The translations under genes and the position numbers were made by a program. 64,000 nucleotides of DNA from NCBI GenBank assembly GCA_963662175.1, contig OY759214.1, positions 103,006,115-103,070,114 of the forward strand, written 5' to 3'. The notes beneath the pieces are model-generated. The model worked only from the letters and a program-made list of their open reading frames with translations, was not told the DNA's origin and did not search any database. Origin of the DNA: Aradus depressus (taxonomy: Eukaryota > Arthropoda > Insecta > Hemiptera > Aradidae). Positions 1 to 64,000 of the stretch are shown piece after piece. Positions within the stretch are counted from its first letter, which is position 1; every line of letters starts with the position of its first letter.

Positions 1-94
1 CATATAAAAAATAAAAATAAATCAGTGAGTGTAAGTGAGAGAGAGACTTCGATACATCGTTGAGCAATGAGTTGAAGACACCAAGGAGCCAGCC

Positions 95-235
95 AACATG
101 TGCGTTTGAGGAGGAAGCTAATCTACCTGTGTATTGGAGGAAGACGTTAATCCATCTGTGTATTGAAGGAGGAAGCTTATCATGTGGATTCGAGGAAGAA
201 GCTAAATCAACATGTGTATTGGAAGAAATTAAATC
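95..235 (+). repeat. four imperfect ~36-bp repeats upstream of the LTR-1 polypurine tract
   Basis: Repeats alternate between a gaggaggaagct or gaggaagaagct core and a tgtgtattgg core. The reverse copy lies at 49030-49165. They may act at the RNA level near the 3' end of LTR-1, but this is only a guess. Confidence 0.6.
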
Positions 236-294
236 TGAAAGAACTTATATAAAAAAAAAAAAAAAAAAAAATTTGTGAACAAACATTTTTTTTT

Positions 295-314
295 AAAAAG
301 AAGGGAAAGGCAAA
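295..314 (+). other. polypurine tract of LTR-1 copy 1
   Basis: A run of 18 purines and one C directly precedes the LTR start TGTGATG at 315. Plus-strand DNA primers sit here in LTR retrotransposons. The reverse copy at 48944-48963 carries the same tract with one change. Confidence 0.85.
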
Positions 315-1122
315 TGTGATGTACACTACGGAACATTTTTTTAATGAATATTTTAATGAAAAGAGGTAATTTTTTTTTATTATAATCTAATATCATATAT
401 ATATTAGATATATATCAAGGTGTTTAAGAAAACAAAACAAGAAAACATATAAAACAGCTGTAAAAAAAAAGAGTGTTAAATGCAATGGAGTCGTGAGCTA
501 GCTCTTAAACGGTGCATGTGGTTTGATATGTTTTAAATAAAAATGAAGTTGAACAATTAGATGAAAGTTGACTGGGGTGGAATTAAAGTGTGAAGAGTTG
601 ACGGGGTCTGGTTTTTGTGGTAGAGGCGTCGAGAAGGTACAATTAATAATATATATTTTTCAATATGCCCAAATAAAAAAAAAAGAAATAGTTTTTTAAG
701 TATTAATTTAATGTTTTTGTGCCATTGTAAATTTTTGTTTTGTTTGTTCAAATAAGTTTTTTTTTTAAATTTAAATATGTAAATATAGATAATAACCCAA
801 TTATTGTCCTCTTCAAATTCTATTCTATTCATCTTCCCTGTTGGCCCAGTAGTAGTATCATTTGAAAAACCTTTGGATTAGAAATTAATATTATTTAAAA
901 TTATTAAAAATTGGTATCTCTTTGTGAATCCAAGTGTAAAGTTTGTTTAATTGAATTTTTTTCGTTGTATACGTGTACTTTCTTAAAAATTGCACGTCTT
1001 AAATTATTGATAATATTTTTTTAGGGCAAGTTTCGGCAAACTACTGTAGAAATCAAAATTTAAATAAACAAAAGAGATCAAATTTCTACAGGAAATGTGG
1101 TAGCAAACAAGTTATTATCACA
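315..1122 (+). repeat. LTR-1 long terminal repeat, copy 1
   Basis: 808-bp LTR that starts TGTGAT and ends ATCACA, a 6-bp terminal inverted repeat. The boundaries were set by comparison with the LTRs at 48150-48943 and 52361-57647. The sequence is very AT-rich and carries no ORF of note. Confidence 0.88.
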
Positions 1123-1199
1123 ATAAACGTGGAGGGTAGGGTATAAGAAAGTCACAAGAGATTTTTTTTTTAAAATACAGTAAATATAGTTTTCTTTTA

Positions 1200-1590
1200 T
1201 TTATTGTCTTTGCAGGATAACAACAGTTAAATACATTTTTAAAATACAGTAAATATAGTTTTCTTTTATTTATTGTCTTTGCAGGATAACAACAGTTAAA
1301 TACATTAAGGACAGTTTCCTTTTTATCTATTGTCTTCGCAGGATACAAACAGTTAAATACGAGTACATTAAAGACAGTTGTATTTTTATTTGTTGTGTTT
1401 GCAGGATACAAACAGTTAAATACATTAACAATTGTTTTCTTTCTTATTTACTGCCTTCGCAGGATACAAACAGTTAAATACTCCTACATTAAAGTAAAGT
1501 TTCTTTTTTATCTATTGCCTTCGCAGGATACACACAGTTTAATACATTACAAACAGTTTTCTTTTTATTTATTGTATTCGCAGGATTTCT
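1200..1590. repeat. minisatellite, 57-69 bp unit, seven copies
   Basis: The motif gcaggata recurs at about 1212, 1281, 1338, 1401, 1460, 1523 and 1580. Six of the seven copies continue as acaacagttaaatac or a close variant. Unit length varies from 57 to 69 bp through differences in the T-rich spacer. The ORFs readable on either strand are products of the repeat. Confidence 0.85.
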
Positions 1591-2119
1591 TTTTTTCTTC
1601 TGAAGAATAATTTCGTTCTAATTGCTTCTTCATTGCCATACTCAACAAGTGAATTAGTTATTAGGTAAGACACGAATACAGTTGAAGTTTGGATTTTATA
1701 TAAGTTAGATTCATTGTATACCGTGCATACTACATCTGAATACGAACAAACAAGAGGGCCCATTTTGAAATTCCAGAAATTAATAACAAAACTCCCTGTA
1801 CATTTAACTCAACAGTACTTTCTTTTCTAGTGACAACATTGGTGGAAGCCATTACCAATAATATGGAGGTAAGCTAATTAAATCTTTACCTCCTACTTCA
1901 GAGAATATGAATTATTTCTTCAATTGTTAAATGTAAATAGTCCGTTGCACAAAAAATGGCACATATCTGGGAGACCTGATCTGATTTTGTCTAAAGAGTT
2001 GGAAACTTCATTTGAAACGCTGTTATAAGTACCTGTCTAGCAGTCTCAAGTGTCGCCTTTACTATTGATATTGTTCTGAAAGTTTAAATCAGGGAAAGGT
2101 CTGAAGCAAGAAGATGCTC
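1591..2119. other. unassigned intergenic sequence
   Basis: AT-rich single-copy-looking DNA. I see no gene, repeat or element boundary in it. Confidence 0.5.
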
Positions 2120-2790
2120 TAGCCTGCCTCCTTTGTGAGTGGAACCATCTTTAATAGACTTGTACAGATTCTCGCCTATGCCGGCTCCATAGTTACACAA
2201 GACAATGCTAACGAAATTGAAATAAGGAAGAGAATCTTTGCGACAAACAAGTGCTACTATGGTCTCAGCAAGCACTTCAGAAGCAACCACATATCCAGAC
2301 AGACTAAATTCGTTCTATATAAGACCCTTATCCGCCCAGTTCTTCTGTATGGCTCAGAAACCTGGACAACTTCAAAAATGAGCAAACAGAGCCTATTGGT
2401 GCTCGAAAGGAAGGTTCTGCGTAGAATATTTGGAGGAGTGCAAATAGACTAAGCATGGCGCAGACGCACCAACCAGGAGCTCTACGAACTATATAGAAAA
2501 CCAGATGCCCTGAAAGTCATGAAGATTGGGCGGTTAAGATGGGCAGAACATGTCGCCAGGATGGAAGCTGAGGAAATGTCAAAGAAGCTGCTAATGGAGC
2601 CCATTCATGGAGTAAGACGGCGAGGAAGACCTAAGCTGAGATGGTGTGGCAGAAGATGCCCGAAACATGTTCCGCATCAGGAACTGGATGGCAGCCGCAC
2701 AGGATCGAGACAATTGGCGGCTGTTGGTGGAGGAGGCCAGGACCCGTCACTGGGTTATTGCGCCATGATTGATTGATTGTTCTGAATAAG
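2120..2790 (+). pseudogene. 3' fragment of an RTE-type non-LTR retrotransposon
   Basis: The reading frame encodes the C-terminal end of a non-LTR reverse transcriptase: an RTKFVLYKTLIRPVLLYGSE segment, an ERKVLRRIFG segment, then KIGRLRWAEHVARM and RRRGRPKLRW. This order is typical of RTE-like elements. The catalytic part of the RT is absent, so the copy is 5' truncated. There is one in-frame TAA at 2450-2452, and a frame change near 2645 after which another frame continues to a stop at about 2768. The end, just after ATTGATTGATTG at about 2766-2777, fits RTE elements, which often end in a short tandem repeat rather than poly(A). Clade assignment is from protein similarity recalled, not searched. 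Confidence 0.75.
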
Positions 2791-3046
2791 ATTAAGGTAG
2801 TATTTATCAAATCAAGAAAATAAATTAATACAACTGTAGTTCGTTAAATTTTCTAAAGAATGATCACATTGGTAACACATATTTGTGGGAATGGCGAGTC
2901 CCATACAAAAATTTCTCCGGAAGAATGTGGATCGACATAGACATCTCCTTAAAGTCCTCACAAAAAAAAAAATATATATATATATATATTGTAGCATGTC
3001 TACCATATAGACAATTATTGTCATTATTATACAGCAAGGACCAGTG

Positions 3047-3378
3047 ACACTATGAGCGAATCGAGGCCACTTGGAGCTGATTAGAAAAGGACTTTATTAA
3101 GAAGATTAATGCTCGGAACTAGCGATGCCTGCGAGCAAATCGCGATCGCTAGGAGCGAATTGTGGGTCGTTTGGAGTTGAATTGAAGATGATTTTATTTA
3201 GAAGAATATGCTTGGAACTAGCGATGCCTGCGAGTGAATGGCGATCGCTAGGAGCGAAACAAGAGCGAATTGTGGATTGTTTGGAGTTGAATTGAAGATA
3301 ATTTCATTTGAAAGAACATGCTCGAAACTATCGATGCCTGCGAGTGAATCGCGATCGCTAGGAGCGAAAACAAGGAAC
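3047..3378. repeat. tandem repeat, ~99-110 bp unit, three copies
   Basis: The segment gatcgctaggagcgaa recurs at about 3144, 3243 and 3353. Each is preceded by actagcgatgcctgcgag or a close variant. The third unit contains a small insertion. Confidence 0.8.
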
Positions 3379-5638
3379 AAAGGATATAGAGGAAAGGAAG
3401 GAAGCAAGATAATTGTTTATATCCGGAGTTGCCTGAACGACCAAGGCAGGCTGGCAATCTGCTATTCACGGAAGAGGTTTACGCAACCGGTGATCGGTGA
3501 TTGGCTGGAAGTTAATTTGGCGGGAAAGAACAGCCAATGAGATGTCGGGATCCATCCCCACCACCACGAAAATCAAAAGTAGAGTCCGGGAGGAGCATCA
3601 GTTTACGTTGAGAGTTGGGGCCGCACAGTTCTCGTCAGGTATATCTTTCTATTTTAGATTCTACAATTCAATTTTAAATATGTGAATTCAAGTTCCTCTG
3701 CATGCTTGGGCCGTTCAGGCCACTCGAACTAGCCAGTGAATTATAATGTATTTCGGACGGTGTAAAGCCAGTGGAAAATGTAAATTCTAATGTAGCCTCG
3801 AAACCAGACAGATCTTCAATGACTTTAAAATATTATTTTTGAGTATATGAGATTATTTTTTTATGTTTAGGAGAAATGAAGGATAGGTAGGGAATAGGTG
3901 AAGACCTGATTAACGTCCCATAAATAATAAGAAATATATACTTATAAGGGGGGATATATTGAATAAATAAGAAAATAATTAGTTTTTTTTTTGATTGCTC
4001 CAATGTAGATGATAGGGTGAAATATTTATAAAATGAGACCATAGAATGAAAGTTTTGAATTTAGAAGGCAACCCATTTTTTTTTTCATGGATAATACGAA
4101 AATAAAATGTTTTCAAGTAGACCTAGATTTTTTGAGAAATTTAGATATTGAAGTGTAATTGTTAAAATTGGTTATCCATATTTTAGAGAAAATTAGTTAT
4201 TGATATGTTTTTTTTTTTTTTTTGCATAAAATAATTTGATTAGTGTGAAAGAAGGAGAAAGGATGAAAATTGTGTAAAATAAATATTGAAGATTTGGTAC
4301 CCATAGTAAAAATTAATAATTTGATTTTTGTTATATTAATTATAAGATTTCATGTAAATATATATTATTCAACTCCTATTTAGTAATTTGTTTATTTTTT
4401 TTGAAGTTTGTGTTGAAATTCGTGTGTATATTATAGTTTGAGAATAAATGAGTTGATTTTTTTTAATTATAAATTTTATGTATAGGTTGTTTTAAATACT
4501 AGTTTTTTTTATAGTTTTTTTTGTATGGAAATTATTGTATGTAGGAATAAAATTGTCCTATGTACAATTTTAGTAAAACACGGAGAGGGTAAATGTAATG
4601 TAGTCAATATGCGACTAGGCCAAATGTATTTCTTAAAATATAAGATAAATAATAATATGTGTAGTGGCAATAATGTATGTAGTGTAAAGTAAATAATATA
4701 ATGGAGAAATAAACCTTAAATATTGGAGGCTGGAGAGAGGTATCAGGCTCAGGTATCAAGGGGTAGCACAGAGGGGACCATATAACCTCCATAAACTACC
4801 TGTAGAAATAGTTATACAGATTTTTACAACCCAGTTTGACAGAGAATGGAAATATTACCGGATTAGAGTCTCAAGCCCGCTGTTAGTGACATATAAAACT
4901 GTCTGAAATGCCAACATAAAGATTGACAAAGATCAAATTGGAGGTCTCCAAGGAGAAGCCGAGAACTTCCCAATATAGCAGAGGAGAAGGGGAAAGAGAA
5001 GGAGAGGGGGAACAAGTCCAGGAGCCTCGAGGAAGTGGAGAGTGGATCGTCACTTCTAGTTGAGGGGTGGACAGATCAAGAGTTGAGATCCAGCAGCCTT
5101 CGAGGGAATCTCCAGTCAAGTTGAGCCATTGAGATCCAGAAGTTGAGGAGGAGCCCAGCCGCCAGTCATTCTTCCACTCTAAAGCCCTCGCAGATCTACC
5201 CGGCATCCAATGAGCATCCAATTAGTCTCCTGCCCCTGTCTCTACATCTTTCATTATCCAAAAGGTCAAATTTTATATTATATTTTTTATTATTAATTTT
5301 TTTATTGTAAATATATTCTTTTAAAAATGAGTTTCTAAATTTTAGTTGTTTGTTCCTATGCTCTATCCCAGGTCAGTCAAGGTTTGACAATTTGGTTTTT
5401 CAAAACTCTTTTCGCTGACGAATCCTTCGCCTTTGGACTATAGAAATCCAATTTATATATTTAAAATCAGTAAATTTAATGATCGTTCTATTAAATAGGC
5501 GGTCCGGCATCCTTTAAATATTTTAATTTAGTAAAGATAAATCATTTTGAGAAAATCTCCGCAGCTTAGAGTAAAAGTAAAGTAAATATATATCATTTTT
5601 ATTAAGTAAGATCGCGGCGCGAAACGCATTTTATTACA
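3379..5638. other. unassigned 2.3-kb AT-rich stretch
   Basis: Long T and A tracts with short GC-richer islands near 3400-3720 and 4990-5230. I find no convincing coding region, and no terminal repeats that would define an element. It could be an old LTR or non-coding element too decayed to recognise by eye. Confidence 0.4.
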
Positions 5639-6624
5639 AGGGCTTGTTCTAAATGCTCCTGTTGCGACACGGATACCTTTATGATGGATGGCGTCGAGTA
5701 TTTCCAGATAGGATTTTCTCGCGGATCCGTACACGAAACAACAGTAGTCCATTTTGAAACATATGATGGCTTTGTATATCTTGATCAATGTTTCTCTATC
5801 AGAGCCCCAGTCCAAATTGCTCAAAAGATAAAGGATTTTCATGGAATTCGAGCATTTTTCCTTGAGGTACTTGATATGGGCTATCCAGTTTAATTTGGAG
5901 TCCAGAATTACTCCCAGGATACGGACTTGATTGAGATAGCGTATGGGGGTACTTTCAAATGTTATTACAGGATTTGTTAGAACGTTTCTTTTCCGGTGAA
6001 AGTGAACACAGCAAGTATTGTCCAAGGAGACTCTTAGTCCTGTTTCTTGCGACCACCTTTGCATTTTGTTGACTGTGTTTTGGAGGTTCGACTGGACATT
6101 TTTCATATTGTGTCCTCTACATATTATGGCGAAGTCATCTGCGTAGAGAAATCCTTGTACGTTTTTGTTAGACATTGATCAATTTTGTTTATAGCGATCA
6201 TGAAGAGGGTTGTGCTTAGAACACTTCCCTGTGGTACGACTTGGTTTTACATTTTTGAGCTTGACAGATTGTTACCAAGTAATACGCGGAAGGAGCGGTG
6301 TGTGAGAAAGCCTTTTATGAAAATTGGGAGACTACCTCTGAATCCCCAGGCAGACAGAGTCTTTAAGATGTCATATCGCCATGTTGTAACGAATGCTTTT
6401 GTGATGTCAAAAAATATTCCTATAGCTTCTTGTTTGTTGATGGATGCATCCTGTAGTACGGCTTCTATTTTTACCAGGTTATCAACCGTTCATCTCCTCT
6501 TCGGGAAGCCACATTGTAGATTAGAGAGTAACTATTCATTCTCTAGCTTCCAGGAAAGTCTCCTGTTGATCATCCTTTCCATGATCTTGCAGAGGCAGCA
6601 AAAGAGCGAGATAGGGCGATAGCT
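5639..6624 (-). pseudogene. NL-B copy 1, RT part of ORF2
   Basis: Minus-strand remnant of the same non-LTR family whose ORF2 is intact at 28388-32053. It covers the RT palm, including the catalytic YADD in a GFLYADDFAII context, and continues to the start of the thumb region. It is broken by frame changes near 6180. Homology to the intact copy stops abruptly at about 5639, so the RNase H domain and 3' end are missing. Element NL-C interrupts it at 6624, and its upstream half resumes at 10976. Confidence 0.85.
6608..6624. repeat. target-site duplication of NL-C (left)
   Basis: GAGATAGGGCGATAGCT, 17 bp, perfectly repeated at 10976-10992. It belongs to the NL-B coding sequence, which the intact copy shows uninterrupted near 30530-30550. 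Confidence 0.92.
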
Positions 6625-6643
6625 TTTTTTTTTTTTTTTTTTT
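6625..6643 (-). other. poly(A) tail of NL-C
   Basis: 19 T on the plus strand, directly next to the target-site duplication. It marks the 3' end of the inserted transcript. Confidence 0.9.
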
Positions 6644-6762
6644 CGGCGCTTCACACCGAGTGAGCTCGGGATTTTGTCAAGGGTTCTTTTCTGCCTGCTT
6701 CCCTAAGCCGGGGGCTGCCGCCGCAGCGCCTGTCGGCGGTCGGCAGGGCCCCCGGCGCCGAG

Positions 6763-9700
6763 TTAGAAGGCTTTCTTGATTCTCCGCCAGGAGGAGACGA
6801 ACCGGCCAAAAGCCAGGTAACCAGCCTCCGTCATAAGTCCCGGCTGGTCCAGTCCCAGGTACGAACCTGTCCGGCGGATCAGCACCGCCCTGGGCCCGTC
6901 GTATAGCGGGCATTCGAGGACCACGTGTTCCGCAGTCTCGACGCCGCCACATGAGCAGGCAGGGCTGTTCTTCCTCTTAAAGAAGAAGAGCTTGGCGTTG
7001 AAGTCGCCGTGACCTGTTAACACCTGTGACATCCAATGGTCTGGTTGTATCCATGGGGAGTCAAGTCGCGTCTGGACGCTTGGGAAATAGGCGAAGGTTG
7101 TTCGACCATCTGTCGATCGCGCCCAACGCTGTTGCCATCTTTCCACGATCCATTCCTGGACAATGCCCCTCAGGCGCTCTGGTCTCGCCTGTCCTTTCAT
7201 CTCCTCCTCCAGGGCTTGATGCAAGGCCACATCCGTGTCTGCTTCCAGTGGTAAGCCGCGTCTGCAGAAGTACGAGGCGACGGCACCGTCCAAGACTAGG
7301 TCTATGGGTGGAGCCCCCGCCAGCACCTGCAGCGCAGCCGTGGAAACTGTACGGTAGGCCTTGGTCACCCTGAGGAGGGCTGCTCTTTGAGCTTGTAGTA
7401 GCAACGTACGCTGCCGTTTGGTGGGGCGATTCCACCATCCGGCAGCGGCGTACCTTGCCATAGCCTCGAAAACTCCGGTGTAAATAGTTTTACACGCAGA
7501 GTAGCCGAGGCCCCATGTCGCTCGTGCTAGGAAGCTCAGAGCGCTAAAGATGGCTGTTGTCCTAACCTTGATGGCAACAGTGTGGGGCGTGACGTTGAAT
7601 CCCGGCCCGATCCCCACACCCAGGTACATGATGACTGCCGGAAATCCAACGCGTCGGCCGTGTACTGCAAGAACCAGGGGGTGGCGGGCGTCAGTTATTC
7701 CTCTCATCAGCATGGCTGCTGTCTTGCTGGAAGAGAGGGTCAACTTGTTCAGTCGGCACCAAGTATCCGTAGAGTCGATCGCGGCTTGGGCTCGGGCGGT
7801 TAGAGTGGCGCGACTGTCAGCGTGCACCGTGACCACTAGATCGTCAACATAGGCCCTGTGTCCACGAGTCTCGAGTTCACGAAGCAGTCCGTCAAAGAGT
7901 ATGTTCTAGAGCGTTGGTCCGAGGACCGAGCCCTGGGGACACCCTCTAGTGACGTTCACTGTAATGCTGGTGAATTGCTGCCTCACCGTCGCAGAGCGCT
8001 CGCTGAGGAAGCTGGAGATGAGCCCGAATAGGTTCCTAGGTATTCCCACAGACCGTAGTCGCAAGAGAACGGCAGGCCACCAGGCGCAGTCGAAGGCCGC
8101 GGCTATGTCGAAGAATATGCAAAGAGAGTATTTCCCTCTGCCCTCTCCGACATCCGCCCTCAGCATCCTCAACGCATCCTCAGTGGATCTGCCTCTCATG
8201 CATCCGAACTGTCTGTGCGATACGAAGGCCTGTACCCGGGCCAAAATTCCGGAGAAGATCAGAATCTCCAGCACCTTGCCAGAGACTGGGAGTAGGCTGA
8301 TCGGTCTGTAGCTAACCGCCAAGGAGAGGTCCCGGTCCCCCGGCTTGACAAACTTGCACACAAGTGCCCGTTTCCAAGCACTGGGGAAGTGGCCGGTCCT
8401 TAGGCAGGAATTTACTAGATGAAGAAGATCCGCCTTTATGGCCGGGAATGCCTTCTTGATCATGGCGGCGTCTATGAGATCCATCCCAGGGGCACCGCCA
8501 TTCCTCTGCTTCCCGACTGCCAGGCTTAGAACTAATTCATCCAAATCCGGAGCGTCCTCCGTATCCGGCAGGGCACGAGCAGTCTCTCTTATAATTACCT
8601 GGATGGGGGAATCCTCCGTCGGGTCATCCGCCGGAAAGCCCACTCCCAGGTACATCCTTCCTGCCTCCTCGAGGGACAAGGCGTAAACGTCCCCGTCCCT
8701 GATGGAGGCCACCGGGGTGACCGGCCTGAGCCTCCCGGTGACGACCCGGTAAGGGGTCCCCCACGGATTTCTAACACTTTCCTCCTCTATAAAATTCCTC
8801 CAGCTTACCTTCTTCGCAGTGGCGATGCTTCGGCTGTAGGCATTATTCAGTTGTCGGTACTCTTCCCGCCTTATCACCTTTAGAAGTGGGTTCCCGCACC
8901 GTTGGTACCTACGCCTGGCGCGGTATACAACCCTCTTAGCGAGGGTAAGCTCCTCGCTCCACCAGGGAACCTTTTTGATCCTGTTCACCTTCCTGGGAAT
9001 GGTTTCGTCGGCAGCTCAGAGTAATATACTACCGAGCCGCTCAACTCCCTCCTCAATCTGGTCGACAGGGTCAAAGCTCCCGAGGCCTTCCCAATCCTCG
9101 TCACAGGAGTAGGTAGCAACTGCGGTCACAAAGGCGTCTGAAATGGCCTTGCGTGTAGCGAAGCGCGGATCTCTAGGCCTGATCGCTGGAAGATCGCGGT
9201 CAAAAAGCCGCACATCTATGACGCAGTGGTCGCTCGATGGGACTTCTCTGACGCGCCATCCTCCCATGGCCCGGCCTAGTCCGCTAGACACCAGTGTGAC
9301 ATCTATGTGGGATTCTCCCATTGCGCCACGAAATGTGGGCGGGGAGTCCGGGTCGTTGACAATGCGAAGATCATGGCGGGCTATCAAATCCAGTAGCCTG
9401 TCACCCCGGCGATCGGTGCGAACCGATCCCCAGGCGACTGACCACGAGTTAACATCTGCCAAGATGATCACGTTGCCTCCCTCAAGTTCATCCAGTATAT
9501 GATCCAGGTGGCCTAACTGTCGTTCTATGTCCTCAGAAAGGGGGAAGCATCCACTGATGACATAGCAGCTCACCTGGGGGTCAGTCACAACCAGTGCGGC
9601 CATAGGCCGCTGGTTGTCCCTCGCCCCCACCATAATCCTGTGGCCAGTGCCTAGGCCTGCCACGGCGCCTCTAACGCAATACGGCTCCTGGATGTTCTCC

Positions 9701-9795
9701 TGGGACACCAGGTGCCGTACTTCTTCGGCCACGATTCTGCGCCTATTCATGTTGTGTTGCCACACATGAAGACCGTCCCGCTTCCTACCGGCCAT
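6763..9795 (-). pseudogene. NL-C ORF2: endonuclease-reverse transcriptase (two stop codons)
   Basis: The frame runs 1010 codons from the ATG at 9795 to the stop at 6763. It is closed only by TGA at 9016-9018 and TAG at 7906-7908; no shift is needed. Order: an APE-type endonuclease (WQHNMNRRRIVAEEV start, DVNSWS, SSDHCVIDV), an RT with the PQGSVLGP motif and catalytic AYVDD, and a C-terminal part with LTGHGDFNAKLFFFKRK and a CCHC-like finger (CSCGGVETAEHVVLEC). No RNase H domain is present. This architecture is that of R1-clade elements, which nick DNA and prime reverse transcription at the target. The start was chosen because it overlaps the ORF1 stop by 11 bp. Confidence 0.88.
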
Positions 9796-10701
9796 AGTCC
9801 GTGCGAGCGGCCAGGGCCTCGATCGCCCGGATATACGTCGGGCAGGTATCACAGTTTGCACTGTGATTCGCGGCGGACTTTCCTGTGCTGCAATTGCAAC
9901 ACTTCGGCGGCTTAGTTTTTCTAACCGGACACTTGGTGTCGCTGTGGTTCTCTGCCGAGCACCACGCACACCTTTCCTTTCCCTTGCAATACTTGGCGAT
10001 ATGGCCGAATCCTTGACACCTTTTGCACCTCGTTACATCCAGGCAGTCCCCGACTCTGCATGGGTACCACTTACCCAGGGTGATGGTTCCTGCCGAGATG
10101 AGCTCTTTCCGGACATCGGACGGAGTCTCAGCTACCCAGTTTGTGGTCGGGCCGCCTTTAGGAGGGCCTTTCCTATAGACTGGGGTGATCCCTTTGTATT
10201 TTGGGTTTATTACTTCAAGCCTCCTAGAGAGGTCCTCCCCCGACCAGCTGGCAGGGACATCAAAAAGGACGACCCTGGGTCTTCTTCTGTTGAGCGCCTC
10301 GGCCCTCAGACCCGCTGCCTGAAGAGCCGGTGCGCCCAACAGGGACTCCAGCTCGGCCGGGGTGGACACCTGAAGGAGGCCGCCAGCAAGTCGATGAGAC
10401 GTTGGACGCCGTCGCTGACCACTCGCTGGCTGGCCTTGCCCATCTTTAAGGCAAGTGTCGTCTCCACTATTGAGCGCTGTATGGCAGCCGCCTCCTTATC
10501 CGGACTGTCTTCACTTAAGGTGGCGTCCTCCGCTTTGTTCGGCGCCGCAGCGCCTCCCAATGCAGGGAGACGTTTTACGGCAGGGAGAGTGGGGCGGCGA
10601 GGGAGGAGAGTTGTTGAGCTCACCTTCTGGGGTCGGGTGGTGGTATGGGAGAGGGTTGGGGAGGTGGGAGGGTGATTGGGAGTGAGTCTGGAATGCTCCA
10701 T
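9785..10701 (-). pseudogene. NL-C ORF1: Gag-like nucleic-acid-binding protein (one frameshift)
   Basis: An N-terminal segment (10701 down to about 10370), rich in proline, serine and threonine, joins across a frameshift near 10370 to a second frame ending at 9785. The second part carries three zinc knuckles in a row: CKRCQGFGHIAKYC, CAWCSAENHSDTKC, and a third starting CCNCSTG. R1-clade ORF1 proteins typically have three such knuckles and bind the element RNA. The stop overlaps the ORF2 start, which implies coupled translation. The frameshift means that this copy cannot make full-length ORF1. Confidence 0.85.
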
Positions 10702-10975
10702 CTGGACTGGGCAAAGGGAGATGGGGTGGGGAGAGTACCCCCTCCACTAGGCCTTCCTAACGGCTTCCAACTACCACGTGCTTCTCACGATTCAAAAAAT
10801 TTGAAAAATGAAAATCTCGGTAAATCATGTTGAAATTTTGAATGTCACTTCTCTAAACGGAACCCTTAACAAAAATCCAATCTATTTGTGAAAACAAACA
10901 CGATTTGTAGGGAACACAAAAACACAAAATCTGAGCGGGTCAGACGTGATGTTCACCCTTCGGCTGCTGGGGCGA
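10702..10975 (-). other. NL-C 5' leader
   Basis: 274 bp between the 5' target-site duplication and the ORF1 start. In R1-type elements this region would hold an internal promoter. I see no TATA-like element at the 5' end. Confidence 0.6.
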
Positions 10976-10992
10976 GAGATAGGGCGATAGCT
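10976..10992. repeat. target-site duplication of NL-C (right)
   Basis: Second copy of the 17-bp duplication described at 6608-6624. Confidence 0.92.
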
Positions 10993-12640
10993 AGAAGGAT
11001 CTCGTTTATCTTTTCCAGGCTTGTGTATGGGTATAATGTAAGATTCTTTCCATCTTCTTCGGAATATCCCAGTTGCCCATATCTGGTTATATAATTGGAG
11101 TAAGGTTTGTAAGATTTCTGTAGGAAGATTTTTAACCAATTTATATACGATGTTATCGGGACCAGGAGATTTACCTTTAAGTTTTCTTAAGGCTGTTTCG
11201 AGTTCCCACGTGCTAAATGGTATATTGTAGTCTTCATTGTTGTCAACTGAAGTGAAGATGATGTCTTTTTTTTCTTCTTTATGCTTGTATTCAACAAATG
11301 ATGGGTCTGGTATTAGTTCGGATAGTACAAAGGTTTCAGCAAGTCGGTTGGCTACTTGTTTTTGATTAGAACGGAGTTTTCTGTTTATTTCGAGTATAAT
11401 TTGTGGAGTTACTTTTTTTCCCGAGATTGCTCTTATCATTTTCCATACTTGTTCTGAGGGAGTAGATGAGTTGATGCCTGAGATATAGTCTCTACAGCAA
11501 CTCATTTTACTCTCTTTTATAACTTTTCTGCTGATGGATTTTAGTTTTTTGTACTCTATGAGGTTGGTTCCTGTCATGTTTTCCTTGAACTTTCTGAGAG
11601 CTCTTCTTCTATTCCTTATACTTGTTTTACACTCATTGTTAAACCAGGGAAGAGGCTTTCTTTTGTATTGTTCAGACGTTCTGGGGATGGCTTCTCTTGC
11701 TGCAGAAAGGATGATATTCTCGAGAGACGCGCAGTTTTCCTCCGGGTCCATTGATCATTGGCTGTCCCTTACCATTAGGGTTTTGTATAGGTCCCAATCC
11801 GCCTGTTCCACGACCCATCGTCTTCTCCTTCCAGTCAACTCTACTTCGCTCTTTATCAGTGTTAGTGCCCAGGGAAGTGGTCACTGTTATATTGATCGGG
11901 CAGTGGGACCCATTGTGCATCCGTAGCCAGGGATCTGGAGCATGCACTTAGGTCTATTGCTGAGAAGGTTCCGTAGGCAGGGCTTAGGTAAGTTGGCTCT
12001 CCGCTGTTCAAGACGAGTAATTTTTTGGAGTCGAAGACTCTCTCAAGCATTGTCCCTCTGGAGGAGTTCGTCATCGATCCCCAGAGAGTGTTGTGGCCAT
12101 TAAAGTCACCCACTAAAAGTACAGGTCTTGGCAGCTGATCTATAAGGTTAATCAGTTCATTCTCCGAAGGGTTTTCAGATGGTGGAATGTAAATATTGCA
12201 TAAGATGAAGGGATGATCAGTATGGAGTCTGGTTGCTACAGCTTGGAGTTCTGTATTGAGTGTTAACATTTCAGCTGCTATTGCATTTAATATGAGGTTC
12301 AGGACGCCGCCGTGACCCTCGTCGGGTCCATCACAGTGGTGCACGTCAAAGTTTGGGATATTGACAGGATGGGTGTCTTTGAGGCGCGTCTCTTGCAGAC
12401 AAAAGCAGACAGGACCCTCTTCCTGGATGAGCAACTGTACCTCAGGATGGTGGGTTCTGTATCCGTTGCAATTCCACTGTATCACTTTAAGTGCCATTGG
12501 GATGAATAGGGGAGGTGAAGAGTTCCGCACCGACGAAGAGCCGCTGGTGAAAAATATTCGTTGGGATGTAATGAGTTATTGTTGTACGTGGGTATTGTTG
12601 AACAATTGTGTTAATATAATCAAAAGGAGTTATTGTTGCT
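10976..12640 (-). pseudogene. NL-B copy 1, endonuclease and N-terminal RT part of ORF2
   Basis: The frame begins at the ATG at 12497 (MALKVIQWNCNGYRT), the start used in the intact NL-B ORF2. It encodes an APE-type endonuclease (QETRL, GDFNGHNTLWGS, NSDHFP) followed by the linker and fingers of RT (PGPDNIVYKLV). A frame change occurs near 11870, just after the DHFP motif. Compared with the intact copy there are scattered substitutions, so this is an older copy. The upstream flank to about 12640 is NL-B leader sequence; its first ~100 bp are also present in the chimera. The downstream half was displaced by NL-C. Confidence 0.85.
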
Positions 12641-13601
12641 AATCTAAGAGAGTACAAATAAGATACAACGCTCGAGTTAGCCACTGTAGATATTCGCATA
12701 AGGAGTATATTAGAATGTATAGTCTAGTCTTGCAGGTATTGTAAGTACAATGAGAAATTCTATATATTTTTAAAAGAGAAGTTATTGAATAGACTTTACA
12801 TCTGAATGCGTTAAAGTAAGTTACAGTGATGTATGGTCGATTTTTAAAGGATTTGGATGTATGCGCATATACATAGAAGATATGATTTGTTTCTGATATT
12901 TGTTGTAATGCACTGGTGGGACAGGCGGGATGCCGCTTCCATTCACCCAGGAAGTGATTGAGTGCGGCAACCCGAACAAATAGTACATACGAGAATGAGG
13001 GGATTATTATATTGTGAGGGGGCTGATTATTATGTATTACATTCACATTCATCCATGTCCCGAGATCGCCTAAACATTTGTAATAGCACTTATATCTACA
13101 GTGGTTAATGCTATCTATATCTTACAGCTACCAGATTAAGTACAAGGATTATAGGAGACAGTATATACAAAGAATTATACAAGACAATATATACAATAAT
13201 ATGTAGGCGTTCATAAACATAATATGAGATAAACAGAGTGTAGTAGCAATATAATTCGAGATTGATATTATTTCGCATTTTCATTATTTTTATGTTTTTT
13301 TTTTAATTTTTATATTTTTTTTTTGTTTGTTTATTTTTTTTTTATTTATTTTTTTTTATTCGTCCTTTTAAAAGTATAATTGATAGTGACAATCTTGTAT
13401 AAGGTATTTTTTGTTATTTACTATTGTTTCGTTACAAGAGATATATTTCGATATTAAAATGCCTTTTCTCCATTTTTTTTTTTCTTTTTTATTTATCGGC
13501 ATTTTACATTTACATTTATAAACAGGGTCATGTACAGAGAGGAATAACCATAAGCTAATCCGAGCCGATATCAGTGTAGAGATGAGAACAAATGGACCAA
13601 A
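12641..13601 (-). other. spacer inside NL-B copy 1, unassigned
   Basis: About 960 bp between the NL-B ORF1 remnant and the ORF2 leader. It includes a T-rich low-complexity block at 13270-13500. I see no coding sequence. It may include a further insertion, because NL-type spacers are usually shorter. Confidence 0.4.
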
Positions 13602-14275
13602 TCATAATGTGTTATTCCAGTTCCATAGCAGGGGAGCCGGGACTCGCCCCACACTTGCCACTGCTACCTCTCCTAGGTCTTTGTCTGGCTGGGGGGGGGG
13701 GCTTGGATACTTTCTTTGTTTACCGGGGGGAGGGTTAGGGGGGGGGGGCAGCTCACCGGAAGGGCTCACTAAGGAGGTGGAGGAGGGGGGGAGCGGGCTC
13801 GGGGAGGCGCCCTGATCGGTGCTCGGCTCGGGCACCGGAGGGAGGGGAGAAGAGGAGGGAGGAGGAAGGAGAAAGGGGAGGGGAGGGGGCTACCGTCTCC
13901 TCTCGGCTATCCTCGGATATGTTCACTATTATTAGGGTGTTTATATTTTTTCTATAATTAGGATTATTTTTAATGTTATTTTCTGACACATCTATATGAA
14001 AGTTATCTGTTTTTTTAAATTCGAAACAAAAATTATCTGTTTGCGTGCTAATTTCTACTTTGGTTGTATTACGCATTTCATTTACAGGCACGTTAGACAT
14101 ACCTGCTGTCGCTACATGCGCGAAAGATTTACTAAAAGTGGGGGCCATTTTTAGTCTATAGATCTTCTTGGCTTCCATGTAGGAAACTTTTTCGGTTAAT
14201 TGAATTTTTTTTATATTTCTTTCTCTTTGAAAATTAGGGCATTTTTTATCGAAAGCAGAATGGGGGCCACTACAG
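13602..14275 (-). pseudogene. NL-B ORF1 remnant (C-terminal half)
   Basis: The reading starts inside a third zinc knuckle (C-x-G-P-H at 14275, then KKCPNFQRERN). It passes through a segment parallel to NL-A ORF1 (IQLTEKVSYMEAKKIYRLKM, then APTFSKSFAH) and ends in a proline/serine-rich tail with its stop at 13602, after a frame change near 13800. Identity to NL-A ORF1 is clear but low, so NL-B had its own ORF1. The 5' end at 14275 joins LTR-2 gag directly, as expected for a 5'-truncated non-LTR insertion. No target-site duplication can be shown because the NL-B 3' end is lost. Confidence 0.7.
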
Positions 14276-14636
14276 TCTCCAATTGTAAAGTTCCCACGTC
14301 CCGGGTAATCAGTTCTATGTTAGTCGATATCCCCGTGATTTGTTCGCTTAACTTTGTCCCCTGGTCAATGATCTTATTTTCCAATGACTGTCCCTGGTTT
14401 GTCATTTGTTGTACTAATGTCTGTCCTTGATTCGTAATTTTATTCTCTAATGACTGTCCCTGATTCGTAATCTGTGCTTGAAGAGCTTTGAACATAGCTT
14501 CCAAGTCGAATGTCGATTTTTCAGTAGGTGAAGGACTAGGTGTCACAACACGTCCTGCCTTCGCGGAACGCGTCTGTATGCTCTCCACATCTACCAGTCT
14601 CTCGTCTGACTTTCCCGCCTTACTTTTGCCCTCCAT
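14276..14636 (-). pseudogene. LTR-2 copy 1 gag, N-terminal fragment
   Basis: Encodes the first ~120 residues of LTR-2 Gag from the ATG at 14636, and is cut at 14276 by NL-B. After a basic, serine-rich start comes a coiled coil built of 11-residue repeats (ITNQGQSLENK, ITNQGQTLVQQ, MTNQGQSLENK, IIDQGTKLSEQ). Copy 2 at 16285 has one pair of repeats fewer. The matching plus-strand gag lies only 1.6 kb away, in opposite orientation. Confidence 0.85.
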
Positions 14637-15018
14637 GTTCTAACTATTGTAAATGAATACGTGTGTGGATATACTGTGAATGTTCCTATTGAGTGTGTGG
14701 CACATATGTCAACATAAATATAATAATAACATGTAATAAAATAAATGAAATATTAATAATTATCGATAACGTAATACTAAAATACTCAAGAAAAATCAAT
14801 TATTGTTCGTCTCCCAGGATATCATGCATCCTACTCCAGTTTTGATTTTAATTACCTACGTTAATTAGCAAATATATTCTTTAACCTCCATAAGGTTTGA
14901 CTCTAAGTTAAATGTCATTAAATATCAATAAAAAAAATTATTAAAAAATTAATTAATTAGGGATCAATTAATGAGATCAATTAATTAAGCCAATTAGCCT
15001 TTTTAATCAATCTATTAA

Positions 15019-15036
15019 GTCCCTGTTCGGGCGCCA
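15019..15036 (-). other. LTR-2 primer binding site, tRNA-Lys type
   Basis: On the minus strand the sequence TGGCGCCCGAACAGGGAC starts two bases after the LTR terminal CA. It matches all 18 bases of the well-known primer site complementary to the 3' end of tRNA-Lys(UUU) used by lentiviruses and some other retroelements. This proves that the adjacent repeat is a 5' LTR and not a terminal inverted repeat. Confidence 0.95.
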
Positions 15037-15038
15037 AT

Positions 15039-16254
15039 TGAAACCTACCTGCTACCGGTGAAGTGGATTATTAGTGGATTATTAAAAAAAATTGATATAT
15101 TAATTTCGAGCAAAAGCTAATAGATTAAACATTAAAAATATCGCGACTTTAAATGAAATGTTGCCTGAATAACCTCCACTTCCTCAGTATCAGAATAGCT
15201 TCAAGAAAGTTGTTGGGGATCACTTATAACTAACTCTTTGTTAATTATATTTGACCACCCTGGAGTAGCATGCATATCGTCTGGGTATTTGAAACAAAAA
15301 AAATTAAAATGAACACATATTTATTATGACACAAAAATTGAACATTAAATGAATACTAGGATAATAATGAAAAGAAATAATTAATCTAATAGTGAAGCCT
15401 GATGGGCAAAAGGTGACAATTGAAAATTTGTCTGTAGGGCATTATTAGTCCTTTATATGGCTTTACTGGCAATCCATGAATATTTGAAAAATAAAACCTC
15501 TTAGTTGAATTCCTCATTCCTGTCCTGCTGCGATGAAATGATGTGGGTGATGTTCTGAACGGAGTATCTCTTCAATGTGGAAATAAATGGCTGGCATCTC
15601 ATCTCAAAATCGGAACGCAGAACAACGTGGATTCCGACAGGGATCCATTGCTGGACTAGAGCGATGTGGAGTCCGCCCGAGATCTGTCACCAGACTGATA
15701 ATAATTAAACTGTATGACTACTTTCTACTTAGAAAATTTCTATATAAATCGGCACTGAGAGCGGCGTGGAGTCCACCCGGTATCAGTCGCAAGACTCGTA
15801 ATAATTAAACTGTATGACTACATTTTGCACTTAGAAAAATTTCTAGATAAATCGGCACTCGGAGCGACGTGGAGTCCACCCGGTATCAGTCGCAAGACTA
15901 GCGATGTGGACACAGCTTTTTGGGTAGCTCTGATGAGATTGTGGTGGGGAGAAAACCGGTCGTGGTGCCTGTTCATTGGCCCAAACTGCCCACCTACGTC
16001 ATATGGGGAGGAGCCTAGAGTCTTCTTTGTTCGTACTTTCCTTTGTCCCCGATATAGTTTAAACAAGTTGCACCTGCCCAGGATGTCTCCCATTAAGAAC
16101 ATCCGCTAAATGTTGAACTATATCTGTTCTGACCCAAGTAGAGCCTCTGGACAGTGCTACTACTGTCTTTGGTGGCAGCTTCTCGCAACCTCATTTCTTT
16201 GTTCGTAAACCCGATTATGTCGCAAATAATTGGTGTAATCAGGATAATGCAACA
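15039..16254 (-). repeat. LTR-2 5' LTR, copy 1
   Basis: 1216 bp, TGT...TTTCA. It is longer than the 1113-bp partner at 19925-21037, mainly because a ~105-bp unit (gtggagtcca core at 15667, 15764 and 15870) is present three times instead of twice. ORFs readable in the LTR on either strand are not considered genes. Confidence 0.88.
15587..15905. repeat. ~105-bp tandem units within LTR-2 LTR
   Basis: Three imperfect units, each with a cggcac or comparable lead, gtggagtccrcccg and an attaaactgtatgactac tail. The partner LTR has two. This is an internal length polymorphism of the LTR. Confidence 0.7.
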
Positions 16255-16284
16255 ATATACACATTCATATACAATACTTAGAAC

Positions 16285-17409
16285 ATGGAAGGCAAAAGTA
16301 AGGCGGGAAAGTCAGACGAGAGACCGATGGATGTAGAGAGCATACAGACTCGTTCCGCGAAGGCAGGACGTGTTGTGACACCTAGTCCTTCACCTACTGA
16401 AAAATCGACATTCGACTTGGAAGCTATGTTCAAAGCTCTTCAAGCACAGATTACGAATCAAGGACAGACATTAGTACAACAAATGACAAACCAGGGACAG
16501 TCATTGGAAAATAAGATCATTGACCAGGGGACAAAATTAGGCGAACAAATCACGGGGATATCGACTAACATAGAACTGATTACCCGGGACGTGGGAACTT
16601 TACAATTGGAGACAGGGGAACTTAAGACTTGACAAGACAGACTGGAGGAAAAATATGACGAACATGTCACGGAAGTCCGACAAATGATGGACGTTGGTTA
16701 CCGTGAAACGACTGACAGACTAAGTGCTGAAACTACGAGACTGGACAAAGAGGTTGCAGATATAAATGCAAACCAACATTTATTTCATTCCAATTGTGAA
16801 CGGAGATTCACAGAGATCTCACACAAAATCGACCACGTAGCGGGACAGACAAAGGTATCAACACCAAGACAATACGACCCAGTAACGTTTACTATCCCTG
16901 ACGAAAACAAAGACAGACCGACGAACTACACACACACCCGAGACACACAGCACAGTGCCACTTTCCAAAAGACATACTTAAAAAATTACAAAGAGTACAA
17001 GGTAAACTTTAGAAATAACGAACAAGACAGACCGAATCATTTCATAGAAAATCTTAAGACTGCATATAATCACATTGGAGAGTACCAAGAGTTGACACAA
17101 TTCATACAATCACACTTGAGAGGGGAGAGCTTATCATGGTTCGAAATCGAGAAGCCGAGAATTCTCACATTTCAAGATTTTGTGAAAGCATTTGAGGAAA
17201 GGTTCTGTGGAGAACATTATGACATTATTGTTAGGCGGGAACTAGACAATGATAAGTACAGTAATCATTTTGACATGACTCCCGGAGATCATTTTGCTAG
17301 ATTAGTGTCCCGTCTCCATGATTGTACATATAAAATGCCGGAAAGTTACATTTGCGAACTTTTGAGTACTACGCGGAGATACTACCCACCCAAACAAATC
17401 TTTCAATAG
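16285..17409 (+). pseudogene. LTR-2 Gag (one in-frame stop)
   Basis: A 374-codon frame interrupted once by TGA at 16630-16632. Residues 1-45 are basic and serine-rich. From about 50 to 190 follow coiled-coil segments, first as 11-residue repeats and then less regular (DRLSAETTRLDKEVADINAN). Residues from about 200 to 370 look like a Ty3/gypsy-type capsid (NNEQDRPNHFIENLKTAYNH, LRGESLSWFE, FQDFVKAFEERF). No CCHC knuckle is visible in the frame. Gag forms the particle that packages the element RNA. The 200 bp after the stop contain further frame breaks before the protease ORF. Confidence 0.75.
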
Positions 17410-17613
17410 GGCTCAGACGAACCAGGTGAGCAGAGCGACGAACCAGAAGGAGATAAGGTGTATGGACAGAAATCCTGCCAGTAGCGATACAGCTGAACTA
17501 AATAAAACGGAGCAACCGGTAGACCGTTTGGCACGTATCTTGGAACCAGTGGTGACCTATCTCGTAAAAAACTAATTACTCGGAGTGGGACAGGAAATTT
17601 AAATTCGAATGGG

Positions 17614-18525
17614 GTGAAGAAGACTAGAAAAACATTTCAGTTTGAAGGGGACTTACAAAATTTGTTAAGGAAAGACATGTATGACAGACTGACAAAAGAC
17701 TTTGACCAACGGACAAATTTTAACAGAAACAATGGAGGTCCCACTCCGGATCCAAACATAGGACTGACAATGATGAAGTTGCAAGGGTACCAGGAAGGGA
17801 GCGGCTTAGGGAAAGATGGAAAGGGACGGCTGGAGCCGATTAAAGTTAAACTCAGACTACCAAGGGAGGGATTGGGTTATAGATATTATTTTGAAGCTAA
17901 TTCTGAATTATCAACAAGTAAGGAGGAAGACGAACCCATTGACAAACCGACAGACCCCGATGAAAGAATGACGAATACGGACGAGAGTGAATGTAGAATA
18001 TACTCCCTCATGAAAGAATACACAGACTTACTCTTGGACGAGGACTTCCCGATAGACATACCTACCCCAAAATGCCCCGAAATTACAGTGACAATAGGAA
18101 CGACAGAACATACGACATTAGGACTCCTTGACTCTGGCTCTGAGATAACAGGAATTCAGGAGGAATTTTATAATCAGATCAAGGATGACATACCGACAGA
18201 CGAACTTAATATACTACCCGTTCAGAACATGTACATCACCACAGCGACTAACAGACGTTCCAAAAGAATTACTCAGCAGATTGTGACTAAGTTAAACATC
18301 GACAACACTTATAGCTTTGACGGACATTTATACGTAATCCCCGACCTTAGCCACAAACTAATAATAGGGAATGACATGCTGCATTCATTAAGGTCCAGCA
18401 TTGATTTCCAAAATAACTTATTTATCATACGAACCGCAATTAATATTCCCCTACATAAATGTGAAGTTGCTGATAGCCCAAAGCTCTTAAGAGAAATATC
18501 AATGAAACCTTATAGCGACAAGTAG
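17614..18525 (+). CDS. LTR-2 G-patch plus aspartic-protease protein
   Basis: A 303-residue open frame. Residues 50-89 fit a G-patch (MMKLQGYQEGSGLGKDGKG, then a GLGY end). Residues 160-275 fit a retropepsin: the catalytic LLDSGSE at 171-177 and the second conserved segment HKLIIGNDML at 247-256. Retropepsins cut Gag-Pol. G-patches bind RNA or partner helicases; in betaretroviruses one lies C-terminal to the protease, whereas here it is N-terminal. The true start is probably upstream as part of a Gag-Pro fusion, because the ATG at 17614 merely follows frame breaks. Domain calls are by eye. Confidence 0.75.
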   Translation: MKKTRKTFQFEGDLQNLLRKDMYDRLTKDFDQRTNFNRNNGGPTPDPNIGLTMMKLQGYQEGSGLGKDGKGRLEPIKVKLRLPREGLGYRYYFEANSELSTSKEEDEPIDKPTDPDERMTNTDESECRIYSLMKEYTDLLLDEDFPIDIPTPKCPEITVTIGTTEHTTLGLLDSGSEITGIQEEFYNQIKDDIPTDELNILPVQNMYITTATNRRSKRITQQIVTKLNIDNTYSFDGHLYVIPDLSHKLIIGNDMLHSLRSSIDFQNNLFIIRTAINIPLHKCEVADSPKLLREISMKPYSDK

Positions 18526-19910
18526 ATAGGAGGGCAGGCGAGGGAACTGGCATCCTTCTGGGGTTTAATTTGAACATACCCCCCCTTAGTCGACGTTCTA
18601 TTGGTTCTACCAAGAACCGCCAGGTTGTATATAAAATTTTTGTAAATATTGTTAAACAGATCACCGAAGGAATGACATAAATTAATTTTTTATTATAGTA
18701 TATTTAGGTTAGGACCGTAATTTTAGGATATTTTATTTTTGATGATAATTCTGCTGTATCATTGGATACACCAAACATACATTCATATCCATACCACATA
18801 CCATGGCACATATTTTTTTGTATTTGTATAATCTGTGATTCCATAATTGGCGGCAATCCACAATTCTAAGGAATATGATAGTAAATAATGGAATCTGTGA
18901 TATAGACTTTTATCAGTACTCCTCATCGGTAGTGAAAAGTTATGGACACCTTTATCGTTGGTAAAATGTACATAAGCAATTGGCTGTATGTATATCTGTA
19001 TGTGTACCCGCATATGTATTTATATTTGTATTTGTATGATTTAGTAAGGAATTTATATTTTTTATATGTTGAATTTTACATGAAACGATGTAAGCCCCAT
19101 GTAATTGATGGCAATGTATGACCAAGAAGAACACTTAGAACTGACAGTAGCAGTCAGAATTGAATTTGAATTGTAGAAGCTAGGAAATGCCACTCCACTG
19201 TCGTAGAGTCTGGGAATTAAATTAAAGGGACAGGGAAAACTTTGATATTGATATTTTTTTTAAGATGCCATTTGAATTGATTGTTTGAGGAGATGAAAGG
19301 GCGGATTCTTGATGATTATGGATGCCGGGGTTAACATAAGTTTGTGATACTGAGATAACATTTGAGGTGGGCTAATTTTATTATTATTCATTATGGGAAA
19401 TCGTCAAATACCGGTAAGCCTGGTCAGCTACCGAAGGCCTAAGGAGGCATATGGGAAATGGGAAAGTTAGGGCTTGGTCAACCCAAATCGAATCGAAGTA
19501 GAATGGATTTATGGGGATCCAGTTGAAGTTTTTGTTGAGTTTGCGTACGATCTGATCCTGGGGCAATCAGACAAATGTTTTGCATAAAGTAGAGACATGA
19601 AATTAAGGTCAATGGAGAGGGCATTGTTCCGTGTATTATCGAATACTAATGAATATTATTAAGTAGAATCATGCCTTGGTCACGCATGAAATCATGAGAC
19701 ATTGGGTATATGTCAATTGTGTAATTAAATTATGAGATTTGGGCAATCTCCGTATAAGTAATAATATGGTTCTCGTCGGGCAATCATTTGTAAGTGCAGC
19801 CAATGCTAGTGTTATGTGAAGTGCAGCGATAAGTAAGTGCGAGTAATAGACAATATCACAATAAAATATGTGACTACCAACTTTGTTTAGTCAGCATATT
19901 TTATTTAACC
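18526..19910 (+). other. LTR-2 copy 2 region between protease and polypurine tract
   Basis: 1.4 kb without a convincing ORF. Pol domains expected here in an autonomous element are absent. Nothing resembling an envelope gene is visible. Confidence 0.6.
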
Positions 19911-19921
19911 GGGAAGGAGGG
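19911..19921 (+). other. LTR-2 polypurine tract
   Basis: GGGAAGGAGGG, three bases before the 3' LTR start TGTAGC at 19925. Its place and orientation show that the element reads on the plus strand. Confidence 0.85.
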
Positions 19922-19924
19922 TAC

Positions 19925-21037
19925 TGTAGCATTATCCTGATTACACCAATTATTTGCGACATAATCGGGTTTAGAACAAAGAAATGAGGTTGCGAGAAGC
20001 TGCCACCAAAGACAGTAGTAGCATTGTCCAGAGGCTCTACTTGGGTCAGAACAGATATAGTTCAACATTTAGCGGATGTTCTTAATGGGAGACATCCTGG
20101 GCAGGTGCAACTTGTTTAAACTATATCGGGGACAAAGGAAAGTACGAACAAAGAAGACTCTAGGCTCCTCCCCATATGACGTAGGTGGGCAGTTTGGGCC
20201 AATGAACAGGCATCACGACCGGTTTTCTCCCCACCACAATCTCATCAGAGCTACCCAAAAAGCTGTGTCCACATCGCTAGTATGCGACTGATACCGGGTG
20301 GACTCCACGCCGCTCTCAGTGCCGATTTATATAGAAATTTTCTAAGTTGAAAGTAGTCATACAGTTTAATTATTATCAGTCTGGTGACAGATCTCGGGCG
20401 GACTCCACATCGCTCTAGTCCAGCAATGGATCCCTGTCGGAATCCACGTTGTTCTGCGTTCCGATTTTGAGATGAGATGCCAGCCATTTATTTCCACATT
20501 GAAGAGATACTCCGTTCAGAACATCACCCACATCATTTCATCGCAGCAGTACAGGAATGAGGAATTCAACTAAGAGGTTTTATTTTTCAAATATTCATGG
20601 ATTGCCAGTAAAGCCATATAAAGGACTAATAATGCCCTACAGACAAATTTTCAATTGTCACCTTTTGCCCATCAGGCTTCACTATTAGATTAATTATTTC
20701 TTTTCATTATTATCCTAGTATTCATTTAATGTTCAATTTTTGTGTCATAATAAATATGTGTTCATTTTAATTCTTTTGTTTCAATCACCCAGACGATATG
20801 CATGCTACTCCAGGGTGGTCAAATGTAATTAACAAAGAGTTAGTTTTAAGTGATCCCCAACTACTATCTTAAAGCTATTCTGATACTGAGGAAGTGGAGG
20901 TTATTCAGGCAACATTTCATTTAAAGTCGCGATATTTTTAATGTTTAATCTATTAGCTTTTGCTCGAAATTAATATATCAATTTTTTTTTTAAATAATCC
21001 ACTAATAATCCACTTCACCGGTAGCAGGTAGGTTTCA
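19925..21037 (+). repeat. LTR-2 3' LTR, copy 2
   Basis: 1113 bp, TGTAGC...TTTCA, highly similar to the reverse complement of 15039-16254. The two differ by the number of internal ~105-bp units and scattered substitutions. Confidence 0.88.
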
Positions 21038-21103
21038 ATATATATTTTTATTTATCACATTTTAAAAATACATATATATTAAAATATAAAATAACATGTG
21101 CCA
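21038..21103 (-). repeat. LTR-3 3' LTR remnant
   Basis: 66 bp starting TGGCACATG on the minus strand, directly after a polypurine tract. It ends in an AAATAAAAATATATA segment that also occurs in the 5' LTR remnant near 25705-25725, then meets the LTR-2 end at 21037. Confidence 0.6.
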
Positions 21104-21120
21104 CTCTCTTCCCTCCTTTC
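21104..21120 (-). other. LTR-3 polypurine tract
   Basis: GAAAGGAGGGAAGAGAG on the minus strand, overlapping the end of the pol frame and directly preceding TG of the 3' LTR. Confidence 0.75.
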
Positions 21121-22376
21121 AATGCGGTCGTCCGTCCCGGTCAGCGGTGTACTTTTTTAGCCGGTTGAAGTGGACCACGAGTCGCCTCCTGGGGTTCCTC
21201 TCAGCTTGGATACGGAACGTGACGTCTGATAACTTCTTAAGTATCCTGTAGGGTCCCTCCCAGGGCCGGTGGAATTTGGTGCTCCTGCCTCGCCTCACCA
21301 TCGGACACCACAGCCAGACTGACTCCCCGACCTCCAACTCCTCCCCCTTGCAGCGCCTGTCGTAGAGGTCCTTTTGTCTCCGATGACCTTTGATTTGGGC
21401 TTCCCGCATGCATTCATACGCTTCCTCCAATTGCAGGCTCCTGACGAATTCATGCAATTGGCCTTGTTCTTCAACGCGCCCATACATTATGTCTACAGGA
21501 AGCCGAACCTCCCTACCAAACAGGGTAAATAGTATGGTGTCACGTGGGTTGTTTCATGTTGGCTGGACCTGTAGGCCAACATGAGCAAGGGGAGCTGGAT
21601 GTCCCAGTCATCCTGATGTTGGTTAACATAATGGCTCAGCATTTCACATAATATCCGATTGAACCGCTCCACCAGGCCATTCGACTGAGGGTGGCATGGG
21701 GTGGTCCTCGTCTTCTTAATGTGAAGCCTCTTTGTCAAGTCCTGAAACAGCCGAGCCTCGAATTGTCGCCCCTGATCAGTGTGAATTTCGTACGGCACAC
21801 CATAGCGCGTAACGAAATCTGCTACGAATGCTTCGGCTACGGTCTGAGCCTCGATATTATGAAGGGGGTATGCCTCCACCCACTTGGTGAAATAGTCCGA
21901 AACTACCAGCATGTACCTATTATCCCATCGAGTTCTAGGGAGAGGCCCCAGGAGGTCCATGGCCACCCGCTGAAAAGGAAATCCTGCAGTAGACTGCTGC
22001 ATGGGGGCCCGGGGTCTGGTGCCTTTACGTGCTCCACAGTCTTGGCAGCAGTTGACAAGTCCTCCACATCCCGCGAGTGGCCCGGCCAGTAAAATCTGGT
22101 GCGCAACTTCTGTACTGTCCGTGTGATTCCCAAATGAGCGCCCGTCACATCCGCGTGTAGGCTTTTGAGAATCTCCTCCCTCCGACACCTAGGTATCACC
22201 AGCTGGTATCGGTCAGGCTTCCCGTCTTCTTCCCACCGACGATACAACAGGTCGTTCCTTACTTCCAACCTCGCCCACTGCGTCCATAGGCTCACTAACG
22301 CAGGGTATTTACCCCATATATCACTGAATTGCGGCCGCGTGCCTTGTTCCAACCACTGTCGGATTGTCGCTAGCAC
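21119..22376 (-). pseudogene. LTR-3 integrase
   Basis: Two frames cover an almost complete integrase. An HHCC zinc-binding part (HLGITRTVQKLRTRFYWPGH) is at the upstream end. The DDE core shows MDLLGPLPRT, DYFTKWVEAYP, HTDQGRQFEA and NGLVERFNRIL, with the catalytic acidic residues in place. A C-terminal GPY/F-like module follows (FHRPWEGPYRILKKLSD). Integrase inserts the cDNA into the genome. Frame changes near 22010-22190, and near 21490 after the core, separate the pieces. Confidence 0.88.
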
Positions 22377-22895
22377 GGATCCGCTTCTTGCGCGACTCGC
22401 AGATCTTCGTCCTGGGGCTGGAGGATGACAGCTACTCGTCCTCCAATAGCTTCGTCTACTTCAGGTTGGTCCCCACACTGGCGGCAAGCAGGCGAGAGGC
22501 CATCCGCGTTCCCGTGTAGCTTTCCTGGGCGATGGACAACTTCATAGTTATAGGGTGCCAGAAGTTCCAGCCATCTGGCAACTTGCCCCTCCGGTTCCTT
22601 AAAAGACTGGAGCCACCTTAATGAACTGTGGTCAGTTCTTACCGAGAACGTCGTTCCATAAAGATAGCAACGGAACTGCCGAACTCCATAGACCAAGGCT
22701 AACATTTCCTTTCTTGTGGTACAGTAGCGTCGCTCCGCCTTGGTCAAGGCTTGTACAAGCATAGCTGACTACCCTCTCGATGTCCCCGTCCTGGACCTGG
22801 ATGAGAACGGCCCCTAAACGTGTGTCACTTGCGTCGCAATCCAGGACGAATCGGCCCCTTTCCTTCGGGAGAGCAAGAACTGGGGCGGTTACCAT
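22370..22895 (-). pseudogene. LTR-3 RNase H
   Basis: Two overlapping frames encode FVLDCDASDTRLGAVLIQVQ, then KEMLALVYGVRQFRCYLYG and FSVRTDHSSLRWLQSF. These are the conserved acidic motifs of Ty3/gypsy RNase H. A frameshift lies near 22720. The enzyme removes template RNA during reverse transcription. Confidence 0.85.
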
Positions 22896-23167
22896 TGCTC
22901 GCTTCAGTTAGTCAAATCGGCGCACTGGAAAAACTGGAACTTCTTCTCTTTATCGGCCGCCTTGTATAGTGGGTCTGCTAGCTCCGCGAAACCTTTAATA
23001 AACCGCCGGTAATATGCCGTAAATCCTAAAAATGACCTTAGACCCTTCGCGTCAAGAGGCACAGGCCAATCCATGACGGCTTTAAGTTTTTCTGGGTCAG
23101 TGGCGACGCCTTCCGCCGAAATAGCATGGCCCAGGAAGCTTATGTTTCGGCGCAGTAGTTGACACTT

Positions 23168-23626
23168 TTAGGGTTTCAAGCGCAAATTAGCTTCACGGAT
23201 CCTACTGAAGACCATTCTGAGTCTATCCAGGTGCTCCTCGAAGGACGTGCTCCAAACGATTATATCGTCCAAATATACCATGGCGACCTCCCATTTTAAG
23301 CCGCTCAGTACTGCATCCATCAGTCGCTGGAATGTACTTGGAGCGTTACAGAGTCCAAATGGTAGGATTCTGAACTGGAACAATCCTTCATTCGTGATAA
23401 ACGCTGTTTTTTCTTTGTCCTGCACCTCCATTTCCACCTGCCAGTAACCAGCAGCCAGATTGAGCGAAGAGAAGTACCTAGCCCCCGACAAATTGTCTAG
23501 GATGTCGTCGATTCTCGGATGGGGGTACGCATCCTTCTTCGTCACGGCGTTGAGGCGGCGGTAGTCGACGCAGAATCTCGTGCTCCCGTCTTTTTTTTTT
23601 TTACTAGCACGATAGGGCTCGACCAA
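23168..23626 (-). pseudogene. LTR-3 reverse transcriptase
   Basis: Frame with [53 protein letters not shown] and the catalytic [10 protein letters not shown]. The thumb and connection region down to about 22900 can be followed in other frames (for example a KAFLGFTAYYRRF-type segment). The upstream junction to the protease frame is a shift near 23590, in a poly(T) tract (poly(A) on the coding strand). Confidence 0.88.
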
Positions 23627-24640
23627 AGAGACGTTGACGGCTCTATCACCCCCTGCCCCTGCATATCTTTGACCAGCTGCTCTACCTCCACCCGCCGCTG
23701 GAAAGGGATTCGCCGGGTTGGCTGTCTGATAGGTCGGTTATCCCTTGTCTCTATCCGATGTTTCACTACCCCTGTTCTGCCCAGATCCTGCGGACCTTTG
23801 GCGTAGATATCTTGGGACTCTCGCAGTAACCTCATTACTTCCTTCCGCTGTTCCCCTTTCAAATCCATAGACTGTAGATTAAAAAGTTCATCTACATCCC
23901 GAGTACCCGAGCCACAGCAAACGGTCTCCTCGGAAATTTCGGCATTGAGCATAGGTTCTTCTTTTCCCTCCACCTGACCTACCCGAGTACCTGCAAAAAG
24001 AGTTGCTGCTTCCGGCCCTGCATTCATAACTCGTAAAGGGATGGACCCATGGGAAACTATCGCCATCACCCGAGCTAAGCATATTTGCTCATTACTTATC
24101 CGGGGGTCGAAGAATACTTCCGTGCCGTCGGCCACCGGGCCCGAGAGCTGCGCCATTACGACCACTTCGTGTCTCCCTGGAACCACAGTATTTTCTCCAA
24201 TGAAAACATCCACTGCTGCAATGGTGTCGAATCTTTTGTATCCAGACTTTGGCGAGCGCAGGGGGATATCGCCTTGGTCAGTTCTCAAGACTCCGGGTCC
24301 AAATAGCAGTTGGACCTGCTTGTCCTCCAAGAAGTCGACACCCAGAATGAGGTCACGCCAGTTATCGCTAATGACAACTTTGGGCTTACCCCCCACTGTT
24401 ATAATCACCTCAGCCAGCCTGTGGGTAGGAATTGTTCCCCCATTAGCACTGCGCAACCCCGACCATACTCTTCACAGGGGTGAACCCCTAAACAACGTGC
24501 CAGATCAGCGCTGAGTAGCGTCACACTGGCTCCCGAGTCAACAAGAGCCCTCACTGGAACCCCATTCACGCTGAGGTCTACGTAATTTTTCCGGAGTCCG
24601 TCCTCTTTCACCCCGACGGTAGGGACCATGGGGATATCGA
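23542..24640 (-). pseudogene. LTR-3 protease and pre-RT linker
   Basis: The protease catalytic motif VRALVDSGASVTLL lies at about 24510-24560, and the second hydrophobic motif LILGVDFLED at about 24345. A long linker then leads to [20 protein letters not shown], the element typically found just before RT in gypsy pol. A frame change near 24430 separates the two protease motifs. Confidence 0.82.
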
Positions 24641-25645
24641 CCACTGATAGATCCTCATCAGCGGCCGGCATCAGTTTCCCTTTGGGTGGCTTCAACGAAC
24701 AGTGGGCCCGGATATGTCCCGACCTGCCGCACGCCCAGCAGACCGGACCCCCTCGGCCTATATCCGCCCGCTTCGCCTCCTTTTCAACCACCAGCACCGC
24801 CACTGCCCTCGTAAGTGCTGTTATTTTTTTCATCTTGCTCTCGCAGCATCGTGTAAAACACTGAGATTCCCGGGATAGGGTCAGTAGCCGCTACAACCTG
24901 GCTATCAACCGTACCCTGAACCTCGGCGGCATACGACATTGAGCCATGACGTAGAGCTATAACTTCCATTTTCAATGCCCTGGTTAGTGCGGACTCTAGA
25001 GTGTCAGGGGACGTTAGCGCAGCCTGAAATCGTACGTGTCTGTCCCGGAGACACTCCAGGAAGTGTTCCTTCAAGGTTTCCTGTCGCACCGCCTCCCCAT
25101 CTCTCTCCGGGTTGGCCTTGTTGTAGAGAGTCTCCAGGGCGGTGGCGAACTGTGTCAGAGACTCGCCCCTCGCTTGCCGCCGCCCTTTGAATTCATCTTT
25201 CTTGAGCTCCCGCCGCACAGGAGGGTCTAATTTAACCCCTATGGTTTTACATACGAGTGCAAAATCACCTTGGTCTTTCCCAGACATGTTCTTGTATATG
25301 CTAAGGCTCTCCCCTGTCAGGCACAAAGATAAAAACTGTCCTTTTACATCGTTACTTTTCTCCGCCTAGAGAGATGAACGTTAGAAACCACAGCATCCCG
25401 ATCATCTTCAGATATTTTGCCACACATTTCTGGTAGTGTCTAGACCTTATATTATACCACTTATCACCCTTTGACCGACTGTCACATGACCGACTCTCAT
25501 TTATTCGACTTACCTTGTCGAAATACTCCACGTAGTCATTCCTCGTTCCCGCAGTGAACTCTTTCGGGAAAATGAGGGGTCTCCTGTCGACTGCCTCATC
25601 GGCGCCGCTCCTCTTCTCCGGCGCATGTTGTCGCTCTTTCGGCAT
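24640..25645 (-). pseudogene. LTR-3 gag
   Basis: Starts at the ATG at 25645, five bases downstream of the primer-site motif. The first ~48 residues include NDYVEYFDKVSRINE, a gypsy capsid motif. A 140-bp foreign segment (25354-25493) then interrupts the frame. Gag resumes as LCLTGESLSIYKNMSGKDQ and ends with a CCHC knuckle (CWACGRSGHIRAHC) near 24735. The insert length explains the frame break completely; a further shift separates capsid and knuckle near 24800. Confidence 0.82.
25354..25493 (-). repeat. 140-bp insertion in LTR-3 gag
   Basis: This segment occurs again at 42496-42635 on the plus strand with the same 140-bp length and only a few substitutions. In LTR-3 it sits between AGT repeats, consistent with a 3-bp target-site duplication, and without it the gag frame is continuous. 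It has no obvious terminal inverted repeats, poly(A) or tRNA-like boxes. Family unknown. Confidence 0.75.
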
Positions 25646-25649
25646 TGTT

Positions 25650-25667
25650 ATCCCACCGCTGCCACCA
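25650..25667 (-). other. LTR-3 primer-site-like motif
   Basis: TGGTGGCAGCGGTGGGAT on the minus strand, one base after the CTACA end of the LTR remnant. The place is right for a primer binding site. It resembles the TGGTGTCAGAAGTGGGAT motif at 38172-38189. I cannot name the tRNA. Confidence 0.6.
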
Positions 25668-25668
25668 A

Positions 25669-25789
25669 TGTAGCGTTGTCAACCGAATTATTGACAATCA
25701 CAAATTTCATTGTATATATTTTTATTTGTACACAGTCAAAACGTTCTTTTTCAGATCCCCTTTTTTAGATCACACAACAATATATCTAC
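25669..25789 (-). repeat. LTR-3 5' LTR remnant
   Basis: About 121 bp ending ...CGCTACA on the minus strand. Its outer end was replaced by the SINE that starts at 25790. Confidence 0.6.
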
Positions 25790-26124
25790 GAGGGCGCCGG
25801 TAGCTCAGTGGTATGCGTGCTTGACTTCTGAGCTCAAGGTCGTGGGTTCGTAGTCCAACCGAGGCCCTTAGTTTATTTTATCTGGGAGGTAAAATAAACT
25901 TAAGCACGCCGTCCTTCGGATGGGACGTTAAGCGATGGTCCCGAGCCTGTACGATGTCAGGTGCTCGTTAAAGACCCCTACCCTAGATGAATAAAAATTT
26001 AGGGTAGGCAAAATTTAGGACTCCCACTGTAGAGTCGGGCTCATGTCCACCAGAGTGACGAAAGAGCGCTCTGATAGTAGGCGATATGACCTCGTTGTTA
26101 AACCCTACCTAAACCCCCTACTAT
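25790..26124 (+). repeat. SINE-1 copy 1 (tRNA-derived)
   Basis: The head carries a box A-like TAGCTCAGTGG and a box B-like GGTTCGTAGTCC, the internal polymerase III promoter of tRNA-derived SINEs. A body with CCGTCCTTCGGATGGGACGT and an unrelated 3' end follow. It begins exactly at the LTR-3 5' remnant and is followed head to tail by copy 2. Confidence 0.85.
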
Positions 26125-26388
26125 GGGGTGCCGGTAGCTCAGAGGTCTTGTGCTTGCTTACTGCTGACTGGCTTATTTACGGCTGAGGCCCTTAGGTATT
26201 TTACCTGGAAGGTAAAAGAACCTTGTGCACGCCGTCCTTTGGATGAGACATTAAGCGATGGTCCGAGCCCGAACGATGTCAGGTACTCGTTAAATACCGT
26301 ATAGTCGGGCTCATGTACACCAGAGCGACCAAAGAGTGCTTCTCGTATTTGAAGCCCGGCCTTGAGTCACAATAACTAACTAACTATT
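26125..26388 (+). repeat. SINE-1 copy 2, internally deleted
   Basis: Starts GGGTGCCGGTAGCTCAG. It lacks most of box B and about 80 bp of the body, and ends in AACTAACTAACTA. Tandem arrangement with copy 1 gives a SINE dimer. Confidence 0.8.
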
Positions 26389-26598
26389 ATTTACTAATAA
26401 CAAACTTTTTTTCCTATAGGTGAATCTCTTCATTAATTTAATACAGGAATATAATTATGTGAGTATAAACAATTTGTGTAGGAACCTCTTTTATACTTAT
26501 TTTTTACAGTTCTATTTATATAAACAAAAAAAAATTATTGGCTCAGCACAGTGCGATACTCAAAACCTCTAATATTTGCTGTAAGTCTTTAACATAAT

Positions 26599-27085
26599 TT
26601 AATTCTTAATGGCCTCGACTCTTTGGGAGTCCACCCGCAGACACTCCTTATTAAATATGAAACCCAAAAACTGTAGTACTTCATTTTTATTATATTGAAC
26701 TATTTCACAATTAAACTTAACGTTAAGTTTCCTGGTCCTCTCCAGTACCTTATTAACAATGTCATCGTGTTCTCTCTCTGAATTCGCTGATATTAACAAA
26801 TCATCCATATGTACTACCACCCCAGGAATGTCACCAAAATTATTCGAATTAACCCTGCGAAACTCCTCGGGTGCACTGGAGACACCAAAAGGAAGCCTCA
26901 GGAACTTATACACACCAAAAGAGGTGGCGAAACCACAAGCGTTGGACAATTCTTCATCGAGTTTAATATGTGAAGTGAGTGTTACCTGGCCTTGATCGGG
27001 GCTGACCACCTTCTGGACAATCTCTCTATTTCTGATATCCGGCCCCTCCGTGGTGCTTTGGTAGCAGCCATGAGGAGTCATCTGG
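26599..27085 (-). pseudogene. gypsy-type reverse transcriptase fragment
   Basis: 160-codon frame with KFLRLPFGVSSAPEEF, then VVVHMDDLLISANSEREHDD and VLQFLGFIFNKECL. This is the RT palm of a Ty3/gypsy element different from LTR-3. The catalytic YxDD tyrosine is replaced by histidine (HMDD). The flanks show no other gypsy domain. At 27085 it meets a plus-strand non-LTR fragment. Confidence 0.82.
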
Positions 27086-27447
27086 TCAGTGAGGATATAA
27101 ATACAATATTAAATTCGAAATACAACTCCCTCTACCGATTGGTCAGTACTTTAGGGTCTCAGGAAAGCTATCTTTCATTAAACTGCCATCTTGAAAAACT
27201 CCGAATTCTGGCTCAAATTCGTCTCCACAATAGCAATAGAAATTTTAGAATATTACTTGGAGGGCTTAGGTATGAGTTTTGTCCTGAAAGTGTCTGCAGG
27301 CTCTGTGCTTCAGACGAAAAGGACGATCTCATACACTTTTTGTTCCATTGTCCCTCTTTGTGTATCCCCAGGCAAGCATTTCTCCACAACTATCTCACCA
27401 ATAAAACTAAAATATTATTCAGAAACATTTGTGCATATTTTAAATAA
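27086..27447 (+). pseudogene. non-LTR retrotransposon C-terminal fragment
   Basis: Plus-strand frame ending at 27447 with LEKLRILAQIRLHNSNRNF and a zinc-finger-like CRLCASDEKDDLIHFLFHC followed by P and R residues. This is the typical C-terminal end of CR1-, L2- or jockey-related ORF2 proteins. RT is missing. Clade cannot be decided from such a short piece. Confidence 0.6.
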
Positions 27448-27639
27448 TTTAGCAGAATCTTGAAAATAAAGAATAACATAATTTAATTTGGTGCATATAA
27501 GATGGATATATATTTTTTATTATTATTTTTTTTTATTTATTTAGTCATGTTCATGTCATATTCTGTTTTATATAATTTTTGAATTGTTTCTTTTATCCTG
27601 GTTCACTATTCATATTTTTAAAAAACAAAAAAAAAACAC

Positions 27640-28022
27640 AACTTTATTTCTGTTTCCAGTGCACAAAGCACTCTACACAGCAAAAAATAAAAAAATTAAA
27701 AAAAATAAATAGTTGAGTACAAAGTGTGCTGGTAAAGGCGAGGTTTTAGCCTTCTGTTTTGGGTTGGTTGGCCCAATCGATAAAATTGAGCTCTTGAGAC
27801 CAAAGACAGCCCTTCGTGGTGAGACGTGGTAATTCTTTTCAGGAATTCTGCGATATCTGGAAGGCCGGTTTCTCGACGAATTTGGGTGTTCCGGACGAAC
27901 CAGGGTGCGTTTACTGCCAAACGGAGAACCTTGTTTTCAAATCTTCGAAGTTTTTGAATGTTTGTTTTGTTTTTTGTTAGCCAGATGGGTGCTGCATATG
28001 TGAATAGTGGTCTGAGTAGAAT
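27640..28022 (-). pseudogene. NL-E, C-terminal end of ORF2 and 3' UTR
   Basis: The frame reads LLRPLFTYAAPIW and then FENKVLRLAVNAPWFVRNTQ, and ends at the stop at 27696. This is the C-terminal region of a jockey-type ORF2, closely parallel to NL-F at 43763-44008. It continues the NL-E sequence that breaks off at 34104, on the other side of the inserted NL-A/NL-B chimera. The 3' UTR extends to about 27640. Confidence 0.82.
28011..28022. repeat. target-site duplication of the NL-A/NL-B chimera (left)
   Basis: GGTCTGAGTAGA, 12 bp, repeated at 34104-34115. It encodes the LLRP segment of NL-E ORF2 on the minus strand. Confidence 0.9.
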
Positions 28023-28051
28023 AATTGAATTGAATAATTAGGGAATGAGGG

Positions 28052-28064
28052 CGCTCAACTGCTA
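28052..28064 (-). other. conserved 3'-terminal motif of NL-B
   Basis: GCAGTTGAGCGCC on the minus strand, 29 bp from the element end. NL-A has GCAGTTAAGCGCC at 57511-57523, 28 bp from its end. A likely recognition signal for the reverse transcriptase. Confidence 0.65.
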
Positions 28065-28387
28065 TGGTCATTTACGCCCGTCTTTCTTACACTCGTTAGA
28101 GGCACATATATCGGCTCAGGAACCAACTTTTACATGTTTTGTATATCATTAGTAGTATATATGTAAATGTCGTTTTATACGCATAATCTTATTATTCATT
28201 TTTTTTTTATTTTTTATTTTTTTTTTTATTATTATTTTTTATATATATATATATTTTTTTTATTAATATTATTATTTTTTTATTATTTTTTTTTTTTTTA
28301 TTATTATTATTATTGTTTTTTTTTTTTTTTCGTATATGTATATTATATACATATTATATTATTGTTATTATTTTTTTTTTCTACTAC

Positions 28388-31300
28388 TTATATTTTAGAA
28401 GTAAGTTCAGCTTCTTTAATAAAATTAATTACTTTGTTTATGGTATTCTTATCATCCCCTAGTGCTTCGGAGACATTCCCGGGAACGCCGTGTATTTCCA
28501 GGAGTCCCCGGTATCTAAGACAGTCTTCAAAGATGTGGCGGACTGTTATTTGCACGTTGCAGGTGGGACAGATGGGGGGATCCTCTCTGTTGATCAGGTA
28601 CCCGTGAGTTAGGCGGCTGTGTCCTATCCTGAGTCGTGCGATACACACCTCTTCTCTTCTGTTCTTCCGATAGCAGGACTTCCAATTGGTTACAGATCTC
28701 TTGATCATTTTCAATTTGTTGTCTTGTATTTCGCTCCACATAGACTGCCAGCTGTCATATATATTTGTGGCTAGTGGTTTAGCGTATTCCCGGGCGGAGA
28801 GACGAGTGGGGACCACTTCAAGGAGACTATGCGCTTCCTCTGCCGCACGATCTGCCCTTTCGTTACCCGGGATCCCCGAGTGACCTGGGACCCAGACGAA
28901 AGTGACCTCTTTCCCCATTTCTTTCAGCTGATAGACACAGTTCTGAATCTTATATACTAATGGGTGATCGCTGTACATATTGTCAATGGCAAGCATTGAG
29001 CTCAATGAGTCTGTGCAAATAGCTATATGTTTTTCTGGGGCAACCAAGGAATGATATAGAGCATGATAGATTGCCGTCAGTTCTGCAGTAAATATACTGC
29101 TGAGAGGATGTAGTTTGAACTTTCTCACCTCATTGCCATCTATGTATGCACAGGATGTTGAATCATTCGTTTTCGATCCATCGGTATATAATACTCGGGC
29201 TCCTTCCGTTTGCTCTAGTAGGGCGTACAGTTGTGGTAGATATACACCAGCTCCTCTCGCGGCAGATACTTTCAGTAGTTCAGTACAGCAATTGGGTCTC
29301 GGAAAGATCCAACAAGGTGTTACTTGATGCTCTGTGATTCTGGGAACTTCTTCCAGTTGGGTTATGACGCTTTTCAGCCGGATCCTTAGAGGCAGTGTAG
29401 GGTTTTTCGCGGTGTTGTACAGTCCTTGATATTTAGCCTTAAATATATATTTGTAGCAAAGATGCTCAGGATCGGAGTATACTTTGGCCATGTATCTTGA
29501 CCCCAATAAATGCCTCCGGAATATTAGGGGACAAATGCTGGATTCAGTACAAATACTCGCTATAGGGCTTGTTCTAAATGCTCCTGTTGCGACACGGATA
29601 CCTTTATGATGGATGGCGTCGAGTATTTCCAGGTAGGATTTCCTCGCGGATCCGTACACGAAACAACAGTAGTCCATTTTGGAACATATGATGGCTTTGT
29701 ATATCTTGATCAATGTTGCTCTATCAGAGCCCCAGTCCAAACTGCTCAAAAGATAAAGGATTTTCATGGAATTCGAGCATTTTTCCTTTAGGTACTTGAT
29801 ATGGGCTGTCCAGTTTAATTTGGAGTCCAGAATTACTCCCAGGAAACGGACTTGATTGACATAGCGTATGGGGGTACTTTCAAATGTTATTACAGGATTT
29901 GATAGAACGTTTCTTTTCCGGTGAAAGTGAACGCAGCAGGTCTTGTCCAAGGAGACTCTTAGTCCTGTTTCTTGCGACCACCTTTGTATTTTGTTGACTG
30001 TGTTTTGGAGGTTCGACTGGACATTTTTCATGTTGTGTCCTCTACATATTATGGCGAAGTCATCTGCGTAGAGAAATCCTTGTACGTTTTTTGTTAGGCA
30101 TTGGTCAATTTTGTTTATAGCGATCATGAAGAGGGTAGTGCTTAGAACACTTCCCTGTGGTACTCCTTGGTTTTGCGTTTTTGAGCTTGACAGAGTGTTA
30201 CCTAGTAATACTCGGAAGGAGCGGCGTGTGAGGAAGCCTTTTATGAAAATTGGGAGACTACCTCTGAATCCCCAGGCAGACAGAGTCTTTAAGATGTCAT
30301 AGCGCCATGTTGTATCGAAAGCTTTTGTGATGTCAAAAAAAATTCCTACAGCTTCTTGTTTGTTGATGAATGCATCCTGTAGTACGGCTTCTATTTTTAC
30401 CAGGTTATCGACCGTTGATCTCCTCTTCCGGAAGCCACATTGTAGGTTAGAAAGTAACTTTTCGTTCTCTAGCTTCCACGAGAGTCTCCTGTTGACCATC
30501 CTTTCCATGATCTTGCAGAGGCAGCAAGAGAGCGAGATGGGGCGATAGCTAGAAGGGTCTCGTTTATCTTTTCCAGGCTTGAGTATGGGTATAATGTAAG
30601 ATTCTTTCCATCTTCTTGGGAATATCCCAGTTGCCCATATCTGGTTATATAATTGGAGTAAGGCTTGTAAGATTTCTGTAGGAAGATTTTTAACCATTTT
30701 ATATACGATGTTATCGGGACCAGGAGATTTACCTTTAAGTTTTCTTAAGGCTGTTTCGAGTTCCCACGTGCTAAATGGTATATTGTAGTCTTCATTGTTG
30801 TCAACTGAAGTGAAGATGATGTCTTTTTTTTCTTCTTTATGCTTGTATTCAACAAATGATGGGTCTGGTATTAGTTCGGATAGTGAAAAGGTTTCAGCAA
30901 GTCGGTTGGCTACTTGTTTTTGATTAGAACAGAGTTTTCTGTTTATTTCGAGTATAATTTGTGGAGTTACTTTTTTTCCCGAGATTGCTCTTATCTTTTT
31001 CCATACTTGTTCTGAGGGAGTAGATGAGTTGATGCCTGAGATATAGTCTCTCCAGCAACTCATTTTACTCTCTTTTATAACTTTCCTGCTGATGGATTTT
31101 AGTTTTTTGTACTCTATGAGGTTGGTTCCTGTCATGTTTTCCTTGAACTTTCTGAGAGCTCTTCTTCTATTCCTTATACTTGTTTTACACTCATTATTAA
31201 ACCAGGGAAGAGGCTTTCTTTTATATTGATCAGACGTTCTGGGAATCGCTTCCCTTGCTGCAGAGAGGATGATATTCTCGAGAGACGCGCAGTTTTCTTC

Positions 31301-32053
31301 CGGGTCCATTGACCATTGGCTGTCCCTTACCATTAGGGTTTTGTATAGGTCCCAATCCGCCTGTTCCACGACCCATCGTCTTCTCCTTCCAGTCAACTCT
31401 ACTTCGCTCTTTATCAGTGTTAATGCAGGGAAGTGGTCACTGTTATATTGATCGGGCAGTGGGATCCATTGTGCATCCGTAGCCAGGGATCTGGAGCATG
31501 CACTTAGGTCTATTGCTGAGAAGGTTCCGTAAGCAGGACTAAGGTAAGTTGGCTCTCCGCTGTTCAAGACAAGTAATTTTTTGGAGTCAAAGACTCTCTC
31601 AAGCAGTGTCCCTCTGGGGGAGTTCGTCATCGATCCCCAGAGAGTGTTGTGGCTATTAAAGTCACCCACTAAAAGTACGGGTCTTGGTAGCTGATCTATA
31701 AGGTTAGTAAGTTCGTTCTCCGAAGGGTTTTCAGATGGTGAAATGTAAATATTGCATAAGGTGAAGGGATGATCAGTATGGAGTCTGGTTGCTACAGCTT
31801 GGAGTTCAGTATTGAGTGTTAACATTTCAGCTGCTATTGTATTTAATATGAGGTTCAGGACGCCGCCGTGACCCTCGACGGGTCCGTCACAGCGGTGAAC
31901 GTCAAAATTTGGGATATTGACAGGATGGGTGTCTGTGAGGCGCGTCTCTTGCAGACAGAAGCAGGCAGGACTCTCTTCCTGGATGAGCAACTGTACCTCG
32001 GGATGGTGGGTTCTGTATCCGTTGCAATTCCACTGTATTACTTTAAGTGCCAT
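28388..32053 (-). CDS. NL-B ORF2: endonuclease, RT, RNase H (intact, 1221 aa)
   Basis: Complete open frame. Residues 1-215 are an APE-type endonuclease (QWNCNG, QETRL, GDFNSHNTLWGS, NSDHFP). Residues about 440-740 are the RT (PGPDNIVYKMV, CGFRKRRSTVDNL, PQGSVLS, catalytic YADD at about 662). An RNase H follows at about 953-1075 (YTDGSKT, FTAELTAIYHAL, CTDSLSS, GNERADRAA). A C-terminal CCHC finger (CPTCNVQITVRHIFEDC) is near residue 1157. Presence of RNase H places it in the I-type group rather than in typical jockey or R1 clades. All catalytic motifs are present, so the protein may be active. Start chosen at the QWNCNG-containing N terminus. Confidence 0.93.
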   Translation of the reverse strand: MALKVIQWNCNGYRTHHPEVQLLIQEESPACFCLQETRLTDTHPVNIPNFDVHRCDGPVEGHGGVLNLILNTIAAEMLTLNTELQAVATRLHTDHPFTLCNIYISPSENPSENELTNLIDQLPRPVLLVGDFNSHNTLWGSMTNSPRGTLLERVFDSKKLLVLNSGEPTYLSPAYGTFSAIDLSACSRSLATDAQWIPLPDQYNSDHFPALTLIKSEVELTGRRRRWVVEQADWDLYKTLMVRDSQWSMDPEENCASLENIILSAAREAIPRTSDQYKRKPLPWFNNECKTSIRNRRRALRKFKENMTGTNLIEYKKLKSISRKVIKESKMSCWRDYISGINSSTPSEQVWKKIRAISGKKVTPQIILEINRKLCSNQKQVANRLAETFSLSELIPDPSFVEYKHKEEKKDIIFTSVDNNEDYNIPFSTWELETALRKLKGKSPGPDNIVYKMVKNLPTEILQALLQLYNQIWATGIFPRRWKESYIIPILKPGKDKRDPSSYRPISLSCCLCKIMERMVNRRLSWKLENEKLLSNLQCGFRKRRSTVDNLVKIEAVLQDAFINKQEAVGIFFDITKAFDTTWRYDILKTLSAWGFRGSLPIFIKGFLTRRSFRVLLGNTLSSSKTQNQGVPQGSVLSTTLFMIAINKIDQCLTKNVQGFLYADDFAIICRGHNMKNVQSNLQNTVNKIQRWSQETGLRVSLDKTCCVHFHRKRNVLSNPVITFESTPIRYVNQVRFLGVILDSKLNWTAHIKYLKEKCSNSMKILYLLSSLDWGSDRATLIKIYKAIICSKMDYCCFVYGSARKSYLEILDAIHHKGIRVATGAFRTSPIASICTESSICPLIFRRHLLGSRYMAKVYSDPEHLCYKYIFKAKYQGLYNTAKNPTLPLRIRLKSVITQLEEVPRITEHQVTPCWIFPRPNCCTELLKVSAARGAGVYLPQLYALLEQTEGARVLYTDGSKTNDSTSCAYIDGNEVRKFKLHPLSSIFTAELTAIYHALYHSLVAPEKHIAICTDSLSSMLAIDNMYSDHPLVYKIQNCVYQLKEMGKEVTFVWVPGHSGIPGNERADRAAEEAHSLLEVVPTRLSAREYAKPLATNIYDSWQSMWSEIQDNKLKMIKRSVTNWKSCYRKNRREEVCIARLRIGHSRLTHGYLINREDPPICPTCNVQITVRHIFEDCLRYRGLLEIHGVPGNVSEALGDDKNTINKVINFIKEAELTSKI

Positions 32054-32565
32054 TGGGATGAATAGGGGAGGTGAGGAGTTTCGCGCCGACGAAGAGCTGC
32101 TGGTGAAAAGTATTCATTGGGATTTATTAGTAACTTCGCTTCCGCTAATTGTTGCCAGATACCATTACAATTCCACTGCAGGAGATTTGTTATGTGATTC
32201 ATACTTTAAAGATAGAAGAATATATGGAAGATGTAAGAAAAACTTTGGCTAAATAAATGGTTACAGTAAAAAGGCCAATAAGGTGAGTATGATAATGGGA
32301 TGGGTAAAGATTAATAATAATATAAGTACATAATGTAATCACGAATTCACCTTCATTGCTAACAATCATGAGAGGTTCCAAGGATATGTAATAATGGTTA
32401 GATATCTTATTTAATAAAATACAACTCAATGGTAATAGGGACGGGGTGTAGAGGATAATAATTCTATTGAGGATAAGCAGGAGGGACTTAGTAATATTAG
32501 TATTCCTATATATATTAGTATTCCTATATATTAGTATTCCTGTCATAGTAATAATAGTATTCTTA
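32054..32565 (-). other. spacer between ORF1 and ORF2 with the chimera junction
   Basis: 512 bp. On the minus strand, after the ORF1 stop comes a short ORF starting MNHITNLLQWNCNGI, which looks like the NL-A ORF2 start. It runs about 60 codons, to 32031. From ~32130 downward the sequence matches the leader of NL-B copy 1 (12497-12570). Confidence 0.8.
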
Positions 32566-33852
32566 TTATGTGCCACTGCCACTATCAATAGCAGTGTTGG
32601 CATTTCTCTCTTTTTTGTATTTCTTTTTCTTATTTATGTCTTTAAGATAGATTGTTACTGGTTTAACCTTGGGAGGCTCTGCTGAGACCTCCATAAGGGA
32701 AGTATCTGATGTGTCCCCGTCAGAGAGAACACTGGATTGGGGACGAGAGGGAAGGGGAGGGGGGGAGGTTGAGGGGAGGGGTAATGGGATGGGAAGGGAG
32801 GGGGTGGTGGTGGGGGGAGAGCCAGCACTTGATCTAGGTGGGAGGGATTTGGGGGTTTTTGTTTTATCAATGTTATCTGTTAGTATGTTTTCAGTCTGAA
32901 CAGCCATGTCAGCGACTCGAGGCTTCTGCCAAGTTCGCTCTGATCCAAATTTAAATAAAGATTCTTTACTTTCTGTTTCATTTCCTACCTTCTGAGCATA
33001 GGACTTACTAAAGGTTGGAGCCTGTCTTTCTTTATATAATTTTTTAGCGTTCCCATAGGGTATCTTTTCTGTTACTTGTATCTCTTTGATGGCAATCTCT
33101 TGGAGATATCTGGGACATTCTCTGGACCAACACGAATGTTTACCACCGCAGTTGGCACAAAACAAATCTCTAGTGCAGGGTGCTCCTTCGTGTAAAGGTA
33201 GGCTACACTTATCACAAATAGGGTTTTTTTTACAGTTAAATTTAATATGACCGTATTGAAAACATGAAAAACATCTCATCGGGGATGGTATGAATTTCCT
33301 GACCTTCACAGAGTAGAAACCTACTTTCAGTATTTCTGGAACTACTGGGATAGAGAAAGTGATAATGAAACTGTTTGTGTTGGTAGGTACACCAGTCTTT
33401 TTTGAAATTATTCTTTTTACACTAGTGACTAATTGTGCTTCCAATTCTTTATGAATTTCTTCATCAGAAAAGTCTGCTAAATCAAAACATGTAATAATCC
33501 CTTTTGAACTATTTAAAGTACGATGGGGTTCTACTTTAATTTGGACCTGATCATAGAAGGAAGTCATTTGTAATAACTTTCTGGATTGACTAGTATTTTT
33601 TGTCTCTACAAGTAGTGTCCCGTTTCTCAACTTCTTTATATGTTTCACTTCACCCACAGCTCCTATTATAGCTTTATTAATGAGAAAAGGTGAGACTTTG
33701 AGGAGGTCGCCTTCTCCATCTCTAGAAATTACTAGAAAATTTGGGACAGGTTCCACATGTGAACCTTTTGCTTGGGGGTCTATTTCTTTTAGTAAGCTGT
33801 CTAGGCATCTTTTTCTTCTTTTCATTTTAACGATATCCGGGGGAAGATTCAT
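32566..33852 (-). CDS. NL-A ORF1: Gag-like RNA-binding protein (intact, 428 aa)
   Basis: Open frame with a basic N terminus, a central domain, and three zinc knuckles at about residues 193-250 (CFSCFQYGHIKFNC, CDKCSLPLHEGAPC, CANCGGKHSCWSREC). A proline/serine-rich region (PPTTTPSLPIPLPLPSTS) and a lysine-rich C-terminal end follow. Three knuckles are typical of I-, jockey- and R1-type ORF1 proteins, which coat the element RNA. Residues 1-345 are almost identical to the NL-A copy at 53312, which points to recent spread of NL-A. Confidence 0.9.
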   Translation of the reverse strand: MNLPPDIVKMKRRKRCLDSLLKEIDPQAKGSHVEPVPNFLVISRDGEGDLLKVSPFLINKAIIGAVGEVKHIKKLRNGTLLVETKNTSQSRKLLQMTSFYDQVQIKVEPHRTLNSSKGIITCFDLADFSDEEIHKELEAQLVTSVKRIISKKTGVPTNTNSFIITFSIPVVPEILKVGFYSVKVRKFIPSPMRCFSCFQYGHIKFNCKKNPICDKCSLPLHEGAPCTRDLFCANCGGKHSCWSRECPRYLQEIAIKEIQVTEKIPYGNAKKLYKERQAPTFSKSYAQKVGNETESKESLFKFGSERTWQKPRVADMAVQTENILTDNIDKTKTPKSLPPRSSAGSPPTTTPSLPIPLPLPSTSPPPLPSRPQSSVLSDGDTSDTSLMEVSAEPPKVKPVTIYLKDINKKKKYKKERNANTAIDSGSGT

Positions 33853-34103
33853 TATTGTTCAAAAACCAGCTGTGTAGAGTTAATACACGTAGGAGAAAAA
33901 TACGTAGTGTACACAGCGAAAAAAGAGAAAAACAAATACAACCAAAGAAAAGAAAAAGAAAAAGAAAAAAGAAAAACAATAACAAAACAAATAAATAAGT
34001 ATATATAGAAAGAAATTAAAGGTTACTCCCTGGTCTATCGGTAATTCCAATTTTCAGAGAGCTCACAACACAACCTATCTCGACGAGATCTCAACACACA
34101 CTC

Positions 34104-34115
34104 GGTCTGAGTAGA
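34104..34115. repeat. target-site duplication of the NL-A/NL-B chimera (right)
   Basis: Second copy of GGTCTGAGTAGA. Confidence 0.9.
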
Positions 34116-34317
34116 GATGTGTAGAGAAGAATGCTGCAAGTGTACTTGAGTGGCGATCTTCTGTTGATGAGGGGGTATAGTTGCGATAGTCTGGTATATG
34201 CTTGCGTGAGTTTGTTGTTTATGTGGTGATTCCATGTTAATTTTGTGTCCAAGTGAATTCCAAGATATTTAATTGTTTCGTGGTTAGGAATGTAGTCTAT
34301 GACAACGTTGTTCATGT
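34116..34317 (-). pseudogene. NL-E ORF2 segment between two insertions
   Basis: Encodes HETIKYLGIHLDTKLTWNHH and CSILLYTSLLRP, the post-RT region of a jockey-type ORF2. It links the RT part at 35120 to the C-terminal part at 28022 once both insertions are accounted for. Confidence 0.82.
34304..34317. repeat. target-site duplication of NL-D (left)
   Basis: AACGTTGTTCATGT, 14 bp, repeated at 35120-35133. Confidence 0.88.
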
Positions 34318-35119
34318 TTTTTTTTTTTTTTTTTTTTTTTTGTTTTTTTTGTGTGGAGGGAGGTGAAAAACCTTTGATAGGCGAACATATGACAAGATGA
34401 CAGTAGTCACTGGACAGTGTGAGAGTCTCCCTCATTGGGACTACTCACTAAAAAACACCTCCCTGTATCCTCTCCTGCCTCATTATCCCCGTGGAACCGC
34501 CATCACGCATTACTTCACGGGGGAGGCTCTAGCTGACGCTCTCCCTCAAAGACAACTAAGCATTACTCAATTCCACGCTTCTCCATCTCTCGGAGCTTCC
34601 TGAGGACTTCCGCAGCATACCCGCCGACCGCAGTCCACTTCTCCTGCGACTCCAGCATGCAGCTCACTAGGGTCTCCGGCGTGAGCGGCTCACCTAGAAC
34701 TCTTTCGAGCTCATGACGCTCCTCGCTGAAGCGAGCACACTGGAAGAATATGTGCTTAACATCTTCCTTTGCTCCGCAGCAGTGTGGACAGTCCGGGTCT
34801 TCTACTCGTTTAAATCTGAACAGGTATGCCCGGAAACACCCGTGCCCAGACAGAAGTTGGGTCAGGTAGTACCCTACTTCACCGTGGGGCCGGTTTACCC
34901 ACTTCTCAATATTCAATATTAATCGGCGGGTCCACCTGCCATTCGGTGAATTTTTCCACCTTGTTTGCCACTGTTGCAGGCTGGTCTTCCTTTCTTCCTC
35001 TCGGATCTGTATTTTTTCTGCTTGATCGGTCGTGCGTCGCAGATAAAGCCTCTGGCGCTCTTCCGCAGTGATGTCTATCGGGGGCATTCCAGCTATGACG
35101 CACACAGCATCACCGGACA
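34318..35119 (-). mobile_element. NL-D, 5'-truncated R1-type insertion
   Basis: An 802-bp minus-strand insertion with a T-rich tail at 34318-34350 on the plus strand, framed by a 14-bp target-site duplication. It retains only the 3' end of ORF2 and the 3' UTR. Severe 5' truncation of this kind is typical of target-primed reverse transcription that stops early. Confidence 0.88.
34563..35119 (-). pseudogene. NL-D ORF2 C-terminal fragment
   Basis: About 185 codons that end at 34563. Recognisable are LLSGHGCFRAYLFRFKR and the finger CPHCCGAKEDVKHIFFQC, parallel to the C-terminal end of NL-C ORF2. The RT is absent. The frame itself is uninterrupted, so the truncated insertion is fairly young. Confidence 0.85.
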
Positions 35120-35133
35120 AACGTTGTTCATGT
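35120..35133. repeat. target-site duplication of NL-D (right)
   Basis: Second copy of AACGTTGTTCATGT. Confidence 0.88.
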
Positions 35134-36370
35134 GTAGTTTTGTCAATGTGGTAGTGTCTATTCTTCGAAGAGAGAAAATGTTGGCCCCCGTTTTGGCAGC
35201 ATTAAGCCTAAGTTTCCACCTGTTGAACCAATACGCCAAGACTTCCACACATGGTTGAAGGATATCCACGGCTGAAGACAGTTCTCGGTGTTGTGATATT
35301 AGCAAGGTGTCATCAGCGTAGGTAGCCAACAGCTCTGTGGGCGCATTAGGCATATCATGGCAGTAGAGGTTAAACAGAATGGGGCTAAGGATAGCACCCT
35401 GGGGAACACCCGCTTGAATCAGCTTCTTCTCACTGAAACTGGAGTTTATTTGGATCTGAAAAGTTCTGCACTTGAGGAAGTCCGAAACTATTTCATAGAT
35501 GTACGAAGGAACTCCAGTCCTCCTGAGCTTATACCGCAGTCCGTCGTGCCACACGCTGTCGAAGGCTGCAGCTATATCGAGAATAATAATTTCCCGGTTT
35601 GGGTATTAGTATGACCACAGCATTTTTCCACTGATGTGGAAAGTACCCATACCGGAGGCAGCTATTAAGGACACTAGTGAGATAAGCAACAGCTTTGGTC
35701 GACAGATTCCTCAAAACGATATTGGGTATAAGGTCATCTCCCGGTGCCTTTCGTAGAGGCAGTTTGGTAATGTGGTCAGTAAGTTCAGCGGGAGTTGTGA
35801 ATTTCATTGGGAGTTCTACTGAGAAGATGGGTTGTGAAACGCGATGAGTGATGTCTTGTGAGTCTCTGGTAGTGTTGTCAGGTGATTTGAAGAGGTTTTC
35901 CAGATGGGAGGCGAATGCTGTGCATTTTTCGTCGTCAGTCAGTGCTGTTTGTCCGGAGTATGTTAGTGAGGATATGGAATGTGTTTGTTTTAAAATACGT
36001 CTCGTCTGTTTGTACAGGTTGGGATCACCTGGAGTCATATCTCCCAGATATTTGCGGTAATTGTCAATCCGGAGAGAGTCCAATTCCCATTTTACTTGTC
36101 GAGTTAGTCTGTTAAAATGCCGTTTAACTTCTGGATCACGGGTTCGCTGCCATAAATGTAGTATATGGTTTTTTTCTTGAATGAGGTTAGAATGTATGAA
36201 GGTGTTGTGTAGGATGTACGTTGTCTAGGGTCCTTGTTTATTCTGTAGGTGGCTTTATCAACTGACGTATAAATGGCTGTGGTAAAGTGTGTTACTGATG
36301 TTTCTATGTCTTCTGTAGTTGTGTAATGAAGTGGTATGTTTAGCGAGTTGTCAAGTTCAAAGCGAAACGT
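35120..36370 (-). pseudogene. NL-E ORF2, reverse transcriptase part
   Basis: Several frames cover the RT: LRKAPGDDLIPNIVLRNLST, VWHDGLRYKLRRTGVPSY, QAGVPQGAILSPILFNLYC, catalytic TYADDTLLISQH, then FNRWKLRLNAAKTG. Frame changes occur near 35550 and 36190, and an in-frame TAG lies at 36374-36376 at the boundary with the endonuclease. No RNase H follows, as in the jockey clade. Confidence 0.87.
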
Positions 36371-36373
36371 GTC

Positions 36374-37099
36374 CTAGTTAATTTTGCCAGTAAGAAGTTT
36401 AGGAGGGGGAGAAGTCGTCTGTATGTCGTCTTGGAATGTGACGATAACGGGGACATGATCGGAGTCAAGTTCTGGAATTGGAGTCTGAAAAATTGTGTAG
36501 TTCAGATTATGGAGGATGGCGATGTCTAAAATGTCAGGTGAGTAGCGTTGTTGTGTGGGATAGAATGTGGATTGGTCCGGGGCAGACACCAGGAGACCGA
36601 GCCTATTGCCAATGTCGAGGAGCCGTCGACCACCGCTGTTATTCACCCTGCATCCCCAGTACTGGTGCTTGCAATTGAGGTCACCGAGCATGATGGTATG
36701 AACTCCAGTAAAGGCGTTTTCCAAATCGGACTGGGCCAGCTGATGCTGAGGAAGTTTATATGCCGCCAGAATGTTAAATCTGAAATGGGAAACAGTGATT
36801 ATACATATCCCAGCTATCTCTAAATTAAGCATACCTCCCAGGTCGAGCTCATGATGCTTGAGACTTCGTTTCACGCAGATTGCCACCCCACCGCTTCGAG
36901 TGTTCTTACCTTTCCGATAGATTTTGTACCCTGGAAGTCTGAAGCCTTCTTCCGGATCTAGGTGTGTTTCCGATATGCAGGCAATGTCGATGTCGTGGCG
37001 ACGGAGGAAGTCGAGAACAGCAAGACGCTGCCGCTTTATTCCGTCTGCATTCCAGTTAACGATAGTAATTTTAACTGGAAACAAATTAGGGGAATACAT
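36374..37099 (-). pseudogene. NL-E ORF2, endonuclease part
   Basis: From the ATG at 37099, 241 codons of an APE-type endonuclease: ITIVNWNADGIK, CISETHLDPEEG, MLGDLNCKHQYWG, PDILDIAIL, DSDHVPVIVTF. The frame is open up to the TAG at 36374-36376. The start overlaps the ORF1 stop by 14 bp, exactly as in NL-F. It would nick target DNA. Confidence 0.88.
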
Positions 37100-37615
37100 T
37101 GTTGGCCGAAAATAATTTTTCTATTAACGAAGATAAAAAGTTTCGAATTTTGGGAATTAATGGGTTGATAATTTTGACAAATATTTGGTTGAGAACACTG
37201 TGCAATGAGAACGGTTCTTCAGAGGTTTCAGTAGAGTTTCGGTTGGCAGTGGGTGGGTGAAAGAGTTTGTTCCAAGCCGATGGACGATTCGCAGGATGTT
37301 GAGGAGTTGAAGAGTTGGGATGGTTCACAGGTTGTTCTGGTAGAGGGGGGAAATGGGATGTCGATGATAGGTTTCTAGGTTTACTTGAAGGCGGAATGTT
37401 CTTAATTATTGGAACACCATGTATATTCCGCTTCTGGTTGCTCAGGATTTCTTTGTGAACAGGACAGCCTCGATAACTGGCAGGATGGTCACCTTGGCAG
37501 TTTGCGCAACGAGCTTTGGGGACGGTTGCATTTTGGCCATCTTGTAAGCGCAGCGGACAATCTTCATATTGATGATTTTCCCCGCAACGCACACACTTAG
37601 GATCCAAATGACAAA
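37086..37615 (-). pseudogene. NL-E ORF1, C-terminal part with zinc knuckles
   Basis: The NL-E sequence starts within a knuckle (FCHLDPKCVRCGENHQYEDC) and continues with CANCQGDHPASYRGC and a proline-rich tail, stop at 37086. The N-terminal half of ORF1 is missing. At ~37615 it is joined to a gypsy gag fragment in the same frame, so a continuous ORF reads across two unrelated elements by chance. Confidence 0.8.
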
Positions 37616-38240
37616 AATTTATGTCCGCTTCTCGTAATATTCCTTCTTGCATGTCCTCTGCTTGTAAGTGAAGTACAAGTTGATCACGAATTAGGTTTTC
37701 CTCTTGATCACCAAATTCACGTTAATGTCTTCATTTGGGTGACATAATTTTCCAAAGATTGTCCCTCAAGCCTTATGCACATAAAAAATGTGTGCCTTTC
37801 ATAAACGATATTTTTTCTGATCTTGCAATAAGCTTCAAATTTCTTAACAATGTCGTCAAAATTATTTTTGTCCTCTGTTGTGGAAAATATAAACGTATTA
37901 TATAATTCTTCGCCTTCATCATCTATTAAATTTAAAAGAATAGCCGCTTTTACTTTCGAGCTGTTGGAAGATTTTTCCACAGCTATTAGATAATTGGTCA
38001 ATTTAGTGTACCATTTTGACCAATTTTACTCCAAATTTCCGGAAAAACTTAATTCACGAAGTGGTTTAAAATCACCCATGTTAAACTTTCTAACACGTTT
38101 CATAACATAAAAAGTACCAGTACGTAACTATTATTTTAACAATACCACTTTATTGTTCAGGGTTGTTTGCTATCCCACTTCTGACACCATGTTTTATACC
38201 AATTACTAACCGAGTCTTGTTATTTAAAAGAAACAGGGAT
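37616..38240 (-). pseudogene. gypsy gag fragment with primer-site-like motif
   Basis: From an ATG at 38079 the minus strand encodes gypsy-type capsid: LKWYTKL-like start, LTNYLIAVEKSSNSSKVKAA, LLNLIDDEGEELYNTF, FEAYCKIRKNIVYERHTF, then NLIRDQLVLHLQ. A stop near residue 18 and a frame change at 37720 break it. TGGTGTCAGAAGTGGGAT at 38172-38189 is a common post-LTR motif of insect gypsy elements. The rest of the element is gone. Confidence 0.75.
38172..38189 (-). other. primer-site-like motif of the gypsy gag fragment
   Basis: TGGTGTCAGAAGTGGGAT on the minus strand, about 95 bp before the gag ATG. It resembles the equivalent motif of LTR-3. Confidence 0.6.
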
Positions 38241-38265
38241 AAACACAATAAATATTACCTGATAC

Positions 38266-38775
38266 CTTGCTCTCCTTTCCAGTGTTGGGCCTTCACAATG
38301 CTTCAGATCAGCTGTTAAAGAGCTTGCTCTCCTTTCCTGTGTTGGCCCCCACAATACTTCAGATCAGCTGTTAAAGAGCTTGCACTCCTTTCCTGTGTTG
38401 AGCCCTCACAACCCCTCAGATCAGCTGTTAAAGAGCTTGCTCTCCTTTCCTGTGTTGGGCCCCCAGAACCCTTCAGATCAGCTGTTAAAAACCTTGCTCT
38501 TCTTTCCTGTGTTGGGCCCTCACAACCCCTCAGATCAGCTGTTAAAGAGCTTGCCCTCCTTTCCTGTGTTGGGCCCTCACAATGCTTCAGATCAGCTGTT
38601 AAAGAGCTTGCTCTCCTTTCCTGTGTTGGCCCCCACAACCCCTCAGATCAGCTGTTAAAGAGCTTGCTCTCCTTTCCTGTGTTGGGCCCCCACAACCCTT
38701 GAGATCAGCTGTTAAAGAGCTTGCACTCCTTTTTTGAGTAAGACCCCCACAACCCTCCTGATCAGCTGTTTAGGC
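38266..38775. repeat. 57-bp tandem repeat, nine copies
   Basis: GATCAGCTGTTAAAGAGCTT recurs every 56-57 bp from about 38306 to 38703, with a weaker last copy at 38760. Each unit also contains ctcctttcctgtgttgg. Units differ by a few bases. The 107-residue ORF readable on the minus strand is a by-product of a unit length divisible by three. Confidence 0.92.
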
Positions 38776-39269
38776 GTCATCTTGGAACATATACTTATAT
38801 TTCATTGTTTGTTTAGTTACATGCTTTCCACAGTGACCCTCCTGTGCTATACATGAGATTGATCATGAATGACGCCAGAACATTGGGCCCGACGGACGCC
38901 TACAAGAACACCAATCTTAAAGAAGGTATTATACTAAGATTGTCACACATTGAAATAACAAATAAAAGTTTAAAGTTTGTAAGACTATACCTGGCGCAGC
39001 CGGTCTCAGATCTTCACAGATTGTTTACATGACTGTAGGTACATTAGGCCTCCATATAGAAGCCCTACAGTTCTCGGTAATGATCCAACGAGGGCTAGTT
39101 ATCACCATAACAATTTTTCCTCCACTTCGCTTTCGCTCTCCATAATGAACTAATTAGGTTGGGTTTTTGGAAATGAGTTGATTTCCCTTTTCGAATTTTT
39201 TCATTTTTTGATGAAAACTGAAACACACATGTTGTATCATTCCAAAAACCGTTTGTTCCAAAATAAACA
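38776..39269. other. unassigned sequence
   Basis: No gene or element recognised between the satellite and the pogo-like transposon. Confidence 0.5.
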
Positions 39270-39271
39270 TA

Positions 39272-40974
39272 GGGGAGACCGAGGCTAGTTGGCATAGTTT
39301 TTCTTTTTTTATTTTTATATTTTTTTCTGTTATCCTTTTGCGAATGTGAGCATTGCTGCCGACAGTTGAACTCCTTGGCTAGAAATTAATGAGGAAAACA
39401 TAATTTAAAATAGCGTTTTTTACTCGTAAAAATATGATTTAAGGAAGTGTTTCAACTAAGGTAAGTGCCAACTTACCCCACAATCGGTGTAAGTTGGCTT
39501 ACCTCCTGGGGCAAGTTGGCAGTGTGCTATTGATTTGAGCAATAATGTAGTTTTAATTTTTTATTTTCATATAAAAATGCGAAATTGTTACAAAATATTG
39601 TTCAATAGACAACAAACATTATTCACTGCCGAAAACTCCATAAAGAAAATCTACAAAAATACCAATAAGAACAAGGAGATTGTTACAGTTTCATATCCAC
39701 CAGGGCAGGGATGTTGGACCATCGTTCATTTGAATATAGTTCTCAAAATTGTGCTGGGTCGTACCAGATTGAGTCCTCGACTTCCGGCCATCTCCAAAAT
39801 TTGTGTTCTTTAACCATTGTGGAAATATATAACTCATTGCCATTCATGTCGACTATCTTCCCGGGATAATGCCGGGCACCATACACCACCATCACGAAGT
39901 CATTCACCTGATGTTGATTGGAATAATCCCTCTGAGCTACATTTCTATTATTCTCTTCTGGGTATAGTGGACACCGTAGGACCTGAAAACTCGCATTCGT
40001 CTTCAGTCTCTGTATCAACTTGCAGGCCCATGCTAACCTCACTGTCAGCATAGCTGATTAAATCTGACATGGCTTCTTCAGAATTCGTGCTTTCAAAATC
40101 CTTTTTTTTTTAAAATGTTTTTCCTTCTTTTTCTTGTCAATTGCAGCCCTTTTGCTCTCCTTTTCTGATGGAATCTTTCTTTTTAGCACGTTCAAGCGCC
40201 AATCCATCAGCACTGTCAGCAATATGTTTTCTTGATTTTTGGCAATACCTGGCTTAACTCCGTACAGGGATGCCAAATTCATCTCCTACTTCAGCTAGGC
40301 TTCTTCCTACTCTCAAGAGTGTGAGCATTTACAGCATTCCTTACTGTCTCAGAAGAATGCTTTGCTCGGTTAGTCTTCTTTTTGTAATTTCTCATTGCGA
40401 TCTACAACCAAACCATTTTGAAAAAAGGTTGTGAAAAAAAAGTCACTAACTTAATACTGAATAAATAACAAAATTCGTGTCTGGAAGTTGTGCTTTCATT
40501 CTCTACCCAGATAGATACCTACATTTTAAAAAACCGAGGTGCGGGGTAAGTTGGCATAGGTTACGTGCTCTATGCCAACTTGCCCCATGTCATCTATGCC
40601 AACTTGCCCCAACACGACTTTCGAGACAACATGGCTGCCTCACTCATCCACACAACTTTTACAAACGATTACTGAACATAGATGCAATCGCTATTGACCA
40701 CTCTATACAAAACAATTATTTGAAACGCCTCAATATATTCTAGGGCTTCAACAAACAACGAAAACTACAAGTGCGAAAAAAAAATTACCAGGTGAAAAAA
40801 CGGAATAACAGTTCCTTCACACTGGGTGCTTCCATCAGACTGAAATTATAGTGGAGGATGCAACTTATTGCCGTTGTTTGAATAGTCACTACAAAAGTGT
40901 TATGAAGTCCCTGTGGTGGAAACTAAAACCTGAATGCCAACGTACCTCTTTGGCCAACTAGCCCCGGTCTCCCC
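39272..40974 (-). mobile_element. pogo/Tigger-like DNA transposon, internally deleted
   Basis: A 1703-bp element flanked by TA on both sides. The terminal inverted repeats GGGGAGACCGRGGCTAGTTG(GC) match in 21 of 22 positions. Subterminal copies of a gccaacttgcccc motif occur inside both ends (39448-39520, 40540-40612). The minus strand retains the two ends of a transposase but not the DDE core. TA duplication and a psq-type N terminus are typical of pogo/Tigger elements in the Tc1/mariner group. Confidence 0.82.
39743..40405 (-). pseudogene. pogo-like transposase, N- and C-terminal remnants
   Basis: The N-terminal part at ~40395 begins MRNYKKKTNRAKHSSETVRN, which resembles the psq-type DNA-binding helix-turn-helix of pogo/Tigger/jerky transposases. 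A lysine-rich segment follows (40058-40282). The C-terminal part (39743-40051) carries VNDFVMVVYGARHYPGKIVD and FWRWPEVEDSIWY, found at the end of such transposases. The catalytic DDE domain between them is deleted, and stops and frame changes are present. The element therefore needs a transposase from elsewhere. Confidence 0.7.
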
Positions 40975-40976
40975 TA

Positions 40977-41456
40977 TATATTAATTTTTTCATTGAATAC
41001 TATTGATGTTGTGTAATATTGGTGAAATAAATCCCAATGAACTGTTACCTGTAATCGGTTAAGTTGGAGAAATCATCAATTAGGGGGAATTAGGTTCACT
41101 CTGACAATGACAAGAACATTTCAAGAGCGAGTCGGTCCTCGTGCGCTAAAGTTTCCATAGCTCTCACAATTTGTGCTAGAACAGCGAAACTAATTTTTGA
41201 GAAACCTTCCGATTGTTCCCCATATCTCAATCATCTTTTCAGAACTTTGTTATGAGTACATTCGAAAATAAGAGGATGGGCACTCATGCAAACGCGATTA
41301 TTCCAGTATAAAACTATAAAAGCGCATATCGTTGTTCAGATGTTTAAAAAAATAATAATTGACTATTTGGATGGAATAATCCTCAAATAGCATAAGCCAT
41401 TTTGTAATAATTATTACGGTTTGTGTTTTATTAATTAATACTAACCTACTTTCATC
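40977..41456. other. unassigned sequence
   Basis: AT-rich, no feature recognised. Confidence 0.5.
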
Positions 41457-41779
41457 ATAGTTAGTTATTGTGACTCATGCCCGGGCTTTAATTACGAGGA
41501 CATATCGACTACTACCAGAGCGCTCTTTCGTCGCTTTTGTGGACATGAGCCCGACACTACTATGAGAGTCCTAAATTTTGCCAATTTAAGTTTATTCAGC
41601 TAGGATAGGGGCCTTTAACGAATACCTAACATAGCACAAGCTCGGGACCATCGCTTCATCCTAAAGACGGCGTGTTCAAGGTTTCTTCACCTCCAAAATA
41701 AAAAATAGAAGGGCCTCAGCCGGGTTTTGAACCCACGATCTTGAGCTTAGTTACATTACCTCCGAGCTACCGGCACTCT
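41457..41779 (-). repeat. SINE-1 copy 3
   Basis: Reverse copy: the plus strand reads the 3' tail (tagttagttattgtgactcat), then the body and ends in GAGCTACCGGCAC, the reverse of the tRNA-like head. Box B-like GGTTCAAAACCC is altered. More diverged than copies 1 and 5. Confidence 0.8.
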
Positions 41780-42495
41780 CAGCTTACTTTCATCATAAAT
41801 AAGTATGACTGATCCCCATGGCAACAGCACAACTACAAAAGGAAAGCTCAGATCCCTACTGGAAGGCAATATATTTAAATACATTCTCTATACATATATT
41901 ACATGTTTTAACATAATTGAATTTTACACACAATAATTTAGTAGATAGAATATGTATGAAGAAAATTTTCAACAATATTGACACAGCTATTTTCGGTAGG
42001 GTACTTATCAACCTTTAATATTGCGCAAAGTTTCAGTTATATAGATTCAATACTTTCCAACATTTCGAGAGTGGGGGGGACTGACGTACAGACGTTTTAA
42101 TAACATCGTTACTAGGGGTTCGTATATTGTCTTCGACCTATGGAACCCTAGAAGCTTATCGCACATCTGAAGTCTGTTGGCCCAAAAAAAATTGCAATTT
42201 CTTGTAAGAACGTTGCCCGCATCAACCTGAATGTAACCTGCTTTGTGGAGTCACCTCTTTGTTTTAGTTGCAGGTTTTGTTGGAATGCTTATAAATAGAA
42301 ATAAAGTGTTTGACTCAATGAAGGATTATACTCTGAAAAAATCTGAGAAGGACTTTGTCAACCTGCTGGAACCTGAGGTGGGTATCGGTCAACTAATTGT
42401 TACGTCACAATTTACTTTAGGTATCGTACTCAGAATAAGTATAGCAAATATAAATTTTTAGTGTTATATAGGTGGAACGAGAAACCATATTGTAT
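41780..42495. other. unassigned sequence
   Basis: AT-rich, no feature recognised. Confidence 0.45.
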
Positions 42496-42635
42496 TCGGT
42501 CATGTGACAGTCGGTCAAAGGGTGATAAGTGGTATAATATAAGGTCTAGACACTACCAGAAATGTGTGGCAACATATCTGAAGATGATCGGGATGCTGTG
42601 GTTTCCAACGTTCATCTCTCTAGGCGGAGAAAAGT
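42496..42635 (+). repeat. 140-bp repeat, second copy
   Basis: Same 140-bp segment that interrupts LTR-3 gag at 25354-25493, here in non-coding DNA. It begins tcggtcatgtgacag and ends ggcggagaaaagt. The open reading frame through it is carried over between copies but no gene is evident. Confidence 0.75.
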
Positions 42636-42702
42636 GCAACAATTGTGAAGTTGCCTCCTTCCTAATTAGTAGATGAGTCCAGTTATACCAATTACTTGGT
42701 AT

Positions 42703-43234
42703 CAGTCACTATAAACATTCAATCAACCACTCATAGTGGTCAGTCACTATAAACATTCAATCAACCACTGATAGTGGTCAGTTACTATAAACATTCAATC
42801 AACCACTCATAGTGGTCAGTCACTATAAACATTCAATCAACCACTGATAGTGGTCAGTCATTATAAACATTCAATCAACCACTGATAGTGGTCAGTCATT
42901 ATAAACATTCAATCAACCACTCATAGTGGTCAGTCACTATAAACATTCAATCAACCACTCATAGTGGTCAGTCACTATAAACATTCAATCAACCACTGAT
43001 AGTGGTCAGTCATTATAAACATTCAATCAACCACTCATAGTGGTCAGTCATTATAAACATTCAATCAACCACTCATAGTGGTCAGTCACTATAAACATTC
43101 AATCAACCACTGATAGTGGTCAGTCATTATAAACATTCAATCAACCACTCATAGTGGTCAGTCACTATAAACATTCAATCAACCACTCATAGTGGTCAGT
43201 CACTATAAACATTCAATCAACCACTCATAGTGGT
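42703..43234. repeat. 38-bp satellite, 14 exact-length units with a hairpin core
   Basis: Fourteen units of exactly 38 bp: CAGTCACTATAAACATTCAA then TCAACCACTSATAGTGGT. Each contains ACCACT-S-ATAGTGGT, an inverted repeat with a three-base loop. Two positions vary between units (cac/cat in the first part, S = C or G at the hairpin centre). No spacers, so not CRISPR-like. A truncated 15th unit starts at 43235. Confidence 0.95.
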
Positions 43235-43568
43235 CAGTCATTATAATCAACCACCAAAGTCCTTCTCTCTTCTAACAAAAATAACAGTTTAAAAATAAAT
43301 TAGAGTCGTGACTCGTACTTTGAACGGTCAACACGTATTACAAGTCGCTCTGTTAAAAAAAGTATCTTATATAGTTTTTTTTTTTTTGGTTAAATGTTTG
43401 TTGTCATTGTTATTTCTGTTTGTTTTTCTTAATCATGACAAGTTTTTTTTGTTTATCGTGAGTACATTTCAACATTCATATTTTATTTTGGAGTGTTTTC
43501 GTCTTTGGAGGTTTTGCAAGTTGGTTCCTGCCAAGCATGGAGAAAATTAGGCAGTAAGTGCGTAAATA
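43235..43568. other. unassigned sequence
   Basis: AT-rich, no feature recognised. Confidence 0.5.
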
Positions 43569-43639
43569 CTGTGGTCTAGTGGACAGCCCTTCAATCAGAT
43601 ATTCTCCGGGACTGAGTTCGATACTCGTCACGACCATAG
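43569..43639 (+). other. tRNA-like sequence, 71 nt (pseudo-tRNA or SINE head)
   Basis: The ends CTGTGGTC and GACCATAG can pair over eight positions, one of them G-U. GTCTAGTGG resembles box A and GAGTTCGATACTC resembles box B with its T-loop. The middle does not give a clear anticodon stem. I take it for a tRNA-derived repeat head rather than a working tRNA gene. Confidence 0.4.
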
Positions 43640-43762
43640 GTTTTATATTAATTTTTTTTTAAATTACTATTATTTAAATTTTTTTTTTTTTTAAATAATA
43701 ATAACATTTATTTGGACCAGCAAAAAAAAAGGTGCTATACACAAATATATAAAATAAAGGAT

Positions 43763-44761
43763 TTAAAATAGAAAGTCCTGGTACAGTCTTTGTTTGAGTC
43801 GCCTCCCAGGAGTAGGCGCTCCTAGACTGTAGTGTACAGCCCCGAAACAATGCACAAGGGCTTCGTGGTGGTTCTTCACTAGTTTCTCGATGTGAGCTGC
43901 AAAAAGAGGAACACCCAATTCTTCGTGGATTTTGTGATTCCTGACAAACCAGGGTGCGTTTGTTGCTATTCGGAGTACCTTATTCTGAAATGTTTGTAGT
44001 CGTTTCACGTTAGTGTTGCTGGAACCGATCCAGACTGGACAGGCGTATGTTAGAAGTGGAAGTAGGAGTGTCTTGTATAGCAGAATAGTACATGTGTGTT
44101 TAAGTGGCGTGTTTCTGTTTATGAGAGGGTAGAGGGTGTTAAGTCGTGAATATGCTAGCTGTAGTTTTCTGTTAATGTGTAGTTTCCATGTGAGTCATGT
44201 ATCCAAAAGTACTCCAAGATAGCGCTCACCCTGGTCCTTGGAGTTCCGGAGGTCATCAATTTGCAGCTGACGTTGTTCCTCTATGGAGAATCTGCGGAGA
44301 GCGAAGATTTTAGCTTCAGTCTTCCCTACATTGAGTTGGAGTCTCCATTTCGAAAACCAGAGGGAAACTTCTGTCAGGGCTTCCTGGAGCTGTTCAATGG
44401 CGACGGAGAGGACACTATGCTGACATGCGATCATTGTATCATCTGCATACGTGGCTAATATCGCAGTGGGAGTTTCGGGGATGTCTTGTGTGTACAAATT
44501 AAAAAGGAGGGGGCTCAGAATAGCACCTTGAGGGACCCCAGCTGTAATCCTTCTCTTGGTGCTCAGTGCGTTACTGACTCTCACCTGGAACGTCCTGTTA
44601 TGGAGAAAAGAGGATATAATATCAACTATGTACTTGGGTGCATTCTTTAGTTTGTACAACAGCCCCTGATGCCAAACGGTATCAAAGGCTGCGGCTACAT
44701 CCAAGAATACGGCGGTGGTATACTTCTTCGCCTCGAAGCCGTGGACAATCGTTTCGGTCAC
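43763..44761 (-). pseudogene. NL-F ORF2, RT and C-terminal part
   Basis: Frame 44195-44761 holds the RT core: AAAFDTVWHQGLLYKLK, AGVPQGAILSPLLFNLYTQ, catalytic TYADDTMIACQH, and WFSKWRLQLNVGKTEAK. The last part (43763-44008) reads QTFQNKVLRIATNAPWFVRN, the usual jockey C-terminal motif. The pieces are separated by frame changes near 44200 and 44020. No RNase H. Confidence 0.87.
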
Positions 44762-46426
44762 CCGTTGTAGCTGCTACACCGCAAAATGTTTGGCTTTGAA
44801 GCCAAACTGGTGGGACGGTATGGTGTCTTCCACGTACCGAGTAAGCCTTTTGGATATTATCTTTTCAAAAACCTTGGACAATGAATTTAGAAGGCTTATC
44901 GGCCTATAACTGTTGGGGTCTTGTTTTGGCTTGCCCTGCTTATGAAAGACAACCACGAGTGCATTCTTCCAAGCTTCAGGGAAGTATCCTCTCCTTAAGC
45001 AGCCATTGAACAGCCCTGTAAGATAAGTGATGCTTCTTGGAGGCAGGTTCTTGAGGACGATGTTGAGGATGAGGTCTTCACCAGGGGCCTTCTTGTTGGG
45101 GAGTCTCTGAATGTACAGTGTAATTTCAGACGGGTTTGTGTACTGTATGTGTGGTTCTGCGGTGTGGAGTGGGGTGGAAAGAAATTCGTGGACTGTGTGG
45201 AGTGTTTCGTGATCTTGTGTGTCATGGGGTTTCTGAATTTCTGTTCAAGGTGCTGAGCCACTAGCTCACTCTTGTCCTTGTCTGTTGTCACAGTATTCTG
45301 TCCGTGTGTCAGGGGCGGGAGGCCGGGATCTTGTCTGAGGAGGCGTCGTTTTCGAGTAAAATCGCTGGTGTATTGTCGGTATCTGATGATTCTGTCATTG
45401 TCCAGTTCCCATCGTATTTGTCTCGTCAGTCGGTTCAGCTCTCGCTTCTCTTGTGAGCCGCGTGTTCGTTGCCAGTGTTTACGGAGTGTATTTTTGTCGT
45501 GTATCATGTCAAGTATGCGTGTAGGGGTCTTATTTTGTCGGATGATGCGTTGATCCTTGTAGTGATTATGTGTTGAGTTGTGTACCGAGGTGTAAATAGC
45601 TTCAGCGAAATCTTTCAATGAGTCGTCTATGTCTTCAGTATTGTCGTAATGCAAAGGGATGTCTATGTTTTTCTCCATCTCCCATCTAAATGCTTCCCAG
45701 TCAATTTTCCCTTTTATGAGTCTTGGGAGATATTCTATCTGTTTAGGGTTCACTCTGAAGGTACATATGACTGGAAGATGGTCTGAGTCGAGTTCTGTCA
45801 GTGGTTCATGATAAAGGGGCAAAGTAAAATTTTGAACTAGTCCAATGTCCAAGATGTCTGGAAGGTATCTCTGTTGAGTAGGATAAAATGTCGGTTCTTC
45901 TGGTGCTGAGATCTGTACGCCTAAATTGTTAATTATGTTTAAGAGTCTTGTCCCGTTGTTGTTTGTCCGTCTACATCCCCAGATTGTATTTTTTGCTATT
46001 TGAGTCACCTAGTACTATGGTCGGCCCCCCAGTGAATATGTGTTCGAAGTCCGTCTGGTGTATTCTGATGCCTGGTCGGTGATATGCTGAAATTATGTTA
46101 AGTGTTCTGTTGTTGTTGAGTGTGAGTGTGGCCCCAACGGCTTCCAGCTGTTGGAGTGTGGGTAAGAGAAGCTGAGAGTGTACGAGGTTCTTTTTTATAC
46201 AAACAGCGACGCCTCCGAATCTGGTTTGTCTGTCTTGTCTGTATATGGTGTACCCTTTTAACTTGAGTTTGTCGGTATTATAGAGGTGAGTTTCTGTGAT
46301 ATAAATGATGTCGATGTTGTAGCGAGTTAGGAAGTCCGAGAGAATCGTTCGTCTGTTTTTTATACCGTCAGCGTTCCAGTTAAGGATGGATACATTTTGA
46401 AAAATATTTAAGTTAGGGTCCACCAT
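44762..46426 (-). pseudogene. NL-F ORF2, endonuclease to RT fingers
   Basis: Begins with the ATG at 46426 (VSILNWNADGIK). Endonuclease motifs are YITETHLYNTDK, VLGDSNSKKYNLG, PDILDIGLV and DSDHLPVICTF. The frame shifts near 45990, ahead of the NNGTRLLNI segment, and again near 45200. RT fingers follow (QDPNSYRPISLLNSLSKVFE at 44774-44956). In VLGDSNSK the usual D-x-N-x-K motif is altered, one more sign of decay. Confidence 0.85.
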
Positions 46427-47815
46427 TGTTAAATGAAAATACTTGGGTGAGGAGGTTAGATAAAAATGACTTTATGATAGGGATGAATGGTTTGAGAATG
46501 GTGAGTATAGTGTTGGTGAGGTCAGTCATGTCGTTAGCTGGTTGGTTGTTTTGACTGCTGGGTAAGTTAGGTTGAGGTCGGGGTTTGAAGGGTCGGGGTC
46601 TACTTTGGTCGAACCAGCAGTTCGGTCCGTCCGGGGTCGGTTTTGGGGGTTGTCCTTTGGGTGGTATACTGGGGGTTACTGGGTCTGGAGGTTTAGGTTG
46701 TCTCTGTCTGGTAGTTCTGACTATGTAGGTCTTGTATGATGCACAACCTCTGTAGCTGGCTGGATGGTTGCCCTGGCAGTTGGCGCACTTGGGAGACTCT
46801 ATCTTCTTCTGTCTTGAGGGGCATGCTGTGAAGTGGTGATCTCCCCCGCACTTCACACACTTGGGGTCCAGTCGGCAAAAGTTTTTGGTATGTCCAAAAG
46901 ACTGACAGTGCACTGCACCGCTCTGCTGGAACGTCGGCGTGGCTCCACTTTGACGACTGTATAATAGAGCCGCGTCAGTTGGAATATGGCCTCTCCAGAT
47001 GTGTTGTTTTCCAGCTCAACTGCACAGAGAGGTGTGGGACGTCTGTCGTGGTTCAAGATGCGGGTCACTTTTATAATAGGATAAGTCGGGGTCAGTTCGT
47101 CGGTTATTTCTGTCTCTGTTAGTGAGTAAGGAACTCCCCGTATAATTACGGAGAGTTTCCTGTCCTCGGGGTTAACGAAGGTGTAGTATTTTACTTTGTT
47201 GTCGTCATAAAATTTTGTCACCTTGCGGTAGTCATCAGTCGTTGTGAGGCTGATCTTAATTTTCTTGTTGCACTGTTTGGTTTCAAAATATGAACAAATC
47301 AAACTTTTCAACTCGGTAATAACCAGTTGATAGTTATCAGTCTCACAAAGAAAGATAGGAGGGATCTTGGTCAGTCTGTTAGGGGTAGTCTGTGCGTCCG
47401 GTTTTGTCGGTTGTGTTGTCTCCTGTTCGTCCTGGAGAGTGAGCAGTGGCTCATACCGATTGTGTGTTGGTGTAGGTGTGGGTTTGATATGTAGAGTGTA
47501 TCTGTTTTGCTTTAGTTGAGGCTCCTGGGAGGTGGCTCTGTTAACAGAGGTCACTTGGCTAGCGTCTACTAACATCGATTAGTCTGAAATGAGCTGCCTT
47601 TTGGCAGGTAAGAATGAAATAGGCATCTCACCTGTCTCCGCTGGATGTCCACTGTCCATATTCGTAATATCACCTTGTCTGCTGGTTAGGTTAGAATACG
47701 GAATATCAAAGTTATTGCACTTTTCTGGCTTCGAAACATTGGGTTTCATCCTCACTCGAAGAGAGGGTGAACCACTAAGTGTCTTTGACACTTTTTTTGT
47801 ATTATTAAACTTCAA
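46413..47815 (-). pseudogene. NL-F ORF1: Gag-like protein
   Basis: A frame from the ATG at 47815 is interrupted by TAA at 47579-47581 and goes on directly in the same frame (MLVDASQVTSV). It carries a PRE/C2HC-type domain of jockey ORF1 proteins (KYYTFVNPEDRKLSVIIRGV, PLCAVELENN). A frameshift near 46905 precedes the knuckles FGHTKNFCRLDPKCVKCGGD and CANCQGNHPASYRGC. It ends at 46413. Such proteins bind the element RNA. Confidence 0.8.
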
Positions 47816-47956
47816 AAAATATGAAAAAAATTAATATTAAAGGCTAACAAAATGTTATACCTGTTTAACTTTTAATAGCTAAAACAGCTGTATTATTTTA
47901 AATTAGATATATGTATTTATTTAATATGAACATTTTTAAATGTCTCTGTCTGACCT

Positions 47957-48149
47957 GAGTTCTTCAATGGGTGATATAATCATAATATTTTTATCTATTT
48001 CTTCCTCTCCTTTCCATCCTTAACTTGAGAATGGCTGAAAACTGTTAAATTAGAACCCTTCAATGGGTGATATAATCATAATATTTTTATCTATTTCTTC
48101 CTCTCCTTTCCATCCTTAACTCGGGAATGGCTGAAAACTGTTAACTTAG
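47957..48149. repeat. 96-bp tandem repeat, left block (two units)
   Basis: Units at 47957-48052 and 48053-48149. Each contains ttcaatgggtgatataatca, tccatccttaactcg or a variant, and gaatggctgaaaactgtta. The array continues at 57648 beyond the inserted LTR-1. The last bases TTAG are the target-site duplication of LTR-1. Confidence 0.92.
48146..48149. repeat. target-site duplication of LTR-1 copy 2 (left)
   Basis: TTAG, repeated at 57648-57651. The unoccupied site gttaacttagaaccc can be seen in the neighbouring array unit. Confidence 0.88.
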
Positions 48150-48943
48150 TGTGATAATTACTTTTTTCTACTACCACATTTCCTGTTGAAATTTGATCTC
48201 TTTTCTTTATTTAAATTTTGATTTCTACAGTAGTTTTTCGAAAATTGCCCTAAAAAAAATATTATCAATAATTTAAGACGTGCAATTTTTAAGAAAGTAC
48301 ACGTATACAACAAAAAATTCGATTAAACAAACTTTACACTTGGATTCACAAATAGATACCAATTTTTAATAATTTTAAATAATATTAATTTCTAATCCAA
48401 AGGTTTTTCAAATGATACTACTACTGGGCCAACAGGGAAGATGAATAGAATAGAATTTGAAGAGGACAAATAATTGGGTTATTATCTATATTTACATATT
48501 TAAATTAAAAAAAAAAAAACTTAACATTTGAACAAACAAAACAAAAATTTACAATGGAACAAAATCATTAAATTAATACTTAAAAAACTATTTCTTTTTT
48601 TTATTTGGGCATATTGAAAAATATATATAAATCAAATGTACCTTTTTTTCAAGTTTCTACCAAATATCATCTCAACTTCACCCCAGTCACCTTTCATCTA
48701 ATTGTTCAACTTCATTTTTATTTAAAACATATCAATTCACAGTGCACCGTTTAAGAACTAGCTCACGACTCGACTCCACTCTCGACTCTCCCTCATTTGT
48801 TTCACAGCTGTTTTATATCTTTTCTTGTTTGTTTTTTTAAACACCTTGATATATATATATATAATATATATATACCTATATTAGATTATAATAAAAAAAA
48901 TTACTTTTTATTCATAAAAAAATGTTCCGTAGTGTACATCACA
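48150..48943 (-). repeat. LTR-1 3' LTR, copy 2
   Basis: 794 bp, TGTGAT...ATCACA on the minus strand. Nearly identical to the first 705 bp and last 84 bp of the split LTR at 52361-57647. Confidence 0.92.
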
Positions 48944-48963
48944 TTTGCCTTTTCCTTCTTTTT
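48944..48963 (-). other. LTR-1 polypurine tract, copy 2
   Basis: AAAAGAAGGAAAAGGCAAA on the minus strand, directly before TGTGATG of the LTR. Confidence 0.85.
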
Positions 48964-49782
48964 AAAAACAAATGTTTGTTCACAAATTTTTTTTTTTTTT
49001 TTTTTATATAAGTTCTTTCAGATTCAATTTCTTCCTATACACAGGTTGATTAGCTTCTTCCTCGAATCCACATGATAAGCTTCCTCCTTCAATACACAGA
49101 TGGATTAACGTCTTCCTCCAATACACAGGTAGATTAGCTTCCTCCTCGAACGCACATGTTGGCTGGCTCCTTGGTGTCTTCAACTCATTGCTCAACGATG
49201 TATCGAAGTCTCTCTCTCACTTACACTCACTGATTTATTTTTTATATGCCCAATTCGACGCTCTTTTTATATATATGCCCATTTTTTTTTTTTATAATTA
49301 CTATTTACAATTATTGAACTTATATATGTACGTACTTAATTCCTAATTAACAAAAACAAATCTTAATCTAAAAGTTTACAATTAATCCTTAACCTAAAAA
49401 AAAATGTTATCTTAAAATTATAAAATTTGGAACTAATTGAACATCAAAAAAAATAACATAATACTAAATTTTTTTTTACATATTTACAGGTTCAGTCATA
49501 GTCGTGAAATTAAGTTCGGAAATAATCAAGTTGGATGCAGATTTAAGAAATTGCCAATTATTTTACTTTCCGCCTTTACCATCAATATACAATTGTATGT
49601 ATTCAAAATAATTATATAAAAAGATTGTATATAAAAAAATTTACTTGAAATAAAAATTAAATAAATCCTTCTTTATTTACTTCATCACACTTCCAAAATA
49701 TATCATAGCAATGAAAATTAGGCCTCACGCCGGGTAATAAGAAATACAAATTTAATTTATTTAATATATATAATACCTACTT

Positions 49783-49822
<40 letters not shown>

Positions 49823-51038
49823 AGGTATAAAATTCTTTGAGACGTCCTTCATACTTCCTAACTAAAAAAAAATGTATCACATATTTTTTACTTCAACTTC
49901 CTTCTCTACTAATAACTCCCTAATAATAATAACTTCATCGTCGACGTAGCAAAAATACGGTTCCTCCTATCTCAGGTAGGCAACCAACACTACATCATAA
50001 ATCTCCTATATATATCGCTAGTTCTTTCTAGTCGACACAAAAAAAAATCATCTCTCGCAGATCAAAAAAATATAAATCTCCAATTAATCACTAGCTCTTA
50101 CTAGGATTAAAAAAATAATTTCTCCCAAAACAAATCTATATAATCCCGACGTCTAAAAGAATGTCATCAGCAATTTAATTTCAAACTTCTCTAATTAATA
50201 TTACCCTTCGTTTGTTCCTATTCCTAAAGTTATATAATGTGCTCCTACAACTCTTCTCATTCTCATCTACTCTTCCTACATAAAAAAATTTACGTAGAAA
50301 AACATGTTACTTAAAGTAATAAATGAAATTGTCTAAATAATAGAATTTATAATAACAAAAACTTAATAACCTATGCATACATACAATTTATATAATATAT
50401 TATCCTTCCAAGGCTTCTATACATTTTCGTTCGTCTTTCTAATTTATAATATTATTATGATTTAGTCACGTCCGGTATCCTAGCTGAACAGTTCCGAAAC
50501 AGAAAATCTGTCCTTTTGACTCGGCTTCAGGAAGTTCGTCATGTCTCCAAAGAGATCTAGGCATCTCTCAGCCTGCTGATTTATCTTTTTAACATTTCGT
50601 AATAAAAAAATCTATCTTCTTCTATATTATGTTCGTTCAAAATCAGCTGTATGAATATGTTTTAATTTTCAATAATCATTATTAATAAGTAACTTCTAAA
50701 TAAAGAACTTTCACATATTACATTTGGGTGACTAATCCTTAAATATAATTCTCAGATAATTTTATACTGATCCTAACATATAATCTAATCCTAAAAAAAA
50801 ATATAATTCCTAATTAATTTAAACGCAGAACTATACCAAAATTCATTCATACTCTTCATGTACCAAAATTCTCTCATTCAAAAAATAAATTTATCATCCA
50901 TACTATTATATTAGTCTAATGTCACTTCGTCATATTTTAAATTAATCCTAATTCTGTCATGTTAGTCTGTCAGTCATTTCCCCAAACTCATCCGAGTTGC
51001 AAAAAAAATATGTTCACCATAAAAAGTGGCTAATGCAA
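48964..51038 (-). other. LTR-1 internal non-coding region
   Basis: About 2.1 kb, very AT-rich. It contains the 36-bp repeats (49030-49165), a run of 38 T at 49784-49821 and no ORF of note. Pol would be expected here in an autonomous element. Confidence 0.7.
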
Positions 51039-52097
51039 TTATATTGCAAAGCCCAAATTTAATTTTTTCTTTTTCCGGATGCCCCGGCGAATTATGTCTT
51101 TAAAAATCCCCTCCCCCGTTTCTAAATATTTGTTCAGTGTTAATTTTGTCCTTAATACCTGTTTGAATGCTTTAACCCTCTTTTTAAAATTGTTCTTATA
51201 ACTTTTATTAGCCTTCTTTCTATTTCCATTTTGTCTGTATGTTTCTACTAGATTTTCTTTAAAATTAAAATTTGTCTTTTGTTTGTTGTCCTCAGTCTGT
51301 TCGTTTGTTTTGTCTAATAACATCAAAATGTTCCTTTCACTCTGTCCATCCACATCAACATTCATCCTATTTTCTTGATTTTCACTTAATACTAATTTTT
51401 CCACTTTTTTACTCTCTTCCTCCACCTCTTTCTCTAAAATTTGGGCCTGTTCCGGGGAGGAACTGTTATTCTCTGTTCCTTCTACCTCATCAACTTGTGC
51501 CTGACTGTCAATAATAAGAACCTCTTTTTCTACTTCGGAATTCCCTTCATACAAATTGTTAATTTTTTGATTATAGTGCTTTTCTAAGTTTTCTCCTGCT
51601 TTATCTATTCTATTTTCAACTCTTTTATTTTCTATTTGCACTTTCTCTATTTGATCCTTCAAATTTTCTACCTTTTTATCTAATCTCGCTTCCAAAACTT
51701 GGATGTCACCTCTTAAATTTCCCATCGCTCCCTTTAATTCTTTTCCCCGTTCTTCTATTCTCTTTTTAATATTTCCAATCTCCCCCCTTAATTCTTTTCC
51801 CTGTTCTTCTATTTTTTGATTGATATTGCTATTTAAATTTCCTAATTTATTATTTTGCTCTTCCATTTTTTGATTGATATTGCTATTTAAATTTGCTAAT
51901 TGCTGGGTCATTAATTCCATAAATCTATCTAGCTTATCTGATTTCTCCTCACCTGTACCCTCCATGGACTCCATTGCGGCTGGAGTCTCCCTTCCTCCAT
52001 CTTCCGATAATTCCATATCGGATCTTTCCTCCGAATTCGACCCTTCCTCTCTACTTTCCTCCTCCAATCTCTTCGCCTCTCCTCTGGTAATTGGCAT
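51039..52097 (-). CDS. LTR-1 coiled-coil Gag-like protein (352 aa)
   Basis: Intact ORF, the only sizeable one in LTR-1. Residues 1-60 are acidic (MPITRGEAKRLEEESREEG). From ~60 to ~200 there is a long coiled coil, partly as 18-residue repeats (NLNSNINQKMEEQNNKLG, NLNSNINQKIEEQGKELR) that equal one heptad plus one 11-residue repeat. An acidic middle is followed by a strongly basic C terminus (KSYKNNFKKRVKAFKQVL, RRGIRKKKKL). No capsid, zinc knuckle or enzyme motif is seen. Its place after the 5' LTR and the similar coiled-coil start of LTR-2 Gag suggest a Gag-type role; the basic tail could bind RNA. Function is inferred. Confidence 0.72.
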   Translation of the reverse strand: MPITRGEAKRLEEESREEGSNSEERSDMELSEDGGRETPAAMESMEGTGEEKSDKLDRFMELMTQQLANLNSNINQKMEEQNNKLGNLNSNINQKIEEQGKELRGEIGNIKKRIEERGKELKGAMGNLRGDIQVLEARLDKKVENLKDQIEKVQIENKRVENRIDKAGENLEKHYNQKINNLYEGNSEVEKEVLIIDSQAQVDEVEGTENNSSSPEQAQILEKEVEEESKKVEKLVLSENQENRMNVDVDGQSERNILMLLDKTNEQTEDNKQKTNFNFKENLVETYRQNGNRKKANKSYKNNFKKRVKAFKQVLRTKLTLNKYLETGEGIFKDIIRRGIRKKKKLNLGFAI

Positions 52098-53053
52098 TTT
52101 CTTACTTTATTAAATATATTAATACTAAACAAAAAAAAATGTTATATAAAATAGTAAGTAACCTTCTTTTTAAATTTGCAAAAAAATAATATTTCTCAAA
52201 ATTAAATGTAACCCTTATTTGTCTCTATTCTATCCTTTTCATCTTTTTCAACCTGTTTCCCTACTTTAATTAATATAAAAAAAATTCTCCCATCAAGGTT
52301 TTGCCAATATATGATGGGGCTTTGTGGCGAAAATCGTCCACACAAGGGATATGCCAAAAATGTGATACTTACTTTTTTCTACTACCACATTTCCTGTTGA
52401 AATTTGATCTCTTTTCTTTATTTAAATTTTGATTTCTACAGTAGTTTTTCGAAAATTGCCCTAAAAAAAATATTATCAATAATTTAAGACGTGCAATTTT
52501 TAAGAAAGTACACGTATACAACAAAAAATTCGATTAAACAAACTTTACACTTGGATTCACAAATAGATACCAATTTTTAATAATTTTAAATAATATTAAT
52601 TTCTAATCCAAAGGTTTTTCAAATGATACTACTACTGGGCCAACAGGGAAGATGAATAGAATAGAATTTGAAGAGGACAAATAATTGGGTTATTATCTAT
52701 ATTTACATATTTAAATTAAAAAAAAAAAACTTAACATTTGAACAAACAAAACAAAAATTTACAATGGAACAAAATCATTAAATTAATACTTAAAAAACTA
52801 TTTCTTTTTTTTATTTGGGCATATTGAAAAATATATATATAATCAAATGTACCTTCTTTTCAAGTTTCTACCAAATATCATCTCAACTTCACCCCAGTCA
52901 ACTTTCATCTAATTGTTCAACTTAATTTTTATTTAAAACATATCAATTCACAGTGCACCGTTTAAGAACTAGCTCACGACTCGACTCCACTCTCGACTCT
53001 CCCTCATTTGTTTCACAGCTGTTTTATATCTTTTCTTGTTTGTTTTTTAAACA

Positions 53054-53065
53054 CCTTGATATATA
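53054..53065. repeat. target-site duplication of NL-A copy 2 (left)
   Basis: CCTTGATATATA, repeated at 57552-57563. LTR-1 copy 1 and the 3' LTR show the uninterrupted site. Confidence 0.88.
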
Positions 53066-53311
53066 GAGGAGTGTGTGTTGAGATCTCGTCGAGATAGGTT
53101 GTGTTGTGAGCTCTCTGAAAATTGGAATTACCGACAGACCAGGGAGTAACCTTTAATTTCTTTCTATATACTTATTTATTTGTTTTGTTATTGTTTTTCT
53201 TTTTTCTTTTTCTTTTCTTTGGTTGTATTTGTTTTTCTCTTTTTTCGCTGTGTACACTACGTATTTTTCTCCTACGTGTATTAACTCTACACAGCTGGTT
53301 TTTGAACAATA

Positions 53312-54349
53312 ATGAATCTTCCCCCGGATATCGTTAAAATGAAAAGAAGAAAAAGATGCCTAGACAGCTTACTAAAAGAAATAGACCCCCAAGCAAAAGG
53401 TTCACATGTGGAACCTGTCCCAAATTTTCTAGTAATTTCTAGAGACGGAGAAGGCGACCTCCTCAAAGTCTCACCTTTTCTCATTAATAAAGCTATAATA
53501 GGAGCTGTGGGTGAAGTGAAACATATAAAGAAGTTGAGAAACGGGACACTACTTGTAGAGACAAAAAATACTAGTCAATCCAGAAAGTTATTACAAATGA
53601 CTTCCTTCTATGATCAGGTCCAAATTAAAGTAGAACCCCATCGTACTTTAAATAGTTCAAAAGGGATTATTACATGTTTTGATTTAGCAGACTTTTCTGA
53701 TGAAGAAATTCATAAAGAATTGGAAGCACGATTAGTCACTAGTGTAAAAAGAATAATTTCAAAAAAGACTGGTGTACCTACCAACACAAACAGTTTCATT
53801 ATCACTTTCTCTATCCCAGTAGTTCCAGAAATACTGAAAGTAGGTTTCTACTCTGTGAAGGTCAGGAAATTCATACCATCCCCAATGAGATGTTTTTCAT
53901 GTTTTCAATACGGTCATATTAAATTTAACTGTAAAAAAAACCCTATTTGTGATAAGTGTAGCCTACCTTTACACGAAGGAGCACCCTGCACTAGAGATTT
54001 GTTTTGTGCCAACTGCGGTGGTAAACATTCGTGTTGGTCCAGAGAATGTCCCAGATATCTCCAAGAGATTGCCATCAAAGAGATACAAGTAACAGAAAAG
54101 ATACCCTATGGGAACGCTAAAAAATTATATAAAGAAAGACAGGCTCCAACCTTTAGTAAGTCCTATGCTCAGAAGGTAGGAAATGAAACAGAAAGTAAAG
54201 AATCTTTATTTAAATTTGGATCAGAGCGAACTTGGCAGAAGCCTCGAGTCGCTGACATGGCTGTTCAGACTGAAAACATACTAACAGATAACATTGATAA
54301 AACAAAAACCCCCAAATCCCTCCCACCTACATCAAGTGCTGGCTCATAA
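53312..54349 (+). CDS. NL-A copy 2 ORF1, C-terminally truncated (345 aa)
   Basis: Nearly identical to residues 1-345 of the protein at 32566-33852, with the three zinc knuckles (CFSCFQYGHIKFNC, CDKCSLPLHEGAPC, CANCGGKHSCWSREC). The stop comes three bases after the deletion joint (…SSAGS), so the proline-rich and lysine-rich end is lost. It may still bind RNA. Confidence 0.85.
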   Translation: MNLPPDIVKMKRRKRCLDSLLKEIDPQAKGSHVEPVPNFLVISRDGEGDLLKVSPFLINKAIIGAVGEVKHIKKLRNGTLLVETKNTSQSRKLLQMTSFYDQVQIKVEPHRTLNSSKGIITCFDLADFSDEEIHKELEARLVTSVKRIISKKTGVPTNTNSFIITFSIPVVPEILKVGFYSVKVRKFIPSPMRCFSCFQYGHIKFNCKKNPICDKCSLPLHEGAPCTRDLFCANCGGKHSCWSRECPRYLQEIAIKEIQVTEKIPYGNAKKLYKERQAPTFSKSYAQKVGNETESKESLFKFGSERTWQKPRVADMAVQTENILTDNIDKTKTPKSLPPTSSAGS

Positions 54350-54378
54350 AGCTAACGTACTGCTCTAAGAGAGAACAA

Positions 54379-57300
54379 ATGTTCACCGGACCAAAGTGGA
54401 AAGTTGACAAAGCGGATTGGGACCTTTTTAGGGAGTTGGCAGTATTGGAAGAGGAATCCTTTCCTACTGATGCTGACAGTCTCACCTCTTATGTCACCTC
54501 GGTAATAACTGCGGCTGCCCACCTATCCATCCCAAAAAGTCTACCTGGAGAGAGGAAAAAACGAGTGCCTTGGTTTGATACAACCTGCCGAAAAGCTATC
54601 AAAGACAGGCGGAGAGCACTAAAAAATTTCCAAAACTACCCCACTACACTAAACCTCATTGAATACAAAAAGCTCAGAGCCATATGTAGAGACACTATGA
54701 GAGAAAAAAAGCGAGCCTCATGGAGAAACTACGTTTCCTCAATAAGCAGTAATACACCGATAGCAACAGTCTGGAAAAGAATAAGAACTCTCACCGGAAA
54801 ACGCACCTATGAAACGCCGATCCTCCAATCAAATGGCGACATGATCTATGATCCTAAAACCATTGCAAACATTTTTTCTGACTCTTATAGTAATACCTCT
54901 GCCTCAAGAAATTTTCCAGCTGAGTTTATCCAGGCTAACGAGAAGAAGAAGACCACTCCACCGAACTTTGAAGAATTCGATGAAGAATATTATAATAAAG
55001 ACCTCACGGAATGGGAACTGAGCACCGCGATAAACGAATCAAAAAAAACCGCATGTGGACCAGACGAGATCCACAACGAAATGTTAAAAAACTTGACCCA
55101 GCAGTCTAAGAGATGTCTACTGGCTTTCTATAACCGACTATGGAAACAAAGAGTTTTTCCTCAGGCTTGGCGAGATGCCGAAATCCTCCCCTTTCTAAAA
55201 CCAGGGAAGGACAAGTTGCGGGCGGCTAGTTACAGACCTGTATCTCTCACTAGCTGCCTCTGCAAGATGCTCGAGAAAATGGTAAACAAAAGGCTTCTGT
55301 GGTACCTAGAAAAAAACGAATTGCTAGCCAAAATACAGTGTGGGTTTCGCAAAGACAGGTCCACCTTAGATCACCTCGTCTCAATGGAAGCAGAGATCCA
55401 GAACACTTTCATCTTGAAGGAAGAAGCGATAGGGGTCTTTTTTGACCTGAAAAATGCATATGATACTGTTTGGAGACCTGGTATCTTGGAGCAAATCCAT
55501 GAGTGGGGCCTTAGAGGAAACCTTCCTATTTTTATCCAGAACTTCCTATACCAGAGATTCATTCAGGTGAGAGTGGGCGATAAGCTTTCGTATAAAAGAC
55601 AGCAAGAGAATGGCATACCACAAGGCAGTGTCCTCAGTTGTACTTTGTTTGCCATTGCAATTAATAAAATAAGCTCTGTATTCTCATCACCATGTATAAA
55701 AGCCTTTCTTTTTGTGGATGACCTGAGTATATTATACAGATATAAAGTTTCTCGCGAAATGGAACAACGTTTGAACTCTGTATTAAGTATGCTTCACAAC
55801 TGGTCGACAGAAAATGGTTTCAGTTTCTCGATTGAGAAAACACACTGTGTCCACTTTAGCAGAAAAAGGAAGCCAAGTGGTGACCCAATAATAAGACTGG
55901 GAGGCAAGCTAATCACCTTCAGAGACGAAACCAACTTTCTGGGCCTCATTTTTGACAAAAAACTTTCTTGGATAAACCATATAAAATATATCAAAGAAAA
56001 CTGCATGAAAAGGCTAAATATAATGAGAATCCTTTCTCATACAACGTGGGGCTCTGATCGCCAGACGCTGCTAAAGATCTACTCAGCTATAATCCGATCC
56101 AAATTAGACTACGCCAGTTTTGTATATGCGTCAGCCAGAAAGAGCTACCTCACTTTGTTGGACACAGTCCATTATACCGGATTGAGGCTAGCAACAGGGG
56201 CTTTCATAACATCGCCCACGGTGAGCCTATGTGCGGAGACTGGCTTGCCACCTCTGCTTTTCCGTAGACACAGTTTGGCATGCAATTATATTGCATCCCT
56301 ATCCATGCAGAGGGATAACCCAGCCTATGAATATGTTTTTCACCCAGAACACCTCCGAATTTATGATAGGCATCCCAGGGCAACGTTACCTTTGGCATTG
56401 AGAGCCAGGCAGTATATACTGGACCTTCTTAACATTGAACCTATAAAGATCGAGGTGGAGCATCCACCTTGGACTTTCCCTCGGCCTACCCTCATGCTGC
56501 AGCTATTAATGAAAGACAAAAAGGAAACACCTCCATATATCTACAGAAACCTTTTTAAAGAACTTGGGGAAAGATTGCTTCAACGTCAAATAATTTTCAC
56601 AGATGGCTCTAAGTGCGGAAATGAAGTGGGCTATGCAGTAGTGATGGGTGACAAAGCTTACAAATATAAGCTAACCCATCAATGCAGCATCTACACTGCA
56701 GAACTTTGTGCAATCGCGGCTGCTCTCCACATGATAATGGCGGTAGAAGGGAAATTTTTTCTAATTTGTTCGGACTCCTTATCAGCGCTCCAGGGCATTG
56801 TAGCCCTCTACAACAAGAACAACCTGATATGCAAAATACAGCAATACGTGGCCTTGCTAGACCAGTTAGGGAAAAATGTAATTTTTTGCTGGATTCCATC
56901 GCATGTGGGAATTACAGGGAACGAGAAGGCAGATCTTGCTGCAAAAGAGGCAGCAACCTCAACTGGAGAACCTCGAAAAGTATTTGAAAGAGAAGATCTT
57001 AAACGTTGGCTCCAACACAAAATAAGACAAGCTTGGCAGGAGATGTGGGAGGCTGTACCAGACAACAAGTTAAAGTGCATCAAGGGTCATGTCAAGCCGT
57101 GGAGCTCATCCGTAAGAAACGAAAGGCAAGAAGAAGTGGCCCTCATGCGTCTGCGGATGGGACATATAAAACTAACACACGGACATCTGCTGAACCGAAG
57201 GGAGGCCGCAAGCTGTGAGAAGTGTGGAGTGGAGGTCGTTACAGTTCGCCATATACTGGAAGAATGTCCAGGGTATCAGATCCCCACTGTACCTCGGCAG

Positions 57301-57387
57301 CTGACTGAAATCTTGGGAGACGATCCTCGCCGCATCGACACCTTGATGGTATATCTTAGACAATCTGGGCTCATCAATAATATCTAA
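54379..57387 (+). CDS. NL-A ORF2 without endonuclease: RT, RNase H (1002 aa)
   Basis: Open frame whose ATG is an internal methionine just downstream of the deleted endonuclease. The RT shows GPDEIHNEMLKNL, CGFRKDRSTLDHL, GIPQGSVLSCTLF and the catalytic segment AFLFVDDLSIL at about residue 445, that is FVDD instead of the usual YADD. RNase H is at about 738-865 (FTDGSKCGNE, YTAELCAIAAAL, CSDSLSALQ, GNEKADLAA). A finger follows at about 945 (CEKCGVEVVTVRHILEEC). Without endonuclease it could only prime at existing DNA ends. Confidence 0.88.
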   Translation: MFTGPKWKVDKADWDLFRELAVLEEESFPTDADSLTSYVTSVITAAAHLSIPKSLPGERKKRVPWFDTTCRKAIKDRRRALKNFQNYPTTLNLIEYKKLRAICRDTMREKKRASWRNYVSSISSNTPIATVWKRIRTLTGKRTYETPILQSNGDMIYDPKTIANIFSDSYSNTSASRNFPAEFIQANEKKKTTPPNFEEFDEEYYNKDLTEWELSTAINESKKTACGPDEIHNEMLKNLTQQSKRCLLAFYNRLWKQRVFPQAWRDAEILPFLKPGKDKLRAASYRPVSLTSCLCKMLEKMVNKRLLWYLEKNELLAKIQCGFRKDRSTLDHLVSMEAEIQNTFILKEEAIGVFFDLKNAYDTVWRPGILEQIHEWGLRGNLPIFIQNFLYQRFIQVRVGDKLSYKRQQENGIPQGSVLSCTLFAIAINKISSVFSSPCIKAFLFVDDLSILYRYKVSREMEQRLNSVLSMLHNWSTENGFSFSIEKTHCVHFSRKRKPSGDPIIRLGGKLITFRDETNFLGLIFDKKLSWINHIKYIKENCMKRLNIMRILSHTTWGSDRQTLLKIYSAIIRSKLDYASFVYASARKSYLTLLDTVHYTGLRLATGAFITSPTVSLCAETGLPPLLFRRHSLACNYIASLSMQRDNPAYEYVFHPEHLRIYDRHPRATLPLALRARQYILDLLNIEPIKIEVEHPPWTFPRPTLMLQLLMKDKKETPPYIYRNLFKELGERLLQRQIIFTDGSKCGNEVGYAVVMGDKAYKYKLTHQCSIYTAELCAIAAALHMIMAVEGKFFLICSDSLSALQGIVALYNKNNLICKIQQYVALLDQLGKNVIFCWIPSHVGITGNEKADLAAKEAATSTGEPRKVFEREDLKRWLQHKIRQAWQEMWEAVPDNKLKCIKGHVKPWSSSVRNERQEEVALMRLRMGHIKLTHGHLLNRREAASCEKCGVEVVTVRHILEECPGYQIPTVPRQLTEILGDDPRRIDTLMVYLRQSGLINNI

Positions 57388-57510
57388 TAATAATATTAAA
57401 AAAACAAAAAACAATTACATGAGACACTAAAGGATTTATATTAACTGCAGATACATGTATTCATATAATTTCTATTACTAAATAATTTGATACACGGTGC
57501 TAAAAACCAT

Positions 57511-57523
57511 GCAGTTAAGCGCC
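57511..57523 (+). other. conserved 3'-terminal motif of NL-A
   Basis: GCAGTTAAGCGCC, 28 bp before the element end. Matches 12 of 13 positions of the NL-B motif at 28052-28064. Confidence 0.65.
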
Positions 57524-57551
57524 AAAAAAAACTATTCCTATCCTATCCTAT

Positions 57552-57563
57552 CCTTGATATATA
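57552..57563. repeat. target-site duplication of NL-A copy 2 (right)
   Basis: Second copy of CCTTGATATATA. Confidence 0.88.
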
Positions 57564-57647
57564 TATAATATATATATACCTATATTAGATTATAATAAAA
57601 AAAATTACTTTTTATTCATAAAAAAATGTTCCGTAGTGTACATCACA

Positions 57648-58095
57648 TTAGAACCCTTCACTGGGTGATATAATCATAATATTTTTATCTATCTCTTCCT
57701 CTCCTTTCCATCCTTAACTCGAGAATGGCTGAAAACTGTTAAATTAGAACCCTTCAATGGGGGATATAATCATAATATTTTTATATATTTCTTCCTCTTC
57801 TTTCCATCCTTAACTCGAGAATGGCTGAAAACTGTTAACTTAGAACCCTTCAATGGGTTATATAATCATAATATTTTTATCTATTTCTTCCTCTCCTTTC
57901 CATCCTTAACTCCAGAATGGCTGAAAACTGTTAAATTAGAACCTTTCAATGGGTTATATAATCATAATATTTTTATCTATTTCTTCCTCTCCTTTCCATC
58001 CTTAACTCCAGAATGGCTGAAAACTGTTAAATTAGAACCTTTCAATGGGTGATATAATCATAGTATTTTTATCTATTTCTTCCTCTCCTTTCCAT
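57648..58095. repeat. 96-bp tandem repeat, right block (4.7 units)
   Basis: Unit starts at 57651, 57747, 57843, 57939 and 58035, all exactly 96 bp apart. The last unit is cut at 58095 by a gypsy pol fragment, and its remainder follows at 59002-59031. Together with 47957-48149 this was one continuous array before LTR-1 inserted. Confidence 0.92.
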
Positions 58096-59001
58096 AAGGC
58101 ACGTGATAGGGTCGCTTCACCACGGGTTGAGTGTCGTCCGTGTCAATCCGGTGTCTCACCGCCAGTTTGCAGCACTGTCGTCCCGAACAGCGGCAGGTAC
58201 TTCGCCAATACTTCCTCTACCTGCTGCCGTTCGACCCCTTTTAAATGGGACAATTGGCCACGTATCCCCCGCATACCCAGGTTCCGCTGGGCCCGTCCTT
58301 GTTCAAGCGCTCCCACTATTGCGGGGACCTCATCAGGTTCATAGCGCTCCGCGACCCCCACGCGCTGGTCCTTAGTTAGAACTAGTGGTCCCGGGGTCAG
58401 GTTCATTACTCGGACCACTATTGCTCTTGACCACACCGAATACACTCCTCGGGGCATCCTTAGCCCCCCGGTCAGCTGGGAATCTGCCTCGACTACTTCA
58501 TCCCCGTCTAGGTGCCCCTTCTGCGCGACCCTCACTCCCACCTCGGTGAAAGGAGGCAAGGAAACCCTCTCGACTGACCGCAGAATGGTGGTGCCCCCTC
58601 TGCGCAACCTTCACCCTCACATCAGAGCGAGAAGGCGGGGCATCCCTCCGTACCGACCGTATGGAACTAGCACGGCTCGGCTCTCCAACCGTTCCCTTGT
58701 CCGAAGATAGGTCCCACCGTGGCACTTCCTATTCTCTGCGCGATTTCCTCCCTATGCTGGATATCTTTGCGCAATTGTCTAAGGAGACCTAGCTGTTCCA
58801 TTAGGTCACGCCCAAGAACACCGTCTTCTCTCAATTGTCCCATCACCCCAATTGTGAATTGGTGACGGAACTCTTTTCCCCATTCTTGTCCTTTCAGGTA
58901 CTGTACCCCCGAAATCGCCAGCTGGTCTCTGGTGATGCTAAGCACTAACTCTCGATTTGCGTAGAGAGGGTCTCCCTCTACGGGCTTCCTCAGCACCTGT
59001 T
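58096..59001 (-). pseudogene. gypsy pol fragment inserted in the 96-bp array
   Basis: The minus strand encodes a protease-to-RT linker: VNLTPG-type segment (VRVMNLTPGPLVLTKDQRVG), SHLKGVERQQVEEVLAKYLP, and in another frame HRIDTDDTQPVVKRPYHVP, which normally stands just before RT. The upstream part (58667-58996) is a 109-codon frame of unknown type (YANRELVLSITRDQLAISGV). An 8-bp repeat CTTTCCAT flanks the fragment at 58088-58095 and 59002-59009. No LTR and no poly(A) are present. Confidence 0.75.
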
Positions 59002-59031
59002 CTTTCCATCCTTAACTTTAGAATATAATAT

Positions 59032-59639
59032 AAAAGATAAAAAAAATATTTTTTACAAATATTGAGTGACGGATCACATTGATCATCTAGGCAAGATGTT
59101 TTCTAAAATTTTAACTATGGTCAGGTTTGATTCCGTCATGTCTCATAATCTTCTCAGTTTTCTAGTGATGCAAGTTTAAAAATATTGCAAAAAAGACATG
59201 CCATAGTTATTAATATTTTTAAAAATTATTTTTTCAGAAGATAGACGTGAAGAAAGCTCTTCAAAGAAAGTTCTCACATGCACATGACACATGCAACAAA
59301 AGAAAATTAATCTTGAGTAAGAAGTTATTGTTTTGGTATTTTTCAATATTTACGTTTTTTTTCTAATGTTCCAGTATTCAGTGGTAATGTTGATGAAGTG
59401 TTTCGAAATGACGATAGAATCAGAAAATAATCTTATAAATCATAAAAATACAGCTGTTTTTTTTTACTTCCCGAGCTCTAAGAAGTATAGGAGAAGTTAT
59501 GTAATTGGTCAACATTTATTGTTGAGTTTGCACCGGAATTTCATATTTTCCAATACTTTATTTTAAATAGAAAGTACTGTCTTTCTGTGAACATAATAAC
59601 TCCCAACACACATGAAATGTTGACATGACATTTTATTTT
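59032..59639. other. unassigned sequence
   Basis: AT-rich, no feature recognised. Confidence 0.5.
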
Positions 59640-59830
59640 GAGGGTGCCGGTAGGTCAAATGTAGCGAGCTAGCTTACTGAGCTGAAGATCGCGGGTTCGA
59701 AACACGCCCGGGGTCCTTAGGTTTCTTATCTGGGAAGTAAAAAAACCTTGAGCACGCCATCCTTCCGATGGGAGGTTATGCGATGGTGCTGATCCTGTGT
59801 GATGTCAGGTAAAGATCCATACCCTAGGTG
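59640..59830 (+). repeat. SINE-1 copy 4, 3'-truncated and diverged
   Basis: Starts GAGGGTGCCGGTAGGTCA, with box B-like GGTTCGAAACAC. The body is recognisable to ATACCCTAGGTGGG. The 3' part is missing. Confidence 0.75.
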
Positions 59831-59862
59831 GGTAAGGAGGCTACTAAATATATTGCAAACAG

Positions 59863-59866
59863 AAGT
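59863..59866. repeat. target-site duplication of the 4-kb DNA transposon (left)
   Basis: AAGT, repeated at 63871-63874. Confidence 0.75.
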
Positions 59867-60046
59867 GGGTCATTCTCAAAAAAAGTAGGAATTTCAAGTC
59901 CTAAATAAATAAATTTTATTTTTTATTTTTTCAACTTCTAATCATTTAATAAGTTTCTTCGCACTACCAGAAGAACACATAACAAGCAGCAGCGCACAAT
60001 ATTATTTAAATCATTAATTATTATTAATTTTAATTTTTGGTCAGTC

Positions 60047-60160
60047 CAGGAAAATGATTCTGTGACCAGGAAAATGACTTTTGCATGTCAGGAAAATGAT
60101 TCTATGACCAGGAAAATTATTTTTGCATGTCAGGAAAATGATATAAGGACAGGAAAATTA
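60047..60160 (+). repeat. subterminal repeats, left cluster
   Basis: CAGGAAAATGA or CAGGAAAATTA at about 60047, 60067, 60089, 60108, 60131 and 60149, in the same orientation, spaced 18-23 bp. Such clusters are usual transposase-binding sites. Confidence 0.85.
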
Positions 60161-60326
60161 TGTTTACCATTCAAAAAAGTCATAGGTATCTTTTTATTAT
60201 TTAAATAAAATACATATATAAAAATTACTAGTATTGCTTGACTAGTTGACTAAGATTTTTAAATTATTTTAACACATAAAAATATAAAACGTTATAATAA
60301 TACTACAAATTAATAATTACTAATTA

Positions 60327-62506
60327 TTAATAATCAGCTGATGAGATTATTAGTTGAAAATATCCAATCATGTACTTAACACAATCATAACAGTGAAAAC
60401 AACTTAATCTGTTACACTTTATGTACAAAGGGTTTTCTTTTGTCCAAACTAATTGATGAACCTGTAATGTTCCCTTAAAAGCTTTGATATCATTAGGAAT
60501 CTTTAAACTGTTGGCCATTGAAGATATCTCATCTGAGCTTACACGAATCAGCTGTATTGATCTAATTCGTTCTTCAAGTTCGCCTAATAATGAATTCATA
60601 TCATGAAGGTCCTTTCCTTCGGCTACCAATCGATCAGCAGTTCTTTTTATTGTCCCCCCAACACCATCAGGGGCACCTTTGCCCAGTCTCATGGTAATTC
60701 CATGTTGCTCGTTTAAGTTTATTAAACCTCTGTGGTAAGTGGATGCCAAAAATATGAAATAACGTTTTATTTCGATATTGCGTAGACGGACCATCTGATA
60801 AAAAGTGTATTGCTTCAGGGTTAGGCACCAATTCTTCAATTGCTGTAAAAATAGGCTGGAGGTGGGCCCACACTGCCAAAGGACCATGGTCCATATTTTC
60901 TGAGAGAGTGCAGTATGATTTAGCACGAAGGACCCCTGACCGCTTATAATATACTACAACAGTATGTAGTGAAATTTGCAAACGACTGCCTCCAAAGTGA
61001 AACGATTGAATTTCGGATCCAAATTTGGTGCAGTAATTCTCACTATAGTCCATATGAATCAATAGTTCATTCTTTGCCAAAATATTTTTAATATATTTGA
61101 ATGACGAATATTGGTGAATGATATTCCCTTGGTGTTTTAAGTAAGTCTTCATTTGTTTCTCCATGACATCCATAGCATCGCCAACAGTACACGTTAACCT
61201 TTCCTTAGTAACTTTCTTTACCGATTTAATTTTTTTGTTTTTTTATCAAGATATTCTGTTTTTTTTTAAAACCACTGTGGATACTCAATATTCATTTCAA
61301 AGTCAACTTCATTCAAATATGGAAATTGATTTTCTTTGCAGTTAAGGCAAACACGGTGTAAGCACAAAACCTTTGATGTATCACAACATAAGTAGCTCGC
61401 TAGCTCAGTTGGCTTCTTTTTGTCTATAATTTGATTTTGGTAAAGTGCCAAGGTCAGCAACTCAATGTTAGCGTGAATCTTACATTGGCAAGTGTCTTGA
61501 AAGCGCAAGTCTGGAATTTTTACCCAAAAGGGCCGGAATCGGCAGAATGAAGAGTAACTCAGGTTGTAACCTGACGTTTTACAAAATCTAGCATGCAAGT
61601 TTTGCATAGAATCAGTCAAAATTCTTTTTTGCTTTTTGAGTTTTTTTTAATGTGACAGTCATTTTTTCCTGGACATACTCGACTCACGTCATCTTCTTCA
61701 AAAAACTTGATAACATCGGTTTCTATCAAATTTCTAACAGATTGAAAGGATTTTGTTCTTCGACTATCATTTGTTAAACGTTTGCCTGCATACAAGATGT
61801 ATTTTGAGAGAAAAAAAATTGCATTTAGATAACAACTTGTAGCGTTTTATTATTTTCCCATCTCCAATTATATGGTTTTTTAAAATAAGTTTTTCTTTGT
61901 TACTGCTGGATTTATTACTCTTTATAAGCTGCCTTCGTAACACTTCTCCAAATATGAGTTTCCCCCCTCACTTCTCTCAATTTACTATCAGATTCTGGCT
62001 GGTTAAGTAGTTTACCAATTTTAGTTGAGGGGGTGTCTTTATTGTTTGGTAGAGTGTTGGAATGTTTGTTTCGGTAAATTCCTTTTCTTAATGTTTCCAG
62101 TCTAGTCCTGTTCTGCCTATAATCGTATATTGCGTCTTATTATTATACTACGGTCTCGACGTATTTGTTTTCGTTCATAGCCCTTTCTGTAAGACGGCAA
62201 ACTAGAGTTACTAGCAGAAGATTCTTCTAAATTTAAAACAGGATATTCTTGTAAACTTGAGGTTTTCTTTAGGCACCTGTACCTTTTCGAATTTACCCTC
62301 CATTCCTTTTTTTTAAGGCTGTGTTCTCTTTCGCTCATTTCGCTTACTAGGTTTACTGTTTTATTTTGTCGTTGTCGCTGATACTTCAAAATTTGTTTTT
62401 GTCGCTCAGCGGCACGAAGGATAGGATCGTTTTTTATTTTTTGGTACCGTTTTCTTTCGGCCTCCCTTTTTTGGGCCTTCCTCTTGTCCAAGTTGGTTCT
62501 GGCCAT
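60327..62506 (-). pseudogene. transposase-like protein of the 4-kb DNA transposon (broken)
   Basis: The start is MARTNLDKRKAQKREAERKR at 62506, a basic coiled-coil region to 62117. Then come a cysteine-rich part (61266-61619: CQCKIHAN, CCDTSKVLCLHRVCLNC) and the core: HMDYSENYCTKFGSEIQSFH, HFLSDGPSTQYRNKT, and GKGAPDGVGGTIKRTADR. The spaced acidic residues fit a DDE/D catalytic core. I recall similar proteins with an HGKG-DGVGG motif in arthropod and cnidarian genomes, but the superfamily is uncertain. Frame breaks near 62110, 61640, 61260 and 60700 inactivate it. Confidence 0.72.
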
Positions 62507-62652
62507 TCTTGCTATCTTAAAAAAACAGGAAAAATATGTCATGATACCCGTATTTTCAGTATTACAACATTATTATTTATTGTTTAATTATTACTTTTTA
62601 TATATTTATTATATAATATAATAACAAAACAACATACATAATAAATAAAACA

Positions 62653-62662
62653 TATAATAATA
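62653..62662. repeat. target-site duplication of SINE-1 copy 5 (left)
   Basis: TATAATAATA, repeated at 63008-63017. The AT-rich context lowers its weight. Confidence 0.6.
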
Positions 62663-63007
62663 GAGGGCGCCGGTAGCTGAGTGGTATGCGTGCTTGACTT
62701 CTGAGCTGAAGGTCGTGGGTTCGTAGCCCGACCGAGGCCCTTAGTTTATTTTATCTGGGAGGTAAAATAAACTTAAGCACGCCGTCCTTCGGATGGGACG
62801 TTAAGCGATGGTCCCGAGCCTGTACGATGTCAGGTACTCGTTAAAGATCCCTACCCTAGCGAATAAAAATTTAGGGTAGGCAAAATTTAGGACTCCCACA
62901 GTAGAGTCGGGCTCATGTCCACCAGAGTGACGAAAGAGCGCTCTGGTAGTAGGCGATATGACCTCGTTGTTAAAGCCCGGGCATGAGTCATAAAACCTAA
63001 CCTAACC
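62663..63007 (+). repeat. SINE-1 copy 5, full length (345 bp)
   Basis: The best-preserved copy: head GAGGGCGCCGGTAGCTGAG with box A, box B-like GGTTCGTAGCCC, body CCGTCCTTCGGATGGGACGT and TCGTTAAAGATCCC, and tail GGGCATGAGTCATAA followed by three CCTAA-type repeats. It is inserted in the 5' untranslated part of the 4-kb DNA transposon. Confidence 0.88.
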
Positions 63008-63065
63008 TATAATAATATAATATAAAATAATTACATTATTATTTATTATATATTAATTGTATAAT

Positions 63066-63680
63066 TGTCATTTTCCTGCTAAGTGCGTCATTTACCTGTC
63101 ACTTAAAAACCAGGAAAATGACGGACAGGAAAATGACGATTTTAAAGAAAACATAAATTTTTTACTTTAATTCGCTTATTAGTTAATGTTATTATAATAT
63201 ATTCTTAAACTAGACACACAAACACAATTAAATCATGCACTAACCAAAAATAAAGTAAATTTATTATATTTAAAAATAAGTCCAGGAAAATGACGAATTA
63301 AAAACTTACGCTACAGTATTCAGGCACTGACAGGAGCGTGGAGAAAACTGTTCAGCTGCGTTACCAAGACTGACGGATTGAATCATTGGCCATGGTCAAG
63401 CAGTGTTACCACAAGCTAACCCACCGGGACAAGCTAAATATCCCTCCTCACTACAACAGGTTTTGCTAAAGGACAGGAAAATGACTGAAACCGATGTGAC
63501 GAAATTATTAACTGCATTGCATGAAATGCTTTAATGCTTAAAATTTCGGAGTAGATAATTTATAAAGCTTAAATTAAGACAAATCCAAAAAGGTGTATGA
63601 TCGATGTTAATAGTGAAATAGCGTCTCGTGGTAAGTTGGTGAATCAGGATAAGTAGGGTGTGGGACAGACAGGAAAATGA
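63066..63680. repeat. subterminal repeats, right cluster
   Basis: CAGGAAAATGAC at about 63110, 63125, 63283, 63473 and 63671, plus a reverse copy GTCATTTTCCTG at 63068. Less dense than the left cluster. Confidence 0.8.
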
Positions 63681-64000
63681 CAAATTCAGCATTTTTCAAC
63701 TTTAAAACATTTTTCAAAAATAATAACTTATAATTAGAATTAAATACTATGCATGGTTTTTATAGCCAAACCCCATTTAAAGCCATGAAAAAACTCCAGA
63801 ATGACAGGTAAAGTATTTCAGAAGTTATGAGGATGGGACACAAAATTCCGATTTTTTTTGAGAATGACCCAAGTATATGCTGTTATGGGGTGAGGATGGA
63901 AATTTATTTCTTAGTTTTATTTTCTAAAATTCAATTTATTAATATGTTATTTCTTAATGTGCTTCATTCTCATTTTATTCAACATTTCCTTTCTATCGAT

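Follow-up and report, generated by a model that had tools for sequence, protein, structure and literature searches.

Positions 28,021 to 34,103 of the window, by which we mean the whole 64,000-nucleotide stretch of Aradus depressus contig OY759214.1 analysed here, hold a complete hybrid non-LTR retrotransposon, having its 5′ 1.98 kb from one family (NL-A) and its 3′ 4.1 kb from another (NL-B). The same joint between the two parts was found at 16 loci of the window's own genome, on 10 contigs and with differing flanks, which makes the chimera a propagating family and the window copy one of its ordinary descendants. As judged from these sequences, the hybrid is a young, propagating recombinant LINE family. 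The first-pass annotation had described a two-family chimera with both ORFs open and perhaps mobile, and the 16 loci carry that reading beyond what was originally claimed.

Structure of the hybrid element

The features of the hybrid, its insertion site and the parental copies in the window are listed in Table 1. ORF1 (428 aa) and ORF2 (1221 aa) were both open in the window copy, as had been noted. Pfam gave the domain order Exo_endo_phos_2, RVT_1 and RNase_H in ORF2 and no match in ORF1, in which cysteine patterns seen by eye look CCHC-like and may be zinc knuckles. Rfam at gathering cut-offs gave no match, and the C-rich tract in ORF1 showed no unusual RNA folding (z −0.51). This content suggests a non-LTR retrotransposon with an APE endonuclease and RNase H, of the I-like group, whose reverse transcriptase may belong to the I clade; one named ORF2 relative, 'i-11 aae' (P0084), sat far away on a long branch in a tree built without a reference set of clades. 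In protein searches ORF1 had 10 relatives and ORF2 had 176, and among the matches listed (for ORF2 the best 120 of 176) the best relatives were 43–48% identical and the named ones mostly invertebrate. No locus with the hybrid ORF2 was found outside this genome in viral_contigs or genome_contigs, nor, among the titles listed in a literature search of partial journal coverage, any on this hybrid.

Table 1. Features of the hybrid element, its insertion site and related copies in the window
Feature	Position	Strand	Remarks
TSD copy, 3′ side of hybrid	28009..28020	.	GGTCTGAGTAGA
TSD copy, 5′ side of hybrid	34104..34115	.	GGTCTGAGTAGA
Host NL-E (Jockey-like ORF2), 5′ side of insertion	34116..37084	-	
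Host NL-E, continued 3′ of insertion	27744..28020	-	
Hybrid non-LTR retrotransposon, complete	28021..34103	-	5′ end 34103, 3′ end 28021
NL-A-derived part	32122..34103	-	5′ UTR, ORF1, spacer, 27 initial codons of NL-A ORF2
NL-B-derived part	28021..32123	-	~70 bp upstream of ORF2, ORF2, 3′ UTR, ATTCA-type tail
ORF1, NL-A type	32566..33852	-	428 aa
ORF2, NL-B type	28388..32053	-	1221 aa; endonuclease, reverse transcriptase, RNase H
54-codon stub ORF	32038..32202	-	start of NL-A ORF2 running into NL-B sequence
NL-A copy	53069..57551	+	internal deletion, ORF1 codon ~345 to past endonuclease; TSD CCTTGATATATA at 53054-53065
NL-B copy, 5′ part of ORF2	10976..12570	-	decayed ORF1 upstream of its ORF2, 14116-14304
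Same NL-B copy, reverse transcriptase part	5639..6624	-	copy interrupted by another element, 6625-10975

The 12-bp duplication said to enclose the element is real and its right copy is correctly placed; the left copy, given as 28011–28022, was shifted by two bases, and with this correction the element spans 28021–34103. When the element was excised in silico, a Jockey-like ORF2 spanned the closed site (52 tblastn HSPs, with a query set of 130 proteins mostly related to each other), in agreement with the claim of a single insertion into NL-E.

The assignment of the two parts also held. The 5′ part was 99.0% identical to the window's NL-A copy over 1,285 bp, and L044, a full-length NL-A element elsewhere, matched the hybrid up to sense position 1982; the 3′ part was 95–96% identical to the window's NL-B copy, with the match ending at 32126. 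Two QWNCNG motifs, reported at 32161 and 32018, were present there, and the joint, thought to lie near 32130, could be narrowed to the 'AT' at 32122–32123, the sole sequence that both parents have in common at this point. Upstream of the joint stands a 27-codon stub, the beginning of NL-A's own ORF2, and the stop of the resulting 54-codon stub ORF ends 16 nt inside the hybrid ORF2.

The hybrid as a genome-wide family

A search for further copies spanning 32100–32160, proposed in the first-pass annotation, yielded the 16 joint-bearing loci, 14 of which matched a 500-bp query over its whole length. The 27 matches to this query consisted of these 14, 2 partial ones that yet spanned the joint, 6 with NL-A sequence only, all starting at query base 222, and 5 with NL-B sequence only, ending at 223 or 226; among copies holding the joint region, the hybrid is more numerous than either parent. 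Thirteen of the joint-bearing loci were full-length, with one further locus partly masked, one internally deleted and one 5′-truncated. The 12 other full-length hybrids were 98.9–99.9% identical to the window copy, the mean pairwise divergence of all 13 being 0.27% in the 5′ part and 0.24% in the 3′ part (about 0.25%), and both ORFs were open in 10 of the 13. Their own TSDs, of 11–13 bp and each different, were recognisable at 14 of the 16 loci, and 12 of these 14 started with TC (p about 1e-12, against a 7% background); the TSD of the full-length NL-B element L022, TCAGTTTTAACA, has by eye the same start.

Two subfamilies of the hybrid are separated by four sites in the 5′ part (three substitutions and one inserted T), at which one subfamily agrees with NL-A and the other has a derived state, a pattern pointing to a single origin. 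Changes in ORF2 among 14 open copies comprised 19 nonsynonymous and 25 synonymous ones, where 77% nonsynonymous was expected (p 1.5e-6, in a test that disregards transition bias and tree), and this deficit indicates that ORF2 was constrained during the hybrid's spread. The changes in ORF1 among 11 open copies, 2 nonsynonymous and 2 synonymous, were too few to show constraint. The open ORFs and the constraint on ORF2 are indirect signs that the hybrid may move by its own proteins.

The parent families

NL-A and NL-B each also persist as a separate element, with an ORF1 and an ORF2 of its own, the ORF2 proteins being 41% identical, and in a quick tree each ORF2 joined other database proteins before the other (SH-aLRT 99 and 96). 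Separate copies continuing past the joint were found for NL-A (L043–L047) and NL-B (L022–L024). It had been considered that NL-A might normally carry the NL-B ORF2; instead, all five NL-A copies read across the joint have NL-A's own ORF2, open in two of them (1226 and 1225 aa), and the three NL-B copies have an ORF1 of their own. The 5′ part of the hybrid differed from near NL-A copies by one fixed substitution, and the 3′ part from L022, the nearest NL-B element, by fixed differences at 15 of 3,735 columns. No NL-B copy could be recognised as the direct donor, the ORF2 of L022 being broken after codon 1033, and no parent copy among those read has both ORFs open.

The window's NL-A copy looked like another hybrid, one carrying a third ORF2, and was rejected as such, its ORF2 being NL-A's own (99.3% identical to that of L044); its deletion junction was spanned by 1 of 36 genome matches, which indicates a one-off internal deletion. 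In a third family, L050, ORF1 is closer to NL-B (146 of 270 columns, versus 124 with NL-A) and ORF2 closer to NL-A (602 of 1,207 columns, versus 477 with NL-B). We do not claim an older ORF1 swap there, as the grouping found for ORF2 is also compatible with the ORF1 data (AU p 0.41).

Origin of the hybrid

The best explanation, and in our judgement the probable one, is that a single recent strand switch by the NL-B reverse transcriptase founded the hybrid. The founder would have formed once, while NL-A and NL-B were both active, an activity suggested by the low divergence, as no parent copy read has both ORFs open. The NL-B reverse transcriptase would have started at the 3′ end of NL-B RNA, left this template some 70 nt upstream of the ORF2 start for a position inside the ORF2 of an NL-A RNA, and run on to the NL-A 5′ end, giving a product that retained the matched NL-B reverse transcriptase and 3′ UTR and acquired the NL-A promoter and ORF1. 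The NL-A promoter would then drive transcription of the hybrid, the NL-A ORF1 protein would package the RNA, and the NL-B ORF2 protein would insert it through target-primed reverse transcription, at sites whose duplication has TC at its edge; ORF2 might, speculatively, be translated via the 54-codon stub by termination-reinitiation. Strand switches to an internal site with 2 bp of homology are less usual than jumps to an RNA end; a broken NL-A RNA, which we assume here, would remove this difficulty. The founding locus was not found in this genome, so that the formation step is read from the joint itself.

A template jump had been proposed as the origin, in the form of an event during insertion at the window site. 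As a founding event it is the best-supported route, but not at this site: nothing besides the joint itself favours a one-off jump there, and a joint common to 16 loci refutes it, leaving it a negligible chance. Just as hard to sustain is the view that there is no recombinant, the layout being the normal state of NL-A or NL-B or a misassembly. It is true that only L044 and L022, both mutated, were read end to end as full-length parents, but the parental copies have their own ORF2 or ORF1 as described above, a dead stub of the NL-A ORF2 remains in the hybrid, and the 16 loci lie on 10 contigs with differing flanks; these observations refute that view.

More weight is due to a nested insertion, in which a 5′-truncated NL-B copy entered NL-A just within ORF2, in the same direction, and a transcript running from the NL-A promoter to the NL-B 3′ end was mobilised by the NL-B protein, the route proposed for ORF1 shuffling in the available part of Metcalfe and Casane (PMC4120745). 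A joint at the boundary of ORF1 and ORF2, as seen here, is what that model predicts, and 5′-truncated NL-B-type copies are probably plentiful, 8 of 28 full ORF2-end matches being absent from the 27 joint-region matches. However, all six NL-A copies holding the sequence just past the joint were uninterrupted there (three further near copies are uninformative, since their sequence starts 197 or 346 bases beyond it), even if a founder may be lost or absent from the assembly, and NL-A has no TC 11–15 nt upstream of the joint, against the TC start of 12 of 14 hybrid TSDs. As the other two lack it, an insertion without TC is conceivable. Overall we regard the nested route as unlikely. We rank the strand switch above it because only 'AT' is common to the parents, no interrupted NL-A founder was seen and no TC precedes the joint. 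Joining before reverse transcription, by read-through, trans-splicing or end-joining of NL-A and NL-B, would fit a joint with almost no homology, like that of end joining, but at the joint the parents have neither a GT nor an AG splice signal, and joining of DNA would require that two working copies were picked and that both ORFs landed whole; we consider it quite improbable.

Discussion

Recombinant LINEs are already known; what is new is the swap of a whole ORF1 between distant families, with both parents and the amplified progeny at hand. In mouse, new L1 families (L1MdTf, L1MdGf and others) arose by recombination between families, and in the available part of that report one breakpoint is common to three Tf families and strand switching is among the mechanisms suggested, much as for the hybrid (PMC3600994). 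That exchange stays among mouse L1 families, whereas the joint here is non-homologous, between families whose ORF2 proteins are about 41% identical, and both parents are still present as separate elements. The R2/R1 hybrid SIDEs of Drosophila, as described in the excerpted source, likewise combine the 5′ end of one element with the 3′ end of another, have multiplied and have TSDs typical of the 3′ donor (PMC3414825); they are, however, non-autonomous and lie at the R1 site of rDNA, whereas the hybrid has two complete ORFs and dispersed sites with differing flanks.

In CR1/L2 lineages whole ORF1s have also shifted between LINEs, an exchange deduced from phylogeny in the portion of the study available, whereas the hybrid shows the joint, both parents and amplification (PMC4120745). 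Human–mouse L1 ORF swap constructs, with about 35% identity in ORF1 and 63% in ORF2, had 60–69.5% of parental activity according to the partial text, so that foreign ORF1 and ORF2 can cooperate as they may in the hybrid (PMC3091869); those were laboratory constructs within L1, whereas the hybrid is natural and has spread. For L1 chimeras with other RNAs, the accessible text suggests a similar renewal of LINE 5′ ends by chimeric insertions (PMC13174262).

Two distantly related LINE machineries can thus exchange parts and keep spreading. In the source portions available, ORF1 shuffling between LINE families had been phylogeny-inferred or lab-made (PMC4120745, PMC3091869). As relatives of donor and acceptor, the joint and the progeny are all found here with few mutations, it becomes possible to test whether the ORF1 and ORF2 proteins of a LINE must be matched, and whether new LINE families arise by strand switching or by nested insertion. 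It is possible, if rather doubtful, that the swap was advantageous, a distant promoter and ORF1 on the NL-B ORF2 and 3′ end having out-multiplied both parents, perhaps helped by the stub feeding ribosomes to ORF2. If this is true, whole-ORF1 exchange via strand switching would be a means by which LINEs actually adapt, and the hybrid would show it no more than about 0.25% diverged from its origin.

Structure of the hybrid element

The 12-bp duplication reported around the hybrid element in the first-pass annotation was found to be real, with its right copy correctly placed but its left copy two bases off. Both ORFs were open as had been claimed, encoding 428 aa (ORF1) and 1221 aa (ORF2), the latter with endonuclease, reverse transcriptase (RT) and RNase H. 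With the element removed, 52 tblastn HSPs (130 query proteins, mostly related) followed the Jockey-like ORF2 of the host element NL-E through the closed site, so the earlier reading of a single insertion event at this site was upheld.

Window coordinates of the hybrid element and associated features
Feature	Position	Strand	Remark
Hybrid element	28021-34103	minus	flanked by 12-bp target duplication
Target duplication GGTCTGAGTAGA (12 bp)	28009-28020, 34104-34115		both sides of hybrid element
Shared break base	32819 (sense position 1285), 54345; L042		5' edge of ORF1 C-rich tract
Tandem arrays, units 38, 57 and 96 bp	42702-43246, 38266-38770, 47962-48149, 57647-58095

Over sense positions 1-1285 the hybrid was 99.0% identical to the NL-A copy that begins at 53069, and its 3' part was 95-96% identical to the NL-B copy spanning 5639-12570. 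The latter similarity stopped at 32126, upstream of which the NL-B copy held unrelated DNA with a decayed ORF1 of NL-B's own. Immediately 5' of the joint the hybrid reads MNHITNLLQWNCNGIWQQLAEAKLLIN, followed by NL-B sequence, and only 'AT' was common to both parents there. Since ORF2 of L044, a full-length NL-A copy elsewhere, opens with the same 27 residues and then continues differently, as EYQPAFFCLQESH, the stub in the hybrid represents an NL-A ORF2 cut off just after its start. The two parental ORF2s share 41.5% identity and each joined other database proteins before each other in a quick tree (SH-aLRT 99 and 96); ORF1 identity was 40-46%, varying with the stretch compared.

Copy number, age and integrity

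A 500-bp query across the joint, searched against the genome from which the window comes (697.7 Mb in 74 contigs; repeat counts are lower bounds), gave 27 matches, with 14 covering the whole query (the window's included), two partial but joint-spanning, six NL-A-only, all starting at base 222, and five NL-B-only, stopping at 223 or 226. The first-pass annotation had proposed looking for further joint-spanning copies, and the joint was found at 16 loci including the window's. All 15 others were fetched, comprising 12 full-length copies (13 with the window's), one partly masked, one with a 600-bp internal deletion and one 5'-truncated. Target site duplications (TSDs) were recognised in 14 of the 16, at 11-13 bp and no two alike, with TC at the start in 12. 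Both ORFs were open in 10 of the 13 full-length hybrids, with ORF1 broken in two and ORF2 in one.

Among the parent copies read, none had both ORFs open; frames were broken in L044, the NL-A copies L043 and L045 were 5'-truncated with ORF2 open, and L022, a full-length NL-B, had ORF2 broken past codon 1033. Considering matches holding the joint region (16 hybrids, 6 NL-A, 5 NL-B), NL-A-type 5' ends at ≥98% (16 of 26 matches; 14 hybrid and two NL-A, the masked hybrid copy left out), NL-B's own ORF1 at ≥96% (four copies of 25 matches) and complete matches to the end of ORF2 (28, with 40 scored of 57 candidates; 16 of the 28 hybrids), the hybrid is therefore the commonest young form among the matches seen.

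Mean pairwise divergence of the 13 full-length hybrids was 0.27% in the 5' part and 0.24% in the 3' part (low-complexity 3' UTR left out). One fixed substitution separated the hybrid from four near NL-A copies, with coverage of the stretch being partial in three, and 9 of 1,973 sites differed from L044 taken alone; against L022, the nearest NL-B, 15 of 3,735 columns were fixed. Two hybrid subfamilies were split at four sites of the 5' part (three substitutions, one inserted T), with the NL-A state kept in one and the derived state in the other. One recent origin fits these sequences. ORF2 changes in the 14 of 16 copies having it open were 19 nonsynonymous versus 25 synonymous, with 77% nonsynonymous expected (p 1.5e-6, ignoring transition bias and tree); ORF1 changes in 11 open copies were only two of each.

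Formation and possible function of the hybrid

The founder probably arose when reverse transcription switched strands from NL-B RNA to NL-A RNA; strand switching is among three mechanisms that have been considered for mouse L1 (PMC3600994). Alternatively, a truncated NL-B could have landed inside NL-A and thereby made the joint, a nested route put forward for ORF1 shuffling (PMC4120745). Under nested insertion, the 11-13 bp in NL-A that lead up to the joint should resemble a target. TC is the preferred start of the family's duplications, as also in a full-length NL-B (TCAGTTTTAACA, read by eye), but it is missing from that NL-A stretch. Moreover, NL-A copies holding the sequence just past the joint were uninterrupted at it in 6/6 cases, the other 10 matches being three near copies that start further on and seven distant ones. 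These two observations on NL-A favour the strand switch, with nested insertion as the less probable route. Neither splice signal was present at the joint in the parent sequences inspected.

NL-A would supply the promoter and ORF1, with endonuclease, RT and the RT-recognised 3' end probably coming from NL-B. Among the 16 hybrid copies, 15 had the 54-codon stub ORF open; in the remaining one, L040, the search word was not found. The stub's stop codon overlaps ORF2, ending 16 nt inside it, a layout that would suit termination-reinitiation for ORF2, although conservation of the stub proves little in copies that are near-identical.

Neighbouring and related elements

Two independent deletion derivatives, the NL-A copy at 53069 and the hybrid L042, had the same break base, and the NL-A copy L046 had extra sequence close to it at the ORF1 C-rich tract, the edge of which is a possible strand-switch hotspot. 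The 3' tails were short repeats, not poly(A), being ATTCA-type in NL-B and the hybrid and TATCC-type in NL-A.

An ~800-bp insert at 34315-35120, which carries a 185-aa ORF and has a T-run on one side, seems to interrupt NL-E a second time, and a different non-LTR element (6625-10975; ~25% amino-acid identity to hybrid ORF2) lay inside the NL-B copy. The 96-bp unit occurred in two arrays, one adjoining a 0.7 kb segment (48150-48855) repeated at 52361-53065 (99%). At L050 (G000:C13:22005500-22012499) lies a member of a third family, also related, whose two ORFs are both open. NL-B ORF1 had 20 matches at 68-70%, that locus among them and 14 sharing one score, which from their sequences look like one homogeneous young family.

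Relation to known systems

In mouse, LINE families made by recombination have been described (PMC3600994). ORFs swapped between human and mouse elements are functional in cells (PMC3091869), and the R2/R1 hybrids of Drosophila are non-autonomous (PMC3414825). The ORF swap in the present hybrid is natural, of a whole ORF, between distant families, young and amplified.
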